This document shows positions 1 through 64,000 of a stretch of 64,000 bases of DNA, piece after piece. The notes below the pieces were generated by a model. The model saw only the letters and a list, made by a program, of their open reading frames with translations. It had not been told where the DNA came from and ran no database searches. The DNA is taken from contig NZ_QXFL01000003.1 of assembly GCF_003584125.1 (NCBI RefSeq), forward strand, positions 248,001-312,000. The letters are read 5' to 3'. Each line of letters begins with the position of its first letter. Position 1 is the stretch's first letter. This DNA comes from Aurantiacibacter zhengii. Lineage in GTDB: Bacteria > Pseudomonadota > Alphaproteobacteria > Sphingomonadales > Sphingomonadaceae. Both the position numbers and the translations under genes were made by a program.

Positions 1-1996
1 TGAACAACTGGTCGACCAGCCCGATCTGAGCGCTGCTGGCCGGTACGAACCCGCCAGCCTGCGCCATCAGCACGATCAGCGCATTCTGGCGCAGGAAGGT
101 TGACTTGCCGCCCATGTTCGGGCCGCCGACAAGCCACAGCCGGTCCTGGTCGGAAAGCGAACAATCGTTGGCGACGAACCGCTCGCCATTGGCCGCCAGC
201 GCCGCTTCCACCACCGGGTGGCGTCCAGCCTCGATCGCCAGCAGCGGTTCTTCCGAAATCGTCGGGCGGCACCACTCGCCATCGCTGGCGCGCTCGGCCT
301 GGCCGGCCGCCACGTCAAGCCGCGCCAGCGCCGCGGCGGTCCGGGCAATAGCTTTGCGCCGGGCTGCGACGCGTTCGTTCAATTCCTCGAAATGCGCCTC
401 TTCGGCGGCAAGCGCGCGCCCGCCCGCCTCCGCAATCCGGTTGGCCTCCTCGTGCAGGGTCAGCGAGTTGAAGCGCACGGCATTGGCCATCGTCTGGCGA
501 TGGGTAAAGCCGCTGTCGGGCGACATCAGCTTGTCGGCATGCTTGCTGGGCACCTCGATGAAATAGCCCAGCACCCCGTTGTGCCTGATCTTCAGCGAGG
601 GCGTATCGGTTTCGGCGCGGTAGCGCGCCTCCATCGCCGCGATGGCGCGCCTGGCATTGCCCGATACTTCGCGCAGATCGTCAAGCGCGGCATCATACCC
701 TTCCGCGATATAACCGCCCGATTGGCGCTCGGTCGGCGGAGAGGGCACCAGTGCGCGGGCAAGCAGATCGGTCAGTTCGCCGTGGCCGGCAAGATCGGGC
801 AGCAGCGCATCCAGCAGGGCGGGGCGATCGGGCTTACCCTGCAGGACATCGTGGATACGGCGCGCTTCGGAAAGGCCGTCGCGAATCTGCCCAAGATCGC
901 GCGGAGAGCCGCGCCCGGCGACAAGGCGGCCCAGGGCCCGGCCAATGTCCGGCAGGCTGCGCAGCATGGTTCGCAGATCCCCGCGCAGCAGGGGGTCGCG
1001 AAGCATGTAATCGACCAGCGCCAAGCGTGCCTCGATTGCGCCGCGGTCGGCGAGAGGCGCGGAAAGGTCTTCGGCCAGTTGGCGCGCTCCCGCGCCGGTT
1101 ACGCAGCGATCGATGGCCGCGATCAGGCTGCCGGCCCGGCCGCCCTGCTGGCTGGCAAGGATTTCCAGCGAGGCACGCGTTGCCTCGTCCATCGCCATAT
1201 GTTCGCCGCTGGTGCGCGCGGTGGGCGGCAGCAGCAGCGGCAGGGATCCGCGGCCTGCATGTTCGAGGTAGGCCACCAGTCCGCCGGCCGCTGCCAGCAT
1301 CGCGCGGCTGAACTGGCCGAAGCCATCCAGCGTCGCGACGCCGTGAACCTTTTTCAACCGCGCTTCGCCGGGATCGCTGGCGAAGTCCGCGCGCGGACGC
1401 ACCACGGCATCGAAGGGCGCCTCGCTCCAGTCTTCGGGTGCCACCACCTCGCTCGCGCCGATCCGCGCCAATACGCCGGGCAGGCGTTCGGGAGCACATT
1501 CTTCCAGTTGCATCGCGCCGGTCGAGATATCGCACGCGGCCACGCCGCAGGCCCCGCGCACCTCGCATACGGCGGCCAGCATGTTGGCCCGGCGCGGTTC
1601 CAGCAGCGCTTCTTCGGTCAGCGTGCCGGCAGTGACGAAACGCACGATATCGCGTTTCACCAGCGCCTTCGACGAGGGGGTGCCTTCACGCTTCGCACGT
1701 TCCTTCGCCTCGTCGGGCGTCTCGACCTGCTCGGCGATCGCCACCCGGCATCCGGCGCGGATCAGGCGGGCCAGATAGTTCTCCGCCGAATGGACCGGCA
1801 CGCCGCACATCGGGACGGGGTTGCCGTCATGTTCGCCGCGCGTGGTCAGCGCGATGTCGAGCACGCCCGCCGCCGTCTTCGCATCGTCGAAGAACAGTTC
1901 GAAGAAGTCGCCCATGCGGTAGAACAGAAGGCTGTCTCCGGCCTCTGCCTTGAGGTCGAAATACTGCTGCATCATAGGGGTTGCGGTGCCGGCCAT
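1..1996 (-). CDS. mutS: DNA mismatch repair ATPase MutS (C-terminus outside window)
   Basis: MutS binds mispaired bases and starts methyl- or nick-directed mismatch repair in the cytoplasm. About 665 residues are visible. Near the N-terminus the protein reads TPMMQQYFDLK and then GDFFELF, which carries the Phe-x-Glu mismatch-reading motif. The visible end, near position 110, contains the Walker A loop GGPNMGGKST of the ABC-type ATPase domain. The rest of the ATPase and dimerisation regions lies beyond the left edge; family members are usually about 850-880 residues. The ATG at 1996 is the first possible start because an in-frame TAA stands 12 bases upstream of it. The gene diverges from maeB across about 115 bases. 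Identity is very secure. Confidence 0.96.
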   Translation of the reverse strand, partial: MAGTATPMMQQYFDLKAEAGDSLLFYRMGDFFELFFDDAKTAAGVLDIALTTRGEHDGNPVPMCGVPVHSAENYLARLIRAGCRVAIAEQVETPDEAKERAKREGTPSSKALVKRDIVRFVTAGTLTEEALLEPRRANMLAAVCEVRGACGVAACDISTGAMQLEECAPERLPGVLARIGASEVVAPEDWSEAPFDAVVRPRADFASDPGEARLKKVHGVATLDGFGQFSRAMLAAAGGLVAYLEHAGRGSLPLLLPPTARTSGEHMAMDEATRASLEILASQQGGRAGSLIAAIDRCVTGAGARQLAEDLSAPLADRGAIEARLALVDYMLRDPLLRGDLRTMLRSLPDIGRALGRLVAGRGSPRDLGQIRDGLSEARRIHDVLQGKPDRPALLDALLPDLAGHGELTDLLARALVPSPPTERQSGGYIAEGYDAALDDLREVSGNARRAIAAMEARYRAETDTPSLKIRHNGVLGYFIEVPSKHADKLMSPDSGFTHRQTMANAVRFNSLTLHEEANRIAEAGGRALAAEEAHFEELNERVAARRKAIARTAAALARLDVAAGQAERASDGEWCRPTISEEPLLAIEAGRHPVVEAALAANGERFVANDCSLSDQDRLWLVGGPNMGGKSTFLRQNALIVLMAQAGGFVPASSAQIGLVDQLF

Positions 1997-2111
1997 ACGG
2001 CTACCCGGTTACAGGGCAGCGCGCCGATTCGGAAAGAGCGCCACCCTGGCTTTCCCCTATCGCGGAAGGCATTTGGCCTCTATGGCGGGCAGCATCACTT
2101 GGAGAAGCAGT

Positions 2112-4376
2112 TTGGCAGAAGAAAAGAATTCCAGTTTCACCGAACGTGAGGCGCTATTCTATCACGAGACGATCCGGCCCGGTAAGATCGAGATCATCGC
2201 TTCCAAGCCAATGACGTCGCAGCGCGACCTGAGCCTGGCCTATTCTCCCGGCGTGGCCGTTCCGGTCCAGGCGATTGCCGACGATCCGGCCAATGCCGCA
2301 CGCTACACCGCCCGGTCCAATCTCGTCGCCGTAATTTCCAACGGCACGGCAATCCTTGGCATGGGGAACCTTGGCGCGCTGGCATCCAAGCCCGTGATGG
2401 AAGGCAAGGCGGTACTGTTCAAGCGGTTCGCGGACGTCGATTCCATCGATATCGAGCTCGACACGGAAGACCCCGAGAAGTTCATCGAGGCAGTGGCCCT
2501 GATGGAGCCGACCTTCGGCGGCATCAATCTGGAAGATATCAAGGCGCCAGAGTGCTTTATCATCGAGCAGGCGCTGCGCGAACGCATGAAGATCCCGATC
2601 ATGCACGACGACCAGCACGGCACCGCCATCATCGCCGTGGCCGGCCTTATCAATGCCGCGCACCTGACGGGCCGCGAGCTTAAGGACTGCAAGGTCGTGG
2701 TGAACGGTGCGGGCGCCTCCGCCCTCGCTTGCACCGCGCTTATCAAGTCCGTTGGTGTGCCCCACGAGAACGTCATCGTCTGCGACCGCTCCGGCCCGAT
2801 CTATCCGGGGCGCGCGGATGTGGACCAGTGGAAGAGCGCCCATGCCGTGCCCACCGATGCACGCACCCTGGAAGAGGCGCTGGTAGGCGCGGATATCTTC
2901 CTGGGACTGTCCGCCGCCGGTGCGCTGAAGCCCGAATGGGTGACGAAGATGGCCGACCAGCCGATCATCTTCGCCATGGCCAATCCCACCCCCGAAATCA
3001 TGCCGGACGAGGCCAAGGCCGTGCGTCCCGATGCCATTATCGCGACGGGCCGCAGCGACTTTCCCAACCAGGTCAACAACGTGCTCGGCTTCCCCTTCAT
3101 CTTCCGCGGTGCGTTGGATGTCCGCGCGACGGCCATCAACGAGGAAATGAAGGTTGCCGCTGCCCGTGCGATTGCAGAGCTCGCCCGCGAGCGCGTGCCC
3201 GAGGAAGTCGCAGCGGCCTATGGCATGAACCAGCAGTTCGGCCGCGAATACATCATTCCCGCCCCGTTCGATCCGCGCCTGATGGAGAGGGTTTCCTGCG
3301 CCGTCGCCAAGGCGGCGATGGATTCCGGCGTGGCGCAGGCACCGATCGAGGATTTCGACGAATATACCCTGCGTCTCCGCAGCCGTCTGAACCCCACCAC
3401 CGCGGCGCTGACCCGCGTCTATGAAGACGCCAAGGCCAATCCGAAGCGCATGGTATTCGCCGAGGGCGAGGAAGACGTTTCGCTGCGCGCGGCGATCCAG
3501 TTCCGCGATTTCGGTTATGGCACACCTATCCTCGTTGGCAGGACGGAGCGCGTGCTGGAGAAGCTGCGCGAGCTCAAGGTGGACGACCCGGAAAGCTACG
3601 AGATCGCCAACTCGGCCAACTACGACGAGATCGAACCGATGGTGGACTATCTCTACCAGCGGCTACAGCGGCGCGGCTATACCGAGCGGGACGTGCGCCG
3701 CATGGTCAACCAGGAACGCAACGTGTTCGCCGCCCTGCTGGTGGCGCTCGGCAAGGGTGATGGCATGATCACCGGCCTGACCCGTCCGTTCAGCCAGTCT
3801 GCCCGCGATATCGGCAAGGTGCTGGATGCCAAGGAAGGTGCAACGCCTTTCGGCATCCACATGGTGCTGGGCAAGAACCACACCACGTTCCTCGCCGACA
3901 CGACGATCAACGAACGACCGACCTCCGCGCAGCTCGCCCATATCGCAATAGAGACCGCTGCCGTCGCCCGCCGCATGGGGCACGAACCCCGCGTGGCCTT
4001 CCTTTCGTACTCCACGTTCGGCAACCCGTCGGGCCAGTGGCTGGGCAACATCCGCGAGGCCGTGGCGATACTGGACGCCGATGAAAACGTGAATTTCGAA
4101 TACGAGGGCGAGATGGCCCCGGATGCGGCGCTCAATCCAAAGGTCATGGCGCTCTATCCGTTCAGCCGCCTGTCGGGCCCCGCCAACGTGCTGATCATGC
4201 CGGGCCTGCAGTCGGCGAACCTCTCTGCCAAGCTGCTGCGCGAACTTTCGGGCGATGCGGTTATCGGGCCGATGATGATCGGCTCCGAAAAGCCGGTTCA
4301 GATCGCGCCGATGACATCCATCGCGCCCGACGTGCTGACGCTGGCCGTGCTGGCGAGCGCAGGCATCGTGGGTTAG
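2112..4376 (+). CDS. maeB: NADP-dependent malic enzyme with C-terminal phosphotransacetylase-like domain
   Basis: Converts malate to pyruvate and CO2 with NADP, feeding gluconeogenesis and NADPH supply. The 754-residue length fits the large bacterial MaeB class. The malic-enzyme domain covers about residues 1-430, with the typical start EALFYHETIRPGKIEI, the substrate region MHDDQHGTA and a Rossmann fold around VVVNGAGASA. A phosphate-acetyltransferase-like domain follows to the end; in this family it usually senses acetyl-CoA rather than catalysing. I chose the TTG at 2112 because GGAG lies seven bases upstream and the protein then begins MAEEKN. An ATG at 2082 would add ten residues. No operon partner is evident. 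Confidence 0.94.
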   Translation: MAEEKNSSFTEREALFYHETIRPGKIEIIASKPMTSQRDLSLAYSPGVAVPVQAIADDPANAARYTARSNLVAVISNGTAILGMGNLGALASKPVMEGKAVLFKRFADVDSIDIELDTEDPEKFIEAVALMEPTFGGINLEDIKAPECFIIEQALRERMKIPIMHDDQHGTAIIAVAGLINAAHLTGRELKDCKVVVNGAGASALACTALIKSVGVPHENVIVCDRSGPIYPGRADVDQWKSAHAVPTDARTLEEALVGADIFLGLSAAGALKPEWVTKMADQPIIFAMANPTPEIMPDEAKAVRPDAIIATGRSDFPNQVNNVLGFPFIFRGALDVRATAINEEMKVAAARAIAELARERVPEEVAAAYGMNQQFGREYIIPAPFDPRLMERVSCAVAKAAMDSGVAQAPIEDFDEYTLRLRSRLNPTTAALTRVYEDAKANPKRMVFAEGEEDVSLRAAIQFRDFGYGTPILVGRTERVLEKLRELKVDDPESYEIANSANYDEIEPMVDYLYQRLQRRGYTERDVRRMVNQERNVFAALLVALGKGDGMITGLTRPFSQSARDIGKVLDAKEGATPFGIHMVLGKNHTTFLADTTINERPTSAQLAHIAIETAAVARRMGHEPRVAFLSYSTFGNPSGQWLGNIREAVAILDADENVNFEYEGEMAPDAALNPKVMALYPFSRLSGPANVLIMPGLQSANLSAKLLRELSGDAVIGPMMIGSEKPVQIAPMTSIAPDVLTLAVLASAGIVG

Positions 4377-4400
4377 GAACAGATCGCCATTGCCGGCCTG

Positions 4401-6188
4401 CTAGTACAGGCTGGCGATGGCGATACACACGGCGGCGCCGACAGCCAGGTTCATCGGCACTCCGATCTTCACGAAATCCATGAAGCGGTAGTTCGCAGCG
4501 CCATAAACCAGCGTATTGGTCTGGTAGCCGATAGGCGTCGCGAAGCTTGCGCTGGCCCCGAACATGACAGCGACCACCAATGGACGCGGATCGATGCCGG
4601 CTGCCTGTGCAAGGCCGATGGCGATAGGCGTCATGATGACGGCCACGGCATTGTTCGTGACCGTTTCGGTCAACAGGCTGGTAACGGCGTAGACGAGAAC
4701 CAGCAGGGCCAGCGGAGACCCTGTGGCCATCAGCGGTTGCAGCCAGTCTACCACCAGCTCTACCGTGCCGGCGTTCTCCAGCCCGGCCCCGAAGGCAAGC
4801 ATGCCGAAAATCAGCACGAGGGTGCTGCCGTCGAGATGGGTCCATGCCTCGTCGGGCTCCAGGCAACGAGTTACCAGCACGGTCGCCACGCCCATGATCG
4901 CCATGGCCTCTATCGGAAAGCCGAACACGGCTGCCCCCACCACCACGGCCGCCAGCGTCGCCAGGGCCAGTGGCGCTTTCTCGCGGCGGAAGGCCCGGAT
5001 CGAACTTTCGGTCACGTTGGTCAGCTGGACATTGGCCTGCAACTGCTGCGCCGCGTCGCCTGCGGCCGCGATCAGCAACCGGTCACCGGCGCGAACGCGC
5101 ACATCGGCCAGCGTCGGCCCTGCCAGGTGGCGCGGGCGCGAAATGCCCAGAACGCGGATCTGCAGCCGGGACAGCATGGGAATTTCCGCGAGCCGCCGTC
5201 CTACCACAGGGTGCGAGCTGGAGACGACGGCTTCCACCACGCGCAGGTCCTTCGGTCGCCGGTCGCGCCGCGTCAGCACTCCGCCGCCCACGCCTGTAAG
5301 GCCGGTGTGGAAGTCGATGGCTTCGGCCAGCGAAGCGAGTTCCTCTGGCGAGGCGGACACCACGAACTGGTCGCCCGCCGCCAGGGTGCCGCTATCGAAA
5401 TTGCGCCGCTCCAGCCCCGTACCGCTGACCTTGGCGAGGAATTTCAACCCACCGCGGCGGGCAAATCCCGAGTCCGACAATTGTCGCCCGACGAGACTGC
5501 TTTCCTCTGCCAGCGTGAGGTGCGAGAGGTAGAGATCGCTTTCGCGCCGCTCGTCCAGCGCGCGGGGTCCGCGGTCGGGCAGCAAGAGCGGCCCCAGGAC
5601 GGCGATCACCGCCAGGCCCGCTGCCGCTCCGACCAGTCCGACCCCGGTGATCTCGAAAATGCCGAAGGGTTCCAGCCCGCGCTCCTGCGCGACGCCGTCG
5701 ACCAGCAGGTTGGTGGAGGTGCCGATCAGCGTCAGCGTGCCGCCGAGGATGGCGAGATAGCTGACGGGGATCAGCAGGCGGGTGGCGGCAATGCCCAGAA
5801 CCCGGCCCAGCCGCCGCATTATGGGGATCATCACGATCACCACCGGCGTGTTGTTCATGAAGGCGGATGCGAGCATGGTCCCGCCCACGATCTCACCCAG
5901 GGCCAGCCTTGGCTTTCGCAGGGTGCGGCGAATGACCCAGCCCGATACCGCTTCCAGCGCACCGGTACGCAAGAGTGCGCCCGACAGGATGAACATCGCG
6001 GCGATGGTTACCGGCGCCGGGTTGGCGAACACGTCGAGCATCTGGCCGCTGGGCAGGTATCCCAGCAGCATCATCGCGGCCGCCCCTGAAACAGCGACGA
6101 CCACGGGGGGACGCCGTTCAAGGATGAACGCGGCGAACAGCGCGATGAGCAGGAACAGCCCGATCTGGGCCGAATAGGTTTCGATCAT
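4401..6188 (-). CDS. SLC13/DASS-type membrane transporter with two TrkA-C (RCK_C) domains
   Basis: A 595-residue inner-membrane protein of the divalent anion:sodium symporter type. Hydrophobic segments occupy residues 1-200 and 400-595. Between them lie about 180 soluble residues that look like two TrkA-C domains, with repeated phrases such as GDQFVVSASPEEL and GDRLLIAAAGD. The family signatures SAFMNNTPVVIVMIPI and LTETVTNNAVAVIMTPI mark the two pseudosymmetric halves. Relatives carry sulfate, dicarboxylates or other anions; the substrate cannot be read from sequence. It converges on maeB with a 24-base gap, and shares no visible operator with the sugar genes downstream. Confidence 0.88.
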   Translation of the reverse strand: MIETYSAQIGLFLLIALFAAFILERRPPVVVAVSGAAAMMLLGYLPSGQMLDVFANPAPVTIAAMFILSGALLRTGALEAVSGWVIRRTLRKPRLALGEIVGGTMLASAFMNNTPVVIVMIPIMRRLGRVLGIAATRLLIPVSYLAILGGTLTLIGTSTNLLVDGVAQERGLEPFGIFEITGVGLVGAAAGLAVIAVLGPLLLPDRGPRALDERRESDLYLSHLTLAEESSLVGRQLSDSGFARRGGLKFLAKVSGTGLERRNFDSGTLAAGDQFVVSASPEELASLAEAIDFHTGLTGVGGGVLTRRDRRPKDLRVVEAVVSSSHPVVGRRLAEIPMLSRLQIRVLGISRPRHLAGPTLADVRVRAGDRLLIAAAGDAAQQLQANVQLTNVTESSIRAFRREKAPLALATLAAVVVGAAVFGFPIEAMAIMGVATVLVTRCLEPDEAWTHLDGSTLVLIFGMLAFGAGLENAGTVELVVDWLQPLMATGSPLALLVLVYAVTSLLTETVTNNAVAVIMTPIAIGLAQAAGIDPRPLVVAVMFGASASFATPIGYQTNTLVYGAANYRFMDFVKIGVPMNLAVGAAVCIAIASLY

Positions 6189-6325
6189 TCAGGTGACATT
6201 CCCGGCGGCCATCAGAACAATCCCCAAGAGGAGCCCAACCGCGCTAGCCGAATGATTCGCGCAGCGCATTTTCGTCGCTCCGCGCTTTTCTGTCCACCGG
6301 AATGGTGGTTATCACCTGAAGCAGG

Positions 6326-7609
6326 TCAGTCTGCTGTGCGCGGTTTCGATCCTACCAGCGCGTACCAGCTGATATAGACCTCGCAGGCGACGGTAAGCCA
6401 GAAGCTGTTCTGCAACCCGTAGAGGTCGGCCAGCCAGCCTTGCACCACCACCAGTGCCCCGCCCGCGATGGCGGTGATCAGCAGGCCGGAGGCTTCCTCG
6501 GTCAGCGGACCCAGCCCCTTGATCCCCATGGCGAAGATGGCGGGGAACATGATCGAGTGGCCCAGTCCGACGAGGATCAGGCACCACATTGCGACCGGTC
6601 CCTCCAGCGTCGCGGCGCCGACCATCACGACAAGCGCGAAAAGGGCGAATGCGGCCAGCGTCTTGTCGGCAGGGAAGGAGCGCATGATGAAGGCACCGGC
6701 AAAGCGCCCGACCATCATCCCGCCCCATAGCAGCACGAGGTAGTTCGCAGCCTGCGCAGGGGTGATACCGGCGATTTCGGGCAGGATGGCGAAGTTGATG
6801 AACAGGTTCGCAACGCCGATCTCGGCAATCAGGTAGATGAAGATCGCGGGCACACCCCAGACGAGATTGCGGTGTTTCCAGAGCGACAGCTTCTTGCGCT
6901 CCTCTCGCGCCACGCGGCTGGTCGCGCTGCCGAGTTTGGGCAGGTTGGAACGCCAGATCACGATCGCAATCAGCAGCAGCACCACCGCGACCATGATATA
7001 GGGCAGTTCTGTCGCACGCGCGTCGGCCAGCCGCTGCGCCGCGCTGATCTCGGTCCCTTCCAGCGAAGTGCCGCCAACCGTGCGGCTGAGGATCAGGTAA
7101 CCGCCGAAATAGGGCGCGAGGAACGTGCCGAAGCTGTTGAAGGCCTGCACCAGCGTCAATCGCGATTCGCTGCTTTCCGCAGGTCCGATCACCGCCACAT
7201 AGGGATTCGCCGCGACCTGCAGCAGCGTGATGCCGCTGGCGATCACGAACAGCGCGAACAGGGTGACGCCGTAGGAGGGGATCTGCGCCGCTGGCACCAT
7301 GCCCAACGCGCCTGCCGCCATCACGACCAGTCCGATGATGATCGCCTTCTTGTATCCGGTCCGCTCGATCAGGAAGGCAGAGGGCATTCCCATCACCCCG
7401 TAGGCGATGAACCACACGCTCTCGATCAGGGTAGTCTGGGTGTAGTTCAGATCGAACACGCTGCGCAGGTGCGGCAGCAGCGTGTTGTTGATGACCGTTA
7501 TGAAGCCCCACATGAAAAACAGCGAGGCGAGCAGCGCCAGCGCAGGCTTGTAGTTGAAGCTGCCTGCGGCAACCTGACCGCTTGCCGTTTGCTCTGGCGT
7601 ACCCACCAT
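6326..7609 (-). CDS. FucP/GluP-type sugar:proton symporter (MFS)
   Basis: A 427-residue major facilitator transporter with about twelve hydrophobic segments. The opening [20 protein letters not shown] and the later [12 protein letters not shown] are characteristic of the fucose/glucose/galactose symporter group. It should import a monosaccharide, and L-arabinose is the best guess because the gene diverges from a sugar-acid dehydratase and both flank the motif at 7647. The start has a purine-rich stretch upstream (GGGAGGGAACGAAA). The exact sugar is inferred from context only. Confidence 0.88.
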
Positions 7610-7646
7610 TTTCGTTCCCTCCCGGATGCGGCGCTTGTCATCCGCT

Positions 7647-7664
7647 TATTTGTCGGAGTAATGC
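7647..7664. promoter_or_regulatory. Putative GntR/FadR-type operator, divergent promoter
   Basis: The 18 bases TATTTGTCGGAGTAATGC lie between the FucP-type importer (start 7609) and the dehydratase (start 7711). The same 18 bases occur exactly at 10353-10370, and their core TTTGTCGGA occurs inside a perfect palindrome at 14550-14562. A TTGTCA at 7635 could be a -35 element, with TAATGC as a weak -10. Binding by the regulator encoded at 9499-10284 is inferred. Confidence 0.6.
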
Positions 7665-7710
7665 GGGGCAAGATCGCGTCGGTCAAGCATTCACGCGGAG
7701 GAAAACGATA

Positions 7711-9495
7711 ATGACACGCAAGCTTCGCAGCCGGGCCTGGTTCGACAACCCGGACAATATCGACATGACGGCGCTCTACCTGGAACGCTATCTGAACTTC
7801 GGGCTGAGCCTGGCCGAACTGCAATCGGGCAAGCCGATCATCGGCATCGCGCAGACCGGAAGCGACCTTTCGCCCTGCAACCGTCACCACTTGGTGCTGG
7901 CCGAACGGATTCGCGAAGGCGTGCGCGAGGCGGGCGGCATCGTCTTGGAATTTCCCGTCCACCCCATTCAGGAAACCGGCAAGCGGCCCACCGCCGCGCT
8001 GGATCGCAACCTTGCCTATATCGCTTTGGTCGAACTGATCTACGGCTACCCGCTCGATGGCGTGGTGCTGACCACGGGCTGCGACAAGACCACGCCTGCG
8101 TGCCTTTCTGCCGCAGCGACGGTGAACATCCCGTCCATCGCGCTGTCCGTGGGCCCGATGCTGAACGGCTGGCACAAGGGTGAGCGCACCGGATCGGGCA
8201 CCATCGTGTGGAAAGCGCGCGAATTGCTGGCAGCAGGCGAGATCGACGACGCAGGCTTCGTAAAGCTGGTGGCGAGCAGTGCGCCCTCCACTGGCTATTG
8301 CAACACGATGGGCACCGCGACGACGATGAACTCGCTGGCAGAGGCGCTGGGCATGATGCTGCCGGGCAGCGCGGCGATCCCCGCGCCCTATCGTGACCGG
8401 CAGGAAGTCGCCTACCTCACCGGCAAGCGCATCGTGGAAATGGTGGCAGAAGATCTGAAGCCGTCCGACATTATGACGCGCGACAGCTTCCTGAACGCCA
8501 TCGCCGTCAATTCGGCCATTGGCGGCTCCACAAATGCGCCCATTCACCTCGCTGCGCTGGCCCGGCACCTGGGCGTAGAGCTGGAGCTGAAGGACTGGCA
8601 GACCCACGGCCACAAGGTGCCGCTGCTGGTCAACATGCAGCCTGCCGGGGAGTTTCTTGGAGAGGATTACTACCGTGCGGGCGGTGTTCCCGCAGTGGTC
8701 GCCCAGCTGATGGCACAGGGCCTGATCCGTGAGGACGCGGCCACCGTGAACGGCAAGACCATCGGCGAGAACTGCCGGGGCGCCGCGATCGAGGATAACA
8801 GGGTGATCCGCACCTTCGACAACCCCATTCGCAAGGATGCGGGCTTTGTCGTGCTGAGCGGCAACCTGTTCGACGCGGCAATCATGAAGACGAGCGTGAT
8901 CGGCGACGAGTTTCGCCAGCGCTATCTCTCCGACCCCGACGACCCCGACGCTTTCGAAGGTCCGGTGATCGTGTTCGACGGTCCGGAAGACTATCACAGG
9001 CGCATCGACGATCCGTCGCTCGGTATCACCGATCGGCACATGCTGATCATGCGCGGCGCGGGGCCCATCGGCTATCCGGGCGCTGCCGAAGTGGTGAACA
9101 TGCGGCCGCCCTCCTACCTGCTGACGGAGGGCGTGCATTCGCTTCCCTGCATCGGCGATGGCAGGCAGTCCGGCACCTCGGCCAGCCCGTCCATCCTGAA
9201 CGCCTCGCCAGAGGCCGCGGCTAATGGCGGGCTGGCACTTGTGGAAACGGGAGACCGCCTGCGGATCGACCTGCGACGCGGCGAGGTGAACCTGCTGGTG
9301 GACGAGGGCGAACTGCAGCGCCGCCGCGATGCGCTGGAGGCGAGGGGTGGCTTTCCCTATCCCGCCGCGCAGACGCCGTGGCAGGAAATCCAGCGGAGCC
9401 TCGTCGGCCAGCTCGACAAGGGCGCGATCCTCGAAGGGTCGGAGAAATACCAGCGCATCGACCAGACCATGGGCCTGCCGCGCGACAACCACTAA
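7711..9495 (+). CDS. IlvD/Edd-family sugar-acid dehydratase, probably L-arabonate dehydratase
   Basis: A 594-residue iron-sulfur dehydratase that should turn L-arabonate (or a similar aldonate) into 2-keto-3-deoxy-arabonate in the oxidative arabinose pathway. The three conserved cluster-ligand cysteines are visible: C56 in SDLSPCN, C124 in TTGCDKTTP and C197 in [10 protein letters not shown]. Length and motifs fit the pentonate dehydratase branch better than IlvD or Edd proper. ATG 7711 follows a strong GCGGAGGA ribosome site. A paralogue of nearly equal length is at 40541. Assigning this copy to arabonate and the other to xylonate comes from their neighbours: GH51 and AraD1 here, XylB/XylX-type genes there. 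Confidence 0.87.
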
Positions 9496-9498
9496 GCG

Positions 9499-10284
9499 TC
9501 AAGGCGAAGATGCGTAGTCCGACAGCGCGTCCTGCGTATCGGCCTGCGCCAGTCGCAGCAGTTCGCGCATGGCCGATTCGGCAGCGGTCTGGTCGCTCGC
9601 CTCAATGGCTTCGAGGACGCTGGCGTGATCGGGCACCGGATCGCGCGGGAAACCGCCCGATCGCTGCTTGAACAGCGTGGTATAGGCGACGGCGGCCCCG
9701 ATGCTGGCGCCCAGCGTATTCATCACTTCGTTGGCGCAGGCGTCGAGCATGACCTCGTGAAACTCGCGGTCTGCCAACCGCCCTTCCTCTGTATCAAGGC
9801 TTTTCTCCCGCATTTGTCCCAGCGCCTGGCGCATCGCCGTTAGCTGGTCGGGGGTTCGGCGAATGGCAGCCAGGCCCGCGATGGCCGGCTCCACGACAAT
9901 TCGCATTTCGAACAAGTCCCTGACTAGGCAGGCGTCCGGACGTCCGGCGAAAGCCCAGCGCAGGACATCGGGATCGAGCAGGTTCCAGCGCGCCCGCTCA
10001 AGCACCCTGGTGCCGGTCTTGGGGCGGCTTTCGACAAGTCCCTTGGCCGCCAGCATCTTCACGGCTTCACGGTAGGTGCCGCGTGAAATGTCCAGCCGCT
10101 CGGCCGTCTCGATCTCGCCGGGCAGGGTCTCACCCACCCCGATTTCACCGGTAACGATGCGTTCGCCAAGGTGATCGACCACGGCGCCGCGTACCCTCCG
10201 GCCCGAACCGCGCGGCGCATCCGCAATGCCAAGGCCGCCACGGCGGGTCGCCCGCGTTGCATTGCCTGATCCATCCCGCGTCAT
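9499..10284 (-). CDS. GntR/FadR-subfamily transcriptional regulator
   Basis: A 261-residue repressor or activator. A winged helix-turn-helix at about residues 30-100 (LPGEIETAERLDISRGTYRE) is followed by an all-alpha FCD ligand-binding domain that should sense a sugar acid or sugar. The arginine-rich first 25 residues may be overextended; a later ATG is possible. It lies tail to tail with the dehydratase (3 bases apart) and head to head with the GH43 lipoprotein, with the motif at 10353 between them. It is therefore the natural regulator of this arabinose block and probably controls itself. The effector is unknown. Confidence 0.88.
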   Translation of the reverse strand: MTRDGSGNATRATRRGGLGIADAPRGSGRRVRGAVVDHLGERIVTGEIGVGETLPGEIETAERLDISRGTYREAVKMLAAKGLVESRPKTGTRVLERARWNLLDPDVLRWAFAGRPDACLVRDLFEMRIVVEPAIAGLAAIRRTPDQLTAMRQALGQMREKSLDTEEGRLADREFHEVMLDACANEVMNTLGASIGAAVAYTTLFKQRSGGFPRDPVPDHASVLEAIEASDQTAAESAMRELLRLAQADTQDALSDYASSP

Positions 10285-10352
10285 GGCAAAGGGCTATCCC
10301 GCTTTACGCGCGGAAAATCAATGCAGCGGAAGGCTGCGCCGTTTGACAAGTC

Positions 10353-10370
10353 TATTTGTCGGAGTAATGC
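10353..10370. promoter_or_regulatory. Putative GntR/FadR-type operator, second copy
   Basis: TATTTGTCGGAGTAATGC, identical over 18 bases to 7647-7664. It stands 23 bases before the GH43 start and 68 bases before the divergent regulator start. A TTGACA at 10343-10348 with TAATGC at 10365-10370 (16-base spacer) gives a plausible promoter that the motif would overlap. The site would couple autoregulation of the regulator with control of the downstream gene string. Confidence 0.62.
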
Positions 10371-10393
10371 ACTGCGAAGACAAAGGAGCGCGC

Positions 10394-11395
10394 GTGAAAC
10401 GAATTCTGGGCAGCTTGCTTTTGATGGCCGGCGTTGCGGGCTGCACGACCGGTGCCTTAACGCCTGATGGTGATAGCTTCGTCTATCAGGGCAATCCCCT
10501 GATCCGCGACAGGCACACCGCCGACCCCGCCCCGCTGGTGGTGGGAGACACGCTGTACCTCTACGTCGGACACGACGAGGCGCGCGGCGACGAGATGTTC
10601 AACATCACCGAATGGCTCGCCTATTCGACGCGCGACATGCGCAAGTGGACGTTCCACGGCCCGATCATGCAGCCGACCGACTTCGCCTGGGCCTCGCGCG
10701 ATGCCTGGGCCAGCCAGGTCCACGAGAAGGATGGCCGATACTGGTTCTATACCGCGGTCGAGCATGACGAGGCGCAAGGCAGCCACGGCAAGGCCATTGG
10801 CGTCGCCGTGGCCGACAACCCGCTCGGCCCGTTCGAGGATGCCCTGGGCCGTGCCCTGGTAAGGAATGAAGACACCGACGGACCCCACCACTGGGATGAT
10901 ATCGACCCCACCGTGTGGACCGAGGACGATGGCACCAGCTACCTGTTCTGGGGCAACGCCAATCTCTACACCGCACAGCTGAACGACGACATGGTCAGCT
11001 TTGCAGAGTCCATCCGCCAGATCGAGATGCCCGACTTCGTTGAAGGCCCGTGGATATTCCGCCGCGGCGACATCTACTACCTCGCCTATGCCTCCATGAA
11101 CGAGGACCTGGGGCCCGACGAACGGATATCCTACGCCACCGCGCCCAGCATTCGGGGCCCGTGGACCTGGCGTGGAGAGATTACCGGAAGCGCGGCCAAC
11201 AGCTTCACCATTCATCCCGGCATCGCCCGCTTCAACGGCGAGTGGTACCTGTTCTATCACGTCGGAACGCTCACCGTGGGTGACCAGCCGGGCGGGCTGG
11301 GCCGGCGCGCGGTGGCGGTAGAGCGGCTGCACTTCGGCGATGACGGCCTGATCCTCCCGGTCGAGCAGACCGAGGCAGGCCTGTTCTCGAACTGA
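10394..11395 (+). CDS. GH43-family glycosidase, predicted lipoprotein (arabinofuranosidase/xylosidase type)
   Basis: A 333-residue five-bladed propeller enzyme expected to release arabinose or xylose from hemicellulose oligosaccharides. Residues 1-17 form a lipoprotein signal ending in VAGC, so the mature enzyme should be anchored in the envelope. The family triad can be placed: D44 in HTADPAP (base), D171 in DDIDPTVW (pKa modulator) and E217 in FVEGPW (acid). GTG 10394 is chosen for the GGAG eight bases upstream and because it gives the signal peptide directly. It heads the run GH43, AraD1-type, Gfo/Idh. Exact linkage specificity cannot be assigned. Confidence 0.88.
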   Translation: MKRILGSLLLMAGVAGCTTGALTPDGDSFVYQGNPLIRDRHTADPAPLVVGDTLYLYVGHDEARGDEMFNITEWLAYSTRDMRKWTFHGPIMQPTDFAWASRDAWASQVHEKDGRYWFYTAVEHDEAQGSHGKAIGVAVADNPLGPFEDALGRALVRNEDTDGPHHWDDIDPTVWTEDDGTSYLFWGNANLYTAQLNDDMVSFAESIRQIEMPDFVEGPWIFRRGDIYYLAYASMNEDLGPDERISYATAPSIRGPWTWRGEITGSAANSFTIHPGIARFNGEWYLFYHVGTLTVGDQPGGLGRRAVAVERLHFGDDGLILPVEQTEAGLFSN

Positions 11396-11414
11396 CACGC
11401 GAAGCCAGAAGAAA

Positions 11415-12422
11415 GTGAGTGAACAGATGGCTATGATCCTCATGCAGCGGCGTGCTCCGGATGGTGCGCGGCAGGTGCTCGCCACGATAGACGGCAAGAC
11501 GCGCGTCGTATCGGGCATGGAAAGCACGCGAGAACTGGCGGAAAATGCGATTGCCAAGGGCTGCGGCTTGCGAGAGGCCGTCGAAGCGGCCGGATTCGGC
11601 GACACGGTGGATCCCGAGGATGAGCTTGCGCAGGGGCGGCTGCTTTCGCCGATTGACCATCCCGATCCCGCTCACCTTACGCTGGCCGGAACCGGCCTCA
11701 CCCATCTGGGCAGCGCGGAGGGGAGGGACCGCATGCACAAGGCGGCTGCGACAGGCGATGCGACAGATTCCATGCGCATGTTCCTCGAAGGGCTGGAAGG
11801 CGGCAAGCCCGCAGCCGGTGCAATCGGGCAGCAGCCCGAATGGTTCTGGAAAGGCGATGGCCAGCACCTCGCCGCCCCGGATGCGCCCCTCGCCCGGCCT
11901 GCCTATGCCCGCGATGGCGGGGAGGAGCCGGAGATCGCCGGAATTTACATGATCGACCGCGAGGGTACTCCGCAACGCCTCGGGTATGCGCTGGCGAACG
12001 AATATTCCGATCACGTGACGGAAAAGCACAATTACCTTTGGCTTGCCCATTCGAAGCTGCGGCAGGCTTCGCTCGGGCCGGAACTGCTCGTGGGTGACCT
12101 GCCGGAGGATATCCGCGGCACCGCGAGAATCCGCCGCTCCGGCGAAGTGGCATGGGAGAAGCCGTTCCTGACTGGCGAAGCGAACATGGCGCACAGCATC
12201 GCCAACCTCGAGCACCATCATTTCAAATACGCGCTGTTCCGTCGTCCGGGCGACATCCATGTCCATTTCTTCGGAACCTCGACCGCCAGCTTCGCCGACG
12301 GTTTCGCAACGCAGGACGGAGACGTTTTCGAGATAGAGGCGCCGCCCTTTGCCTTGCCGCTGCGCAATGCGCTGTCTGGTGAAACGGAGACCGAGCGGAG
12401 GGTGGGGGTAAAGGCCCTGTGA
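11415..12422 (+). CDS. AraD1/GguC-type fumarylacetoacetase-fold dehydratase
   Basis: A 335-residue protein of the AraD1 (GguC-like) branch of the FAH superfamily. By position it should remove water from 2-keto-3-deoxy-L-arabonate to give 2-oxoglutarate semialdehyde. The C-terminal half contains the conserved stretch LANEYSDHVTEKHNYLWLAH and the late GDIHVHFFGTS typical of this group. The start at 11415 lies 20 bases after the GH43 stop, and its stop overlaps the GTG of the next gene by four bases, so the three genes are co-transcribed. Biochemistry for GguC-like proteins is limited, so the reaction is inferred from context. Confidence 0.75.
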   Translation: MSEQMAMILMQRRAPDGARQVLATIDGKTRVVSGMESTRELAENAIAKGCGLREAVEAAGFGDTVDPEDELAQGRLLSPIDHPDPAHLTLAGTGLTHLGSAEGRDRMHKAAATGDATDSMRMFLEGLEGGKPAAGAIGQQPEWFWKGDGQHLAAPDAPLARPAYARDGGEEPEIAGIYMIDREGTPQRLGYALANEYSDHVTEKHNYLWLAHSKLRQASLGPELLVGDLPEDIRGTARIRRSGEVAWEKPFLTGEANMAHSIANLEHHHFKYALFRRPGDIHVHFFGTSTASFADGFATQDGDVFEIEAPPFALPLRNALSGETETERRVGVKAL

Positions 12423-13342
12423 CCACCCGGCTGGCCATCGTCGGTCTGGGCAAGATCGCCCGCGACCAGCACCTGCCCGCAATCGGGCAGTGCGATGCTT
12501 TCGCGCTGGCGGCCACGGTCGATCCGGTTGGCACCGGCCTGGACGGGGCCGCGCATTTTCCCGATCTCTCCGCCCTTCTCGACAGCGATACATCGGTCGA
12601 TGCCGTGGCTGTCTGCTCGCCGCCGCAATTGCGGTACGGGCTGGCAAAGCAGGCGCTCGAGGCGGGCAAGCACGTCCTGCTCGAAAAGCCGCCCTGTGCC
12701 ACCCTTTCCGAAGCACGGACGCTGATCGACATCGCCGAAGATCGCGGTTGCACGCTGTTTGCGGCGTGGCATTCGCGCTTCGCTGCAGGTGTCGCTCCGG
12801 CGCGGAATTGGCTGCAGGGCAAGGCCATCACCTCGGTCTCTATCGACTGGCGCGAAGACGTGCGCGTCTGGCACCCGGGGCAGGCATGGATTTTCGAAGC
12901 CGGCGGTTTCGGCGTGTTCGATCCGGCGATCAACGCCCTGTCCATCGCCACCGCCATCCTGCCGCGCCCGCTGATGGTGCTGGGCGGCGAACTGGAAGTC
13001 CCCAGCAACCGCGCCGCACCCATCGCGGGGCACCTCGACATGCAAGACAGCGCGGGCGTGCCGGTCCGCATGGTCATGGATTTCCTGAAGGAAGGCCCGC
13101 AATCGTGGGATATCGTCGTCAACACCGATGCCGGAAAGCTCGTGCTATCCGAAGGTGGCCGGGTGCTCGAGACCCCTGCCGGTCGCCAAGAGGGTGAGGA
13201 TCGCGAGTACGCCGGTATTTACGCCGCCTTTGCCGATGCCATCGCGGCCAGCCGCAGCGACACCGATCTGGCACCGCTGCGGCTGGTTGCCGACGCTTTC
13301 ATGCGGGCGGGAAGCACGCCCGCTGCGGAATTCCACGAATAA
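12419..13342 (+). CDS. Gfo/Idh/MocA oxidoreductase, probably L-arabinose (aldose) 1-dehydrogenase
   Basis: A 307-residue NAD(P)-dependent dehydrogenase. The N-terminal Rossmann fold begins LAIVGLGKIARDQHLPA, and the signature EKPP near residue 92 carries the usual active-site lysine of the family. The short length and opening resemble the L-arabinose/D-galactose 1-dehydrogenases, which make aldonolactones. This would be the first step of the oxidative arabinose route, whose dehydratase and AraD1-type steps are neighbours. The GTG overlaps the preceding TGA (GTGA), indicating translational coupling. No signal peptide; cytoplasmic. Confidence 0.8.
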   Translation: MTTRLAIVGLGKIARDQHLPAIGQCDAFALAATVDPVGTGLDGAAHFPDLSALLDSDTSVDAVAVCSPPQLRYGLAKQALEAGKHVLLEKPPCATLSEARTLIDIAEDRGCTLFAAWHSRFAAGVAPARNWLQGKAITSVSIDWREDVRVWHPGQAWIFEAGGFGVFDPAINALSIATAILPRPLMVLGGELEVPSNRAAPIAGHLDMQDSAGVPVRMVMDFLKEGPQSWDIVVNTDAGKLVLSEGGRVLETPAGRQEGEDREYAGIYAAFADAIAASRSDTDLAPLRLVADAFMRAGSTPAAEFHE

Positions 13343-13351
13343 ACGAGGCGG

Positions 13352-14518
13352 CTAGTCCGCCCGGTCTGCCTCCAGGTTCTCGGGCGTTATCGCGACGCGG
13401 TAGATCATGTGGTGACGATAGGTCTCGCCCGGCTCGAGCCGGGCGCTGGGAAAGTTCGCCTGGTTCGGCGCGTCGGGAAAGGTCTGCGGCTCCAGCGCGA
13501 TCCCGTCTCCCATGCGGTAGACCGTGTCGTTCTTGCCCACGAGAGTCCCGTCGAGGAAATTGCCCGAATAGAACTGGATTCCCGGCTCGGTGGTCAACAC
13601 GTCCAGCACCCGGCCAGACGCGGGATGGACCAGCCGCGCGGCCAGTTCCGGCTGCGCTGTGCGTCCCTTGTCGAGCGCGAAGTTGTGATCGTAGCCGCGG
13701 CCGATAACGATTTGCGGATTGCTGCCATCGCGCAGGCCATCCTCCACCCGGCGGGGCTGGCGGAAATCGAAGACCGTCCCTGCGACCGGAGCAAGTTCAC
13801 CGGTCGGGATGAGTGTCTCGTCCACCGGTGTGAAGCTTTCGGCGGGGATCATCAGCCAGTGATCCATCGCGCCTTGCGGCGCTCCCACCCCGGCGAGATT
13901 GAAGATCGCGTGATTGGTCATGTTGACGATGGTCGGCGCATCGCTCGTCGCCTCGAACAGGATGCCGAGATCGCCGCCGTCGTCTAGGGTGTAAGTCACG
14001 CGGGCGGTCAGGTTGCCGGGATAGCCCTGGTCGCCATCCGGGCTTTGCAGTTCCATCACCACGCGCGAGACGGGGCCGCTCTCGACCTCCACTATTCGCC
14101 ATACCCGCTTGTCGAACCCGTCCGCGCCGCCATGCAGCGAATTGGCGCTGTCGTTCTGTGAAAGCTGGTAGGATTGCCCGTCCAGCGCAAAGCGGCCCCC
14201 CGCGATGCGGTTGGCATAGCGGCCCACGGTCACGCCAAAGTAGTTCGGGTGTGTCTCGTAATCCGCGGTCTCGTCATAGCCCAGCGTGATGTCCACGGGC
14301 CTGCCATCGCGGTCCGGCGCGGTGAACGATTGCAGGGTCGCGCCATAGGTCAGCACCCTGGCAGACACCCCCGCAGCATTGGACAGGGTCACTGCCTCCA
14401 CCTTCGTCCCGTCGCGAAGCTCGCCAGCCTCGCTCCGCTCCGCATCCGCGGCCTGGCCCGGCACCGCCGCCGTCAATCCTACTATCATCGTCATCAGCCC
14501 GATTGCGCCTCTCTTCAT
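13352..14518 (-). CDS. galM: Aldose 1-epimerase, predicted exported
   Basis: A 388-residue mutarotase interconverting alpha and beta anomers of free aldoses. A signal peptide covers about residues 1-23 (ends PGQAADA), so it should act in the periplasm on sugars released there. The fold signatures are present: GRYANRIAGG, NSLHGG, the catalytic His in NMTNHAIFNL and the catalytic Glu in ALEPQTFPDAPN. It is transcribed away from the GH51 gene, with the perfect palindrome at 14550 between them, 31 bases from this start. It converges on the sugar dehydrogenase with a 9-base gap. Confidence 0.93.
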   Translation of the reverse strand: MKRGAIGLMTMIVGLTAAVPGQAADAERSEAGELRDGTKVEAVTLSNAAGVSARVLTYGATLQSFTAPDRDGRPVDITLGYDETADYETHPNYFGVTVGRYANRIAGGRFALDGQSYQLSQNDSANSLHGGADGFDKRVWRIVEVESGPVSRVVMELQSPDGDQGYPGNLTARVTYTLDDGGDLGILFEATSDAPTIVNMTNHAIFNLAGVGAPQGAMDHWLMIPAESFTPVDETLIPTGELAPVAGTVFDFRQPRRVEDGLRDGSNPQIVIGRGYDHNFALDKGRTAQPELAARLVHPASGRVLDVLTTEPGIQFYSGNFLDGTLVGKNDTVYRMGDGIALEPQTFPDAPNQANFPSARLEPGETYRHHMIYRVAITPENLEADRAD

Positions 14519-14549
14519 CGTTTTTTCCTCCCGGATGTGTCCATCTCCT

Positions 14550-14562
14550 TTTGTCGGACAAA
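14550..14562. promoter_or_regulatory. Palindromic GntR/FadR-type operator (perfect copy)
   Basis: TTTGTCGGACAAA is a perfect 6+1+6 inverted repeat between the divergent epimerase and arabinofuranosidase genes. Its left arm and centre (TTTGTCGGA) match the two imperfect sites at 7647 and 10353. The form, a short palindrome with GTC/GAC arms, is like operators of FadR-subfamily GntR proteins. It is the best available consensus for this second regulon. Confidence 0.62.
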
Positions 14563-14633
14563 TTACCGCTTGCCTAGCCCGTCAGGGCGGTGGCAGGGTC
14601 CGGGCAATGAAAAAAGATAGGTAGGGGGTGCCG

Positions 14634-16163
14634 GTGAAGGCAGCAATCTGTTCGCTTCTTGGGGTGCTCTCGCTCGGCATCATGGCTACGCCTGCCAGTG
14701 CGCAAACCGTTGTTTCCATTGAGCGAGAGGCGGAGATCGGCACGATCGAGCCGGAGGTCTACAGCCAGTTCCTGGAGCATCTGGGCGGGCAGGTCTATGG
14801 CGGCTTGTGGGTGGGCGAGGATAGCGACATCGCCAACACCCACGGCGTGCGCGACGACGTGTTTGCCGCGCTCCAGGCCTTGCAGGTTCCTGCCATTCGC
14901 TGGCCGGGCGGCTGCTACGCCGACCTTTACCACTGGCGCGACGGCGTGGGGGAGCGAACCCCGCGCGAGAACATGGCCTGGGGCGGCACCGAGGAGCCCA
15001 ATACGTTCGGCACGCACGAGTTCTTCAACCTGGCCGAGCGGCTGGGAGCCAAGACCTATCTTAACGTCAACCTCGGCAGCGGCACGGTGGAGGAAGCGGC
15101 CGACTGGCTCGAATACATCACCGGCACGGGCGAGACCGCGCTGGCGCAGGAAAGGCGCGCCAACGGTCGCAGTGAGCCATGGACGATCGATTACCTGTCG
15201 ATCGGCAACGAGACCTGGGGCTGCGGCGGACGGATGCGGCCGGATTATTACGCCGATCTCTACACGCATTGGGCAAGCTTCATGTTCGCCGACGAACAGA
15301 AGCCGGTGATGATCGTCGCCGGCCCGCATGACGGCAATATCGAATTCGCCGACGAAGTGCTGGATCACCCGATGATCGGCGACGTTTCCAGCGGCATCTC
15401 GCTGCACTTCTACACCCTGCCGACCAGCGACTGGTCAGCGAAGGGCGCAGCCATCGGCTTTCCCGAAAGCGAATGGGCTTCGGCCCTTGAACGCACGCTG
15501 CGGATGGACGGACTGATCGAGCAGACCCTGGGCGTCATCGACGCGCACGACCACCTGGGTGAAGACTACGGCCTTTACGTCGACGAATGGGGAATGTGGG
15601 TCGACGAGACCGAGGGCAAGTCCTCCCTATGGCAGCAGAACACAATGCGCGATGCGGTGGTCGCCGCGCTCAACCTCAACATCTTTCACAAGCATGCCGA
15701 CCGGGTGCCGATGACCAACATCGCGCAGATGGTGAATGTCCTGCAGGCGATGATCCTTACAGAAGGCGAGGACATGGTGCTGACACCGACATACCACGTC
15801 TACGAGATGTTCACGCCGTTCCACGGAGCTACCTCGCTGCCCGTGGAACTGGACGGTCCGGACTACCGATACGGTGACATCGCCTTTCCTGCCCTGTCGG
15901 CTTCGGCTGCGCGCATGGCGGATGGAAGCCTGGCCGTGGCCTTGGTCAACGCCGATCCAAACAGCGATCACGCTGTAACCCTCGAACGTGCCGGTGCCCG
16001 CAGCGTCTCTGGCAGAGTGCTGACGGGGGACGCGATGGATGCCCACAACACGGTGGCACAGCCCGGCCGCGTCGCTCCGCAGCCAGCGGAGATCCGGGTC
16101 GATGGCGACCGCCTCACCGCAAGCCTGCCGGCGAGGTCGGTTTCAGTCTGGATCATCAAGTAA
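14634..16163 (+). CDS. GH51 alpha-L-arabinofuranosidase, exported
   Basis: A 509-residue enzyme that removes arabinofuranose side chains from arabinoxylan or arabinan fragments. A signal peptide ends near ATPASAQ (residue 24). Catalytic residues are placed at E193 in SIGNETWGCGG (acid/base) and E318 in YVDEWG (nucleophile), followed by the C-terminal beta-sandwich common to GH51. GTG 14634 is chosen for the G-rich ribosome site about seven bases upstream; GTG 14628 would add two residues. The esterase gene follows 25 bases later. Most GH51 enzymes are cytoplasmic, but this one should work in the periplasm or outside the cell. Confidence 0.92.
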   Translation: MKAAICSLLGVLSLGIMATPASAQTVVSIEREAEIGTIEPEVYSQFLEHLGGQVYGGLWVGEDSDIANTHGVRDDVFAALQALQVPAIRWPGGCYADLYHWRDGVGERTPRENMAWGGTEEPNTFGTHEFFNLAERLGAKTYLNVNLGSGTVEEAADWLEYITGTGETALAQERRANGRSEPWTIDYLSIGNETWGCGGRMRPDYYADLYTHWASFMFADEQKPVMIVAGPHDGNIEFADEVLDHPMIGDVSSGISLHFYTLPTSDWSAKGAAIGFPESEWASALERTLRMDGLIEQTLGVIDAHDHLGEDYGLYVDEWGMWVDETEGKSSLWQQNTMRDAVVAALNLNIFHKHADRVPMTNIAQMVNVLQAMILTEGEDMVLTPTYHVYEMFTPFHGATSLPVELDGPDYRYGDIAFPALSASAARMADGSLAVALVNADPNSDHAVTLERAGARSVSGRVLTGDAMDAHNTVAQPGRVAPQPAEIRVDGDRLTASLPARSVSVWIIK

Positions 16164-16188
16164 GAATTGCCCTCACGGAGAATATGTC

Positions 16189-17097
16189 ATGAAAGACACG
16201 ATCCTTGCCATGTCCTGTTTCTGTCTCGCGGGTTTTGCGCCGCTTCCCGCTGCGGCGCAGGATGGCACGATGTACCCGATGGAAGCTCCTGCGGAGCCCG
16301 AGGCCATACCGCTCGGGACCGGCGGCGTAGACGGCCAGCACGCGCAGGAAAGCTGGTTTCGCCAGTGGGGCGATCCGATGGCGCGCAACATCATCACCGC
16401 TACCCTCACACCCTTCCTGCCCGATCCTGCCATTGCCAACGGCGCAGCCGTGATCGTTGCGCCCGGCGGAGGGTTCCGCTGGCTCTCCATGGGTAACGAG
16501 GGGTGGGAAGTGGCCGAGGCCCTGAACGAGAGAGGTATTGCGGCTTTCGTGCTCAAATACCGCCTCTACCCCACCGCCACGACGCTCGAGGGTTTCGAGC
16601 AGGAAATGAATCGCAGTTTCGAAGCTGCCTCGGATGGCGACGCGCCCGATCCCCGGGCGGACCGGGATCTGTCCGACCAGCTCGCCGATGCCGAAGCGGC
16701 CTATCGGCTGATTGTCTCGCGCGCGGCAGAATGGAACATCGATACCGATCGCCTGGGCATGATGGGCTTCTCCGCCGGGGCGGGCCTGACGATGCACGCC
16801 ACGCTTCATTCCGACACGATGGACCTCCATTTCATTGCGCCGATCTATGGCGGAATGGGAGCTGTGGAGGTGCCGGAGGATGCCCCGCCGATGTTCGTGG
16901 CGATTGCCGCGGACGATTTCCTCTATGGCGGCAAGGCCGACCTGATCACCTCGTGGTACGAAGCGGGCAAGCCGGTGGAATTTCACCTGTACCAGAACGG
17001 CGGCCACGGCTTTGGCCTGGGCAACCCCGACAGGACGAGCAATCGCTGGTTCGACGCGTTCCTGTACTGGCTCGAGGTGAACGGGTTCACTGGATAA
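16189..17097 (+). CDS. Exported alpha/beta-hydrolase, probable acetyl/xylan esterase
   Basis: A 302-residue serine hydrolase with a signal peptide ending at about residue 24 (PLPAAAQ). An oxyanion-type stretch APGGGFRW is followed by the nucleophile elbow GFSAG (S195), an acidic ADDF segment and a histidine in NGGHGFG, giving a full triad. The arrangement resembles BD-FAE/Aes-like carbohydrate esterases, which remove acetyl groups from xylan or xylo-oligosaccharides. GGAG lies nine bases before ATG 16189, just downstream of the GH51 gene, so they form a pair. Substrate is inferred from the neighbours. Confidence 0.8.
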   Translation: MKDTILAMSCFCLAGFAPLPAAAQDGTMYPMEAPAEPEAIPLGTGGVDGQHAQESWFRQWGDPMARNIITATLTPFLPDPAIANGAAVIVAPGGGFRWLSMGNEGWEVAEALNERGIAAFVLKYRLYPTATTLEGFEQEMNRSFEAASDGDAPDPRADRDLSDQLADAEAAYRLIVSRAAEWNIDTDRLGMMGFSAGAGLTMHATLHSDTMDLHFIAPIYGGMGAVEVPEDAPPMFVAIAADDFLYGGKADLITSWYEAGKPVEFHLYQNGGHGFGLGNPDRTSNRWFDAFLYWLEVNGFTG

Positions 17098-17102
17098 AGG
17101 GC

Positions 17103-17142
17103 AAAAAAATGGCGGAGGATCGCACTACGATCCCCCGCCATT
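17103..17142 (-). terminator. Rho-independent terminator of the aldehyde dehydrogenase gene
   Basis: On the minus strand a stem of about 14 base pairs (AATGGCGGGGGATCG pairing with CGATCCTCCGCCATT, with one G-T pair) encloses a five-base loop and runs straight into seven T. It starts about 20 bases after the stop of the 17164 gene. On the plus strand the hairpin follows the esterase stop but lacks a T tract, so it is mainly a minus-strand terminator. Confidence 0.85.
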
Positions 17143-17163
17143 GGCAATCAATTCAATTGCGGG

Positions 17164-18729
17164 TCAGGCGCGATAGTCCCCATCGACGCGCACCAGATAG
17201 CCGGGATTCTCGCTCCGCAGGGCCGAAGGCAGCAGGCTTTCGGGCATGTCCTGATAGGAGACCGGGCGCAGGAAACGCTCGATAGCAAGGGTGCCGACAG
17301 AGGTGCTGCGACCGTCGGACGTGGCCGGGAACGGTCCGCCGTGCACCATGGCATGGGTGACATCGACGCCAGTCGGCCAGCTATTGGCGATGATGCGTCC
17401 GGCAAGCTGTTCGAGGACCGGCATGAGCATGGCGGCGTCTTCGTGATCCGCCTCGTTCATGTGCAGCGTGGTGGTCAGCTGCCCTTCCAGGCCAGAAAGG
17501 ACCTGCTTCACCTGGGCCAGATCCTCGCACTGGATGACGATGGACGAGGGGCCGAAGACTTCTTCCTCGAAACCCTTGTCGGCCAGGAATGCGTCGGCAG
17601 AAACCGTAAAGACCTGCGCCTGGCCGCAAGTGCCCGGTGCCTCCTCGCCCATGCCGAGCAATTCTGCGCCGGTGCGCTGGGCAAGGCGTGATGCGCCTTC
17701 CGTATAGGCCTTGTGAATGCCGGTGGTCAGCATTGTCTGTCCGCCCACCGATTTCAGCTCTTCCTTAGCAGCCGCAAGGAAGCGGTCGAGAGCGTCGCCT
17801 TTCACGGCCAGGACGATACCGGGATTGGTACAGAACTGGCCTGCACCCAGGGAAAGCGAACCGACATAGGCCTTCGCGAGGTCTTCGGCAGCGTCAGCCA
17901 GCCGCGCGGGCATCAGGGTGACGGGATTGATACTGCTCATTTCGGCATAGACCGGGATCGGCACGTCGCGGGCGGCGGCGTGCTGCATCAGGGCGAGCCC
18001 GCCTCCGCGCGAGCCGGTGAAGCCGACCGCTGCGATGCGCGGATCGGTGACCAGCGCCTCGCCCAGCGAATTCTCGGTGCCGTTGAGAAGCGAGAAGGTG
18101 CCGGCAGGCAATCCCGCTTCGGCCACCGCTTCAGTGATCGCCTGCGCCACCAGCTCGCTGGTACCGGGATGGGCCGGATGGCCCTTCACGACAACGCAGC
18201 ATCCTGCGGCAAAGGCGGACGCGGTGTCGCCGCCCGCAACCGAGAAGGCGAGCGGAAAGTTCGACGCCCCGAACACGGCGACCGGGCCGAGCGGGATCAT
18301 ACGCAGCCGCAGGTCGGGCTTGGGCGGGGTGCGGTCGGCATCGGCGTGATCGATGCGCAGCTGTTGCCAGCCGCCGTTCTCGACCTCTGCCGCGAACAGG
18401 CGCAACTGGCCAACCGTACGGCCGCGCTCCCCGTTCAGCCGCGCCTCCGGCAATCCGCTTTCCTTCATGGCGCGCTGCGTCAGCGTGTCGCCCAGCGCAT
18501 CGATCTTGTCGGCGACCAGACGCAGAAATGCGGCGCGCTCGGCCAGGGGGCGGGATGAAAAATCGTTCTGCGCATCGGCAGCGGCGGCGCAGGCGTCGGA
18601 CACGTCCTGCGCGCTGGCTGCGGCAAACGATTCGCCGAACGCCTCTCCGCTCTGGGCATCGCGGGCCTGGAAGGTACTGGTGCCCTTACGCCGCTCTCCT
18701 GCGATGAAATTTTCGCCAGTGATGGTCAT
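17164..18729 (-). CDS. xylA: Alpha-ketoglutaric semialdehyde dehydrogenase (NADP-type aldehyde dehydrogenase)
   Basis: A 521-residue aldehyde dehydrogenase that should oxidise 2-oxoglutarate semialdehyde to 2-oxoglutarate, the last Weimberg step for both xylose and arabinose. The start MTITGENFIAGE and the motif FGASNFPLAFSVAGGDTASA match the KGSADH branch. The general base is E263 in YAEMSSINP and the nucleophile C300 in GAGQFCTNPG. ATG 18729 is preceded by GGAGAG; longer readings lack a ribosome site. An operator at 18812 sits between this gene and the divergent transporter. The symbol follows Caulobacter usage, where XylA is this enzyme and not xylose isomerase. It is the only such dehydrogenase in the window. 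Confidence 0.9.
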   Translation of the reverse strand: MTITGENFIAGERRKGTSTFQARDAQSGEAFGESFAAASAQDVSDACAAAADAQNDFSSRPLAERAAFLRLVADKIDALGDTLTQRAMKESGLPEARLNGERGRTVGQLRLFAAEVENGGWQQLRIDHADADRTPPKPDLRLRMIPLGPVAVFGASNFPLAFSVAGGDTASAFAAGCCVVVKGHPAHPGTSELVAQAITEAVAEAGLPAGTFSLLNGTENSLGEALVTDPRIAAVGFTGSRGGGLALMQHAAARDVPIPVYAEMSSINPVTLMPARLADAAEDLAKAYVGSLSLGAGQFCTNPGIVLAVKGDALDRFLAAAKEELKSVGGQTMLTTGIHKAYTEGASRLAQRTGAELLGMGEEAPGTCGQAQVFTVSADAFLADKGFEEEVFGPSSIVIQCEDLAQVKQVLSGLEGQLTTTLHMNEADHEDAAMLMPVLEQLAGRIIANSWPTGVDVTHAMVHGGPFPATSDGRSTSVGTLAIERFLRPVSYQDMPESLLPSALRSENPGYLVRVDGDYRA

Positions 18730-18811
18730 TCGTTCTCTCCTGTGAATATCTGGGCTGCCCCTTTGTAAGGGCAATGCAAACGCCGCTTGCACGAAGCAGC
18801 TTTTCCGTCTT

Positions 18812-18825
18812 AGGTAGCGCTACCA
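18812..18825. promoter_or_regulatory. LacI-type operator between semialdehyde dehydrogenase and sugar porter
   Basis: AGGTAGCGCTACCA, one base from the perfect palindrome TGGTAGCGCTACCA seen at 37255. It is 83 bases from the dehydrogenase start and about 40 from the transporter start, so one site can control both. The sequence closely resembles the operator described for the LacI-family XylR regulon of Caulobacter. Confidence 0.8.
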
Positions 18826-18866
18826 TAAATAACCGGTGTTGCAACCGGATGGCAGGGAGCGGAAAT

Positions 18867-20285
18867 TTGGACAATGCACGCAACGGCACCAATATGGGGC
18901 TTATATCGGCGATTGTCGCGGTGGCGACGATCGGGGGGTTGCTGTTCGGTTACGACAGCGGCGCGGTAAACGGAACGCAGCAAGGGCTCATCACGGGCTT
19001 CGGCCTTGACGAGACGGCACTGGGCTTCACGGTCGGCTCACTTTTGATCGGCTGTTTCATCGGCGCATTCTTCGCCGGCACCCTGGCCGATGCCATGGGT
19101 CGCCGCAACGTGATGCGAATCGCAGCGGTGATGTTCCTTGTCGCCGCGCTGGCGCAGGGTCTTACGGCCGACCACACGATCTTCGTGATCGCCAGGATCA
19201 TGGGCGGCATGGCGGTGGGCGCTGCCAGCGTGCTCTCGCCAGCCTACATCTCGGAAGTCGCTCCGGCGAATATCCGCGGCCGGATGACCACCGTGCAGCA
19301 GATCATGATCATCACCGGTCTGACCGCGGCGTTCCTGGTCAATTACGTCCTCGCCGCTGCGGCGGGCGAATCGACCAACGAATTCTGGCTGGGAATCGTC
19401 GCCTGGCGCTGGATGTATCTTGCCCAGGCCGTGCCGGCCGCGGTATTCCTGGTTGCGCTGTTCTTCATCCCCGAAAGCCCGCGCTACCTCGTCGCAAAAA
19501 AGCGCGACGAAGAGGCCAGCGGTGTCCTGACCAGCCTCTTTGGCGAGACGGTGGCCAAGGCAAAGTTGCAGGAAATCCGTGCCAGCTTCGTCGGCGACCA
19601 CCGGCCCAGCCTGCGTGATGTTCTCGCGCCCGCGGGGACCAAGGGCTTCCTTGGAATGCGCAAGATCGTCTGGGTTGGCATCATGCTGGCCGTGTTCCAG
19701 CAGCTGGTGGGGATCAACGTGATCTTCTACTACGGTTCGACCCTGTGGCAGCTGGCCGGCTTTACCGAGCAGGATTCGCTGCTGATCAACGTAGTCTCGG
19801 GCGCTGTCTCGATCGCCGCCTGTTTCGTCACCATTGCCGTGATCGACAAGATCGGTCGCAAGCCGCTGCTTCTGATCGGTTCGGCCGGGATGGCGGTCAC
19901 CCTGTTCGTGATGGTCTATGCCTTCAGCCAGGGCGGTCTCGATGCCGAAGGCAACCTGGTGCTGACCGAACAGCTGGGCATCCTCGCCGTTGTCGCGGCG
20001 AACCTCTACGTGATTTTCTTCAACGTCAGCTGGGGCCCGGTCATGTGGGTGATGCTGGGCGAGATGTTCCCCAACCAGATCCGCGGTTCGGCGCTGGCAG
20101 TGGCGGGCTTTTTCCAGTGGTTTGCAAACTACCTGATCGCGCAGACCTTCCCGGTGATGGCTGTCGGCATCGGCCTTGCGGCAAGCTACAGCTTCTATGC
20201 GGTATGCGCCGTCATCAGCTTCTTCCTGGTCCAGGCCTTCATTACGGAGACCAAGGGCAAGGAACTGGAGGAGATGGAGGGCTGA
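18867..20285 (+). CDS. Sugar-porter family MFS transporter (xylose/sugar:proton symporter)
   Basis: An inner-membrane protein of about 470 residues with twelve hydrophobic segments. Sugar-porter signatures are clear: GGLLFGYDSGAVNGTQ near the N-terminus, ADAMGRR after segment 2, PESPRYLV before the central loop, QQLVGINVIFYYG in segment 7 and ETKGKELEE at the C-terminus. XylE-like proton symport of xylose is likely from context. The start is uncertain. I prefer TTG 18867 because GGGAG lies about seven bases before it; ATG 18849 and ATG 18894 are alternatives. The halogenase-like genes follow 41 bases downstream on the same strand. Confidence 0.9.
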   Translation: MDNARNGTNMGLISAIVAVATIGGLLFGYDSGAVNGTQQGLITGFGLDETALGFTVGSLLIGCFIGAFFAGTLADAMGRRNVMRIAAVMFLVAALAQGLTADHTIFVIARIMGGMAVGAASVLSPAYISEVAPANIRGRMTTVQQIMIITGLTAAFLVNYVLAAAAGESTNEFWLGIVAWRWMYLAQAVPAAVFLVALFFIPESPRYLVAKKRDEEASGVLTSLFGETVAKAKLQEIRASFVGDHRPSLRDVLAPAGTKGFLGMRKIVWVGIMLAVFQQLVGINVIFYYGSTLWQLAGFTEQDSLLINVVSGAVSIAACFVTIAVIDKIGRKPLLLIGSAGMAVTLFVMVYAFSQGGLDAEGNLVLTEQLGILAVVAANLYVIFFNVSWGPVMWVMLGEMFPNQIRGSALAVAGFFQWFANYLIAQTFPVMAVGIGLAASYSFYAVCAVISFFLVQAFITETKGKELEEMEG

Positions 20286-20326
20286 ACGGCTTTGCTGTTC
20301 GGCTCACCATATCCTAGGCTAGAGCG

Positions 20327-21847
20327 ATGATCGGTTCCGGTGCGAAACCTGTGCGCGTGGTCGTCCTTGGCGGCGGAACTGCCGGCTGGATGACTGCCGC
20401 CGGGCTCGCCCGGATGCTGGGCGAGCGCGTGACGGTCGACCTGGTGGAAAGCGAGGACATCGGCATCGTCGGAGTGGGCGAGGCGACGCTGCCGCATATC
20501 CGCGGCTTCGTCGAGAAGCTCGGCATCTCCGAGGCCGAGTTCATGCGCGCCACCCATGCCACCTACAAGCTGGGTATCGATTTTCGCGATTTCGGCAGGA
20601 TCGGCGAAAGCTATATCCACCCCTTCGGCTCCTTCGGCGAGGAACTGGGAGGGGTGGGTTTCCACCATTACTGGCTGGAGCTGCAGCGGCGCGGACTGGC
20701 GGGGCCGCTGGGCGATTATTCGTTCTGCGTTGCGGCGGCGCTGGCCAACAAGTTCGCGCCGCCCGCCGACGACATGTCGCTGGCATCCTCCTATGGCTAT
20801 GCCTACCAGTTCGATGCCACGCTGTTCGGCCCCTTCATGCGCGAGTTCGGACTTTCCATCGGCGTAACCCGGCACGAGGGCCTGGTAACCCAGGTCGAAC
20901 GCGACGGCGAAAGCGGCAATGTCACCGCGCTGACGCTGGAGGACGGCCGCCAGCTCGAAGGCGATCTGTTCGTCGACTGCTCGGGCTTTCGCTCGCGGAT
21001 ACTGGGGCAGGAACTTGGCGAGGAGTGGGAGGACTGGACCCACTGGCTGCCGTGCGACCGGGCGGCCGCCATGCCGTGCAAGCACGCCACCGACGAAATC
21101 CGGCCCTACACTACCGCCACCGCCATGCCCGCAGGCTGGCGCTGGCAGATCCCGCTGCAGCATCGCATGGGCAACGGATACGTCTTTTCCAGCGCCTTCA
21201 TCGACGAGGACGAGGCCTGCGAGACCATTCGGAAGGCCAGCGAGGGCGAGCCGCTGGCGGACCCCCGCATCCTGCGCTTCCGCCCCGGGCGGCGGCGCCA
21301 GAGCTGGAGCCACAACGTCATCGCCGTGGGCCTTGCCAGCGGGTTCCTCGAACCGCTCGAATCGACGTCGATCTATCTCGCCCAGATGGCGATCACCTAC
21401 CTCATCGAACTATTTCCGGATGGTGCAATCGATCCTGCCGACCGTGACGAATTCAACCGGCTGGTCGACATGGAATACGACCGCGTCCGCGACTTCCTGA
21501 TCCTGCACTATCACGCCACCACGCGCGACGATTCCGAGTTCTGGAACCACGTGCGCACCATGACCGTGCCCGACAGCCTAGCCGGAAAGATGGAGCTGTG
21601 GCGCCAGGCGGGGCGTATCGAGAAATATTCCGATGGCCTGTTCTACGATGCCAGCTGGATCGCGGTTTACCTGGGCCAGGGCCTGATGCCGGAGCGGCAC
21701 GATCCACGCACCGGGCTGGTCGATCCCGAGCGCCTCAAATCGGCGACCGACCGCCTGCGCAGCGAAATTGCTTCGTCGGTCTCGCAGATGCCTGACCACG
21801 CCGAATACCTGCGCCGCAACAACGCCCGGCTGGCAGAACCGGCGTGA
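20327..21847 (+). CDS. Flavin-dependent tryptophan-halogenase-like protein, copy 1
   Basis: A 506-residue flavoprotein of the tryptophan halogenase family. It keeps the FAD loop GGGTAGW (residues 15-21), the catalytic lysine K81 in ATYKLGIDF and the halogenase signature WRWQIP at 271-276, so it could form hypohalous acid and a lysine haloamine. Related proteins near sugar receptors in Xanthomonas and Brevundimonas-like bacteria show brominating activity on free indole, but their natural substrates are unknown. No flavin reductase gene is nearby. The stop overlaps the GTG of the degenerate paralogue by four bases. The role is unknown; see the corresponding finding. Confidence 0.88.
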   Translation: MIGSGAKPVRVVVLGGGTAGWMTAAGLARMLGERVTVDLVESEDIGIVGVGEATLPHIRGFVEKLGISEAEFMRATHATYKLGIDFRDFGRIGESYIHPFGSFGEELGGVGFHHYWLELQRRGLAGPLGDYSFCVAAALANKFAPPADDMSLASSYGYAYQFDATLFGPFMREFGLSIGVTRHEGLVTQVERDGESGNVTALTLEDGRQLEGDLFVDCSGFRSRILGQELGEEWEDWTHWLPCDRAAAMPCKHATDEIRPYTTATAMPAGWRWQIPLQHRMGNGYVFSSAFIDEDEACETIRKASEGEPLADPRILRFRPGRRRQSWSHNVIAVGLASGFLEPLESTSIYLAQMAITYLIELFPDGAIDPADRDEFNRLVDMEYDRVRDFLILHYHATTRDDSEFWNHVRTMTVPDSLAGKMELWRQAGRIEKYSDGLFYDASWIAVYLGQGLMPERHDPRTGLVDPERLKSATDRLRSEIASSVSQMPDHAEYLRRNNARLAEPA

Positions 21848-23319
21848 GCGAGCCGCGCCAGCCGCCGAGCAGGATCGTCGTCGCCGGGGGAGGGCAGGTC
21901 GGCGTGCTTGCGGCAATCGGCCTGCGCCGCGCCCTGCCGACGTGTGAAGTTGTCGTGATCGGTCTTGCACCCGGCCCTTCCGCTTTTGCGGACCGTGCCT
22001 CATCTTCCCTCCCGTTCACCAACAAGCTGCATGATCGGCTTGGCATCGAAGAGGCGCAGCTCGTCCTCGCTGCCGGGGGCAGTTACCGGCTGGCAACGCG
22101 CTACGCCGGATGGGGCGGAGAGGACCAGCATGGCCTCGTGCCCTATGGCGGCGCGGTCGATCCCGCCTTGCAGACGCGCTTTGCCCAGCAATGGGGCGGC
22201 GGACCGCAGAATATCACCGGGGATCGGCCGGCAGGCTCTATCGCAGAAGTGCTGGTGAACGCGGGCCGCTTTGCCCCGCCGCCGCCCGATGCCGACACGC
22301 CCATATCCGAAGTCGAATATGCGCTGCGCTGGAATCAGCCCGCCTACCACGGCGTGCTGGTCGAACATGCCCAGCGCGCCGGTGTGGCGCATGTCAGCGG
22401 TATGATCTCGGCGATCCAGCTGGACGCCAAAGGGGGTATCGCCAGCATCGCCATCGACGGCCACGGCAATATCGAGGCGGACCTGTTCATCGATTGCACC
22501 GGTCCGGGCGCCGTGCTCGCCTCGGCCTTGCCGGAATTCGACGTGATCGATTGGCAGGACGCCTCGCCGATCCGCCGCGTGCTGGTGGCTCCTCCCGGCC
22601 AGCCAATGCTCCATCTGGAGGACAGGATTTCCCTGCTTCCCGAAGGCTGGCTGTGCGAACTGGCCGGGCGCGACGGCCTGCAGACCATGCTGGCCGTGGG
22701 AGAGGCCGTCGGCGATGATGCCGCGCGCGCGGCCTTGCAGACAGAGCCCGCGGCGTCGCTGCCGGTGTCGCCCGGATGCGCGCGCAAGGCGTGGGTCGGC
22801 AATGTGATTGCGCTCGGCGATGCCGCAGCGCGCTGCGAACCGCTGGGGTTCCTGCCGCTCGATCTGGCGCACCGCCAGCTTGACCTGCTGCTGGAAATGC
22901 TGCCCGGCAAGGAGGTCGTTCCCAGCGAGAGGGCCGAGTACAACCGCCGCGCCGGCCTGATGTTCGATGCCGTGCGCGATCTGCTGGCGATGCACTATGC
23001 CGCGCCGCGCGCGCGCAAGGTCTTCCCGAACGCGCAAACTCCGGCCGCCGTGCAGGTCATGCTGGACCAGTTCGAAAGACGGGGACGCCTGCCTTTCCAG
23101 GAGGAAGCGGCGCTGCTGAAGCAGGAGCAGGCTTCGCTGCTGGCGGCACTGGGCTTCCCGCAGGGGCTATCGACCCGCGAACAGCACCTTGCCCAACAGG
23201 ATATAACCGCTGCCCAGGCCGATTTCGCGGCAAAGTCGCAGGCAGCGCTCGCTTTCGCGCCGCCATACGGCCAGTGGCTCGCTTCGGTCCTTCGGACTAG
23301 CCAAGCGCAGAGCGGATAA
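21844..23319 (+). CDS. Degenerate tryptophan-halogenase-like flavoprotein, probably not a halogenase
   Basis: A 491-residue relative of the neighbouring halogenases. An FAD-type loop remains but is altered (AGGGQVGV instead of GGGTAGW). The catalytic lysine position reads SYRLATRY, with Arg in place of Lys, and the WxWxIP signature is missing (LPEGWLCELAG stands in that region). A second flavin-fold segment, GNVIALGDAAARCEPLGF, is well kept. It may bind FAD and act as a partner, chaperone or different oxidase. The GTG start overlaps the previous stop (GTGA), indicating fixed co-production. It converges with the JmjC-like gene, overlapping 23 bases tail to tail. Confidence 0.8.
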   Translation: MSEPRQPPSRIVVAGGGQVGVLAAIGLRRALPTCEVVVIGLAPGPSAFADRASSSLPFTNKLHDRLGIEEAQLVLAAGGSYRLATRYAGWGGEDQHGLVPYGGAVDPALQTRFAQQWGGGPQNITGDRPAGSIAEVLVNAGRFAPPPPDADTPISEVEYALRWNQPAYHGVLVEHAQRAGVAHVSGMISAIQLDAKGGIASIAIDGHGNIEADLFIDCTGPGAVLASALPEFDVIDWQDASPIRRVLVAPPGQPMLHLEDRISLLPEGWLCELAGRDGLQTMLAVGEAVGDDAARAALQTEPAASLPVSPGCARKAWVGNVIALGDAAARCEPLGFLPLDLAHRQLDLLLEMLPGKEVVPSERAEYNRRAGLMFDAVRDLLAMHYAAPRARKVFPNAQTPAAVQVMLDQFERRGRLPFQEEAALLKQEQASLLAALGFPQGLSTREQHLAQQDITAAQADFAAKSQAALAFAPPYGQWLASVLRTSQAQSG

Positions 23320-24304
23320 TCGACCTGATTCGCGCGAACAGGTCCGGCCCGGGCGGACCGAGCACGCCCTTGGCGTGGTCGGGCAGATGGGCCGCAGGAT
23401 CGCCGCTTTCCTCGAACACGTAATAATCCAGCATCTGCCGCCAGACCTCGCGCTGCTCGGGCGGCAGGTGGCGATAGGCGAGGATCGCATGGAGCAGTGC
23501 ATCGTAGGGACTGCCGTTTCCCTGTGATTGCCCGTCGTTCCACCAGTAATTGGCCAGGATGCTGACCGGCTCGAGCGACTCGACGCCGTGCCACCAGCAA
23601 TAGGGAATATAGATGGCGTCGCCCGGCTCCAGCGTGGCCTGCTCGGCATGTGACCATGCCTCGGCAAAGCGCGGGTGGGCATCAAGGTCCGGCGCGGCGA
23701 GATCGACCATGCTGACGGGAGTACCGGCCGGCGTCAATTCAAGCGGGCCGGGATAGAGATTGGGTGTCTGGTCGGGCGGGAAAAGCGTGAAACGCCGCCT
23801 GCCAGCGACGCAGCACGCGATATTTTCCTTGTTATCGAAATGCGGCGCGACGCGGATGCGGTTGCCGATCCAGATACGCGGGTCGACAGCGGGCAGCAGG
23901 TCCAGCCGGTTTTCGCGGTGGAATCCCGGCAGGAGTTCGCTGATGGTTTCCGCCTGCACCGCCATCGCATGCGGCTCGGCCTCGTCGCTCTCTGTCAGCA
24001 GGTCGGCAAGAAAGGCGTCGAGCCTGCCCTGACCCTGCATGAAATTGAGGCCGGTCATTTGCGGATTATAGAAGAACCTGCCTTGCGCGGCGGGCGGCGC
24101 GGCGATCGCTTTCACTGGCCGCGTGACGCCGGAGGCAAGAATGTATCGGACGATCGCCTCGTCGCCCTGCCTTGCCGCGTGGACGGCGGGCCAATCTGCC
24201 ACCAGCCCGCTTAGAACGACCGGCCTGCCTGCAGCCCTGATCGCCGCCAGCTCTTCACTATCGCGCGGCCGTGCGCGCTCCTCCATGGGCCGGGCCGGTT
24301 TCAT
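23297..24304 (-). CDS. JmjC/cupin-8-like Fe(II)-dependent oxygenase homologue, copy 1
   Basis: A 335-residue cupin-like protein with the FIH/JmjC outline: N-terminal RPVVLSGLVADWPA, then a predicted iron site H155-x-D157 in APHFDNKEN and H239 in YCWWHGVES, within GDAIYIPYCWWHG. That suggests a 2-oxoglutarate-dependent hydroxylase acting on a protein or peptide side chain. The ATG at 24304 overlaps the stop of the preceding halogenase (ATGA), so three genes, 27407-23297, form one coupled minus-strand operon. The residue spacing of the metal site is identical in the paralogue at 50044. No substrate is known. Confidence 0.78.
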   Translation of the reverse strand: MKPARPMEERARPRDSEELAAIRAAGRPVVLSGLVADWPAVHAARQGDEAIVRYILASGVTRPVKAIAAPPAAQGRFFYNPQMTGLNFMQGQGRLDAFLADLLTESDEAEPHAMAVQAETISELLPGFHRENRLDLLPAVDPRIWIGNRIRVAPHFDNKENIACCVAGRRRFTLFPPDQTPNLYPGPLELTPAGTPVSMVDLAAPDLDAHPRFAEAWSHAEQATLEPGDAIYIPYCWWHGVESLEPVSILANYWWNDGQSQGNGSPYDALLHAILAYRHLPPEQREVWRQMLDYYVFEESGDPAAHLPDHAKGVLGPPGPDLFARIRSIIRSALG

Positions 24305-25836
24305 GCCGATGCGCGTTCGCCGACGGGGATTGCGCTGCCCTGCTGTTGCAGGAAATCTTCCTGCGTCGGCATCTGGGATACGGCTTGGGCAATGACTTGC
24401 CGGATATGTTCGAGCCGCTTCTTCGTTTCTGCCTCGTCGAGCATCCCCGCCACGGGGTGATACCCTTTCGGCGTGATGCCCTGGCCTGCCATCACCGCAA
24501 GCCAGCTTGGTTCGGTGAAGAACTCGTCGTGCTCGCGAACCACGCGTCCCGAGCCTTCGAAGATCGCCATTTTTTCGGCCAGTCCGTCGGGCGGTGGCAG
24601 GTTGCGGCAATAGCGCCAGAACTCGCTGTCATCCCGCTCGGTAGACTTGTAATGCAGGACGAGAAAATCGCGGATATCGACATATTCGCGGCGCGTATCG
24701 CGGTTGAAGCGCAGCCTTTCCTGCTCCCCGAAAGCGGTGGTGGGGAAGAAGGCCATGAACCTTGCGATCGACGACTGCACGAGGTGGATTGCGGTCGATT
24801 CTAGCGGCTCGAGGAAGCCGCCGGCCAGTCCCAACGCGACCACGTTCTTTTCCCAGAACTGCGCGCGGTGGCCGGCAGTGAAGCGCAGGTGATTAGGCTC
24901 GGCAAGAGGTTCGCCGTCGAGATTGGCGAGCAGCAGGTCGGTCGCCTTGTCCTGCTCCATATGGGCCGAGGAATAGACGTGTCCGTTGCCGATGCGATGC
25001 TGCAAGGGGATGCGCCACTGCCATCCGGCAGGGCGGGCCGTGGACCGGGTAAGCGGCTGGCGATCGCCGCCCAGCGTGCAGGGCACTGCCACCGCGCGGT
25101 CGCAGGGCAGCCACTTGCTCCAGTCCTCGAACGGCACCTGCAGGGCCTGGCCCAGCAGCAGCGAGCGAAAGCCCGAACAGTCGATGAAAAGCTCGCCCTC
25201 GATCCGGCTGCCGTCTTCCAGCTCAACCGATTCGACGAAGCCGGTCTCGCCGTCCTGGTGGACCTGGATGACCTTGCCCTCGAGGCGAATCACGCCATGC
25301 GCCTCGGCACGGCGACGCAGGAAAGCGGCGTATAGTCTCGCGTCGAACTGGAATGCATAGGCAAGCTTGGACAACGGGGAACGCGGATTGTTCAGTTGCG
25401 GCCAGAAGAACTTGCCCGCACGGCCTGCGGCGGCACCGATCGAATAGGGATCGAGAGGCACCGTTTCTCCCGCCTCCTGCCCGCGCAGCCAGAAATGGTG
25501 GAATTCGATACCCAGCATGTCGAGGCCATAGGTGCCGAACGGGTGGACGTAGGAATGGCCGGGCCGCAGCCAGTCGACGAATTCGATACCCAGCTTGTAG
25601 GTGGCGTGGGTTTCCCGCACGAATTCGTTCTCGTCGATTTCCAGCAGCTTGTGGAAAGAGAGGATCTGCGGGATCGTGGCCTCTCCGACCCCGACCGTGC
25701 CGATGGCGTCGCTTTCCACCAGTTGGATGGAAAGGCCGGGAAATTCGCCGAGGATTTTGGCAATCGCGGCGGCGGCCATCCATCCCGCCGTGCCCCCGCC
25801 GACGATCACGATCTTGCGGATGGGTTCTCCGTTCAA
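24301..25836 (-). CDS. Flavin-dependent tryptophan-halogenase-like protein, copy 2
   Basis: A 511-residue intact member of the family: VGGGTAGWM at 12-20, catalytic K81 in ATYKLGIEF and WQWRIP at 272-277. The start is set at TTG 25836 because it overlaps the TGA of the upstream halogenase (TTGA) and gives the expected N-terminus just before KIVIVGGG; no ATG fits. Copy 3 lies directly upstream and the JmjC-like gene directly downstream, all with four-base overlaps, which points to stoichiometric production. Substrate unknown; relatives near TonB receptors are thought to act on something other than free tryptophan. Confidence 0.87.
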   Translation of the reverse strand: MNGEPIRKIVIVGGGTAGWMAAAAIAKILGEFPGLSIQLVESDAIGTVGVGEATIPQILSFHKLLEIDENEFVRETHATYKLGIEFVDWLRPGHSYVHPFGTYGLDMLGIEFHHFWLRGQEAGETVPLDPYSIGAAAGRAGKFFWPQLNNPRSPLSKLAYAFQFDARLYAAFLRRRAEAHGVIRLEGKVIQVHQDGETGFVESVELEDGSRIEGELFIDCSGFRSLLLGQALQVPFEDWSKWLPCDRAVAVPCTLGGDRQPLTRSTARPAGWQWRIPLQHRIGNGHVYSSAHMEQDKATDLLLANLDGEPLAEPNHLRFTAGHRAQFWEKNVVALGLAGGFLEPLESTAIHLVQSSIARFMAFFPTTAFGEQERLRFNRDTRREYVDIRDFLVLHYKSTERDDSEFWRYCRNLPPPDGLAEKMAIFEGSGRVVREHDEFFTEPSWLAVMAGQGITPKGYHPVAGMLDEAETKKRLEHIRQVIAQAVSQMPTQEDFLQQQGSAIPVGERASA

Positions 25837-27407
25837 GATTGGCCCCCGAAGGCAAATTGCGCAGCTGGTTGCTCCAGGTGCCATGCGCCCGCACGCCGGA
25901 GGAAATCCTCCTGGCTGGGAAGCTGCTGGGCGGTGCTGCGGTAGGTTTCGCGCATCTGTTTCATGGCCTCGGCCACCTTGCGCTCGTCCAGCGTGTCGGC
26001 GATCGGATCGTGGCTCTCAGGGGCGATGTTCTGGCCAAGCATTACCGCGATCCAGCTAGGCTGGGCGAACAGTTCCGCATTCTCCCGGAAGACCCGGCCA
26101 TGAAGTCTCCACAGTTCCATCTTGCGCGTTAGCGAATCGGGCACGGCCATGTCGCGGACGTAGCGCCAGAAATCCGTGTCGCCGCGCTGCGTGGCCTTGT
26201 AGTGCAGGATAATGAAGTCGCGCACGTCCTCATATACGTCGCGCATGCCGCGGTTGTACTCGTCACGTTCAAGGGAGCTGATCGGCTTGTCGGGGAACAG
26301 CGCGAACAGCCTGGCGATGCCGTTCTGGATCATGTGAATGCTGGTGGATTCCAGCGGCTCGATGAAACCCGACGACAGGCCGAGCGAGACGACATTGTGG
26401 CTCCACGCCTTGCGCCGCATGCCGGTCTTGAAGCGAATCGTTCTCGGCTCCGCGAGAGGCTGGCCTTCGAGATTCGCCAGCAGGATGTCCCGCGCTTCAT
26501 CCTCGTCCATGTACTGGCTGCAAAAGACGTGGCCGTTGCCCACACGGTGCTGCAAGGGGATTCGCCACTGCCAGCCCGCCGGCCGCGCGGTTGATCGCGT
26601 GAAGGGATCGGGCGACGCGATGTTGGAGGTCGGCACGGCGATTGCGCGATCGACTGGCAGCCAGTGGCTCCAGTCGTCATAGCCGGTTTCCAGCTCCTCC
26701 TCTATCAGCAGGCCGCGAAAGCCGGAGCAGTCGATGAACAGGTCGCCCTCGATACAGGTGCCATCCGCCAGCTCTATGGCCGATACGTCGCCGCTTTCCC
26801 CGTTGCGGTGAGCGCGGACTATCTGCCCTTCCTTGCGCACAGTGCCCTGGCGCTCGGCCAGCTTGCGCAGGAATGCCGCGTACAGCCCCGCATCGAAATG
26901 GAAGGCGTAGCTGATTTCCGAAATCGGCGTCTTGGCCTGCGCCGAGGGACGACCGAAACGGCCTAGCGCTGCCGCCACCGAACTCATCGAATAGTCCGCG
27001 ATGTCTCCGATGTCTGCAGAGCCGAGTGCCAGTTGTCGCAGGAAAAGCTGGTGAAACTGGATGCCGTGGAAATCGTGGCCATAATCTCCGAAAGGATGGA
27101 AATAGCGATCCCCGATCCGGCCCCAGTCGACGAATTCGATCCCGAGCTTGAAAGTCCCTCGCGTCTCCCTGAGAAACTCGTTTTCCGAGATATCCAGCAT
27201 GGCGTTAAAATTGCGGATCGGCGGAATGGTCGCCTCTCCCACACCCACGGTGCCGATCTGGTCCGATTCGACCAGGGTAATGGTGCGTTTCCCGTCGTCG
27301 AAAAATCGCGACAGGGCCGCTGCCGCCATCCATCCTGCCGTCCCGCCGCCGACGATTACCACGTCCGCTATCCGTCCGGGGGTAACGATACCATTGGATT
27401 GTGACAT
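25833..27407 (-). CDS. Flavin-dependent tryptophan-halogenase-like protein, copy 3
   Basis: A 524-residue family member with FAD loop VGGGTAGWM, catalytic K87 in TFKLGIEF and WQWRIP at 279-284. It is the first gene of the minus-strand operon and stands head to head with the TonB-dependent receptor across 167 bases that contain the operator at 27546. ATG 27407 is chosen because the FAD fold then begins about 15 residues in; a GGAGG lies ten bases upstream. Similarity to copy 2 is strong across most of the length, so these two probably arose by duplication. The intact set of residues argues for an active halogenase. Confidence 0.87.
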   Translation of the reverse strand: MSQSNGIVTPGRIADVVIVGGGTAGWMAAAALSRFFDDGKRTITLVESDQIGTVGVGEATIPPIRNFNAMLDISENEFLRETRGTFKLGIEFVDWGRIGDRYFHPFGDYGHDFHGIQFHQLFLRQLALGSADIGDIADYSMSSVAAALGRFGRPSAQAKTPISEISYAFHFDAGLYAAFLRKLAERQGTVRKEGQIVRAHRNGESGDVSAIELADGTCIEGDLFIDCSGFRGLLIEEELETGYDDWSHWLPVDRAIAVPTSNIASPDPFTRSTARPAGWQWRIPLQHRVGNGHVFCSQYMDEDEARDILLANLEGQPLAEPRTIRFKTGMRRKAWSHNVVSLGLSSGFIEPLESTSIHMIQNGIARLFALFPDKPISSLERDEYNRGMRDVYEDVRDFIILHYKATQRGDTDFWRYVRDMAVPDSLTRKMELWRLHGRVFRENAELFAQPSWIAVMLGQNIAPESHDPIADTLDERKVAEAMKQMRETYRSTAQQLPSQEDFLRRAGAWHLEQPAAQFAFGGQS

Positions 27408-27545
27408 GGTCAGGCAGCCTCCCTCAGACAGGTGCAATACTTTTGCAACAGTTCGCAGCCTAGTGCCCTAACGCACCCTTGCAAAGGCAAGAATCTGCCT
27501 TTATGCATCGACCCAACAGCAAAAAGCTTGCGCTGCTACATTTTT

Positions 27546-27559
27546 TGGTAGCGCTAACA
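27546..27559. promoter_or_regulatory. LacI-type operator between halogenase operon and TonB receptor
   Basis: TGGTAGCGCTAACA matches the 14-base consensus at 13 positions. It is 14 bases before the receptor start and 139 bases before the halogenase start. The site places the receptor, and perhaps the halogenase/JmjC operon, under the same control as the xylan enzymes. Confidence 0.8.
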
Positions 27560-27573
27560 TTGGGAGGGTGACA

Positions 27574-30500
27574 GTGACCATGACGCCAACGCGTTCGGGC
27601 GAAATCTTTGAGCGGGGAATGCCCGCTATCCGCAGTCTTCTGAAGGCCGGTGCGTCTTCTCTTGCACTGGGCGGCCTGCTGGCCTCCCAGGCTGCCATTG
27701 CGCAGGACCAGCCGGAAACCACCGAGATCGAAGGTGTGGAAGAGGACTCGGTTCCGGATAACGCGATCGTCGTGACCGGCATCCGCCAGTCGCTCGCCAA
27801 CTCGCAGGACATCAAGCGCGATGCCGACACGGTTGTCGATGCCATTACCGCCGAAGATATCGGCGCGCTGCCCGACCGTTCGGTGACCGAGGCGCTCCAG
27901 CGCGTTCCCGGTATCGCCATCAACCGTTTCGCCGGTTCCAACGACCCCGACCACTTTTCCGTGGAAGGTTCAGGCGTCGTGGTTCGCGGCCTCAATTTCG
28001 TCCGCTCCGAATTCAACGGTCGCACGGCCTTTGGTGCCGGTGTCGGTGGCCAGGCGCTGAACTTTGCCGACGTGCCTTCCGAACTTCTGGGTTCGGTCGT
28101 CATCAGCAAGAACGCGACCGCCGAGATGATCGAGGGCGGCCTTGCCGGTACGGTCAATCTCAACACGCGCAAGCCATTCGATCGCGACGGCTTCCGCTTC
28201 GGTTTCAGTGCCGAGGCCAACTACGGCGATTTCAGCGAGGAATGGACGCCGACCGGTTCGCTTCTGCTCAGCAACACCTGGGATACCGACATCGGCCGTT
28301 TCGGCCTGCTGGTCAGCGGGTCCTTCTCGCAGATCAAGTCGCGCGCCGACGGTCTGCAGGTTGCCAACTACCAGACGCGTGACGGCATCCTCGTCAACGC
28401 CGCCAACACCGATGGCGTGCAGGTCTGCCGCAACCCGCTGCCTTCCGGCACCGACACCACGACCCTGCCGCCTGCCAACGCCAACTGCGGCAATTTCGGC
28501 AGCGCGGGGGCCGATGGCTTCGCCGACTATGCCGATTTCCGTGTGGCACCTGTAGGCGGCCAGTTCCGCACGCAAAATTTCGACCGCAAGCGCGATGGCC
28601 TTGCCATTTCCGCTCAGTTCGAATCGCTCGATGAGCGTGTTCTTGTCACTGCCGAATTCATTCGCTCCCACACGACCAACCGCTGGGGTGAATACACCTA
28701 CGAAACCGCACCCGACCTGGCCGAATATTCGACCTATCCGATCGGTTGCCAGCAGAACGCCAACGGCCCCAACATCGTCAACGCCGATGGTACGCTGGGC
28801 GATCCGACTGCGCGGGCACAGTGTCCCGTCGGCGGCTTCACCGACTACGTCTACGACGATCGCGGCGTCTTCCAGTCGGGCTACATCGTCAACGCAACGA
28901 ACGGCTGGCGCGGTGCGGTGAACAACTTCGATCCGGCACCGCCAGTGCGCGATGCGGACGGCAACCTGATCAGCGGCGGTGGCTCGCCCTATGTGCCGAT
29001 CGGCGGCCTGCAGCAGTCGCTGGCCCGTCGCCAGGTGAATGACGAGGTCACCAACGAAGACTACAGCATCAACATGCAGATGGAGCTGACCGACCGTCTG
29101 ACCGCCGTGTTCGATGGCCACTATGCCTCGTCGCGCAAGGAAAACCTCGACTTCAGCGTCTTCGGATCGACCTTCGCCGATCAGGAGCTGGATCTGACCG
29201 GCGACTATCCCGTCGTCATTCCGCACAAGCCGCAGTACCTGGGCTATACCTGGTCCGGCCCCAGCCCCGAACTGGGCGACGCGACGGAGCAGGAATACTT
29301 CACCGATCCGCGTTTCCAGTTCTGGCGCGCCGCGATGGACCACATCGAGGACAGCGAGGGCGAGCAGTATGCCTTGCAGGCAGACCTGCAGTACGAACTC
29401 GATGACTATGCCTTCATCCGGCGCGTAAAAGTGGGTGCGCGCTATCAGGATCGTGATCAGACGGTACGCTACACCACCTACAACTGGGGTATGCTGAGCG
29501 AGACCTGGTCGGGAACGCGCCCGATCAATTTCGCCGACGTCGGCAATTCCGAGCGGTACGAGTTCCCGAACTTCTTCCGCGGCGAAGTGCCCGGCCCTCC
29601 GGGAGCGTTCTACTACTCCGGCGACCTGATCGACGGTTACCAGAATTCGGTGGATTTCTTCCAGTCGATCCAGGATCTCTACGCCGGTCAGTACGAAGGT
29701 GCTCCGACCTTCAACTCGCTTGCCCAGCGTCCCGGCGTTATCCCCGGCACGCCCTATCTTCCGGCCGACATCCAGCCGGTGGAGCAGACCGATACGGCCG
29801 CTTACGTGCAGCTCGACTTCGGTAGCGACGAGATTTTCGGCGGCATTCGCTTCGCCGGCAACATCGGCGTCCGCTACGTCAATACGGACCTGACATCGGG
29901 CGGATCGATCGGCGTTCCCAGCACCGCTGCCCTGAACATCGCCGATCCGTTCAGCGTACGCTGCCAGCCGGTCGTACCGCCCAACTCGCCGCCCGGAACG
30001 CCTGCGCAGGTGCCCGGCGGGGTCTGTCTGCTAGGCGCGGATGGCTATGCCGAACTCCAGACATTCGCCGGTGACGGTGTTACCGTGGCGAACGTTGCCG
30101 AGCACGGTTACGACTACTTCCTGCCCAGCCTCAACATGCGCTTCGGCTTGACCGATGACCTGATCTTCCGCCTGGCCGGATCCAAGGTGCTGTCGCGGCC
30201 GGAGAACTCCTATATCCGCAACTTCCTGACCATCGGCCTGGGGACGAGCGGCGAGTTGACGGCGACCGCGGGCAACCCGTTCCTGCTGCCTGCTACCGCA
30301 TGGCAGTTCGACGCCAGCCTCGAATGGTATTTCGCTCGGGTTGGCTCGTTGACCCTCAACGGCTTCTACAAGGAGATCGAGAACTTCTTCTTCCAGGACA
30401 TCACCAGCCGCGATATCACCAGCAACGGTATCACGCGCAACGTGCTGGTCCGTGGTCCGGCGAACTTCGACGGTACCGGTAAGATCAAGGGCTTCGAACT

Positions 30501-31017
30501 CGCGTATCAGCAGACCTACGAGTTCCTGCCGGCCCCGTTCGATGGCTTCGGTATCCAGGCGAACTACACCTACATCGACAGTTCGGGCCTGCCGAACACG
30601 TTCCTCAACGCAGGTACCCCGGTGTCGGAGTCCACGGTGCCGCCAGGAAACCTTCCGCTCGAGCAGTTGTCGAAGCACAACTTCAACTTCACGGGCTTCT
30701 ACGAGAAGGGTCCGATCTCGCTGCGCGGTGCGTACAACTGGCGTTCGCGCTTCCTGTTGACGGCCTCGGACGTGATCTTCCCGTACTACTCGATCTTCAA
30801 CGAGCCGACGGGACAGCTCGACGCGTCGATCTTCGTCAATGTCAGCGATATCTTCGAACTGCCGGGCGATATCAGGATCGGCGTTCAGGGCGTGAACCTG
30901 CTGAACGAGGTGACCGAGACCTCGCAGGCATATTCGGGCGATCCGGATCAGCTGGTGCCCCGTTCGTTCTTCATGAACGATCGCCGGTTCTCGTTCATCC
31001 TGAGAGGCCAGTTCTAG
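27574..31017 (+). CDS. TonB-dependent outer-membrane receptor for xylan oligosaccharides (predicted)
   Basis: A receptor of about 1147 residues that should import oligosaccharides across the outer membrane using TonB energy. After a long signal region (ending QAAIAQDQ) a TonB-box-like AIVVTGIRQSL leads into the plug domain, with DADTVVDAITAEDIGALPD and VSVVG-like strands. The beta barrel ends in a terminal phenylalanine (FILRGQF), as outer-membrane assembly requires. The length and the signature IRQSL...VTEALQRVPG fit the sugar receptors of Caulobacter and sphingomonads. GTG 27574 is preceded at six bases by GGGAGG; GTG 27568 and ATG 27580 are alternatives. Xylan as the ligand is inferred from the neighbours. 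A strong terminator follows. Confidence 0.93.
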   Translation: MTMTPTRSGEIFERGMPAIRSLLKAGASSLALGGLLASQAAIAQDQPETTEIEGVEEDSVPDNAIVVTGIRQSLANSQDIKRDADTVVDAITAEDIGALPDRSVTEALQRVPGIAINRFAGSNDPDHFSVEGSGVVVRGLNFVRSEFNGRTAFGAGVGGQALNFADVPSELLGSVVISKNATAEMIEGGLAGTVNLNTRKPFDRDGFRFGFSAEANYGDFSEEWTPTGSLLLSNTWDTDIGRFGLLVSGSFSQIKSRADGLQVANYQTRDGILVNAANTDGVQVCRNPLPSGTDTTTLPPANANCGNFGSAGADGFADYADFRVAPVGGQFRTQNFDRKRDGLAISAQFESLDERVLVTAEFIRSHTTNRWGEYTYETAPDLAEYSTYPIGCQQNANGPNIVNADGTLGDPTARAQCPVGGFTDYVYDDRGVFQSGYIVNATNGWRGAVNNFDPAPPVRDADGNLISGGGSPYVPIGGLQQSLARRQVNDEVTNEDYSINMQMELTDRLTAVFDGHYASSRKENLDFSVFGSTFADQELDLTGDYPVVIPHKPQYLGYTWSGPSPELGDATEQEYFTDPRFQFWRAAMDHIEDSEGEQYALQADLQYELDDYAFIRRVKVGARYQDRDQTVRYTTYNWGMLSETWSGTRPINFADVGNSERYEFPNFFRGEVPGPPGAFYYSGDLIDGYQNSVDFFQSIQDLYAGQYEGAPTFNSLAQRPGVIPGTPYLPADIQPVEQTDTAAYVQLDFGSDEIFGGIRFAGNIGVRYVNTDLTSGGSIGVPSTAALNIADPFSVRCQPVVPPNSPPGTPAQVPGGVCLLGADGYAELQTFAGDGVTVANVAEHGYDYFLPSLNMRFGLTDDLIFRLAGSKVLSRPENSYIRNFLTIGLGTSGELTATAGNPFLLPATAWQFDASLEWYFARVGSLTLNGFYKEIENFFFQDITSRDITSNGITRNVLVRGPANFDGTGKIKGFELAYQQTYEFLPAPFDGFGIQANYTYIDSSGLPNTFLNAGTPVSESTVPPGNLPLEQLSKHNFNFTGFYEKGPISLRGAYNWRSRFLLTASDVIFPYYSIFNEPTGQLDASIFVNVSDIFELPGDIRIGVQGVNLLNEVTETSQAYSGDPDQLVPRSFFMNDRRFSFILRGQF

Positions 31018-31050
31018 GCCAACACATATAACACAAGGCTCCTCGAACTC

Positions 31051-31080
31051 GGGCCGCCATGCTGAAAGGCATGGCGGCCC
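31051..31080 (+). terminator. Terminator after the TonB-dependent receptor
   Basis: A perfect 12-base-pair stem, GGGCCGCCATGC with GCATGGCGGCCC, closes a six-base loop and is followed by TCTTCTT. It begins 33 bases after the receptor stop. The T tract is interrupted, so efficiency is uncertain, but the stem is one of the longest in the window. Confidence 0.75.
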
Positions 31081-31156
31081 TCTTCTTGTGCGCGCTGCGT
31101 ATTATGAAGAGCGGGGCAAGCCGTGAAGAACCGGAGCGAGCCCCGATCACCAGCTC

Positions 31157-31187
31157 AAAAAAAGCCCCGCGCCAATGACGCGAGGCT
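31157..31187 (-). terminator. Terminator of the GH3-GH3-GH10 operon
   Basis: Read on the minus strand, AGCCTCGCG pairs with CGCGGGGCT (one G-T pair) across a seven-base loop and is followed by seven T. It lies about 25 bases past the xylanase stop and closes the operon that starts at 37207. Confidence 0.82.
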
Positions 31188-31212
31188 CCAGAAGTTCGAA
31201 GGTTCGGGCGAA

Positions 31213-32415
31213 CTAGGTGCCGAGCGTTTCCGCCAGCGCGGTGCGCAAGGGCTTGGGACGGTAATCGGAATCGTAGGGCGTCCCGCGCACCTCCAGCCCG
31301 TCGGGCCGTGCCGCCGGCTCGAAATACTGCAGCCAGTTGAACTGGTCGACCATGCCCCATGCCAGCACGTCGTCGAGATGCTGGTCGTAATCCAGCATCA
31401 GGTCGAAATAGCGGCGCGTGTAGTCCGCCACCTTTTCGTCGCGCTGAGCGATATTGGATGGGAGTGCCCGGTCCTTCACGTCGAATTCGGTGATCAGCAG
31501 GCGATAACCCATGCCCGTGACCTCATCGAGGAAGTTGCGCCACTCGCGCTCCGCATAGGGGCCGACGCCGGTTGCCGGATCGATATCGAACATTTCGATG
31601 TGAGACTGGATACCCAGCGCATCGACGGGGACATCGCGGTTGCGGAAACCTTCCAGCAGCCGCAACACGTCGGCACAGTGCTTCAGGTGGGCGGGCTCCC
31701 AGCTCATGTAATCGTTATAGACCAGCTGTCCCTGCGGCAGCTGCTCGCGCGCGGTGCGGAAGGCAAGGTCCAGCACCGCCTCGGGGCTGCCCATCGCGCG
31801 GCTCAGGCTGGTCTCGATGGGCGCATTGCGATCATGGTCGATGGCTTCGTTCACCACGTCGTAGCTGGTGATGACGCCGCGATAGCGGTCCGTCACCGTG
31901 CGGATGTGCTCGGTGATAAGGCGCTCGGCCTCGGCCGCCGGAGTGGCTCCGAAATCGTAGTTGTTCAGCCACTCGGGAAACCACTGGGGCCGGTGCCACA
32001 ACAGCGTATGGCCGCGCACGGCAAGGTCGTTCGCCTGTGCCCATGCCACGATGGCGTCCATGCGCCGGAAATCGAAGCTGTCCGGGCCGGGCCGCGTGGC
32101 CTGCCACTTCATCTCGTTTTCCGGCACGACCATGCCGCATTCGGCTTTGACGATTTCGGTATACTTCGGGTTCTGGATGGACCCGGCTTGGTCCGTTCCC
32201 GGGATCGAGGAGATGGCGCTGCCGAAATAGCGACCGCGTGTCTGCGCGATGGCATTCAGCCCCGGACCGGGAGCCGGGCCGGGCGGAAGCGAAGACGGTG
32301 TCGGAGAAGACAGTATCGGCAAAACCCCGCCGCTGCTGTCAGAGCCGCATCCTGCCAGGGGCATCGCAGCCAGCCCCATCAGCGCAGCACGGCGGCTGAT
32401 CGTAAATTTCTCCAT
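31213..32415 (-). CDS. GH10 endo-1,4-beta-xylanase, predicted lipoprotein
   Basis: A 400-residue retaining xylanase that cuts the xylan main chain. The N-terminus has a twin-arginine-like SRRAALMG followed by the lipobox PLAGC (C23) and a proline-rich linker to about residue 55, so the catalytic barrel should stand off the membrane. Catalytic glutamates are E190 in YDVVNEA (acid/base) and E310 in LLITEFDV (nucleophile); MKWQATRPGP and GHTLLWH are further GH10 signatures. It is the last gene of the GH3-GH3-GH10 operon, starting two bases after the GH3 stop. A lipoprotein xylanase may sit on the cell surface. Confidence 0.95.
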   Translation of the reverse strand: MEKFTISRRAALMGLAAMPLAGCGSDSSGGVLPILSSPTPSSLPPGPAPGPGLNAIAQTRGRYFGSAISSIPGTDQAGSIQNPKYTEIVKAECGMVVPENEMKWQATRPGPDSFDFRRMDAIVAWAQANDLAVRGHTLLWHRPQWFPEWLNNYDFGATPAAEAERLITEHIRTVTDRYRGVITSYDVVNEAIDHDRNAPIETSLSRAMGSPEAVLDLAFRTAREQLPQGQLVYNDYMSWEPAHLKHCADVLRLLEGFRNRDVPVDALGIQSHIEMFDIDPATGVGPYAEREWRNFLDEVTGMGYRLLITEFDVKDRALPSNIAQRDEKVADYTRRYFDLMLDYDQHLDDVLAWGMVDQFNWLQYFEPAARPDGLEVRGTPYDSDYRPKPLRTALAETLGT

Positions 32416-32417
32416 CT

Positions 32418-34805
32418 TCAGATAATCTCCACTTGGGTTTGTTTGAGAGACGCGCTGCTGTTGCCCGCGGACAAGGTCAGCGGGCCGGGCTCGTTCACTT
32501 CGACCATGTCCCTGTTCCAGATCGCCAGCCGTCGCGGTTCGATGGCGAAGCGCAGAGTGCGTGTCTCGCCCGGGGCGAGCGTTACCCTTTCGAACCCTTT
32601 GAGCTCGAGAACCGGCTGCGTCACCGATGCTTCGGTCCGGGTGATGTAGAGCTGCACGACCTCGTCGCCCGCCACGGGGCCGTCATTGGTCGCATCGACT
32701 GCGACAATGACCGGCTCGTCCGCCCCGAACCGGGCCTTGGCAGGGCGTGGTTCGGAGATGGCGAAGGTGGTGTAGCTGAGGCCGTGGCCGAACGGGAACA
32801 GCGGTGCGACATCGTCGAACAGGTAGCCCCGGCGCGCACTTGGCTTGTGGTTGTAGAAGGAGGGCACCTGACCTTCGTTGCGCACCACCGTCACCGGCAG
32901 CTTGGCGCCGGGATTGATGCGTCCAAGCAGCGCCTCGGCCATGGCGACGCCGCCTTCCTGGCCAGGATACCAGCATTCGAGGATGGCATCGGCCTTTTCC
33001 ACCACGTTGGGCCAGCTCGGCGGGCGCCCGTTGATCGCGCACACGACCAGCGGCTTGCCGAGCGCGGCCATCGCATCGACGAGCGCATTCTGCTCGCCCA
33101 CGATGTCGATGTCGGTGCGGTCGCCCAGGTGGTTGGCGGCGAAGCCCTCGCGGCTGGTCTGCTCGGTATCGCCAATGGCCAGCACGATGGTGTCGGCATC
33201 ACGGGCGACGGCGACGGCTTCCTCGATCAGGGCGAGGTTCCTGTCGCGCGGCGCGAGTTCGATGATGTCCTGCGAACGGTCCTCGCTTGTGGTGATGAAC
33301 ACGCCCTGCGCGGTGACGAAGTCGGCATCGGGCGCGACCTGGCGGAGCCCCTCGATCAGGCTGATCGTCTGCTGCGGAACGCTGGAGTACCCGCCCAGCC
33401 GGGCGATGGCATGATTGGGGCCGATCACGGCGACGCGGCCCATCGTGCTCCCGCGGAGCGGCAGGGTCTCGTTCCGGTTGGTCAGCAGGCACATGCTCTT
33501 TCGCGCAGCCTCGAGCGCGAGCGCGCGCGCTTCGTCGTTGCCGGTGATGCGGCGGGCGAGTGCCGCGTCGCCATAAGGGTTCTCGAACAGGCCGGCGCGG
33601 AACTTGATGGCGAGCATCCGCGCACAGGCCGTGTCGATGAGCGCCAGCGGGATACGCCCCGCTTCGACCGCGTCCTGCAGCGTGGCGTAGGCCATGCCCT
33701 CGGGCAGTTCGCTGTCGACGCCCGCCAGCAGGGACTGGTGCGCTGCATCCTCCAGGTCCTCTGCCACGTGGTGCAGGGTGGCCAGTTCGTGCACGCCGCC
33801 ATAGTCGCTGACGATGACCCCATCGAAGCCCCATTCGCCGCGCAGCACCTCGCCCAGCAGCCAGGTGTTGGCATGGCTGGGGATGCCGTCGATCTCGTTG
33901 TAGCTGGGCATGACCGCGCCGATGGACGTGCGGCGAACGACTTCACGGAACGGCGGGAAGAAATTCTCGCGCAGTTCATGCTCGGATAGCTGCGCCGGGG
34001 CAACGTTATTACCAGCCTCGGGCTGGCCGTGCCCGGTCATGTGCTTGAGCGTGGCGAACACCTTGCCATCGCGCAGACGCTCGAACTTGCCCGGACCTTG
34101 CAGGCCCTCTACCGCAGCCACGCCCATTTCGGCGGCGAGATAGGGGTCCTCGCCCCAGGTTTCCTCGATCCGGCCCCAGCGCGGATCGCGCACGATGTCC
34201 ACCACCGGGCTGAGCACCAGCGGCACGCCGCGGGCACGCACTTCGCGCGCCGTGACGGACTGCACGCGGCGCATCAGGTCCGTATCGAACGAGCCCGCCA
34301 GCGCGATGGCCTGGGGGAACATGGTCGCCTCTGTCGCCATGTAGCCGTGCAGCGATTCTTCGTGCAGCAGGACGGGGATGCCAAGCCGCGTGTCCTCCAG
34401 CGCCCAGCGTTGCAGTGCGTTGATGAAGGCCACGGTCTCATCCGGCGTGCGCCAGCGCGCCGCGGTGCCACCTGCCGCCCCGCTGATGCCGGGGACACCG
34501 CGCTTGTCGGATGGGCGGGTGAGGTGGCCGATCCCGTCGGGAAAGGCCGCGCTGGCCTTTTGGGGCACGAATTCCAGCCCGTCGATCATGTCGCCCTTGC
34601 CCTGCCAGGCAGTGCGGATCTGGGCGATCTTTTCGGGCAGGGTCATGCGCGCCATCAGGTCTGCCACGCGCGCCTGTATCGGCGCGCGGGCATCCTTGTA
34701 GAGCGGACCCGCCTGCGCGAGGGCAGACGGGCTCTGCATGACCGCAAGGGCCGACAGGCTCCCGCCTGCCAGCAGGCCCAGTGCATTGCGCCGGTTCATG
34801 CTCAT
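32418..34805 (-). CDS. GH3 beta-xylosidase/beta-glucosidase, exported (GH3 copy A)
   Basis: A 795-residue GH3 enzyme expected to release xylose from xylo-oligosaccharides. A signal peptide with a twin-arginine-like NRRNALG start ends near PSALAQA. The TIM-barrel domain carries the nucleophile D334 in GVIVSDYGG and KHMTGHGQPEAG in the sugar-binding loop. The second domain and a C-terminal fibronectin-III-like domain (VVQLYITR onward) follow. ATG 34805 overlaps the stop of GH3 copy B by four bases. The close match to copy B in domain order and wording (KHMTGHGQPE, SYNEIDGIPSH) suggests tandem duplication. Confidence 0.9.
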   Translation of the reverse strand: MSMNRRNALGLLAGGSLSALAVMQSPSALAQAGPLYKDARAPIQARVADLMARMTLPEKIAQIRTAWQGKGDMIDGLEFVPQKASAAFPDGIGHLTRPSDKRGVPGISGAAGGTAARWRTPDETVAFINALQRWALEDTRLGIPVLLHEESLHGYMATEATMFPQAIALAGSFDTDLMRRVQSVTAREVRARGVPLVLSPVVDIVRDPRWGRIEETWGEDPYLAAEMGVAAVEGLQGPGKFERLRDGKVFATLKHMTGHGQPEAGNNVAPAQLSEHELRENFFPPFREVVRRTSIGAVMPSYNEIDGIPSHANTWLLGEVLRGEWGFDGVIVSDYGGVHELATLHHVAEDLEDAAHQSLLAGVDSELPEGMAYATLQDAVEAGRIPLALIDTACARMLAIKFRAGLFENPYGDAALARRITGNDEARALALEAARKSMCLLTNRNETLPLRGSTMGRVAVIGPNHAIARLGGYSSVPQQTISLIEGLRQVAPDADFVTAQGVFITTSEDRSQDIIELAPRDRNLALIEEAVAVARDADTIVLAIGDTEQTSREGFAANHLGDRTDIDIVGEQNALVDAMAALGKPLVVCAINGRPPSWPNVVEKADAILECWYPGQEGGVAMAEALLGRINPGAKLPVTVVRNEGQVPSFYNHKPSARRGYLFDDVAPLFPFGHGLSYTTFAISEPRPAKARFGADEPVIVAVDATNDGPVAGDEVVQLYITRTEASVTQPVLELKGFERVTLAPGETRTLRFAIEPRRLAIWNRDMVEVNEPGPLTLSAGNSSASLKQTQVEII

Positions 34806-37207
34806 TCCACCACCAGTTCGATTTCCTGCAGATCCTGCGAGTTGGGGCCGACCATGATGGTGAAGGCACCAGGCTCCACGGTTCGCTGCATGTCGCGGTC
34901 CCACAGCGCGAAGGCATCGGGGCGGATGGTGACATCCACCTGGCGGGTCTCGCCCGGTGCCAGGGTCACGCGCTGGAAGCCCACCAGCTCCTTTACCGGC
35001 CGGGTCACGCTGCTGATCTGGTCGCGAAGGTAGACCTGCACGACTTCATCGCCTGCCATGTCGCCGCTGTTCGTCACCGGCACGCGCACCGTCACCCCTT
35101 CACCTGCGGCGATCGTGGGCGAGGAGAGGGCAGGGGCGCCGAAATCGAATTGGGTGTAGGAGAGGCCGTAGCCGAACGGATAGAGCGGTGTGACATCGGA
35201 GAAGAGGTAACCGCGCCGCGCACTCGGCTTGTGGTTGTAGAAGTTGGGCAATTGCCCGGCGTTGCGCGCCACCGTTACCGGCAGCTTGCCGCCGGGGTTC
35301 ACGCGGCCGAACAGCGCGTCGGCAATGGCATTGCCCTGCTGCTCGCCCGCATACCAGGTTTCGATGATCGCGTCGGAATGCTCCGCCACGGCAGGATAGC
35401 TCGGCGGACGGCCGTTCACGAGGACGGTGACGATCGGCTTGTCCAGCGCGCGCAGGGCATCGAACAGCTCGTTCTGCTCGCCCACCAGGTCGAGGCTGGT
35501 GCGGTCGCCGAGGTGCTCTTCCGCCCAGCCTTCGCGGCTGGTCTGCTCGGTATCGCCGACGAACAGGATGATCGTGTCCGCATCGCGTGCGGCTTCCACG
35601 GCCTCTGCGATCATGCGGCGGTTTTCCGCAGGGTCGGCAAGCACGACCTCGTCCGCCCACCAGTCGTCGTTCTCGGTGATGCGCACACCCTCGGCGTGGA
35701 CGATGTTCGCCCGGTCGCCCACCAGTGAACGGATGCCGTCCAGCGGGCTGACCGTATTGCGCGGAATGCCGTAATAGCCGCCCAGGCGGGCCACGTCGGC
35801 GTTCGGGCCGATCACGGCGATGGTTGGCCTATCCGCCCCGCCTTCGGGCATGGCAAGCGGCAGGACGCCATCGTTCTTCAGCAGCACGAGCGAGCGTTCG
35901 GCAGCCGTGCGGGCAAGGGCAATGCCTTGCTCGGTGTTGGACTGAAGGGCAGGGCCCATGTCGGTGACGAAGGGCTGCTCGAACAGGCCGGCATTGAACT
36001 TCATCGTCAGGATGCGCTCTACCGCGGTGTTGATCTGCGCTTCGGTGACGCGGCCCTCGGCCAGCAGCTGGGGCAGGTTGCGGTAGGATGCGCCATCGGG
36101 GAAATCGATGTCGACACCGGCATTCATCGCCAGCACCGCGGCGGCGGGAATGTCCTCGGCAATCCTGTGGCGCGAGACCATTTCCTCGATCGCGAAGTAG
36201 TCGGAGACGACGGCCCCGTCATACCCCCATTCATCGCGCAGGATGTCATGCAGCAGCCAGGTGCTGGAGTGGCTGGGGATGCCGTCGATCTCGTTATAGC
36301 TCGCCATCACCGATGCAATCGCCGTGCGGTCGATAACCTGCTTGAAAGGCGGGAAGAACATCTCGCGCAGCGTGCGTTCGGAAATCTGCGCGGGGCCGGT
36401 ATTGGTGCCGCTTTCGGGCTGTCCGTGGCCGGTCATGTGCTTGAGCGTTGCCAGCACCTGTCCCTCGCCAAGCTGCGGGTCCGTTCCCGTGCCCTGCAGA
36501 CCCTCGACCGCTGCAACGCCCATTTCGCCGACCAGGTAGGGGTCTTCGCCGAAGGTCTCCTCGATCCGGCCCCAACGCGGATCGCGCGCGACGTCCACCA
36601 CGGGGGAGAGCACCTGGTGGACGCCGCGCGCCCGCACCTCGCTCGCAATCAGGTCGTTGATATCGCGAACGAGGTCGGGATCCCAGGTCGAGGCAAGACC
36701 GATGGACTGGGGGAAACTGGTTGCATCGCGCGCCGCGAACCCGTGCAGCGATTCCTCATGCGCCAGCACCGGAATGCCGAGGCGGGTTTCCTCGCGTGCC
36801 CAGCGCTGCACTTCGTTGATGTAGCGGATGCTATCCTCGATGGAGCGGAACGGCGTGACGCGGGGGCTGCCCGGTCCGCCCTGGTCGGCCGGACGGGTAA
36901 AGAAGCCGATGCCATCGGGATATCGCTCGCTCGCCTTCGCGGCGTCGAAGAAGGTGTCATCGCCCTGCACCTCCGCCTTGTTGGTCCAGGTGCTGATCAT
37001 CTGGGCCATCTTTTCCTCGATGGTCATGCGCGCCATCAGGTCGGCCACGCGCTGCTCCACCGGCAGGGACGCGTCCCAGTAGGCGGCGTCGGCCATGGGC
37101 CGTTCGACCGCCGTGCTGTCCTGCGCAGTAGCCGGAGCCATCATCGGCACCGAGCACGCCAGCATGCCTGCACCGGCCATCAACAACGCACGCGAAATCA
37201 TCTTCAT
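34802..37207 (-). CDS. GH3 beta-xylosidase/beta-glucosidase, exported (GH3 copy B)
   Basis: An 801-residue GH3 glycosidase, first gene of the three-gene minus-strand operon. The signal peptide ends near APATAQD (residue 30). Nucleophile D336 lies in GAVVSDYFA; KHMTGHGQPESG, the second alpha/beta domain and a terminal fibronectin-III-like domain follow. The motif FPQSIGLASTWDPDLV and the overall length match xylan-linked GH3 enzymes. ATG 37207 has GAGAGGGA upstream; although the frame stays open further upstream, that part lies across the divergent GH67 gene and the operator and cannot be coding. The operator at 37255 is 48 bases upstream. Confidence 0.92.
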   Translation of the reverse strand: MKMISRALLMAGAGMLACSVPMMAPATAQDSTAVERPMADAAYWDASLPVEQRVADLMARMTIEEKMAQMISTWTNKAEVQGDDTFFDAAKASERYPDGIGFFTRPADQGGPGSPRVTPFRSIEDSIRYINEVQRWAREETRLGIPVLAHEESLHGFAARDATSFPQSIGLASTWDPDLVRDINDLIASEVRARGVHQVLSPVVDVARDPRWGRIEETFGEDPYLVGEMGVAAVEGLQGTGTDPQLGEGQVLATLKHMTGHGQPESGTNTGPAQISERTLREMFFPPFKQVIDRTAIASVMASYNEIDGIPSHSSTWLLHDILRDEWGYDGAVVSDYFAIEEMVSRHRIAEDIPAAAVLAMNAGVDIDFPDGASYRNLPQLLAEGRVTEAQINTAVERILTMKFNAGLFEQPFVTDMGPALQSNTEQGIALARTAAERSLVLLKNDGVLPLAMPEGGADRPTIAVIGPNADVARLGGYYGIPRNTVSPLDGIRSLVGDRANIVHAEGVRITENDDWWADEVVLADPAENRRMIAEAVEAARDADTIILFVGDTEQTSREGWAEEHLGDRTSLDLVGEQNELFDALRALDKPIVTVLVNGRPPSYPAVAEHSDAIIETWYAGEQQGNAIADALFGRVNPGGKLPVTVARNAGQLPNFYNHKPSARRGYLFSDVTPLYPFGYGLSYTQFDFGAPALSSPTIAAGEGVTVRVPVTNSGDMAGDEVVQVYLRDQISSVTRPVKELVGFQRVTLAPGETRQVDVTIRPDAFALWDRDMQRTVEPGAFTIMVGPNSQDLQEIELVVE

Positions 37208-37254
37208 CGAAATGTCCCTCTCCCCGGTCCGCGACTTGACTGGCGGACATCTTG

Positions 37255-37268
37255 TGGTAGCGCTACCA
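37255..37268. promoter_or_regulatory. Perfect LacI-type operator, GH3/GH67 divergent promoter
   Basis: TGGTAGCGCTACCA is a perfect 14-base palindrome. Its last base is the A of the first possible GH67 start codon (ATG 37268). It also lies 48 bases upstream of the GH3 operon. It is the reference sequence for the other matches at 18812, 27546, 47151, 49986, 53658, 53835 and 58722. Confidence 0.88.
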
Positions 37269-39394
37269 TGATGAGGGTGAGGAAGCTTGTCAACTTTGTT
37301 GCGGCAGCATGCGCGCTGGCAATCGGGATCGCCGTCCCGGCGACGGGCGCACAGGCCGAGGATGGCTATGATCTCTGGCTGCGGAATGCGCCGCTCGATG
37401 CAGAGCAGGTCGAGCGGCTGGGCCTGCCCGCCCGCCTCGTGCGAACGGCACTTGTAGAAGGGGCCCAGTCCCCCAGCCCGACGATGAACGTCGCCACGGC
37501 GGAACTGATGCACGGCCTCAATTCGCTCGCCGCCGCACATCCTGTGGAACGCGGGAGCGGGCCGGGACGGGCAATCCGCCTCGATTGCCCGGAAAGCCGG
37601 GCCGACGGCGATGCCGCTTTCACGATTCGCACTGTCGACGGCGACATTCGCATCGGCGGCAACAGCGATCTTGCCTGTCTCTACGGCGCCTATGCGCTGC
37701 TGCGTGAGCTGTCTCTCGGTACCGATCCGGACACCCTCGACATCGATTCTGCCCCGGCCATGCCGCTCAGGCTGCTCAACCACTGGGACAATCCCGATGG
37801 CCATGTGGAGCGAGGCTACGCCGGCCGTTCGATCTTCGACTGGTGGCACCTGCCCGAACGGCTGGACCAGCGCATGATCGACTATGCCCGCGCCAATGCT
37901 TCTGTCGGCATCAACGGTGCGGTGGTGAACAACGTGAACGCGAGGGCCTTCATGCTGGAGCCGCGCTATATCGAAAAGCTGGCGCGGCTGGCCGATGCGT
38001 GGCGGCCTTACGGCATCCGCGTGTATCTCTCCGCCCGCTTCAGCGCGCCCACTGAAATAGACGGGGGCGATATCGGGAGGCTGGAGACGGCGGACCCGCT
38101 CGATCCGCAGGTGCGTGCGTGGTGGCAGGCCAAGGCGGACGAGATCTACGCAGCCATTCCCGACTTCGGGGGTTTCCTCGTCAAGGCCAATAGCGAGGGG
38201 CAACCCGGACCGCAGGATTACGGCCGCACCCATGCCGACGGGGCGAACATGCTTGCCCAGGCCATCGGTGACCGCGGCACGGTTATATGGCGCGCCTTCG
38301 TCTATTCGGCGCAGGACGAAACCGACCGGGCGAAGCAGGCCTACGAGGAATTCGTCCCGCTCGACGGGGCCTTTGCCGACAATGTGATCGTGCAGGTGAA
38401 GAACGGTGCGATCGATTTCCAGCCGCGCGAGCCGTTCCACCCGATGTTCGGTGCCATGCCGCAGACGCGGCTGATGCTGGAAGTGCAGATCACCAAGGAA
38501 TACCTGGGCTTTGCCAGCCACCTCGCTTTCCTCGCCCCGATGTGGCGCGAGGTGCTGGACGCCGATACCGGACGCGGCGGCAGCGTGGCCGAGGTGGTCG
38601 CACCTGCCGGGATGGCGGGCGTTGCCAACACCGGGTCGGACCGTAACTGGAGCGGCAGCGATTTCGATCAGGCGAACTGGTACGCCTTCGGACGCCTCGC
38701 CTGGGACCCGGCGCTATCGAGCGATACCATCGCGCGCGAGTGGCTGGCGCAGACCTTCAACCGCGAGGAGGCATTCCTCGCCCAGACGGCACCGATGATG
38801 CTTTCCAGCCGGGAAACGGTGGCCCGCTACATGACGCCGCTCGGTCTCGCCCATCTGATGGCAACCGGGCACCATTACGGCCCCGCCCCGTGGGTGTGCG
38901 ACCTCGACCGGCCCGAATGGAATCCCTGCTATTATCACCGCGCCGACAGCGACGGGATCGGGTTCGATCGCACCGCGACAGGATCGAACGCGCTTGGCCA
39001 GTATGCACCGGCCATAGCTGACACCTGGTCGGACCCGGCAACGATGGACGAACACTATCTGCTGTGGTTCCACCACCTCGACTGGGATTACCGCACCCAG
39101 AGCGGCCTGCCCCTGTGGGACGAACTGGTTCAACGCTACGACCAGGGGGTTACCGAGGTCGACACCATGGTACACACGTGGGACGACCTGTCCGCCTATG
39201 TAGATCCAGAGCGGCACCGCGCCGTGGCCGAAAACCTGCGCATCCAGCAGCGGGAGGCGAACTGGTGGCGCGATGCCTCGATCGCTTACTGGCAATCGCT
39301 CAACGGCCTGCCGCTGCCGCAGGGTGCGCGAGCACCGAGCCGCGATCTCGAACATTATCGCAGTTTGTCGTTTCCGGAGGCTCCCGGGCAATGA
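37268..39394 (+). CDS. aguA: GH67 alpha-glucuronidase, exported
   Basis: A 708-residue enzyme that removes (methyl)glucuronic acid from the ends of xylo-oligosaccharides. A signal peptide ends near TGAQAED (residue 30). Family hallmarks are the LRLLNHWDNPDG and SIFDWWHLPERLD stretch, GFLVKANSEGQPGPQDYGRT (with a catalytic-region Glu) and MLEVQITKEYLGFASHLAF. The length matches the 680-730 residues of GH67. The start is either ATG 37268, overlapping the operator, or ATG 37271; there is no good ribosome site, which fits a leaderless message. It heads the unit GH67-lacI-xylD. The glucuronate released probably enters by the ExuT-like carrier at 56140. Confidence 0.94.
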   Translation: MMRVRKLVNFVAAACALAIGIAVPATGAQAEDGYDLWLRNAPLDAEQVERLGLPARLVRTALVEGAQSPSPTMNVATAELMHGLNSLAAAHPVERGSGPGRAIRLDCPESRADGDAAFTIRTVDGDIRIGGNSDLACLYGAYALLRELSLGTDPDTLDIDSAPAMPLRLLNHWDNPDGHVERGYAGRSIFDWWHLPERLDQRMIDYARANASVGINGAVVNNVNARAFMLEPRYIEKLARLADAWRPYGIRVYLSARFSAPTEIDGGDIGRLETADPLDPQVRAWWQAKADEIYAAIPDFGGFLVKANSEGQPGPQDYGRTHADGANMLAQAIGDRGTVIWRAFVYSAQDETDRAKQAYEEFVPLDGAFADNVIVQVKNGAIDFQPREPFHPMFGAMPQTRLMLEVQITKEYLGFASHLAFLAPMWREVLDADTGRGGSVAEVVAPAGMAGVANTGSDRNWSGSDFDQANWYAFGRLAWDPALSSDTIAREWLAQTFNREEAFLAQTAPMMLSSRETVARYMTPLGLAHLMATGHHYGPAPWVCDLDRPEWNPCYYHRADSDGIGFDRTATGSNALGQYAPAIADTWSDPATMDEHYLLWFHHLDWDYRTQSGLPLWDELVQRYDQGVTEVDTMVHTWDDLSAYVDPERHRAVAENLRIQQREANWWRDASIAYWQSLNGLPLPQGARAPSRDLEHYRSLSFPEAPGQ

Positions 39395-39425
39395 GACGAC
39401 TTGTTGCGAATGCGAATAGCGGTCT

Positions 39426-40544
39426 ATGCACTTGACCATGGACACGACCACTCAAGGCAGAAAGCAGGGCCGCAAACGCGGTTCGCGCCGCGGCAATGCC
39501 GCTCCGACAATCGCAGATGTTGCGCGCGAGGCGCGCTGTTCCCCCATGACGGTAAGCCGGGTCATCAATGGCGAGGGCAACGTCCGCGAGGAAACGCGCG
39601 AGCAGGTGCTGGAGGCCGTGCGCAAGCTGAACTATTCGCCCAACCGCGCGGCGCGTTCGCTGGCGGGGGGCGAGCAGCTTCGCATCGCGCTGATGTTCGA
39701 CAACCCCTCTTCTTCCTACCTCAGCGAATTTCTGATGGGTGCGCTGGAGGAGGCGACACGCAGCGATATCCACCTCGAGGTGCAAAGCTGCGAGAACGCG
39801 CCGTCCAACGCCACGCTGGTAGGCAAGATGATCGAGGGCGGCATCACCGGCTTCATCCTGCCGCCGCCGCTCTGCGACGATCAGGGCGTGCTCGATCTCA
39901 TCACCGGCGCGGGCGGCATCGCCATCGCGGTCGGCCCCGGCAAGGCCAGCGGATCGAACGGCGCGGTGATGATCGACGAGTACCAGGCCGCTTACGACAT
40001 GACGCGGCATATCATCAATCTCGGTCACGAGCGCATCGGCTTCATCATCGGTAACCCCGAACAGGTCGCCAGCGGGCGACGGTTGAATGGCTATCGCGCG
40101 GCGATGGAGGATGCCGGTCTCACCGTTTCCGACCGGTTGGTGGCGCAGGGCCAGTTCACCTACCGATCCGGCATGGTGGCGGCGGAGAAACTGCTTGCCG
40201 TCGATCCCCAGCCCACCGCCATATTCGCCTCCAACGACGACATGGCCGCGGCTACGGTGGCGGTGGCCCACCGCTGCCATCTCGACGTGCCAAGCGACAT
40301 AACGGTCTGCGGTTTCGACGATACCGACATGGCCAATTCGATCTGGCCCGAATTGACGACGATACGTCAGCCGATCCGGGAAATGACGGCGAAGGCCGTG
40401 AAAATGATCGCCAAGCTCGCGCGCACGCAGCGGCACGGCGACAAACCGGGGCCGGAACACGTCATGTTCCCCTACGAACTGATCCGCCGCAGTTCGGAGG
40501 CCGGGCCCAGTCTGGCGAAATTCGATCGACAAGTGGATACATGA
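39426..40544 (+). CDS. xylR: LacI-family transcriptional regulator of the xylan/xylose genes
   Basis: A 372-residue repressor. The DNA-binding head is TIADVAREARCSPMTVSRVI followed by a hinge (NYSPNRAARSLAGG), and the rest is a periplasmic-binding-protein-like domain for a sugar effector, with the usual IGNPEQVASGRRLNGYRAAM region. A basic extension of about 27 residues precedes the head; ATG 39438 would shorten it by four. It is 31 bases downstream of GH67 and its stop overlaps the start of xylD (ATGA), so it is inside the regulon it should control. It is the only LacI-type protein in the window and therefore the probable reader of all GGTAGCGCTACC sites. The symbol is by analogy with Caulobacter. 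Confidence 0.88.
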   Translation: MHLTMDTTTQGRKQGRKRGSRRGNAAPTIADVAREARCSPMTVSRVINGEGNVREETREQVLEAVRKLNYSPNRAARSLAGGEQLRIALMFDNPSSSYLSEFLMGALEEATRSDIHLEVQSCENAPSNATLVGKMIEGGITGFILPPPLCDDQGVLDLITGAGGIAIAVGPGKASGSNGAVMIDEYQAAYDMTRHIINLGHERIGFIIGNPEQVASGRRLNGYRAAMEDAGLTVSDRLVAQGQFTYRSGMVAAEKLLAVDPQPTAIFASNDDMAAATVAVAHRCHLDVPSDITVCGFDDTDMANSIWPELTTIRQPIREMTAKAVKMIAKLARTQRHGDKPGPEHVMFPYELIRRSSEAGPSLAKFDRQVDT

Positions 40545-42322
40545 GCGAAAAAGACCAAACCCGCCGCCTGCGTTCGCGCGACTGGTTCGACAACGTGGAA
40601 CGGATGGACATGACTGCGCTCTATCTCGAGCGTTTCATGAACTACGGGATCACGCCCGAGGAACTGCGCAGCGGCAAGCCGATCATCGGCATCGCGCAAT
40701 CGGGCAGCGACCTATCGCCCTGCAACCGCATCCACCTGGAACTGGCGAAGCGCACCCGCGACGGCATCCGCGATGCGGGCGGCATTCCCATCGAGTTTCC
40801 GGTTCACCCGATCTTCGAGAATTGCCGGCGACCCACCGCAGCACTCGATCGCAACCTGCTTTACCTTGGTCTGGTGGAGCTGCTGAACGGCTATCCCATC
40901 GACGGCGTGGTGCTGACCACGGGCTGCGACAAGACCACCCCGAGCCAGGTCATGGCCGCGAGCACGGTGGATATCCCGGCAATTGTGCTGAGCGGCGGAC
41001 CCATGCTCGACGGCTGGCACGAAGGCGAACTGGTTGGCAGCGGAACGGTGATCTGGCGCAGCCGCCGCAAGCTGGCGGCTGGCGAGATCGACGAGGACGA
41101 GTTTCTCCGCCGTGCCACCAGCAGCGCCCCCTCTGCGGGCCATTGCAATTCCATGGGCACGGCCAGCACGATGAACGCGGTGGCCGAAGCGCTTGGCCTC
41201 AGCCTTACCGGCTGCGCCGCTATTCCGGCGCCCTATCGCGAGCGCGGCCAGGTGGCCTACCGCACCGGCCAGCGCATCGTGGAGATGGTTCGCGAGGACC
41301 TGAAACCATCCGATATCCTGACGCGTGAGGCTTTCCTCAACGCGATCGCGACCGTCAGCATTCTTGGCGGTTCTTCCAACGCCCAGCCGCATATCCAGGC
41401 CATGGCAGCGCATGCCGGGGTAAATCTGCCGCCCTCGATCTGGCAGGAGCACGGCTATGACCTGCCGCTGCTCGTCAACATGCAGCCCGCCGGCGAATAC
41501 CTGGGCGAGCGTTTCCACCGCGCGGGCGGCGTTCCGGCCGCCATGTGGGAATTGCTGAACAAGGGCGAGCTGCATGGCGACTGCGTGACCTGCACCGGCA
41601 GCACTATGGCTGAAAACCTTGAGGGGCGCGAAAGCCGCGACCGCGAAATGATCCGGCCTTTCGATGATCCGCTGCAAGAGAAAGCGGGCTTCCTCGTCCT
41701 GTCTGGCAACCTGTTCGACTTCGGAATCCTGAAGACCTCGGTGATCTCGGACGAGTTCCGCGCCCGCTACCTTTCGCGCCCCGGCAAGGAAGGTGTGTTC
41801 GAAGCGCGGGCCGTGGTGTTCGACGGTTCGGACGATTACCACCACCGCATAAACGATCCCTCGCTCGGTATCGACGAGGACACCATTCTCGTCGTTCGCG
41901 GCGCAGGTGTGATCGGCTGGCCCGGCAGCGCCGAGGTCGTGAACATGCAGCCGCCTGACGCCCTGATCCGTGCAGGCACCGCGTGGCTTCCCACCCTTGG
42001 GGACGGCCGCCAGTCGGGCACCAGCGACAGCCCCTCTATCCTCAACGTCTCGCCGGAAAGCGCGGCGGGCGGGGGTCTTTCTTGGCTGCGCACGGGCGAC
42101 ATCATTCGCGTCGACCTGAACGCGGGTACGTGTAACGCACTGGTCGAAGCGGACGAGATCGCCCGACGCCAGTCCGAGGAAGCGCCGCCGATTCCCGAAA
42201 ACAACACGCCCTGGGAAGAGCTATTCCGCGAAAAGACCGGCCAGCTTGGGCAGGGCGGAGTGATGGATTTCGCGCTCAAGTATCGCGGTACGGCGCGCAA
42301 GCCCCCACGCCACAACCACTAG
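40541..42322 (+). CDS. xylD: IlvD/Edd-family dehydratase, probably D-xylonate dehydratase
   Basis: A 593-residue iron-sulfur enzyme that should dehydrate D-xylonate to 2-keto-3-deoxy-xylonate. The cluster cysteines are C61 (SDLSPCN), C129 (TTGCDKTTP) and C202 (AGHCNSMGTA). It resembles the dehydratase at 7711 along its whole length and also ends in a basic, histidine-containing tail (PRHNH here, PRDNH there). Its place in one transcription unit with GH67 and the LacI regulator points to xylonate. The start overlaps the regulator stop by four bases. In Caulobacter xylD lies in one operon with xylX, xylB, xylA and xylC; here it is separated from them. Confidence 0.88.
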   Translation: MSEKDQTRRLRSRDWFDNVERMDMTALYLERFMNYGITPEELRSGKPIIGIAQSGSDLSPCNRIHLELAKRTRDGIRDAGGIPIEFPVHPIFENCRRPTAALDRNLLYLGLVELLNGYPIDGVVLTTGCDKTTPSQVMAASTVDIPAIVLSGGPMLDGWHEGELVGSGTVIWRSRRKLAAGEIDEDEFLRRATSSAPSAGHCNSMGTASTMNAVAEALGLSLTGCAAIPAPYRERGQVAYRTGQRIVEMVREDLKPSDILTREAFLNAIATVSILGGSSNAQPHIQAMAAHAGVNLPPSIWQEHGYDLPLLVNMQPAGEYLGERFHRAGGVPAAMWELLNKGELHGDCVTCTGSTMAENLEGRESRDREMIRPFDDPLQEKAGFLVLSGNLFDFGILKTSVISDEFRARYLSRPGKEGVFEARAVVFDGSDDYHHRINDPSLGIDEDTILVVRGAGVIGWPGSAEVVNMQPPDALIRAGTAWLPTLGDGRQSGTSDSPSILNVSPESAAGGGLSWLRTGDIIRVDLNAGTCNALVEADEIARRQSEEAPPIPENNTPWEELFREKTGQLGQGGVMDFALKYRGTARKPPRHNH

Positions 42323-42384
42323 CCGGCGGCAGATCCGGGGAGCGCGTGTCGCCGTTCCGGGCCGCACCGGCTGGGCCGGGTGGG

Positions 42385-44286
42385 TCAGTCTGCCAGTTCG
42401 AGTTCGAAGCCGGGCAGGGGAAGGCCGCGCGCGTCGTAGGTGTTGACGATGGGCGCGTCGGCCCAGGCGTGGCGAACGCGGGTGATGGTTTCCATCGGTG
42501 CCGCGTCGATGACCAGGGTCTGTCCGGCGACAGACGCATCGGCCCAGCGGCAGCTTTCCGCACTGTCTTCGCAAACTTCGACACCCAGCGGTGCCGACCC
42601 GCCGAGCGCGCGCAGGTCGCCTTCAATGCCGGAGAACCGAACGATGATCCGGTCACCCTCGCGCCTCGCGCCTTGCGGCATCGGCATCGCTTCGCCCTGG
42701 GCGGCCATGGCAAGGCGTCTGCCAAGGACGTTCTTGTTTGCCGGATGGATGTCCGTCGGTTCACCCAGATCGATCGCGGTCACCAATGCGGCGTTGTCAT
42801 CGGCTTGTGCGCCGTCAAGCTGCTCTTGCCGAAGCTGGGCCCAGCCCGATTCCACGGGCTCGCTATGGCGCTCCCCGAAGTCGGCCAGTTGCACCACCAG
42901 CATGCGGGTTTGTTCGCCGAACTGACGTCGCCAGCCGGCGAACAGCTCGCGCAGCTTCGTGTCATAGTCCGGTTGGCCGACATCGCTTTCGCCCTGGTAC
43001 CAGACGGCACCTGCCACCCGCATGGGGCCGAGCGGGGCGATCATGGCGTTGTACATCACGCCAAGCCCGGCGTTGCTGTCCCACGGGGCGCGGGGCGGGA
43101 CGCCCTGGACGGTACCGATGGAATAGTCCCAGTCCGCGCCGAGCGGGATCGGGTCTCCGCCAGCGGGCATGAATTGCAGGCGCTCGGGCCCGGCGAAGAA
43201 CCCACCGTTGTCCCACGAATTGTTCGCGGCGATCAGGACCTCGTTCTCGCCTTCGTGCAGGAAATCGGAGGGTACGCGGTAGGTCCGTTCCACGCCCCAG
43301 CCGAAGGTGTAGCCAACCGGATTTCCGTTAACCCACGTGAGGTCGAGATCGTCGATGGCACCGATAGCCAGTTGTCCGCCGCTGGCAGCCTGCTCGGCCG
43401 TCAGTGTAAAGGTTTGGCGCAGCCACACGTTGGCCACCGGGTTCGTGTCGAGGCCGGTACCTTCCCAATCGTTCCAGAACGAAAATTGCGGGATGGGTTG
43501 CCAGTCGAGCATGTCGCTATCGGTCCAGGGCTGGCGACCCTCAGCGCCGCTTTCCCACCAGTCATACCAGCGCGGCGCGAAAATCTGCGTCGCGGCAAGC
43601 GGGTCTTCCTCGTAAAGGCTCAGCAGCGACAGCGCCTCGTCGCCCTCCAGAGCGCGGACGCTGTCGGGTGACAGCCAGGCGCGTGCGGCGCTTCCGCCCC
43701 AGTTCGAATGGATAAGGCCGACCGGAACGTTGCCGCGATCTGCGCGCAATTGCTTGGCCATGTAGAAGCACGCAGCGGAGAAATCGGCGACGCTTTCCAC
43801 AGTGGCCGCGCGCCATGCGACGGGTTCGGAGAGTTCTGCCTGCGGGACAGAGGCGGTGACCTTGGGGATCTTCAACACGCGTATGCCGTCGTCTGCGGCC
43901 TGTCGAAGCTGGTTGTCAGCATCCAGGGCGCGCGTGACCGGCAGTTCCATGTTGGACTGGCCCATGCACAGATAGACATCGCCCACCAGCAAATCGCTCA
44001 CCACTGTTTCGCCGCTCGGATCCGATAGCGTAAGCGTCGCGCCTTCGTCGCTGGCATCGCGTGCCGGAAATGTCAGGATGAAGGAGCCATCAGGCCCCGC
44101 CTGCGCCGTCGCAGCGGAGTTGCCGAGTGTGCCCCGAACCGTTTCGCCAGGAGCGGCGGTGCCCGTAATGACGATAGGCTCTCCGCGTTGCAGGACCATT
44201 CCCTCTCCATAGGCCGGGTCGAGCACGGGCTCTGCCAGAGCAGGTGCGCTGCCCAGGCAAACGGCAAGGGCAAGGGCGCGCTTCAC
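42385..44286 (-). CDS. Sialate O-acetylesterase-family (SASA) acetyl esterase, exported
   Basis: A 633-residue SGNH-type esterase likely to remove acetyl groups from xylan or glucuronoxylan fragments. A short signal peptide ends near APALAEP. The serine block is CMGQSNMELP (S111), and the Asp-His pair lies in PTDIHPANK toward the C-terminus. A beta-sandwich of about 120 residues (QTFTLTAEQAA to VLIAANNSWD) interrupts the SGNH fold, as in this family. GTG 44286 overlaps the lactonase stop (GTGA). The gene is a secreted enzyme placed last in an operon of cytoplasmic xylose-oxidation genes, so degradation and catabolism are produced together. Real sialate esterase activity is unlikely here. Confidence 0.85.
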   Translation of the reverse strand: MKRALALAVCLGSAPALAEPVLDPAYGEGMVLQRGEPIVITGTAAPGETVRGTLGNSAATAQAGPDGSFILTFPARDASDEGATLTLSDPSGETVVSDLLVGDVYLCMGQSNMELPVTRALDADNQLRQAADDGIRVLKIPKVTASVPQAELSEPVAWRAATVESVADFSAACFYMAKQLRADRGNVPVGLIHSNWGGSAARAWLSPDSVRALEGDEALSLLSLYEEDPLAATQIFAPRWYDWWESGAEGRQPWTDSDMLDWQPIPQFSFWNDWEGTGLDTNPVANVWLRQTFTLTAEQAASGGQLAIGAIDDLDLTWVNGNPVGYTFGWGVERTYRVPSDFLHEGENEVLIAANNSWDNGGFFAGPERLQFMPAGGDPIPLGADWDYSIGTVQGVPPRAPWDSNAGLGVMYNAMIAPLGPMRVAGAVWYQGESDVGQPDYDTKLRELFAGWRRQFGEQTRMLVVQLADFGERHSEPVESGWAQLRQEQLDGAQADDNAALVTAIDLGEPTDIHPANKNVLGRRLAMAAQGEAMPMPQGARREGDRIIVRFSGIEGDLRALGGSAPLGVEVCEDSAESCRWADASVAGQTLVIDAAPMETITRVRHAWADAPIVNTYDARGLPLPGFELELAD

Positions 44287-45167
44287 GACAGCTTCGCCAG
44301 TGTCAGCGCGAAACCTTTCACGGGAGCCGGGAAGGCAAGCAATGCGCCGGCCAGCGGATGGTCCTCCATATCGCCGGGCTCCATGTTCTTTGTAGCAGTG
44401 GTGACGTAGCCCGTACCGAAATCGGTACCGCCGAAAGCCATCTTGGTGATATCGCGCGCAGGCATGGCAATCGTGGCGACGAGTTCGCCTGCGGGCGAGA
44501 ACCGGGCAACCCTGCTGCCAAGATAGAGCCCGGTCCAGACGTGGTCCTCGGCATCCACCACCGGTCCGTCCGGATAGGCATCGGGGAACAGGGCTCCGGT
44601 ATCGACGAAGGGCCGCGCCTCGCCCACACCCTCTCGCGAAAGATCGGCGACCATGATCTGCTGCGCCGTCGTATCGGTGAAGTAGATCCTGGTGCCGGAC
44701 GCGTTGACGCAAGGGCCATTGGTGATGGCGATGCCGCTGGGCCCGGCGGGCCGGATCTCGCCGCGATCGAACACGTAGAAACGCCCCGAACCGGAATTCT
44801 CGCTGTCGTCCATCGATCCGAACCACACGCGGCCCCACGGATCGGTGCAGGCATCGTTGAGGCGGTTGCCCGACGGTTCGCCGGGAACGTCCATCAGCTT
44901 GGCGAAAGCCTTTTCTTCCGGGTCGAAGGTGTAAAGGCCGTCCTTCAGGCCACACAGTAGCATGCCGCCTTCGGCAGGAATCGCCCAGCCGATGGCCTCG
45001 GGAGCCTCGGCATAGGAATTGCTCTGCGTTTCGGGATCGTAATGCCACAGGCGATGGCGCTTGATATCCACGAACCACACGACTTCGCGGACAGGATCCC
45101 ACAGGACGCCTTCGCCCAGCAGGCTCTCGGCATCCAGTACGCGGCGAACTTCGGCGGTTATCTCCAT
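44283..45167 (-). CDS. xylC: SMP-30/gluconolactonase-type aldonolactonase, probably D-xylonolactonase
   Basis: A 294-residue six-bladed propeller lactonase that hydrolyses xylono-lactone to xylonate. Metal-site residues of the family are recognisable: E19 in LLGEGVLWD, Asn in NRLNDACTDPWGRVW and Asp in PDAYPDGPVVDAEDHVW. ATG 45167 lies inside the last codons of the dehydrogenase gene, giving a ten-base overlap; a longer reading to 45182 is less likely. The order xylX-xylB-xylC then esterase makes one minus-strand operon. No second lactonase gene is present, so it may also serve arabonolactone. Confidence 0.88.
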   Translation of the reverse strand: MEITAEVRRVLDAESLLGEGVLWDPVREVVWFVDIKRHRLWHYDPETQSNSYAEAPEAIGWAIPAEGGMLLCGLKDGLYTFDPEEKAFAKLMDVPGEPSGNRLNDACTDPWGRVWFGSMDDSENSGSGRFYVFDRGEIRPAGPSGIAITNGPCVNASGTRIYFTDTTAQQIMVADLSREGVGEARPFVDTGALFPDAYPDGPVVDAEDHVWTGLYLGSRVARFSPAGELVATIAMPARDITKMAFGGTDFGTGYVTTATKNMEPGDMEDHPLAGALLAFPAPVKGFALTLAKLS

Positions 45168-45943
45168 CCAGCATCTACCCAATAATTGTGCGCGGTGCAG
45201 AAGCGGGCGTCATCGGAAGCCAGGAACATCGCCATCGCGGCGATATCGACAGGCTGGATGCGTCCGTCGAGGCACTGCGCCGCAACGATCTCCGCCTCGC
45301 CTTCGGGCGTGTACCATTTCATCTGCCGGGGCGTTTGCACGTTGCCGGGAATGATCGTGTTGACCCGGATGTTCTGCCGGCCCAGTTCGCGGGCGAGGCT
45401 CCGGGTGAGGCCTTCGATCGCAGCCTTGGCTGTCTGGTAAAGGGTCAAATCTTCCAGCCCGAGATGCCAGCTGATCGAGCCCAGGTTGACGATGCTGCCG
45501 CCTCCCGCTTCCTGCATGGACGGGACAACGGCCTTCGCGGCGAAAAACTGGTGCTTGAGATTGACCGCCATCCGCTCGTCCCAATAGGCGGGGGTGACGT
45601 CGGCCAGCTTGTGCCGGTCGTCATTGGCAGCATTGTTGATGAGGACATCGCATCCGCCCAGCTCGTCGACGAACGTCGCCAGCTTGGCCGCGTAATCGTC
45701 GCAATCCGTAATGTCGCAATGCAGGAACAGCGGTTCGTATGCCGCGCCTTGCAGTTCCTGCATCAGCGCTTCGCTGGGTTCCGTCTGCACGTCCACGAAT
45801 GCAACGCGGGCGCCTTGCCTGACAAATCCCTCCACGATGCCCGCGCCGATCCCGGAACCGCCTCCGCTGATGATAACCCGCTTGCCATGCAAGCTGGGGT
45901 ATATGGCGGCGCCCTGCAACGGAGCCAGCTTCCCATGTGCCAT
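45158..45943 (-). CDS. xylB: D-xylose 1-dehydrogenase (SDR family)
   Basis: A 261-residue short-chain dehydrogenase oxidising D-xylose to xylonolactone with NAD. The cofactor loop is SGGGSGIGAG (26-35), and the catalytic set is in NLGSISWHLGLEDLTLYQTAK with Y169 and K173. The phrases AIYPSLHGKRV, NDDRHKLADVTPAYWDER and KWYTPEGEAEIVAAQCL are almost word for word those I remember from Caulobacter XylB, so the assignment is strong. It starts 60 bases after the XylX-type gene and overlaps the lactonase. Confidence 0.94.
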   Translation of the reverse strand: MAHGKLAPLQGAAIYPSLHGKRVIISGGGSGIGAGIVEGFVRQGARVAFVDVQTEPSEALMQELQGAAYEPLFLHCDITDCDDYAAKLATFVDELGGCDVLINNAANDDRHKLADVTPAYWDERMAVNLKHQFFAAKAVVPSMQEAGGGSIVNLGSISWHLGLEDLTLYQTAKAAIEGLTRSLARELGRQNIRVNTIIPGNVQTPRQMKWYTPEGEAEIVAAQCLDGRIQPVDIAAMAMFLASDDARFCTAHNYWVDAGWR

Positions 45944-46003
45944 TAAACTTCGATCCCTGTGTCTGCAGTCTTGTTGTAGTTTCTCAAATCCCGCGCCTTT
46001 CGC

Positions 46004-47128
46004 TCAGATCCGGTCGATCAGCCCGCGCTCGCCGAGATTGCGCGCAAATTCGGCGATCCCCATGGTCCATGCCGGCGCATCGCGCGAGGTGGTGACGGTG
46101 TTGCTGAGCGCGCCCAGCCGCTCCGACCGGATGGTGACGACGTCGCCCATCTTGTGCGTGAAGCCGGCGCCCGGCTTGTCACGGTCCTGCGTCGGCGCGA
46201 ACAGCGTGCCGCAAAACAGGACGAATCCATCCGGGTAATGATGTTCGGACAGGCATTGCCGCACGAGTTCCAGCGGGTCGCGGCTGATCTCGGCCATGAC
46301 GTTCGTGCCTTCCAGCGTGTAGCCTTCGGGGCCCTCGATCAGAAGGTCGACATTCGCCTTGCGCACGTCGTCGATCGTGAATGCGTCGTCGAACAGCCTG
46401 ATGAAGGGGCCAATCGCGCACGAAGCGGTGTTGTCCTTCGCCTTGGACAGTAGCAGCGCCGAACGCCCTTCGAAATCGCGCAGGTTCACGTCATTGCCCA
46501 GCGTTGCCCCCACGACCTCTCCGTCAGCGTCGCAGACCAGCACCACTTCGGGCTCCGGGTTGTTCCAGTCGGAATCCGACCGCACTCCTATCAGCGCGCC
46601 GTGGCCGACGGACGACAGGACCGGCGACTTGGAGAAAATCTCGGCGTCCGGACCGATGGCAACCTCGAGGTACTGCGACCACATGCCCTCTTCGATCAGG
46701 GCATTCTTGAGTTCCATCGCCTCGGCGCTGCCGGGCACGACAGAGCGGATGCCCGAGCCGACCTTTTCCTCAAGCTGTGCGCGAATGGCAGAAGCGCCGG
46801 CGGCATCCCCGCGCGCGCGCTCCTCGATCACCCGCTCGATAGCCGAGAGGGCGAAGGTGACACCGCTCGCCTTGATGCACTGCAGGTCGATGGGGGAAAG
46901 CAGTTCCCACCCTTCTGGCAGGCCATCCGGAATCGGGCCGATTTCCCGCCCACCGTCGAACTGACGGCGAGCGACAGCCCCCGCCACCGTGGCGACGACC
47001 TGCGTGAGATCGAACAGGATGCCATCGCGAATGGCGATGACAACCGGACCGTCCGGGGACGCAGCGCGTCCGATGAATGTCCCGCCCGTATAATCGGCGG
47101 GGAGAATGGATTGTATCGTCGAGGCCAT
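46004..47128 (-). CDS. xylX: 2-keto-3-deoxy-D-xylonate dehydratase, FAH superfamily
   Basis: A 374-residue fumarylacetoacetase-fold enzyme that should convert 2-keto-3-deoxy-xylonate to 2-oxoglutarate semialdehyde. The conserved SPIDLQCIKASGVTFA and the acidic metal region VGATLGNDVNLRDFEGRSAL are visible, and the C-terminal PDGFVLFCGTLFAPTQDRD is typical of XylX. ATG 47128 follows a GGGAGGGC sequence; the extension to 47149 lacks support. It is the first gene of the xylX-xylB-xylC-esterase operon. The operator at 47151 is only 23 bases upstream, within or beside its promoter. Confidence 0.9.
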   Translation of the reverse strand: MASTIQSILPADYTGGTFIGRAASPDGPVVIAIRDGILFDLTQVVATVAGAVARRQFDGGREIGPIPDGLPEGWELLSPIDLQCIKASGVTFALSAIERVIEERARGDAAGASAIRAQLEEKVGSGIRSVVPGSAEAMELKNALIEEGMWSQYLEVAIGPDAEIFSKSPVLSSVGHGALIGVRSDSDWNNPEPEVVLVCDADGEVVGATLGNDVNLRDFEGRSALLLSKAKDNTASCAIGPFIRLFDDAFTIDDVRKANVDLLIEGPEGYTLEGTNVMAEISRDPLELVRQCLSEHHYPDGFVLFCGTLFAPTQDRDKPGAGFTHKMGDVVTIRSERLGALSNTVTTSRDAPAWTMGIAEFARNLGERGLIDRI

Positions 47129-47150
47129 CTGTGGCTCTTGCCCTCCCAAT

Positions 47151-47164
47151 TGGGAGCGCTACCA
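47151..47164. promoter_or_regulatory. LacI-type operator between xylX operon and GH43
   Basis: TGGGAGCGCTACCA, one mismatch to the perfect site. It is 23 bases before the xylX start and 63 before the divergent GH43 start, so one site can serve both directions. Confidence 0.8.
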
Positions 47165-47226
47165 TAAGGATCAGAATCGAGCGGAGCAAGGACAAAAGGC
47201 TGCGCATTCGCAAGGGAGCAGACAGC

Positions 47227-48885
47227 ATGAGGCGAGCAATCGGAACAATGGCAGCGACAATGGCGGTCGCCTTCGGCGCACCGGTGTCAGCCGCGGGAGA
47301 GGCGGTGTACGACTATGTCGAGTACGAGGCTCTTGGCGAAAGCGGGGACCTTGCCGAAGGGCAGTATGCCAATCCGGTCCTGCCGGGCTTTCATCCTGAC
47401 CCCTCCATCGTGCGCGTGGGTGACGACTTCTATGCGGTCACCTCCACCTTCAGCTGGTTTCCGGGCCTGCCGATCTTCCACAGCCGCGATCTGGTGAACT
47501 GGCGCTTGCTCGGCAATGCGATCGACCGTCCGGGCCAGGTGGACTTCAGCGGCCTGGGGACGAACCGGGGGCTGTTTGCGCCTGCCATCACGCACCACGA
47601 CGGTAAGTTCTGGATCGTGAACACCTGCATCGAGTGCGGCAACAATTTCGTCATCACCGCCGAGAGCGCTGCGGGTCCGTGGAGCGATCCCGTCTGGCTG
47701 GAGTTCGGCGGCATCGATCCCTCGCTCTACTTCGAGGGGGACCGGGCCTGGATTGTCTATAACGATGCCCCTCCGGGAGAGCCGCTTTACGAAGGTCATC
47801 GCGCGCTGTGGATTCAGGAATTCGACCAGGACGCGATGCAGGTCCTGCCCGAGCGCACGCTGCTGGTGAATGGCGGGGTCGATCTCGACGAACAGCCCGT
47901 CTGGGCGGAAGGGCCGCACATCTACAAGATCGACGGCTGGTACTACCTGCTCGCTGCCGAAGGCGGCACGGCAGACCAGCATTCGCAGACCATTTACCGC
48001 TCGCGCAATGTCGACGGCCCTTACGAGCCGGGACCGATCAATCCGATCCTCACCCAGCGTGACCTGCCCGCAGACCGGCCGGACCGGGTCGAGGCGACGG
48101 GTCATGCCGACATGGTGAAGCTGGATGACGGAAGCTGGTGGGGACTTTTCCTGGCAACGCGGCCTTTCGCCGGGCAATCCACGCTGCTGGGCCGTGAGAC
48201 CTTCCTCCTTCCCGTGCGCTGGGAAGACGGGTGGCCTTATTTCCTCAAACCCGGGGAGGCGGTGCCCATGGTAACCGCGCGCCCCGACCTGCCTGCCTCC
48301 CCAGGTGAAAACTGGGGGAACTGGCGCGACGATTTCGACCAGCTCTCGCTGTCGCCGGAATGGATCACATTGCGCAGCCCGGATGGCGGGGCGGCCATGC
48401 TGCACGATATCGAGCGTGGCACGATGCGCCTCGAACCCGGCGCGGCCAGCGCGGGCAGCTTGGCGCGCCCTTCCTTTATCGGCCGCCGGCTGCGCCACCA
48501 CGAAGCAGAGATTACCACGCAAGTGGACTTCACGGACGGCGAGCCGGGTAATTTCGCGGGAATGCTGGCCTTCATGGACGAAGGCCACTTCCTGACCGCA
48601 GGGATCGAGCTGTCGCCGCAGGGCAACAGGATTGCGGTTCGGTTGCGCAAGGATCCGGGAGACGCCGAACAGGGCGAGCTCGTCTACTCCGCCCCCTGGG
48701 ATTCGACCTCGGCGCAGCTTCGTCTGACCTTGCGGGAAGGGCGGGCTACTGCGTCCTGGCGCGCTTCAATGCAGGACGAATGGAATACCTCGCCCGAAAT
48801 CGATGTGGAGCCGCTGGCATCGGTACACGCCGGGCTATTCACCGGGCTGGTCGTCGGCCCCTATGCCCTGGCAGGCGAGCGCTAG
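47227..48885 (+). CDS. GH43 beta-xylosidase with C-terminal beta-sandwich, exported
   Basis: A 552-residue glycosidase that should release xylose from xylo-oligosaccharides. A signal peptide ends near PVSAAGE (residue 24). The propeller carries D58 in GFHPDPSI (base), D164 in GGIDPSL (modulator) and E228 in VWAEGPH (acid). A C-terminal sandwich from about residue 360, WRDDFDQLSLSPEW onward, is typical of the long GH43 xylosidases and completes the active site in relatives. ATG 47227 has AGGGAG eight bases upstream. It is divergent from xylX and ends in a hairpin that overlaps its stop codon. Confidence 0.93.
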   Translation: MRRAIGTMAATMAVAFGAPVSAAGEAVYDYVEYEALGESGDLAEGQYANPVLPGFHPDPSIVRVGDDFYAVTSTFSWFPGLPIFHSRDLVNWRLLGNAIDRPGQVDFSGLGTNRGLFAPAITHHDGKFWIVNTCIECGNNFVITAESAAGPWSDPVWLEFGGIDPSLYFEGDRAWIVYNDAPPGEPLYEGHRALWIQEFDQDAMQVLPERTLLVNGGVDLDEQPVWAEGPHIYKIDGWYYLLAAEGGTADQHSQTIYRSRNVDGPYEPGPINPILTQRDLPADRPDRVEATGHADMVKLDDGSWWGLFLATRPFAGQSTLLGRETFLLPVRWEDGWPYFLKPGEAVPMVTARPDLPASPGENWGNWRDDFDQLSLSPEWITLRSPDGGAAMLHDIERGTMRLEPGAASAGSLARPSFIGRRLRHHEAEITTQVDFTDGEPGNFAGMLAFMDEGHFLTAGIELSPQGNRIAVRLRKDPGDAEQGELVYSAPWDSTSAQLRLTLREGRATASWRASMQDEWNTSPEIDVEPLASVHAGLFTGLVVGPYALAGER

Positions 48886-48899
48886 GAGCGCTCGCCTGC
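48871..48899. terminator. Hairpin between converging GH43 and GH5 genes
   Basis: A perfect 12-base-pair stem (GCAGGCGAGCGC with GCGCTCGCCTGC) and a five-base loop contain the GH43 stop codon TAG. Neither side has a T tract. It lies between two genes that end toward each other, so it may limit read-through or protect 3' ends in both directions. Confidence 0.55.
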
Positions 48900-48915
48900 A
48901 TCGGCGCTGGCACGC

Positions 48916-49944
48916 CTATTCGGGCAAGCCCATCGCCGCGCGCATCCCGGGCAGCCACTCGCCGTTCTCGCGATCCCAGAACGGGAAGGTGTTGGCATAG
49001 GCCCAGACGCAGATGCCAATGCCGGTGGGGGCGAAGGCCTGTGTCACCGTGCGGTGATAGGCCGCGCGATCCTCCGTCGAAATGTGCAGGTCGTAGGCAC
49101 CGGTTTCCCCCATGAAGGGCACGTGGCCGGTACGTTCGATATAGCTGCGCACCTTCTCTACGTCCGCGGCAAGTTTCTGACGATCCTCGGCGGTCGGGAA
49201 ATCGCGGCCCGGCGGAGGCATGTCGGGCGCGGTCCAGCTTGCCCCCTGGTGGGTATATTCGAAGGGATCGTAATAATGGAACGTGGGATGGATATTCGGA
49301 TCGTTGGGCAGCGGCAGGGTCGCGAGCGAATCGATGCCGCTCCAGTTCTCGCCACCGATGATGACCGCACGCGTGGGATGGCGGGCTCTCACCGCCTCGA
49401 GCGCGGGTTCTAGCGTTTCCAGCAGGTTCGAGTGGTCGAAATTGTTGTGCGGCTCGTTCTCCAGCTCGAACCACAGGCTGTCCTCGGGATAGCCTTCGAA
49501 CCGCTCCGCAATCTGCGCCCAGACTGCGCCGTGCCATTCCGCCACTGCCAGTGGATCCTCGTGGATGGGATCGAAATGGTGACTGTTCAGGATGACGTTG
49601 AGATCCGCCGCAAGGGCCAGGTCGACCACCTCCTGCACACGGTCCATCCAGGCCGGGTCGACCGTCCAGGGGGCTTGCTGCAAGGTCTTGTTATGCCAGC
49701 GCACCGGCAGGCGGATGGTATCGAAGCCCGCTTCGCTGATGCGCGCAAAATCTTCCGCCGATATCGCGGCGCCGCCCCAGCTGCCTTCCTGATCCGCCTC
49801 CATCGTGTTGCCCATGTTGACACACGTGCCAACCGGAAGGGCTGCGGCTGGCGCCGGGCTGGCGGCAAGCGACTGGGCTGGCGAAGTGGCCGTGCAAGCG
49901 GATAGCGCCAGTGCGCTGATCGCCAAAGTTAGTGCTCGTTTCAT
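48916..49944 (-). CDS. GH5 endoglucanase/mannanase-type glycosidase, predicted lipoprotein
   Basis: A 342-residue retaining glycosidase of the cellulase fold. The signal sequence ends with the lipobox LSAC (C17), then a linker of about 20 residues. The acid/base is E164 in WFELENEPHN and the nucleophile E280 in FMGETGAY; ILNSHHF is another GH5 signature. Substrate could be cellulose, mixed-linkage glucan, xyloglucan or mannan; subfamily cannot be fixed by eye. It has its own operator at 49986, 42 bases upstream, and is transcribed alone. Confidence 0.9.
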   Translation of the reverse strand: MKRALTLAISALALSACTATSPAQSLAASPAPAAALPVGTCVNMGNTMEADQEGSWGGAAISAEDFARISEAGFDTIRLPVRWHNKTLQQAPWTVDPAWMDRVQEVVDLALAADLNVILNSHHFDPIHEDPLAVAEWHGAVWAQIAERFEGYPEDSLWFELENEPHNNFDHSNLLETLEPALEAVRARHPTRAVIIGGENWSGIDSLATLPLPNDPNIHPTFHYYDPFEYTHQGASWTAPDMPPPGRDFPTAEDRQKLAADVEKVRSYIERTGHVPFMGETGAYDLHISTEDRAAYHRTVTQAFAPTGIGICVWAYANTFPFWDRENGEWLPGMRAAMGLPE

Positions 49945-49985
49945 AGATATCTCTCCCTAGACCGGCTGCTCGTCGCAGTCTCTGG

Positions 49986-49999
49986 CGGTAGCGCTACCA
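49986..49999. promoter_or_regulatory. LacI-type operator upstream of GH5
   Basis: CGGTAGCGCTACCA, one mismatch to the perfect palindrome, 42 bases before the GH5 start. The JmjC-like gene ends on its other side, so only GH5 is served. Confidence 0.8.
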
Positions 50000-50043
50000 C
50001 GAAGCAGAAGTCGCAGCAAACAGTTCACATGAAGGGCTTGCGA

Positions 50044-51051
50044 CTAGCGCCCGGACATGACTTGCAAAATAAACCGGCGGATCATCTCGTCGCGCTGCGG
50101 GGACGGCGGACCGGTGACGGTGCGGGCCGGCGGCGGCAGGTGCGCTGCTGCATCGGCGGCCTCATCCGAGAACACGAAATGGTCGAACCAGCTTTGCCAG
50201 GCCCTTCGCTCGCCCGCCGGCTGGTCACGTATGGCGAGGATAGCGTGGACGAGCGCGAGGAAGCCGCCGCCGCGCTGCGCGTCGTTGTGCCAGTAGTTGA
50301 CCAGCACGTTGATCGGCTGGGTCGCCTGCACATGATGCCACCACAACGTCGGGATGTAGATGGCATCGCCCGGCTCCAGTTCGGCAAACTGCGCCAGTTC
50401 CGCAGCGTCTTCGTAACGGGGATATCGGTCGAGGTCGGGCGACAGGGGGTCGACCATGCTCACCGGCTGGCCCGCAAGCGTCATGTCCAGCGGACCGACG
50501 TAAAGATTGGCGGTTGCCTCCGGCGGGAACAGGGTGAAGCGCCGTGTGCCTACCGCGACCACGGCGAAATTGTCCGACAGGTCGAAATGGGTCGCGACCT
50601 GCGTCGCATTGCCCACCCAGACCCGCGTGGTTGACCCCGACTGCCCCTCGCCAAGCGGAAACGCATTCTCGCGCTCGAAGCCGGGAAGGTGGCTCGCCGC
50701 AGGTGTTGCCCCGGCATAGATGCCGATGGGCTCCGCCTCCTGCTCGATCTGCCGCAAATGCTGCGTGAGTTGCGAAAGCGTCGCCCGTTCCCGGCGGAAA
50801 TTGAAGCCGCGCATGTCCGGGCTGTAAAAGAAGCGGCCACCCTCGCTGGAGGGGGCGATCATCAATTCCGTCGGCGCGCCGGTATCCAGGCGTTCGAGGT
50901 AGGTCAGGGCCTCCGACGGCGCATTCCTTCCCCGCTTCACGAGAGGCCAGTCCGCCACCGCCCCCCTTATGACCACGGGTTCATAAGCGGTGCGGATGTC
51001 GCGTTCGAACACCTCGCCACTAGGCAGGGAAATCTCTCGGATCGGCTTCAT
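50044..51051 (-). CDS. JmjC/cupin-8-like Fe(II)-dependent oxygenase homologue, copy 2
   Basis: A 335-residue paralogue of the protein at 23297, exactly the same length. The predicted iron triad falls at identical numbers: H155 and D157 in VATHFDLSD and H239 in LWWHHVQ. Shared stretches include TRRFTLFPPEATANLY versus RRRFTLFPPDQTPNLY, and GDAIYIP. It follows a GH3 gene at 30 bases on the same strand, so it is probably co-transcribed with a glucan hydrolase rather than a halogenase. Possible role: hydroxylation of a side chain on a receptor or secreted enzyme. No direct evidence for the substrate. Confidence 0.78.
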   Translation of the reverse strand: MKPIREISLPSGEVFERDIRTAYEPVVIRGAVADWPLVKRGRNAPSEALTYLERLDTGAPTELMIAPSSEGGRFFYSPDMRGFNFRRERATLSQLTQHLRQIEQEAEPIGIYAGATPAASHLPGFERENAFPLGEGQSGSTTRVWVGNATQVATHFDLSDNFAVVAVGTRRFTLFPPEATANLYVGPLDMTLAGQPVSMVDPLSPDLDRYPRYEDAAELAQFAELEPGDAIYIPTLWWHHVQATQPINVLVNYWHNDAQRGGGFLALVHAILAIRDQPAGERRAWQSWFDHFVFSDEAADAAAHLPPPARTVTGPPSPQRDEMIRRFILQVMSGR

Positions 51052-51081
51052 GCGCCGGGGGCTACCATGGATTGCAGGCGA

Positions 51082-53607
51082 TCACGAACAGGGCAGCACC
51101 CGCTCTGCATCCATTCCCAGGCGGACTTCGGCCAAGGAAACGTCTCCGCCCCCCTCGGTCTCAAGCACGAACGGAGCCTGGACGCTTGTCATGTCCAGTC
51201 CCTTGTCACGCAGGCAGCGCAGCGGCAGGCCGTAGCGCACGAATTGGCCGGTGGCGGGCAGCTCGACCGCGTTCTCGACCATCTCGCCCGAAGCCGCCCC
51301 CATCGCGATTGCGGCACTTTCGGGCGCTTCGTCCACCTTGAGCGTGAAGAGCAACAGGATATCGGCGTTGGCCTCTCGCGTGATGTCGATGGGGTTGAAC
51401 GTGCTGAGCGACATGGCCGCATCGCCTGAGGCGATATCAAAACGGCGCGCGCCTTCCTGGACCACGTGATTGACCGCAGTCACCGACACGCGGCCATCCA
51501 GCGCAGTTGCCGGTACGGTAGTGATGCGGATCTGGCTGGTGGGGACGGATGGATCGGTGACGTGCAGCGACCATGCCGCTGCGGGCAGGCCATCGGCGAA
51601 CCATACCCGGCTGTCGCTGGCAGATGCCGTGTCGCTAAGCGGCAGCTCCTGCCATGTGCGGGCGGGGCTGGAATAGGTCAGGCCGTACCCATAATCGAAC
51701 AGCGCGCCATCTTCCATGTCGGGGGTAAGCGGCCAGGCAGCGGGAAGCTTGCCGGAAAAGTCGTAACGCGGTGCGCCCTCGGCATCCCCCACCAGCACAT
51801 CGGCGACCCCGCCGCCTTCGCTGCCGGGCAGCCAGGCGACCACGAAAGCATCGGCGGTGTTCAGGGCCGGGTTCACGTAAAGCGGGCGGCCCGTGATCAT
51901 CAGGGCGATCACCGGGATGCCCTGCGATTGCAGGTTGCGCATCGTCTCGTAAGGTCCGGTGAGTTCGGCATCCAGCGCGAGGGTCGCACGGTCGCCCTGG
52001 AACTCCGCATAGGGACGCTCGCCGAATACCACCACGGCGGCATCGGGGCGGGTGGTGAAGCTGCCATCGGGCGACAGTTCGGCGGTTCCGCCGCCTTCTT
52101 CCATCGCAGCGTCCAGCGCCGACCAGATCGAAGTCGCACCGGGGAAGTGCGAATTGTCGATACCGGTTCCCTGCCAGCTCAGCGTCCAGCCGCCGGACTG
52201 CCGGGCGATATCGTCCGCGCCGTCCCCGGCTACCAGCAGGCGGGACCCGCTGGCGAGCGGCAGCGGCCCGTCGTTGCGCAGCAGCACCAGCGACTTGCGC
52301 ACGGCTTCGCGGGCGATCGCGCGATGCTCTGCCGCGCCGAGAAGATCGTAATCCCCCGCAAGCGGCCGGGTGGAGGGGGCGCCGGCTTCGAACAGCCCAA
52401 GCCTTGCCTTGACCTCGAGGATGCGGGTAACCGCTTCGTCGATCCGCTCCATCGGTATCTCGCCGCCGCGGGCACGTTCCAGCAGGTCGTCATAGATGTC
52501 GCGCCATGTATCGGGTGCCATGTACATGTCGATGCCGGCCATCAGCGCTTGTGGGCAGCTTTCGTTTGTACATCCCGCGACCTGTCCATGTGCGTTCCAG
52601 TCGGAAACGACGAAGCCGCCGAAATCGAACCTGTCCTTCAGCACGTCTGTCACCAGCGAGCGGTTGCCGGTCATCTTGACGCCCTGCCAGCTGGAGAAGC
52701 TGACCATGACCGTGGCGACGCCTTCCGCAATAGCCGGGCCATAAGGAAGGCCGTGTATATCGCGCAGGTCCACTTCGCTGATCGAGCTGTCGCCCTGATC
52801 GACGCCGCCGTCCGTTCCGCCATCGGCGAGGAAATGCTTGGTCGATGCGATAACATAGGGACCGGAAAGCAGATCCTGGTTGTTGGGCGGCCCTTGCAGT
52901 CCGCGCACCATCGCCCCGACATAGGAGGCGACGAGTTCGGGGTTGGAGGAATAGCCCTCGTAGGAGCGGCCCCAGCGAAAATCTTGCGGCACGGCCACGG
53001 TCGGCGCAAAGGTCCACTCCTGCCCGGTCACCCGGATTTCGCGCGCGGTAGCAGCGCCGATCCTTTCGATGAGGCCCACGTCGCGCGCTGCGCCCAGACC
53101 GATGTTGTGCGGAAAGATTGTCGCGCCGATGATGTTCGAGTGTCCGTGCACCGCATCGGTACCCCAGATGATGGGAACGCCGACGCCGCCGTCGCTGGTG
53201 TCGACCGATTCGGCATAGAACGCGTCCGCCGCTGCAAGCCAGTCGGGCGCAGGAGCCAGGTCGTTACCGTCCGGGCCGCTGTTGCCGCCCACGAGGATCG
53301 AGCCGAGGTTGTACCGGCGCACATCCTCCGGCGTCACGCAGCACAGGTCCGCCTGTACCAGCTGCCCGATCTTTTCTTCCAGCGTCATCCTGGAGAGCAG
53401 GCCGGCGATCATCGCGGCGTCCTGCGCCGGCACGGTGACCGGATAATCGTATTCGGGCCAGATGGCAGGATCGGCGACCCCGGCCGCCGGGGTTGCCTCT
53501 GCACTCGCCAGGGTGCTCGCACCGGTTTCGGGCAAGGTGCCCGACTGCATGCATGCCGAGAGCGCCAGCGCTGCAACGCTCGACGCCAGAAACCTTGCGA
53601 ACTTCAT
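51082..53607 (-). CDS. GH3 exo-beta-glucosidase/glucan glucohydrolase, predicted lipoprotein (GH3 copy C)
   Basis: An 841-residue GH3 enzyme with a lipobox LSAC (C19). The wording GTDAVHGHSNIIGATIFPHNIGLGA and VSDWNAHGQVAGC (nucleophile D336) places it with the exo-1,3/1,4-beta-glucan glucohydrolases rather than xylosidases. A C-terminal sandwich of about 180 residues, from RTWQELPLSD on, resembles a carbohydrate-binding extension of this subgroup. ATG 53607 follows GAGGGA. It is the first gene of a unit with the JmjC-like gene. A weaker operator match at 53658 lies 50 bases upstream. Confidence 0.91.
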   Translation of the reverse strand: MKFARFLASSVAALALSACMQSGTLPETGASTLASAEATPAAGVADPAIWPEYDYPVTVPAQDAAMIAGLLSRMTLEEKIGQLVQADLCCVTPEDVRRYNLGSILVGGNSGPDGNDLAPAPDWLAAADAFYAESVDTSDGGVGVPIIWGTDAVHGHSNIIGATIFPHNIGLGAARDVGLIERIGAATAREIRVTGQEWTFAPTVAVPQDFRWGRSYEGYSSNPELVASYVGAMVRGLQGPPNNQDLLSGPYVIASTKHFLADGGTDGGVDQGDSSISEVDLRDIHGLPYGPAIAEGVATVMVSFSSWQGVKMTGNRSLVTDVLKDRFDFGGFVVSDWNAHGQVAGCTNESCPQALMAGIDMYMAPDTWRDIYDDLLERARGGEIPMERIDEAVTRILEVKARLGLFEAGAPSTRPLAGDYDLLGAAEHRAIAREAVRKSLVLLRNDGPLPLASGSRLLVAGDGADDIARQSGGWTLSWQGTGIDNSHFPGATSIWSALDAAMEEGGGTAELSPDGSFTTRPDAAVVVFGERPYAEFQGDRATLALDAELTGPYETMRNLQSQGIPVIALMITGRPLYVNPALNTADAFVVAWLPGSEGGGVADVLVGDAEGAPRYDFSGKLPAAWPLTPDMEDGALFDYGYGLTYSSPARTWQELPLSDTASASDSRVWFADGLPAAAWSLHVTDPSVPTSQIRITTVPATALDGRVSVTAVNHVVQEGARRFDIASGDAAMSLSTFNPIDITREANADILLLFTLKVDEAPESAAIAMGAASGEMVENAVELPATGQFVRYGLPLRCLRDKGLDMTSVQAPFVLETEGGGDVSLAEVRLGMDAERVLPCS

Positions 53608-53657
53608 AATCCCTCCCTCGCGCCGACGGGACCAAGCCCGCAGCCATTCATCACGAA

Positions 53658-53671
53658 TGTGAGCGCTACCT
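53658..53671. promoter_or_regulatory. Weak LacI-type operator between GH3 copies C and D
   Basis: TGTGAGCGCTACCT matches the consensus at 11 of 14 positions, with a full core AGCGCTACC. It lies 50 bases before GH3 copy C and 157 before copy D. A second match at 53835 is inside copy D. Confidence 0.55.
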
Positions 53672-53827
53672 TTATGGTATGCGACCGCGCGGTTATTGCC
53701 CGATACGGCCTCCGGCACAAGTGGGGACGTTCGATTTCCTTGTTCATTCTGCGATTGCAGCCTATCGTGACGCCAAAGGCACCGCCTGTTCAAGGGTGGG
53801 CCGGGAACTGGGCAGGGATGGGTTCAC

Positions 53828-56143
53828 ATGAAACTGGTAGCGCTATCTTCTTCGATCGTGGCAGGATTTGCCGCTCTCATGCTGGTGGGTCCACCATCGG
53901 CGCGGGCGGACAATGCCGCACAGGCTCCCATCGGCGGGATAGAAGAATCGGTCGATATCGACCTGCTGCTGTCGCGGATGACGCTGGACGAGAAGATCGG
54001 CCAACTGGTGCAGCGCATGGGTGGGCGGTCGAAAAGTCTCAATTCCCGGCTCGGGCCCGACGAACTTGACCGCGTGAGGCGCGGGGAGGTCGGCTCCTAT
54101 CTGCATGTCGCGGGGGCAGAACCCTTGCGGGAATTGCAGCGCGTCGCCGTGGAGGAAAGCCGGCTGGGCATCCCTCTGCTGTTCTCGATGGACGTGGTGC
54201 ATGGCTATCGCACGATCTTCCCGGTACCGCTCGCCATGGCGGCAAGCTGGGATCCCGATGCCGCCCGGCAACACGCGCGCATCGCGGCCCGCGAAGCCAG
54301 CGCTGCGGGGTTGCACTGGACCTTCGCCCCGATGGTGGATGTCGCGCGCGACCCGCGCTGGGGCCGCATCGTCGAGGGGGCGGGCGAAGACCCCTATCTC
54401 GGCAGCCGCATGGCAGCGGCGCAGGTTCACGGTTTCCAGGGCGACAGTCTTGCCGCGCCGGACACGATCATGGCCGGTACCAAGCATTTCGGTGCCTATG
54501 GCGCCGCAGAGGGCGGCCGTGACTATGCCGGGGCGGATCTTGGCGAGCGCGCCTTGCAGGAGACCTATCTGCCCCCGTTCCATGCGGCCGTGGAGGCCGG
54601 GACGGCCAGTTTCATGACCGCATTCAACGCGCTGAATGGCGTTCCCACGACCGGCAACGAAGCGCTTCTGCGCACGATGTTGCGCGAGGACTGGGGGTGG
54701 CAGGGCCTGCTGCTTTCCGACTGGCGGGCCGTCGAGGAATTGCAGGCCCACGGCGTTGCAGAATCCCGTCAGGACGCAGCCGCCCTGGCAATGCGAGCAG
54801 GCGTCGACATGGATATGGTCAGCGATATCTACGCCGACGATCTGCGCGCGGCGATAGAAGCCGATCCCGCCCTGTTACCCCTGCTGGACGGGGCGGTACG
54901 GCGCATCCTGACCGTAAAGCGGGACATGGGCCTGTTCGCCGACCCCTACGCCTACCATGACGCGGGGCGGGAGGCTTCGGTCATGCTGTCAGGCAGCCAC
55001 CGCCAGGCCGCGAGGAAGGTGGCGCAGCAATCCATCGTGCTCCTGCAGAACGATGCAGACGTTCTGCCGCTGGCCCGCAATGCGGGGCGCATCGCGCTGA
55101 TCGGAGCGCTGGCCGACGACGCCCTTTCGCAGCTGGGGTCGTGGCGAGCGCAGGGACAGGAGGGCGACGTAGTCACCCTTCGTGCTGCACTGGAGGCGGC
55201 TCATGCTGACGTGATATACACCACGGGAGTAGACACGCGTTCGGACGATACCTCTGGCATCGTTGCCGCGGTGACCGCTGCCGAAGCTGCCGATGTCATC
55301 GTCGTCGCGCTGGGGGAAGATTACGACTGGTCGGGCGAGGCCCGCAGCCGTTCGTCGCTGGAACTCCCCGGTCGCCAGAGCGAACTTTTCGAGGCCCTTG
55401 CAGCCACGGGAAAGCCACTTGTCGTGGTGCTGATGGGCGGGCGGCCCCTGGCCATTCCAGAGATCGCCGAGAAAGCAGACGCGGTGCTGATGACCTGGCT
55501 GCTGGGTATCGAGGCCGGACCCGCAATCGTCTCCACCCTGTTCGGCGAGAACAACCCGGGCGGCAAGCTGCCTGCCAGTTTTCCGCGCACGACCGGACAG
55601 GTGCCGGTCAATTACGATCACTTGCCAAGCGGAAGACCCGCCGATCCCGATCTTTCGCGCGATACCGCGCGCTACATGGACCAGCCGATAACCCCGCTCT
55701 ACGCCTTCGGCCACGGCAAGAGCTATACCGACTTCGCCTACGGCCCGCTGCGGCTCGATAATGCGCGCATGCCGGCCGATGGCGGAAGCGCCACGGTCTC
55801 GCTCGATGTCACGAACGCGGGGGATCGTGCTGGCGACGAGGTAGTGCAGCTCTACGTCCGCGATCCGGTTGCAAGCGTATCGCGGCCGGTGATGCAGCTG
55901 CGCGGATTCCAGCGTGTGTCGCTGGCACCGGGAGAGACCAGGCGCGTATCCTTCACCCTGCGCGCCGATCAGTTCGCGCTGTGGTCTGCAGGGGGCGACT
56001 GGATCGTCGAACCGGGCGTGATCGAGATCATGGTCGGCAGCGCATCGGATGACATCAGGACGCGTGGGGAGGTCGTGATCGAGGGCAGCGCCCCCGGCTC
56101 GATCGCCCCTGCAGCCATTGCCACGACGACGAGGGCGCAATGA
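53828..56143 (+). CDS. bglX: GH3 beta-glucosidase, BglX type, exported (GH3 copy D)
   Basis: A 771-residue periplasmic beta-glucosidase. The signal peptide ends near PSARADN. Residues MTLDEKIGQL, LLFSMDVVHGYRTIFPVPLA, KHFGAYGAAEGGRDY and the nucleophile D298 in GLLLSDWRA follow the BglX pattern, and a fibronectin-III-like domain closes the protein (VVQLYVRDPVASVSRPV). ATG 53828 has AGGGATGGG upstream. The stop overlaps the ExuT-like transporter start (ATGA). An operator-like string lies in codons 3-7 (KLVAL). It could act on cello- or xylo-oligosaccharides. Confidence 0.93.
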   Translation: MKLVALSSSIVAGFAALMLVGPPSARADNAAQAPIGGIEESVDIDLLLSRMTLDEKIGQLVQRMGGRSKSLNSRLGPDELDRVRRGEVGSYLHVAGAEPLRELQRVAVEESRLGIPLLFSMDVVHGYRTIFPVPLAMAASWDPDAARQHARIAAREASAAGLHWTFAPMVDVARDPRWGRIVEGAGEDPYLGSRMAAAQVHGFQGDSLAAPDTIMAGTKHFGAYGAAEGGRDYAGADLGERALQETYLPPFHAAVEAGTASFMTAFNALNGVPTTGNEALLRTMLREDWGWQGLLLSDWRAVEELQAHGVAESRQDAAALAMRAGVDMDMVSDIYADDLRAAIEADPALLPLLDGAVRRILTVKRDMGLFADPYAYHDAGREASVMLSGSHRQAARKVAQQSIVLLQNDADVLPLARNAGRIALIGALADDALSQLGSWRAQGQEGDVVTLRAALEAAHADVIYTTGVDTRSDDTSGIVAAVTAAEAADVIVVALGEDYDWSGEARSRSSLELPGRQSELFEALAATGKPLVVVLMGGRPLAIPEIAEKADAVLMTWLLGIEAGPAIVSTLFGENNPGGKLPASFPRTTGQVPVNYDHLPSGRPADPDLSRDTARYMDQPITPLYAFGHGKSYTDFAYGPLRLDNARMPADGGSATVSLDVTNAGDRAGDEVVQLYVRDPVASVSRPVMQLRGFQRVSLAPGETRRVSFTLRADQFALWSAGGDWIVEPGVIEIMVGSASDDIRTRGEVVIEGSAPGSIAPAAIATTTRAQ
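53835..53848. promoter_or_regulatory. Operator-like sequence inside the start of GH3 copy D
   Basis: TGGTAGCGCTATCT matches 12 of 14 consensus bases and lies seven bases after the ATG. It could be a downstream operator that blocks elongation, or a codon coincidence, because it encodes the ordinary signal-peptide residues Leu-Val-Ala-Leu-Ser. Confidence 0.4.
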
Positions 56144-57453
56144 CCGCCGCCGCCGGGAGCATGTCGGCCTTGGCAAAGCCGCTGGCGAAGTACCGCTGGG
56201 GCATCTGCGCGCTGCTATTCTTCGTCATCACCATCAATTACATCGACCGCCAGATCATCGGCGTGCTGAAGCCGGTGATCGAGGAGGACATGGGTTGGTC
56301 GGAGGTCGACTACGGCAACATCGTCACCGCGTTCCAGGCGAGCTACGGCATCGGGCTGCTCGTTGTAGGGCGCTGGCTCGACCGTGTCGGCACGCGCAAG
56401 GGCATCGCCATCGCTATCGGCCTGTGGAGCCTCGCCGCCTGCTTCCACGCCGCGGCGCGCAGCGTGCTGGCATTCATCCTGGCGCGCATCGCGCTGGGCG
56501 TTGCCGAAAGCGCGGCCTATCCCGGCGCGGTGAAATCCATCGCCGAATGGTTCCCCAAGCGCGAGCGGGCGCTGGGGGTCGGTATCCTCAACGCCGGTGC
56601 CAATGTCGGGGTGCTGCTCACGCCCGTCATCGCCATCGGGATTGCGGGCCTGTACGGCTGGCGCTCGGCATTTCTCGTCACCGGCCTTATCGGTTTCATC
56701 GTTCTCTGGGCCTGGCTGCGTTTCTTTCGTGAGCCCCGCGATCATGCCGCGCTCACCGACGAGGAGCGCGACTGGATCGGACAGGACGGCGAGGACGCTT
56801 CGGGTGAGCCGCTGGGCTGGAAAACGGCGTTCCGTCAGCGCCAGGCCTGGTTCTTCATCTGCGGCAAGTTCTTCACCGACCCGGTGTGGTACCTTTTCCT
56901 CTTCTGGCTGCCCGACTTTCTCAGTCGCACGCAGGGGATGGAACTGTTCCCGACCGCCGAAAGCGGAATTCTCGCCACGATCGGTCCCGCTCTGATCGGT
57001 GTGTATCTCCTCGCCGACATCGGCTCCATCGCGGGCGGGTGGTTCTCCTCGCATCTCGTCGCGAAGGGGTGGACCATCAATCGCGCGCGCAAGACCACGC
57101 TTTTCATCGCCGCGCTGTGCGCGCTGCCGATGGTAACCGTGGCCAGCGTGCCGGAGCCGTGGATGGCCGTGCTGCTGATCGGCCTGGGGACGGCGGCCCA
57201 CCAGGCTTTCAGCTCCAACATCTTCACGATGATCGCCGACATGTATCCGCGCCGCGCGGTGGCCACCATCGCGGGCATGGGCGGGGCGGCGGGCGCGGTG
57301 GGGGGCATCCTCATCGCGCAGGCCACCGGCTGGACGCTGGAACTGACGGGATCCTACGTGCCCATCGTGATCTATGCCGGGGTGGGTTACATGATCGCCT
57401 TCATCGCGATCCAGCTGCTGGTACCGCGCATGCAACCCGCCTCGCTGGACTAG
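56140..57453 (+). CDS. ExuT-like MFS transporter (hexuronate/anion:cation symporter family)
   Basis: A 437-residue inner-membrane carrier with about twelve hydrophobic segments. The openings NYIDRQIIGVLKPVIEEDMGWSE and AESAAYPGAVKSIAEWFPKRER are typical of the ExuT/GudP group. Its likely cargo is glucuronate, or an aldobiouronate, released by the GH67 enzyme. The ATG overlaps the GH3 copy D stop by four bases, so hydrolase and carrier are made together. No uronate isomerase or reductase gene is in the window, so catabolism of the uronate must be encoded elsewhere. Confidence 0.88.
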   Translation: MTAAAGSMSALAKPLAKYRWGICALLFFVITINYIDRQIIGVLKPVIEEDMGWSEVDYGNIVTAFQASYGIGLLVVGRWLDRVGTRKGIAIAIGLWSLAACFHAAARSVLAFILARIALGVAESAAYPGAVKSIAEWFPKRERALGVGILNAGANVGVLLTPVIAIGIAGLYGWRSAFLVTGLIGFIVLWAWLRFFREPRDHAALTDEERDWIGQDGEDASGEPLGWKTAFRQRQAWFFICGKFFTDPVWYLFLFWLPDFLSRTQGMELFPTAESGILATIGPALIGVYLLADIGSIAGGWFSSHLVAKGWTINRARKTTLFIAALCALPMVTVASVPEPWMAVLLIGLGTAAHQAFSSNIFTMIADMYPRRAVATIAGMGGAAGAVGGILIAQATGWTLELTGSYVPIVIYAGVGYMIAFIAIQLLVPRMQPASLD

Positions 57454-57472
57454 GCCCGAACAGGCACGGCCA

Positions 57473-58651
57473 TCAAAGCGCCACCAATGCCCCGCCTGCG
57501 TCCGCGCTGCGGTACATCGCCTCGATAAGGCGGATATCGCGCAGGCCCATTTCTCCCGGCGTGCGATGCTGCTCTCCCGCACGCGCAGCGGCGGAGAAGC
57601 CATCAAGCTGCGCAGCGAACTGGGTGATCGGATTGCCCGCCGTATATGCGCGCGGCGGCTCGCCCGATCCCTCGAACACGATGCGATTGTCGTAATAGGT
57701 GGTCGCCGGGTTCATCTCCACGGAGGCCTCGCTGCCGAAGTACCTCTGGCGCGAGACATAGGGGCTCCAGCAATAGGATGACGATCCCTGCACCGTGATG
57801 CCGCTTGCCATGCGCACCCGCCAGTCGAGCCCGCCCTCGACCTCGGTAAAGCGCGGATCGTTCGCCGGGGTTGAGTAATGCGCGGACACCGCTTCGGGCG
57901 TATCGTCAGGCAGCATCATCAGCGACGTGTTGAGGCCGTAGATCCCGATGTCGTACATCGAGCCACCACCGGCCAGCGCCTTTTCCAGCCGCCACTTGTG
58001 CGGCGGCCAGTCAGGGTTTGCATTGAAGCCGTGGTCGGCCGAAACGAAGCGCATCGCGCCGAGGTCGCCATTATTGACGCGCTGCAGCACGTTCATGTTG
58101 TTTGGTTCGAAATGCACGCGGTAGGCGACCCCCAGCGTGCGCGAATTCGCCCGCGCGGCGGCCAGCATCGCTTCGCACTCCGCGCTGGTCGATGCCATGG
58201 GTTTCTCGCACAGGACATGCTTGCCCGCCTCCAGCGCGCGGATCGTGTATTCCGCATGCAGGCCCACCGGCAGGACGATGTAGACGCAATCAATCTCGGG
58301 ATCGTCGGCGATGCTGTCGTAATTGTCGTAGTCGTAGAAGCGCGACACGCCATAGCGGGCACCAAGCATTCTGGCCTTGTCCGGATTGCCCGATACGAAA
58401 CTGGTCATCCGTGATTGCCGCGCATCGGCAAAGCCGGGAATAACCTGCCCGACGGCGAAGGTGCCAAGGCCGACAATGGCCCAGCGCATGCGTTCACCCG
58501 GAAGTTCAGGCAGGGCAGGATTGCCGAGCAGGGGCTGGCCCTCCGCCTGCTGCGCCAGCGCGCTGCCCAGCGGCAGGGCCAGCGATGCTGCCGCCCCGGC
58601 TGAAATGATCTGCCGACGCGAAAAGTCGGGCGTTTGCGGTTTCCTGGCCAT
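57473..58651 (-). CDS. Tat-exported Gfo/Idh/MocA oxidoreductase (glucose-fructose oxidoreductase-like)
   Basis: A 392-residue NADP-type oxidoreductase. The leader contains SRRQIISAGAAASLALPLG, a good twin-arginine signal, ending near ALAQQ, so the protein should be exported folded with its cofactor. The Rossmann loop IVGLGTFAVGQVIPG, the EKP signature in HVLCEKPMAS and the GGGSMYDIGIYGLN segment match the GFOR group of Zymomonas, where tightly bound NADP couples oxidation of one sugar to reduction of another. It has its own operator at 58722. It is convergent with the ExuT-like gene (19-base gap). The true sugar pair is unknown. Confidence 0.85.
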   Translation of the reverse strand: MARKPQTPDFSRRQIISAGAAASLALPLGSALAQQAEGQPLLGNPALPELPGERMRWAIVGLGTFAVGQVIPGFADARQSRMTSFVSGNPDKARMLGARYGVSRFYDYDNYDSIADDPEIDCVYIVLPVGLHAEYTIRALEAGKHVLCEKPMASTSAECEAMLAAARANSRTLGVAYRVHFEPNNMNVLQRVNNGDLGAMRFVSADHGFNANPDWPPHKWRLEKALAGGGSMYDIGIYGLNTSLMMLPDDTPEAVSAHYSTPANDPRFTEVEGGLDWRVRMASGITVQGSSSYCWSPYVSRQRYFGSEASVEMNPATTYYDNRIVFEGSGEPPRAYTAGNPITQFAAQLDGFSAAARAGEQHRTPGEMGLRDIRLIEAMYRSADAGGALVAL

Positions 58652-58721
58652 CGTTGTTCCTCCCGGTCCGATTCGTCCCTCTGGACTGTCAGGACCAGTG
58701 GTATGGACAAAATCGCTCTCT

Positions 58722-58735
58722 GGGTAGCGCTAACA
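58722..58735. promoter_or_regulatory. LacI-type operator upstream of the exported oxidoreductase
   Basis: GGGTAGCGCTAACA matches 12 of 14 consensus bases and lies 71 bases before the start at 58651. trmB ends on the other side, so this is the right-hand limit of the regulon. Confidence 0.75.
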
Positions 58736-58798
58736 TTATCTGGCGAGAAAGCTACTTTCGCCATGTCGCGATGGCTCCTGTTCACGGCTATCAGCCGC

Positions 58799-59500
58799 TC
58801 AGCGCCGCCGATAACGGAAGTACCATACCTCGTGCCCCATCTTGGTGCGCGCCTTGTGCTCGTAGCGCGTCTCGCACCAGCCCGACGGGCGGTTGCGGAA
58901 GTCGTCCGGGCCTTCTGCAACCCATTCGAACAGGTGGGTGAAGCGCCGCATGACCATCAGTGCGTGCCGCACGTAGACGGGATGGTCGGTACCGAAACGG
59001 AACTCTCCGCCAGGCTTCAGCTTGTCCGCGATCATCTGCACCGGGCCGTCGTTCATCATCCGCCGCTTGGCGTGTTTGGCCTTGGGCCAGGGGTCTGGAT
59101 GGAGCAGGTACGCCATTGTCAGCGCGCCATCGGGGATACGATCTAGCACCTTCAGCGCATCCCCGTTGTGCAGGCGCACATTGGCAAGCTTGCCGTCGCG
59201 CACGTGGGTCAGCGCCTGCGCCACGCCATTGAGGAAAGGCTCCGCACCGATGAAGCCGTGGTTCGGCAACAGGTCGGCCCGGTAGGCGAGGTGTTCACCG
59301 CCGCCGAAGCCAATCTCGAAATGCAGCGGACAGTCCTCCCCGAACAGGCGCTGCGCCGTTACCGGCCCGTCCTCCGGCACCGCAATGCGCGGAAGCAGGG
59401 TGTCGACAAGATCCTGCTGCGCAGCGCGCAGGGGCTTGCCGACAGAGCGGCCGTAAAGCCGGTTGAGGGTTGTGGGATCGCCTTCCTTGTGTGCCGTCAT
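58799..59500 (-). CDS. trmB: tRNA (guanine-N7)-methyltransferase
   Basis: A 233-residue SAM-dependent enzyme that methylates G46 in the variable loop of tRNAs. The fold begins HFEIGFGGGEHLAYRA (SAM loop). LLHPDPWPKAKHAKRRMMN is the diagnostic TrmB motif, with the catalytic Asp, and ends in a region of lysines and arginines for tRNA. ATG 59500 gives a protein of the usual length. It diverges from the mechanosensitive channel gene at 67 bases. Housekeeping, unrelated to the xylan genes. Confidence 0.95.
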   Translation of the reverse strand: MTAHKEGDPTTLNRLYGRSVGKPLRAAQQDLVDTLLPRIAVPEDGPVTAQRLFGEDCPLHFEIGFGGGEHLAYRADLLPNHGFIGAEPFLNGVAQALTHVRDGKLANVRLHNGDALKVLDRIPDGALTMAYLLHPDPWPKAKHAKRRMMNDGPVQMIADKLKPGGEFRFGTDHPVYVRHALMVMRRFTHLFEWVAEGPDDFRNRPSGWCETRYEHKARTKMGHEVWYFRYRRR

Positions 59501-59567
59501 GGCGCGCTCGCTAGAGCGGCAGGGGGCGGGTTGTCCAGCACCAGCTTGTGCTTTAGGCGCTGCGGCC

Positions 59568-60791
59568 ATGGAACAGGCACTCGCTCTTTTCGACGCCCAG
59601 CCGCCGTGGGCGCAGGCCGCCATCGGCCTTGCCGGACTGGCGCTGGTGGCGCTGCTGGTCAATTTCCTGCTCAAGAAAGTCATCCTGCGGCTTGCCGCGC
59701 CGTTCCTCGATACGCGCAGTAAAACCGCCGACAAGGCCGCGGCGCGGCTGGCCACCGTCGCCCCGCTGCTGATCGTCGCCAAGGGCATCGAACTGGTGCC
59801 GCACCTGTACGAAACCGTCTGGCTGCTGATCCAGAACCTAGCCCAGGCGTGCATCGTGCTGAGCGTGGCGATGGCGATCAGCAAGGCGCTCGATTACGTC
59901 GACGAATTGTACCGCCGCCGCCCGAATGCGCACATGCGTCCGATCAAGGGCTATGTGCAGGTGCTCAAGATCCTCGTCTACTGCGCCGCGGTAATCCTCG
60001 GCATCTCCGCCCTGATCGAACAGTCGCCGCTCCTCCTGCTGTCCGGCCTTGGGGCCATGGCTGCCGTGCTGCTGCTGGTGTTCAAGGACACGATCCTCTC
60101 GCTCGTCGCCTCGGTCCAGCTCACCAGCAACGACATGCTGCGCGTCGGCGACTGGATCGAGATGCCATCGATGGATGCCAACGGCGATGTGGTGGACATC
60201 GCCCTGCACACGGTGAAGGTCCAGAATTTCGACAAGACCATCACCACCATCCCGACCTACAAGCTGATCGCAGACAGCTACAAGAACTGGCGCGGGATGA
60301 GCGAGGCCGGCGGGCGGCGGATCAAGCGGGCGCTGCCGCTGGACCAGAACTCGGTACGGTTCCTGTCGAAAGAGGAAGTGGACGACCTGCGCCGCTTCCG
60401 CCTGCTGGGCGATTACCTTGCAGACAAGGATAGCGAACTGACCGCGTGGAACGCGCGGGAGCTGGCGGGTGATTCCAACCCGGTGAATGCGCGGCGTATC
60501 ACCAATATCGGCACGTTCCGCGCCTATGTGATCGAGTACCTCAAGGCGCACGAGGAACTGACCGGGCAGGGCTTCACGCTGATGGTCCGCCAGCTCGATC
60601 CAACCCCCCAGGGCCTGCCGCTGGAAATCTACTGCTTCACCAACACCACGGTCTGGGCCGAGTACGAGCGCATTCAGGCCGACATCTTCGACCACTTGAT
60701 CGCAATCCTGCCAGAATTCGGCCTGCGCCTGTTCCAGCAGCCGAGCGGACTGGATCTGGCCGGGCTGGGCAAGGTTCCAAGACGGGATTGA
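59568..60791 (+). CDS. MscS-family mechanosensitive channel (YbdG-like)
   Basis: A 407-residue inner-membrane protein. About five hydrophobic segments cover residues 15-200; the pore-lining region is around LLLLSGLGAMAAVLLLVFKDTILSL, followed by the beta domain (VGDWIEMPSMDANGDVVDI, TTIPTYKLI) and a cytoplasmic C-terminal cage. The long insert in that cage is typical of YbdG rather than MscS itself. It should release solutes during osmotic downshock. It converges with the S41 peptidase 13 bases further on. Confidence 0.9.
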   Translation: MEQALALFDAQPPWAQAAIGLAGLALVALLVNFLLKKVILRLAAPFLDTRSKTADKAAARLATVAPLLIVAKGIELVPHLYETVWLLIQNLAQACIVLSVAMAISKALDYVDELYRRRPNAHMRPIKGYVQVLKILVYCAAVILGISALIEQSPLLLLSGLGAMAAVLLLVFKDTILSLVASVQLTSNDMLRVGDWIEMPSMDANGDVVDIALHTVKVQNFDKTITTIPTYKLIADSYKNWRGMSEAGGRRIKRALPLDQNSVRFLSKEEVDDLRRFRLLGDYLADKDSELTAWNARELAGDSNPVNARRITNIGTFRAYVIEYLKAHEELTGQGFTLMVRQLDPTPQGLPLEIYCFTNTTVWAEYERIQADIFDHLIAILPEFGLRLFQQPSGLDLAGLGKVPRRD

Positions 60792-60804
60792 TAGCCCGGC
60801 AGGC

Positions 60805-61908
60805 TCAGTCTGCGCGGCTCTCCAGCCAGCCTTGCGCCCAGGCAATCTCGTCGGCAACCCCGCCTGCGGGAAACGGCACGTCGGGTGGCACGCCGACATT
60901 ATCGAAGGGTTCTTGGGGCAGGCGCATGGAGCGGGTCATCGGCCAACCGAGTTCGAAATCGCCCGACGGTGCGGGTGCGGTTATGACGTTGGAGTAGTCG
61001 ATCACCCCCGCCGTCGGCCCGCCCAGCAGGGTAACCTTGCGGCTGGCGCGGGCATCGATGGCAAACTGGTCTCCCGACGACCCGGCGCCTTCCGCCAGTA
61101 TGCCGACGCGGCGCGGGTATTCGTAAACCTGCGGATAGGTGACGATTTCGAAGCCGCCATCGGACAGCGGGACGAAATCACTGTCAGACGCTTCGGCCCT
61201 GTCCAGCACGTTCTGCACGAATTCGTGGACTTCCGGCGGGTATTCTCCGCTGTCCACATTGGCCTGCAAGGCAGCCAGATTGCGCGGTGTATCGCGCAGT
61301 TCCACGCCGATCTGGTAGATGGGCCGGGTGTAGAGATAGCTCATCAGGCGCGCATACATCTGGTCTGACCCGCCATTGTTTCCGCGAAGGTCTATCAGCA
61401 GGTTCGGTGTCGAGGTGATGGTGTCGTGATGCTCCGCCAGCAATGCCTCGAACGCGTCGAAGTATTCGATGTGAAAGGTCGGCACGCGCAGCATCACGGT
61501 GTCGGCAGACAGGCGGCGGAACGCGAATTCGTTACCCGGCGGAGGGGTGAAATTGCGTGCAGGGGTGCTGTCGGCATCCTGCGCCCAGGGGTTGGGCGGC
61601 GACACGATATTGGATCGCAGGCCAAGATGATCGTCCCCGAACCAGTCGAGCAGCGCACCCAGCGCCCACATTCGCGCGTCCGGGTTGTCGGCGATACGCT
61701 GCCTCGCCAGGGCAACCTCGCGCTCGAATTCCGCTTCCCTTCCTCCAGCCACCTTGGTTTCCCAGCCCGCATAATCGGTGCGCAGCACGTCGAGGACGAA
61801 CGCGATGTCATCGTCGTGGGCAGTGGTCTGCGCCATGGCGATGCCAGGCATGACGAGGATCGCCAGGGCAGTGAGCAAGGCCCTGATGGCGAAGGAAATC
61901 TTTCTCAT
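60805..61908 (-). CDS. S41-family C-terminal-processing-type peptidase, exported
   Basis: A 367-residue secreted protein. A signal peptide ends near PGIAMAQ. LLIDLRGNNGGSDQMYARL and the serine region AGSSGDQFAI mark the tail-specific protease (S41) fold, but I see no clear PDZ domain, so it belongs to the shorter type. ATG 61908 is supported by the signal peptide. The next hairpin, 61970-61997, separates it from ctrA. Substrate unknown. Confidence 0.85.
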   Translation of the reverse strand: MRKISFAIRALLTALAILVMPGIAMAQTTAHDDDIAFVLDVLRTDYAGWETKVAGGREAEFEREVALARQRIADNPDARMWALGALLDWFGDDHLGLRSNIVSPPNPWAQDADSTPARNFTPPPGNEFAFRRLSADTVMLRVPTFHIEYFDAFEALLAEHHDTITSTPNLLIDLRGNNGGSDQMYARLMSYLYTRPIYQIGVELRDTPRNLAALQANVDSGEYPPEVHEFVQNVLDRAEASDSDFVPLSDGGFEIVTYPQVYEYPRRVGILAEGAGSSGDQFAIDARASRKVTLLGGPTAGVIDYSNVITAPAPSGDFELGWPMTRSMRLPQEPFDNVGVPPDVPFPAGGVADEIAWAQGWLESRAD

Positions 61909-61969
61909 CGCGCCGGTATGCGCCAGCTTTTCGGAATTGGAAGCAAATTTTGCGACGGCCCACGAACAA

Positions 61970-61997
61970 GCCCCGGAAGCGGGGTCGCTTCCGGGGC
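61970..61997 (-). terminator. Hairpin terminator downstream of ctrA
   Basis: GCCCCGGAAGC pairs exactly with GCTTCCGGGGC across a six-base loop. On the minus strand it is followed by TTGTTCG. It lies about 40 bases after the ctrA stop. The T tract is short, so the call is moderate. Confidence 0.7.
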
Positions 61998-62035
61998 CAT
62001 GCTCCCCCCGTCCAGGGGCAACTGTTACTCTTCCA

Positions 62036-62737
62036 TCACGCGGCTTCCGTTTCCTCGACCGCATCGGGATCGCGCAGCACGTAGCCGCGACCCCAGACCG
62101 TCTCGATGTAGTTCTCGCCGCCGCATGCGCTGGAAAGCTTCTTGCGCAGCTTGCAGATGAACACGTCGATGATCTTCAGTTCGGGCTCGTCCATGCCGCC
62201 GTAGAGGTGGTTGAGGAACATTTCCTTCGTCAGCGTGGTGCCCTTGCGCAAGCTGAGCAGTTCCAGCATCGCGTATTCCTTGCCGGTCAGGTGAACGCGC
62301 GCACCGTCCACTTCCACGGTCTTCGCATCGAGGTTCACGGCCAGCTTGCCGGTGCGGATGATCGACTGGCTGTGGCCCTTCGAACGACGCACCACGGCGT
62401 GGATGCGGGCAACCAGCTCGTCACGGTGGAACGGCTTGGTCACGTAGTCGTCGGCGCCGAAGCCGAACGAGCGGATCTTGCTGTCCATCTCGGCAATGCC
62501 GGAGAGAATCAGCACCGGCGTCTGCACCTTGGCGACGCGCAGCTTCTTCAGCACGTCATAACCGTGCATGTCGGGCAGGTTCAGATCGAGCAGGATGATA
62601 TCGTAATCGTACAGCTTGCCCAGATCGAGACCTTCCTCGCCCAGGTCGGTCTGATAGACGTTGAACCCTTCGGTCGTGAGCATGAGCTCGATCGCCTTGG
62701 CAGTTGTCGGCTCGTCTTCGATAAGCAGAACGCGCAT
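62036..62737 (-). CDS. ctrA: Cell-cycle response regulator CtrA
   Basis: A 233-residue two-component regulator controlling cell-cycle, motility and other genes in alphaproteobacteria. The receiver domain shows the acidic pair D8/E9, the phosphoacceptor D51 in [10 protein letters not shown], and the switch Lys in DYVTKPF. The winged-helix OmpR-type domain includes [30 protein letters not shown] and CKLRKKL, which are nearly invariant in CtrA. The long upstream region and the absence of a histidine kinase neighbour are usual for the gene. Confidence 0.97.
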
Positions 62738-63348
62738 CTTTCGTACCCCTTAGTGTCCCCGCGGGCCTGAACCCGTTCGCGGTGTAGCCCGTTATTAACC
62801 ACGCAATTTCTCACCGAAAAAGGTTAACAAAGCGTTTCGCGCGTTAAGACTTTCTGGGTGAGTCATTTGGGTGACAGTGTTTTTTGAAGCCTCAAGCGCC
62901 GGCGGTCGCGTCCGCTCCCTTGGCTTTCCTCGCTTCCGGGCAGGCGAGCTGCCCACGCTGCGGGCGGCCGTTCGGCCTTGCACTCGCTTCGCTCGCGTTC
63001 GGGGCCACTGGTCGTTTGGGCGGCGCTTGTTAAGAGGTTTGTGGCAAGGTCTTAACATCGTGGTTCCAACTAACCTGGAACACATGGAACAATGTCCAGG
63101 AGGAAAAAACCGGGATTGTGTAACCCTGGGCGCCGGAAGTGTGACCTTGCGGGCGGAAATGTGTCACTTTCACTGAGATCGAGTTGCGAGTGGTTGAGAG
63201 GCTGGGTCATGACGGAGTGAGAGGCACGGAACGGGGCTTGTAGGGAAGGGAGAGAGCCTCGACGCGCAGCGCCATGTTCCTTTACCAATCACCACCTCCG
63301 CTCAGCCTGAGCTTGTTGAAGGCCACGCGCTGACGCTAGCCAGACCCG
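62738..63348. promoter_or_regulatory. ctrA upstream region, no gene seen
   Basis: About 610 bases without a convincing gene. Several TTAAC/TTAAG half-sites occur (62795, 62824, 62844 and near 63030 and 63053), the kind that CtrA itself recognises, but no clean TTAA-N7-TTAA pair is present. One GANTC methylation site is at 62860-62864. These fit a self-regulated, methylation-sensitive ctrA promoter as in Caulobacter, but promoters cannot be placed exactly. The middle part, 62900-63020, is very GC-rich and featureless to me. Confidence 0.45.
63298..63323. repeat. Possible dispersed intergenic repeat
   Basis: The minus strand reads CCTTCAACAAGCTCAGGCTG and then AGCGG. This is close to the CCTTCGACAAGCTCAGG type of short element that I know as frequent between genes in sphingomonads. 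Only one copy is in this window, so repetition is not shown here. Confidence 0.4.
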
Positions 63349-63495
63349 ATGGACTTCCAAGCCTACCTCCTGCGCTGCAACGATGGCAGCTACTACGCAG
63401 GCCACACCGACAATCTGGACGTCCGCATCGGCCAGCACGGCAGCGGAACTTTCGTGGGTTTATCAGACGTCGCTTTTACCTCAGTCTTGGTTTGA
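63349..63495 (+). pseudogene. Truncated GIY-YIG endonuclease-domain gene
   Basis: The first 35 codons give a good GIY-YIG domain start: MDFQAYLLRCNDGSYYAGHT followed by DNLDVRIGQHGSGTF. After position 63460 the match stops, and a TGA ends the frame at 48 residues, whereas complete proteins of this type have about 80-100. Sequence beyond that point is much richer in A and T. A frame change or an insertion junction explains this. It is most likely non-functional. Confidence 0.65.
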
Positions 63496-63563
63496 AAAGT
63501 TGCTATGGAGTCAAAAGCGAGGCAATCTGCATATGTCATATCGAACTTTAGGTGGAGGTGAAA

Positions 63564-63707
63564 ATGTCGAACCAGAACTCTGACAAGAATGACCGCATAG
63601 AAAAAAGCTATCAGCCAAGAACTCCATCGAGAGATGACGAGGCTTCATACAACCCCAAAACCCCTGGCGATGTAACGCCAGCGCCAACTCCGCCGAAAAA
63701 GGGCTGA
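63564..63707 (+). CDS. Small hydrophilic proline-rich protein, unknown
   Basis: A 47-residue reading frame with a strong ribosome site (GGAGGT five bases before the ATG). The protein is polar, with many Asn, Asp, Lys and Pro, no membrane segment and no signal peptide, and ends in VTPAPTPPKKG. The next frame ends in nearly the same way. I do not recognise a family. Base composition is lower in GC than the rest of the window, suggesting acquired DNA. Confidence 0.5.
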   Translation: MSNQNSDKNDRIEKSYQPRTPSRDDEASYNPKTPGDVTPAPTPPKKG

Positions 63708-63709
63708 GA

Positions 63710-63820
63710 ATGGGAAATTCGGGTCCTCCATCGCCGCCTCATTACATTCCGGACAGTGTGCAACCTAAGGTGCCCCCTCCCCCTGCAAAGCCTGCGCCCT
63801 CTCCCCCGAAGAAGGGATAG
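63710..63820 (+). CDS. Very small proline-rich protein, unknown
   Basis: A 36-residue frame starting two bases after the previous stop. One third of the residues are proline and it ends AKPAPSPPKKG, matching the tail of the 47-residue frame. It overlaps the opposite-strand partial gene by 56 bases, so at least one of the two may be spurious. The tail match and tight spacing favour a real pair. No function can be given. Confidence 0.4.
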   Translation: MGNSGPPSPPHYIPDSVQPKVPPPPAKPAPSPPKKG

Positions 63821-64000
63821 GAGAACTATGCCGCAAATCAACGCGGCGAATGCTTGATGCGGGAATGTAAGTTATCCTTGATCCGAAATAATCTACTTCA
63901 ATCTCCTCTGCGTCAAAGTCCTCGCCGTCGCTGGTTGTGGAGTTTGTGACGTAAAGTGCAATGTCTCCATCCTTGCCAATCACTGCCGGTCCGAAAGGGG
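63765..64000 (-). CDS. Partial protein of unknown function (N-terminus outside window)
   Basis: The C-terminal 77 or so residues of a frame entering from the right edge. Residues such as GKDGDIALYVTNS and AEEIEVDYFGSRITYIP look like a small beta-rich, acidic protein. The last 20 residues are the reverse reading of the proline-rich frame and may not be real. No family recognised. Confidence 0.4.
   Translation of the reverse strand, partial: PFGPAVIGKDGDIALYVTNSTTSDGEDFDAEEIEVDYFGSRITYIPASSIRRVDLRHSSPIPSSGERAQALQGEGAP

Follow-up and report, generated by a model that had tools for sequence, protein, structure and literature searches.

A candidate receptor-modification module of flavin halogenases and FIH-like hydroxylases beside glycan TonB receptors in Proteobacteria

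The halogenase-like and JmjC-like genes around a TonB-dependent receptor in Aurantiacibacter zhengii may form a glycan-induced accessory oxidative module that modifies the co-encoded receptor, one of the halogenases working as a pair with a conserved inactive partner; we put the probability of this reading at roughly 0.42. Modification of the receptor had been among the suggestions of the first-pass annotation. It is partly supported, because halogenases and receptors are linked in three classes of Proteobacteria, the cupin-type protein lies nearest to FIH, and tryptophans of the receptor covary with halogenase number. The gene set is thus tied to the receptor and contains kinds of enzyme able to modify proteins; the substrate may be the receptor, another protein or a small molecule.

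The window (the whole stretch analysed, 64,000 nucleotides) is by its Pfam content a xylan/arabinoxylan locus, with GH43, arabinofuranosidase, GH3 and esterase-type proteins. Its receptor T (27568..31017, forward strand; residues numbered from GTG 27568) exceeds the TIGR01782 cut-off (624.8 bits against 310), confirming that halogenase and JmjC-like genes flank a TonB-dependent receptor. Pfam scores and motifs likewise confirm the three intact tryptophan-halogenase-like genes of the earlier description: A (20327..21847, forward; Trp_halogenase 614.5 bits, motifs intact at 14/14 loci), D (24301 to 25836 or 25884, reverse; 621.5 bits) and E (25833..27407, reverse; 630.0 bits). So does a Cupin_8 score of 217 bits for the JmjC/cupin-like gene C (23297..24304, reverse; scanned as 23297-24310). 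Ahead of A, in 14/14 loci, lies u1 (18774..20285, forward), which heads the group u1-A-B and encodes a XylE-like MFS sugar transporter (Sugar_tr 370 bits in Pfam) that scores over the cut-off of the sugar porter subfamily model and, at 382 bits, under that of NCBIfam XylE (608). Four-base stop/start overlaps, once ascribed to all contacts in the two gene groups, are found at A/B (GTGA, 21844-21847) and C/D (ATGA, C starting at 24304). At D/E the overlap is four bases if D starts at TTG 25836 and 52 bases from ATG 25884. B and C, where the two groups adjoin, meet tail to tail with 3' ends overlapping by 23 bases. Among the 28 window proteins scanned against Pfam there was no flavin reductase and no product of a halometabolite, NRPS/PKS/RiPP or Trp-pathway gene.

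Both gene groups carry the same operator, as two copies and not, as had been implied, a single common site. One, TGGTAGCGCTAACA (27546..27559), lies between the divergent E and T; the other, AGGTAGCGCTACCA (18812..18825), lies at the 5' end of the longest u1 frame, and because it falls within that frame the true start of u1 is probably 18849 or 18894. Each copy recurs in 14/14 loci of the genus, the window itself included. With up to three mismatches the window gives 15 strand-hits against 2.45 expected, a number reached by 0/100 shuffles. Several glycoside-hydrolase genes of the window also have the operator nearby, and operator-like sites at 53658 and 53835 are close to the start of the GH3 gene (51082-53793, reverse). 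From these last sites, the same regulon would include C2 (50044..51051, reverse; Cupin_8 223 bits), a further FIH-like gene of the Cupin_8 family, 43% identical to C, which follows the GH3 gene at a distance of about 30 bases. C2 was not part of the originally described gene set. The LacI-family regulator encoded at 39426..40544 (forward; LacI 66 bits and Peripla_BP_3 118 bits in Pfam) is the likely reader of the operator.

A, D and E are BrvH/Xcc4156-type members of PF04820 with predicted halogenating activity. Their best PDB matches are BrvH (6frl), Xcc4156 (6y1w) and 9luq (E-values 5e-141 to 1e-157; A against 6frl, 4e-145), and they hold the same motifs as these indole-type flavin halogenases: GxG, the catalytic Lys, WxWxIP and the EP Glu are each kept in 42/42 sequences (A, D and E at 14 loci). 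Published statements used here come from passages of PMC5945002, PMC8269204, PMC7336383, PMC1790865, PMC11337851 and PMC7876137. In those on BrvH and Xcc4156 the native substrates are stated to be unknown, the active site is described as open and a peptide is suggested as substrate (PMC5945002, PMC7336383). The BrvH paper compares that open site with MibH (5uao), a peptide-specific Trp halogenase whose cognate peptide, deschloro NAI-107, is chlorinated at a Trp. MibH shares the common halogenase fold and is less similar to the present enzymes (E-values 1e-50 to gene product E and 5e-63 to A), and its setting differs in that no RiPP gene was found among the window proteins scanned. QhpG, a peptidyl-Trp dihydroxylase resembling FAD halogenases (PMC7876137), and LodB are flavoproteins involved in modifying Trp of a partner protein; A, D and E match their NCBIfam models weakly and are not members (at best 31.7 against a cut-off of 240 for QhpG and 24 against 400 for LodB), and the LodB cut-off was passed in 0/21 genomes.

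B (21844..23319, forward; Trp_halogenase 192 bits) was described as a degenerate copy, and its catalytic motifs are indeed lost: the catalytic Lys is Arg in 13/14 orthologues and Gln in 1/14, WxWxIP is present in 0/14 and EPLES is altered. It is more than degenerate, however, being conserved as the partner of A. In 14/14 orthologues it retains the EP Glu and the two Gly of GxG, in 10/14 also the last Gly of GxGxxG, and its fold reaches TM 0.84-0.85 to BrvH/Xcc4156; B has the fold of the family and is not classed as an active halogenase. Decay of the gene is ruled out by dN/dS of 0.06-0.26 (five pairs), which indicates purifying selection, by the same losses in 14/14 and by the constant adjacency of A and B. 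Across three sets of loci, a degenerate copy immediately follows 59/59 A-type halogenases and 1/183 of the others; at loci outside the training of the A profile the figures are 23/23 and 0/57, and motif-based scoring of the same adjacency gives 55/56 and 2/195. The sole A-type miss by motifs, L157, is a frame artefact, its B match beginning at base 3; the second gene of L183 counts as degenerate by motifs and as active by profile. In four genomes A-B does not lie beside T; there, an intact gene and an adjoining degenerate one occur elsewhere in the genome. The B profile run over 397 genomes also matches intact halogenases, and no census of B is drawn from it. The similarity of A and B distances (r 0.93, 23 loci) says little, A against the next active gene reaching 0.90. 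A functional pairing of A and B is probable. For BrvH a second halogenase gene is reported just upstream (PMC5945002), and the passages on BrvH and Xcc4156 mention no inactive partner (PMC5945002, PMC7336383). The arrangement here differs from those accounts in that a receptor is accompanied by three copies predicted to be active, by one that is inactive and by FIH-like genes.

The association with receptors reaches far beyond the genus. That halogenases of this type lie beside sugar receptors, previously noted for Xanthomonas and related bacteria, is borne out by a neighbourhood search in which BrvH-type halogenases adjoin TonB receptors in members of the Alpha-, Beta- and Gammaproteobacteria. 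In six genomes, taken from a set of eight, no more than 10 kb separate 41/45 full-length PF04820 genes (B copies counted, partial hits omitted) from a TIGR01782 receptor that scores above cut-off; the script estimates such surroundings at 1.8-6.1% of each genome. When homologues of T were sought regardless of neighbours, with at most two candidates scored per genome, 35/36 newly fetched loci had an adjacent halogenase. The only miss is a 450-residue truncated copy of T. Distances can be greater than direct adjacency: the halogenase is 1.9 kb from the receptor of L148 (genome G035) and 8.4 kb from the first receptor of L141. TonB-dependent uptake loci for maltodextrin and xylan, of the MalA and CUT type, share with the window a TIGR01782 receptor, a LacI regulator, glycoside hydrolases and an MFS transporter. 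The word "halogenase" occurs 0 times in the main text of one paper on such a locus (PMC1790865), and "TonB" 0 times in the main texts of the BrvH and Xcc4156 papers (PMC5945002, PMC7336383). Judged by titles and abstract openings, none of the literature matches listed, a set largely outside subscription journals, links a BrvH-type halogenase to a TonB receptor.

Within the receptor, attention falls on four tryptophans. In a model of T (pLDDT 79.4, pTM 0.78), W373 (codon 28684..28686, forward) lies in strand 358-380, W447 (28906..28908, forward) in the long, low-confidence loop 381-480, and W640 to W647 (29485..29508, forward) in the long loop 636-734; the covarying residues, by the model, are probably extracellular. 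Over 93 receptors, with independent contrasts as phylogenetic correction, W447 ranks first (r 0.74) and W373 third (r 0.56) of 168 conserved columns for covariation with halogenase count, and the sum of the four Trp gives r 0.77. W640 is found in 87/87 linked and 0/6 unlinked receptors of this set. The set leaves out L075, L128, L058 and L188; halogenase counts for L162, L167, L168 and L107 come from whole-genome searches, and the Trp sites were first picked by eye, before all residues were scanned. A mapping of one halogenase to one Trp, also attempted by eye, fails: W373 is absent from L109, L070 and L072, which have A-B; L057 and L068 have A-B and neither W373 nor W447; L124, L077 and L073 have two active halogenases and all four Trp; and L080 does not fit either. 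L183, counted at the locus only, has W373 and no A-type gene. Apart from L080, these exceptions also weigh against modification of the receptor. Linked receptors carry the pattern [NG]W[GNSR] 2.3-2.8 times each, unlinked ones (12 receptors) 0.25 times on average; as a recognition motif it is only a lead, because it was chosen after looking.

The alpha-glucan-type receptors add a different kind of observation. Genomes G465 and G386 (estimated as 99-100% complete) have no PF04820 match, yet keep W257 and W456 of this receptor, so the halogenase can be lost and W456 matters without it, probably in ligand binding. Among 40 such receptors, W456 is present in 30/30 linked and 6/10 unlinked ones. Its persistence in halogenase-free genomes weakens W456 as a halogenation site.

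The same persistence favours a reading in which the substrate of the halogenases is a small aromatic molecule of the cytoplasm, either a signal or a compound like indole, whose production goes with growth on glycans, the receptor being only a co-regulated neighbour. In line with it, BrvH shows weak bromination of free indole in vitro (PMC5945002), and A-B follow an inner-membrane transporter gene. We nevertheless consider it unlikely: the constant partner at the loci examined is a receptor and not a metabolic pathway, a single small substrate does not readily account for three paralogues at each receptor, and T has Trp columns that vary together with the number of halogenases.

That covariation could itself have another source, if the tryptophans are ligand-stacking residues and halogenase number tracks the type of glycan for an unrelated reason. 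Their predicted place in a strand and long, probably extracellular loops suits such a role, as does the behaviour of W456. Columns other than Trp also covary, Q482 ranking second and R488 fourth, as expected if the glycan changes, while W647 ranks only 100. Against this, Trp makes up just 6/168 conserved columns and yet provides two of the top three, and the linkage of halogenase to receptor is left unexplained; the proposal is an unlikely one.

Modification may also fall on a different protein made at the same time: a secreted glycoside hydrolase, a TonB/ExbD partner or a small secreted peptide. FIH-type enzymes act on proteins, and C has FIH, the HIF asparaginyl hydroxylase, as its best PDB match (E-value 5e-16, the HxD...H region aligned), with JMJD5/7 in the same group; unlike these it is a bacterial protein whose gene accompanies that of a TonB receptor. 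Judged by eye, the alignment shows an intact HxD...H triad in 13/13 orthologues of C, and C2 has it too, again by eye; by triad and domain both are FIH-like Cupin_8 proteins, with 2-oxoglutarate-dependent protein hydroxylation as a prediction. C occurs in 12/29 multi-halogenase loci outside the window's type, and its absence from the others speaks against the proposed receptor-modification module. A target site for C was sought from L048, the one genus locus without it, whose T differs at 11 columns constant in at least 29/30 relatives, N668D included; these are too many to single one out. That QhpG-type enzymes act on proteins (PMC7876137) and that the operator recurs near glycoside-hydrolase genes would also suit a target other than the receptor. 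The hydrolases, however, vary by locus (GH97, alpha-amylase and GH31; GH3 and GH16; GH43, arabinofuranosidase and GH3), and the E-T gap of 140-219 bases across loci leaves little room there for a peptide gene, so that a non-receptor protein is decidedly unlikely as the target.

Signs of alpha-glucan use (alpha-amylase, GH97, GH31, glucokinase or MalF) mark 7/11 sampled loci with the halogenase downstream, and GH3 (once with GH16) is present in 2/3 sampled single-halogenase relatives of T; the pairing recurs in alpha-glucan, xylan and probable beta-glucan loci. Plant phenolics that accompany xylan (ferulate, coumarate) were raised earlier as substrates and would suit a xylan/arabinoxylan locus with esterase-type proteins, but action on them is very improbable, since the halogenase-receptor unit also occurs with glycans that lack aromatics.

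Modification of the co-encoded receptor can then be pictured as follows. A LacI-type operator would switch on T with the halogenases E and D and the FIH-like C, and also the sugar transporter u1 with A and its inactive partner B. A would make a hypohalous species and B may provide substrate binding or delivery. The likely substrate would be the unfolded receptor precursor before export, at Trp residues that later come to lie in the ligand vestibule on the outside of the cell; side chains of T may also be hydroxylated by C and C2, and the outcome would be a receptor tuned in its stability or in how it binds glycan. The most specific form of the proposal, doubtful as it stands, is that cytoplasmic halogenases, with A-B as an obligate pair, halogenate vestibule Trp of the unfolded receptor before export while FIH-like enzymes hydroxylate the same protein; bacteria would then have a means of halogenating proteins that is linked to glycan uptake and common among the Proteobacteria.

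For a halogenase family whose role has long gone unexplained, these observations offer a concrete candidate target, an outer-membrane receptor, and tie the BrvH/Xcc-type relatives to one constant neighbour, a glycan receptor. They also bring forward a conserved inactive partner, B, which an assay of A alone would miss. Should the receptor prove to be the substrate, the system would amount to programmed bacterial protein halogenation and would give common environmental bacteria a new level at which uptake of polysaccharides is controlled; if it does not, the A-B pair would still be reason to test the two proteins together.

The window lies on contig C22 of genome G000 (3.8 Mb), and its halogenase and receptor genes sit in a xylan/arabinoxylan locus containing two GH43 genes, one alpha-L-arabinofuranosidase, four GH3 genes, one GH5 gene and one acetylesterase-type protein, along with two ILVD/EDD dehydratases, one aldehyde dehydrogenase, a XylE-like MFS transporter and a LacI regulator. 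The locus has named relatives in Sphingomonadales and other Proteobacteria. All 14 genus loci, the window's among them, carry a palindrome resembling an operator, TGGTAGCGCTA[AC]CA or a near form, at two places: in the gap between halogenase E (25833-27407, minus strand) and the TonB-dependent receptor T (27568-31017, plus strand), and at the front of u1, the transporter gene (18774-20285, plus strand). In the window it gives 15 strand-hits against 2.45 expected. T, E-D-C and u1-A-B therefore very likely form one regulon, whose operator is probably read by the LacI protein at 39426. The operator that the first-pass annotation saw as common to receptor and halogenase groups is present as copies at two places, 27546 and 18812. 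Further operator-like sites at 37255, 47151, 49986, 53658, 53835 and 58722, near GH3, GH43, GH5 and other genes, bring the total in the window to eight. The site at 49986 lies ahead of a GH5 gene and behind a second FIH-like Cupin_8 gene (50044-51051), which shares 43% identity with C, has the iron triad and follows a GH3 gene by about 30 bases.

Within the genus the layout is constant: u1-A-B faces C-D-E beside divergent T in 14/14 loci, one of which (G002) lacks the FIH-like hydroxylase C (23297-24304, minus strand) and another of which (L040) has about 4 kb inserted between B and C, that is, between the halves of the locus. In L161, one of the new loci L153-L188, the FIH-like gene C (14743-15849) shows up as two pieces in one frame, divided by an in-frame stop. 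Full-length orthologues of the degenerate halogenase B (21844-23319, plus strand) were found in 14 of 37 genus genomes (some of the 37 being incomplete), the window's own counted, and B is 48-98% identical to the other 13. Halogenase motifs are intact in all 42 sequences of A (20327-21847, plus strand), D (24301-25836/25884, minus strand) and E; in B the catalytic Lys is replaced in every orthologue (Arg in 13, Gln in one) and WxWxIP is missing from all 14, while the two glycines of GxG are retained, as is the EP Glu, and GD[AS]A is displayed. Over five pairs, dN/dS is 0.06-0.26 for B and 0.05-0.13 for A, lower for A in each pair. The predicted model of B (pLDDT 89.6, pTM 0.89) superposes on BrvH and Xcc4156 with TM 0.84-0.85.

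The A-B pair is general. Among the best 80 named loci of a genome-contig scan, which come from Alpha-, Beta- and Gammaproteobacteria, 24 of the 27 with at least three halogenase-family frames have at least one degenerate frame, usually second in the row; none was found in L083 or L118, and L055 is cut. In the tree, the genes preceding the degenerate copy make up an A-type grade, apart from the E and D types. With an A-type profile, counting only genes above 550 bits, the gene directly downstream is degenerate for 23/23 A-type versus 0/57 other active genes in new loci L153-L188 (the only set wholly unused in training), 13/13 versus 0/26 in genus loci L038-L050, and 23/23 versus 1/100 in the best 80 named loci, L053-L132; counted by motifs, the pairing is 55/56 versus 2/195. 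L123 (Cellvibrio mixtus, 3995-11521) carries two tandem A-type/degenerate pairs and then one more halogenase beside one receptor. A distinct lower-scoring halogenase group (318-363 bits; L083, L084, L087, L091, L099, L074, L118) retains Lys and WxW and is located next to other receptors or farther on in the same locus.

The neighbourhood of halogenase and TonB receptor seen at first pass recurs widely. In 72 of the best 80 named loci, six-frame profile searches detected a frame resembling a receptor, weak in four (L086, L110, L119, L120); L055, L062, L076, L087, L104, L121, L122 and L127 gave none, several of them being on short or cut contigs. A search of 249 family and 289 class genomes for T homologues, made regardless of neighbours and scoring at most two candidates per genome, gave 36 new loci; 35 of them have an adjacent halogenase, the exception being a truncated copy of 450 residues. 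Across six genomes, 41/45 full-length PF04820 genes (B copies counted) lie within 10 kb of an above-cut-off TIGR01782 receptor, and 20/30 of these receptors lie within 10 kb of a halogenase. Four genomes with A-B not beside T carry an intact gene and degenerate neighbour elsewhere, from about 8 kb off to another contig. None of the papers listed in the literature searches describes this association, which annotators may well have noticed informally already.

As to substrate, plant phenolics carried with xylan were an early suggestion. A second receptor clade has its halogenase downstream and alpha-glucan genes (alpha-amylase, GH97, GH31, glucokinase or MalF) in 7/11 sampled loci, with none among the proteins scanned in L092, L113, L081 and L098; single-halogenase relatives of T have GH3 in 2/3 sampled loci, once together with GH16. 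Judged from the enzymes encoded, these loci probably serve alpha- and beta-glucan, glycans that bear no aromatics, which speaks against any aromatic borne by the ligand, xylan phenolics included.

Tryptophans of the receptor itself were compared in 93 T-family members, 87 with a halogenase and six without. W640 is present in 87/87 and 0/6, respectively, and W647 in 77/87 and 0/6. Other residues track the degenerate copy (57 receptors with one versus 30 linked receptors without): H129 in 54 versus 2, W373 in 52 versus 1 and W447 in 50 versus 4. In phylogenetic contrasts against the number of active halogenases, W447 ranks first (r 0.74) and W373 third (r 0.56) of 168 conserved columns, with W640 at 10, W238 at 30, W1058 at 99 and W647 at 100. 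In the T model these Trp occupy strand 358-380 or long loops, which general TonB-receptor topology would place outside the cell. The alpha-glucan clade carries a Trp set of its own that receptors called unlinked lack. Among 40 loci of its kin, picked from 72 places, W456 occurs in 30/30 linked and 6/10 unlinked receptors; two of the six genomes with W456-bearing unlinked receptors have no PF04820 match anywhere, so this Trp is retained for its own sake, independent of halogenase. The evidence from Trp residues thus cuts both ways, in favour in one receptor family and against in another.

The inventory of parts, the operator sites, the invariant pairing of A with B and the linkage to the receptor are all solid. 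The receptor is a candidate substrate of the halogenases, the best among several readings.
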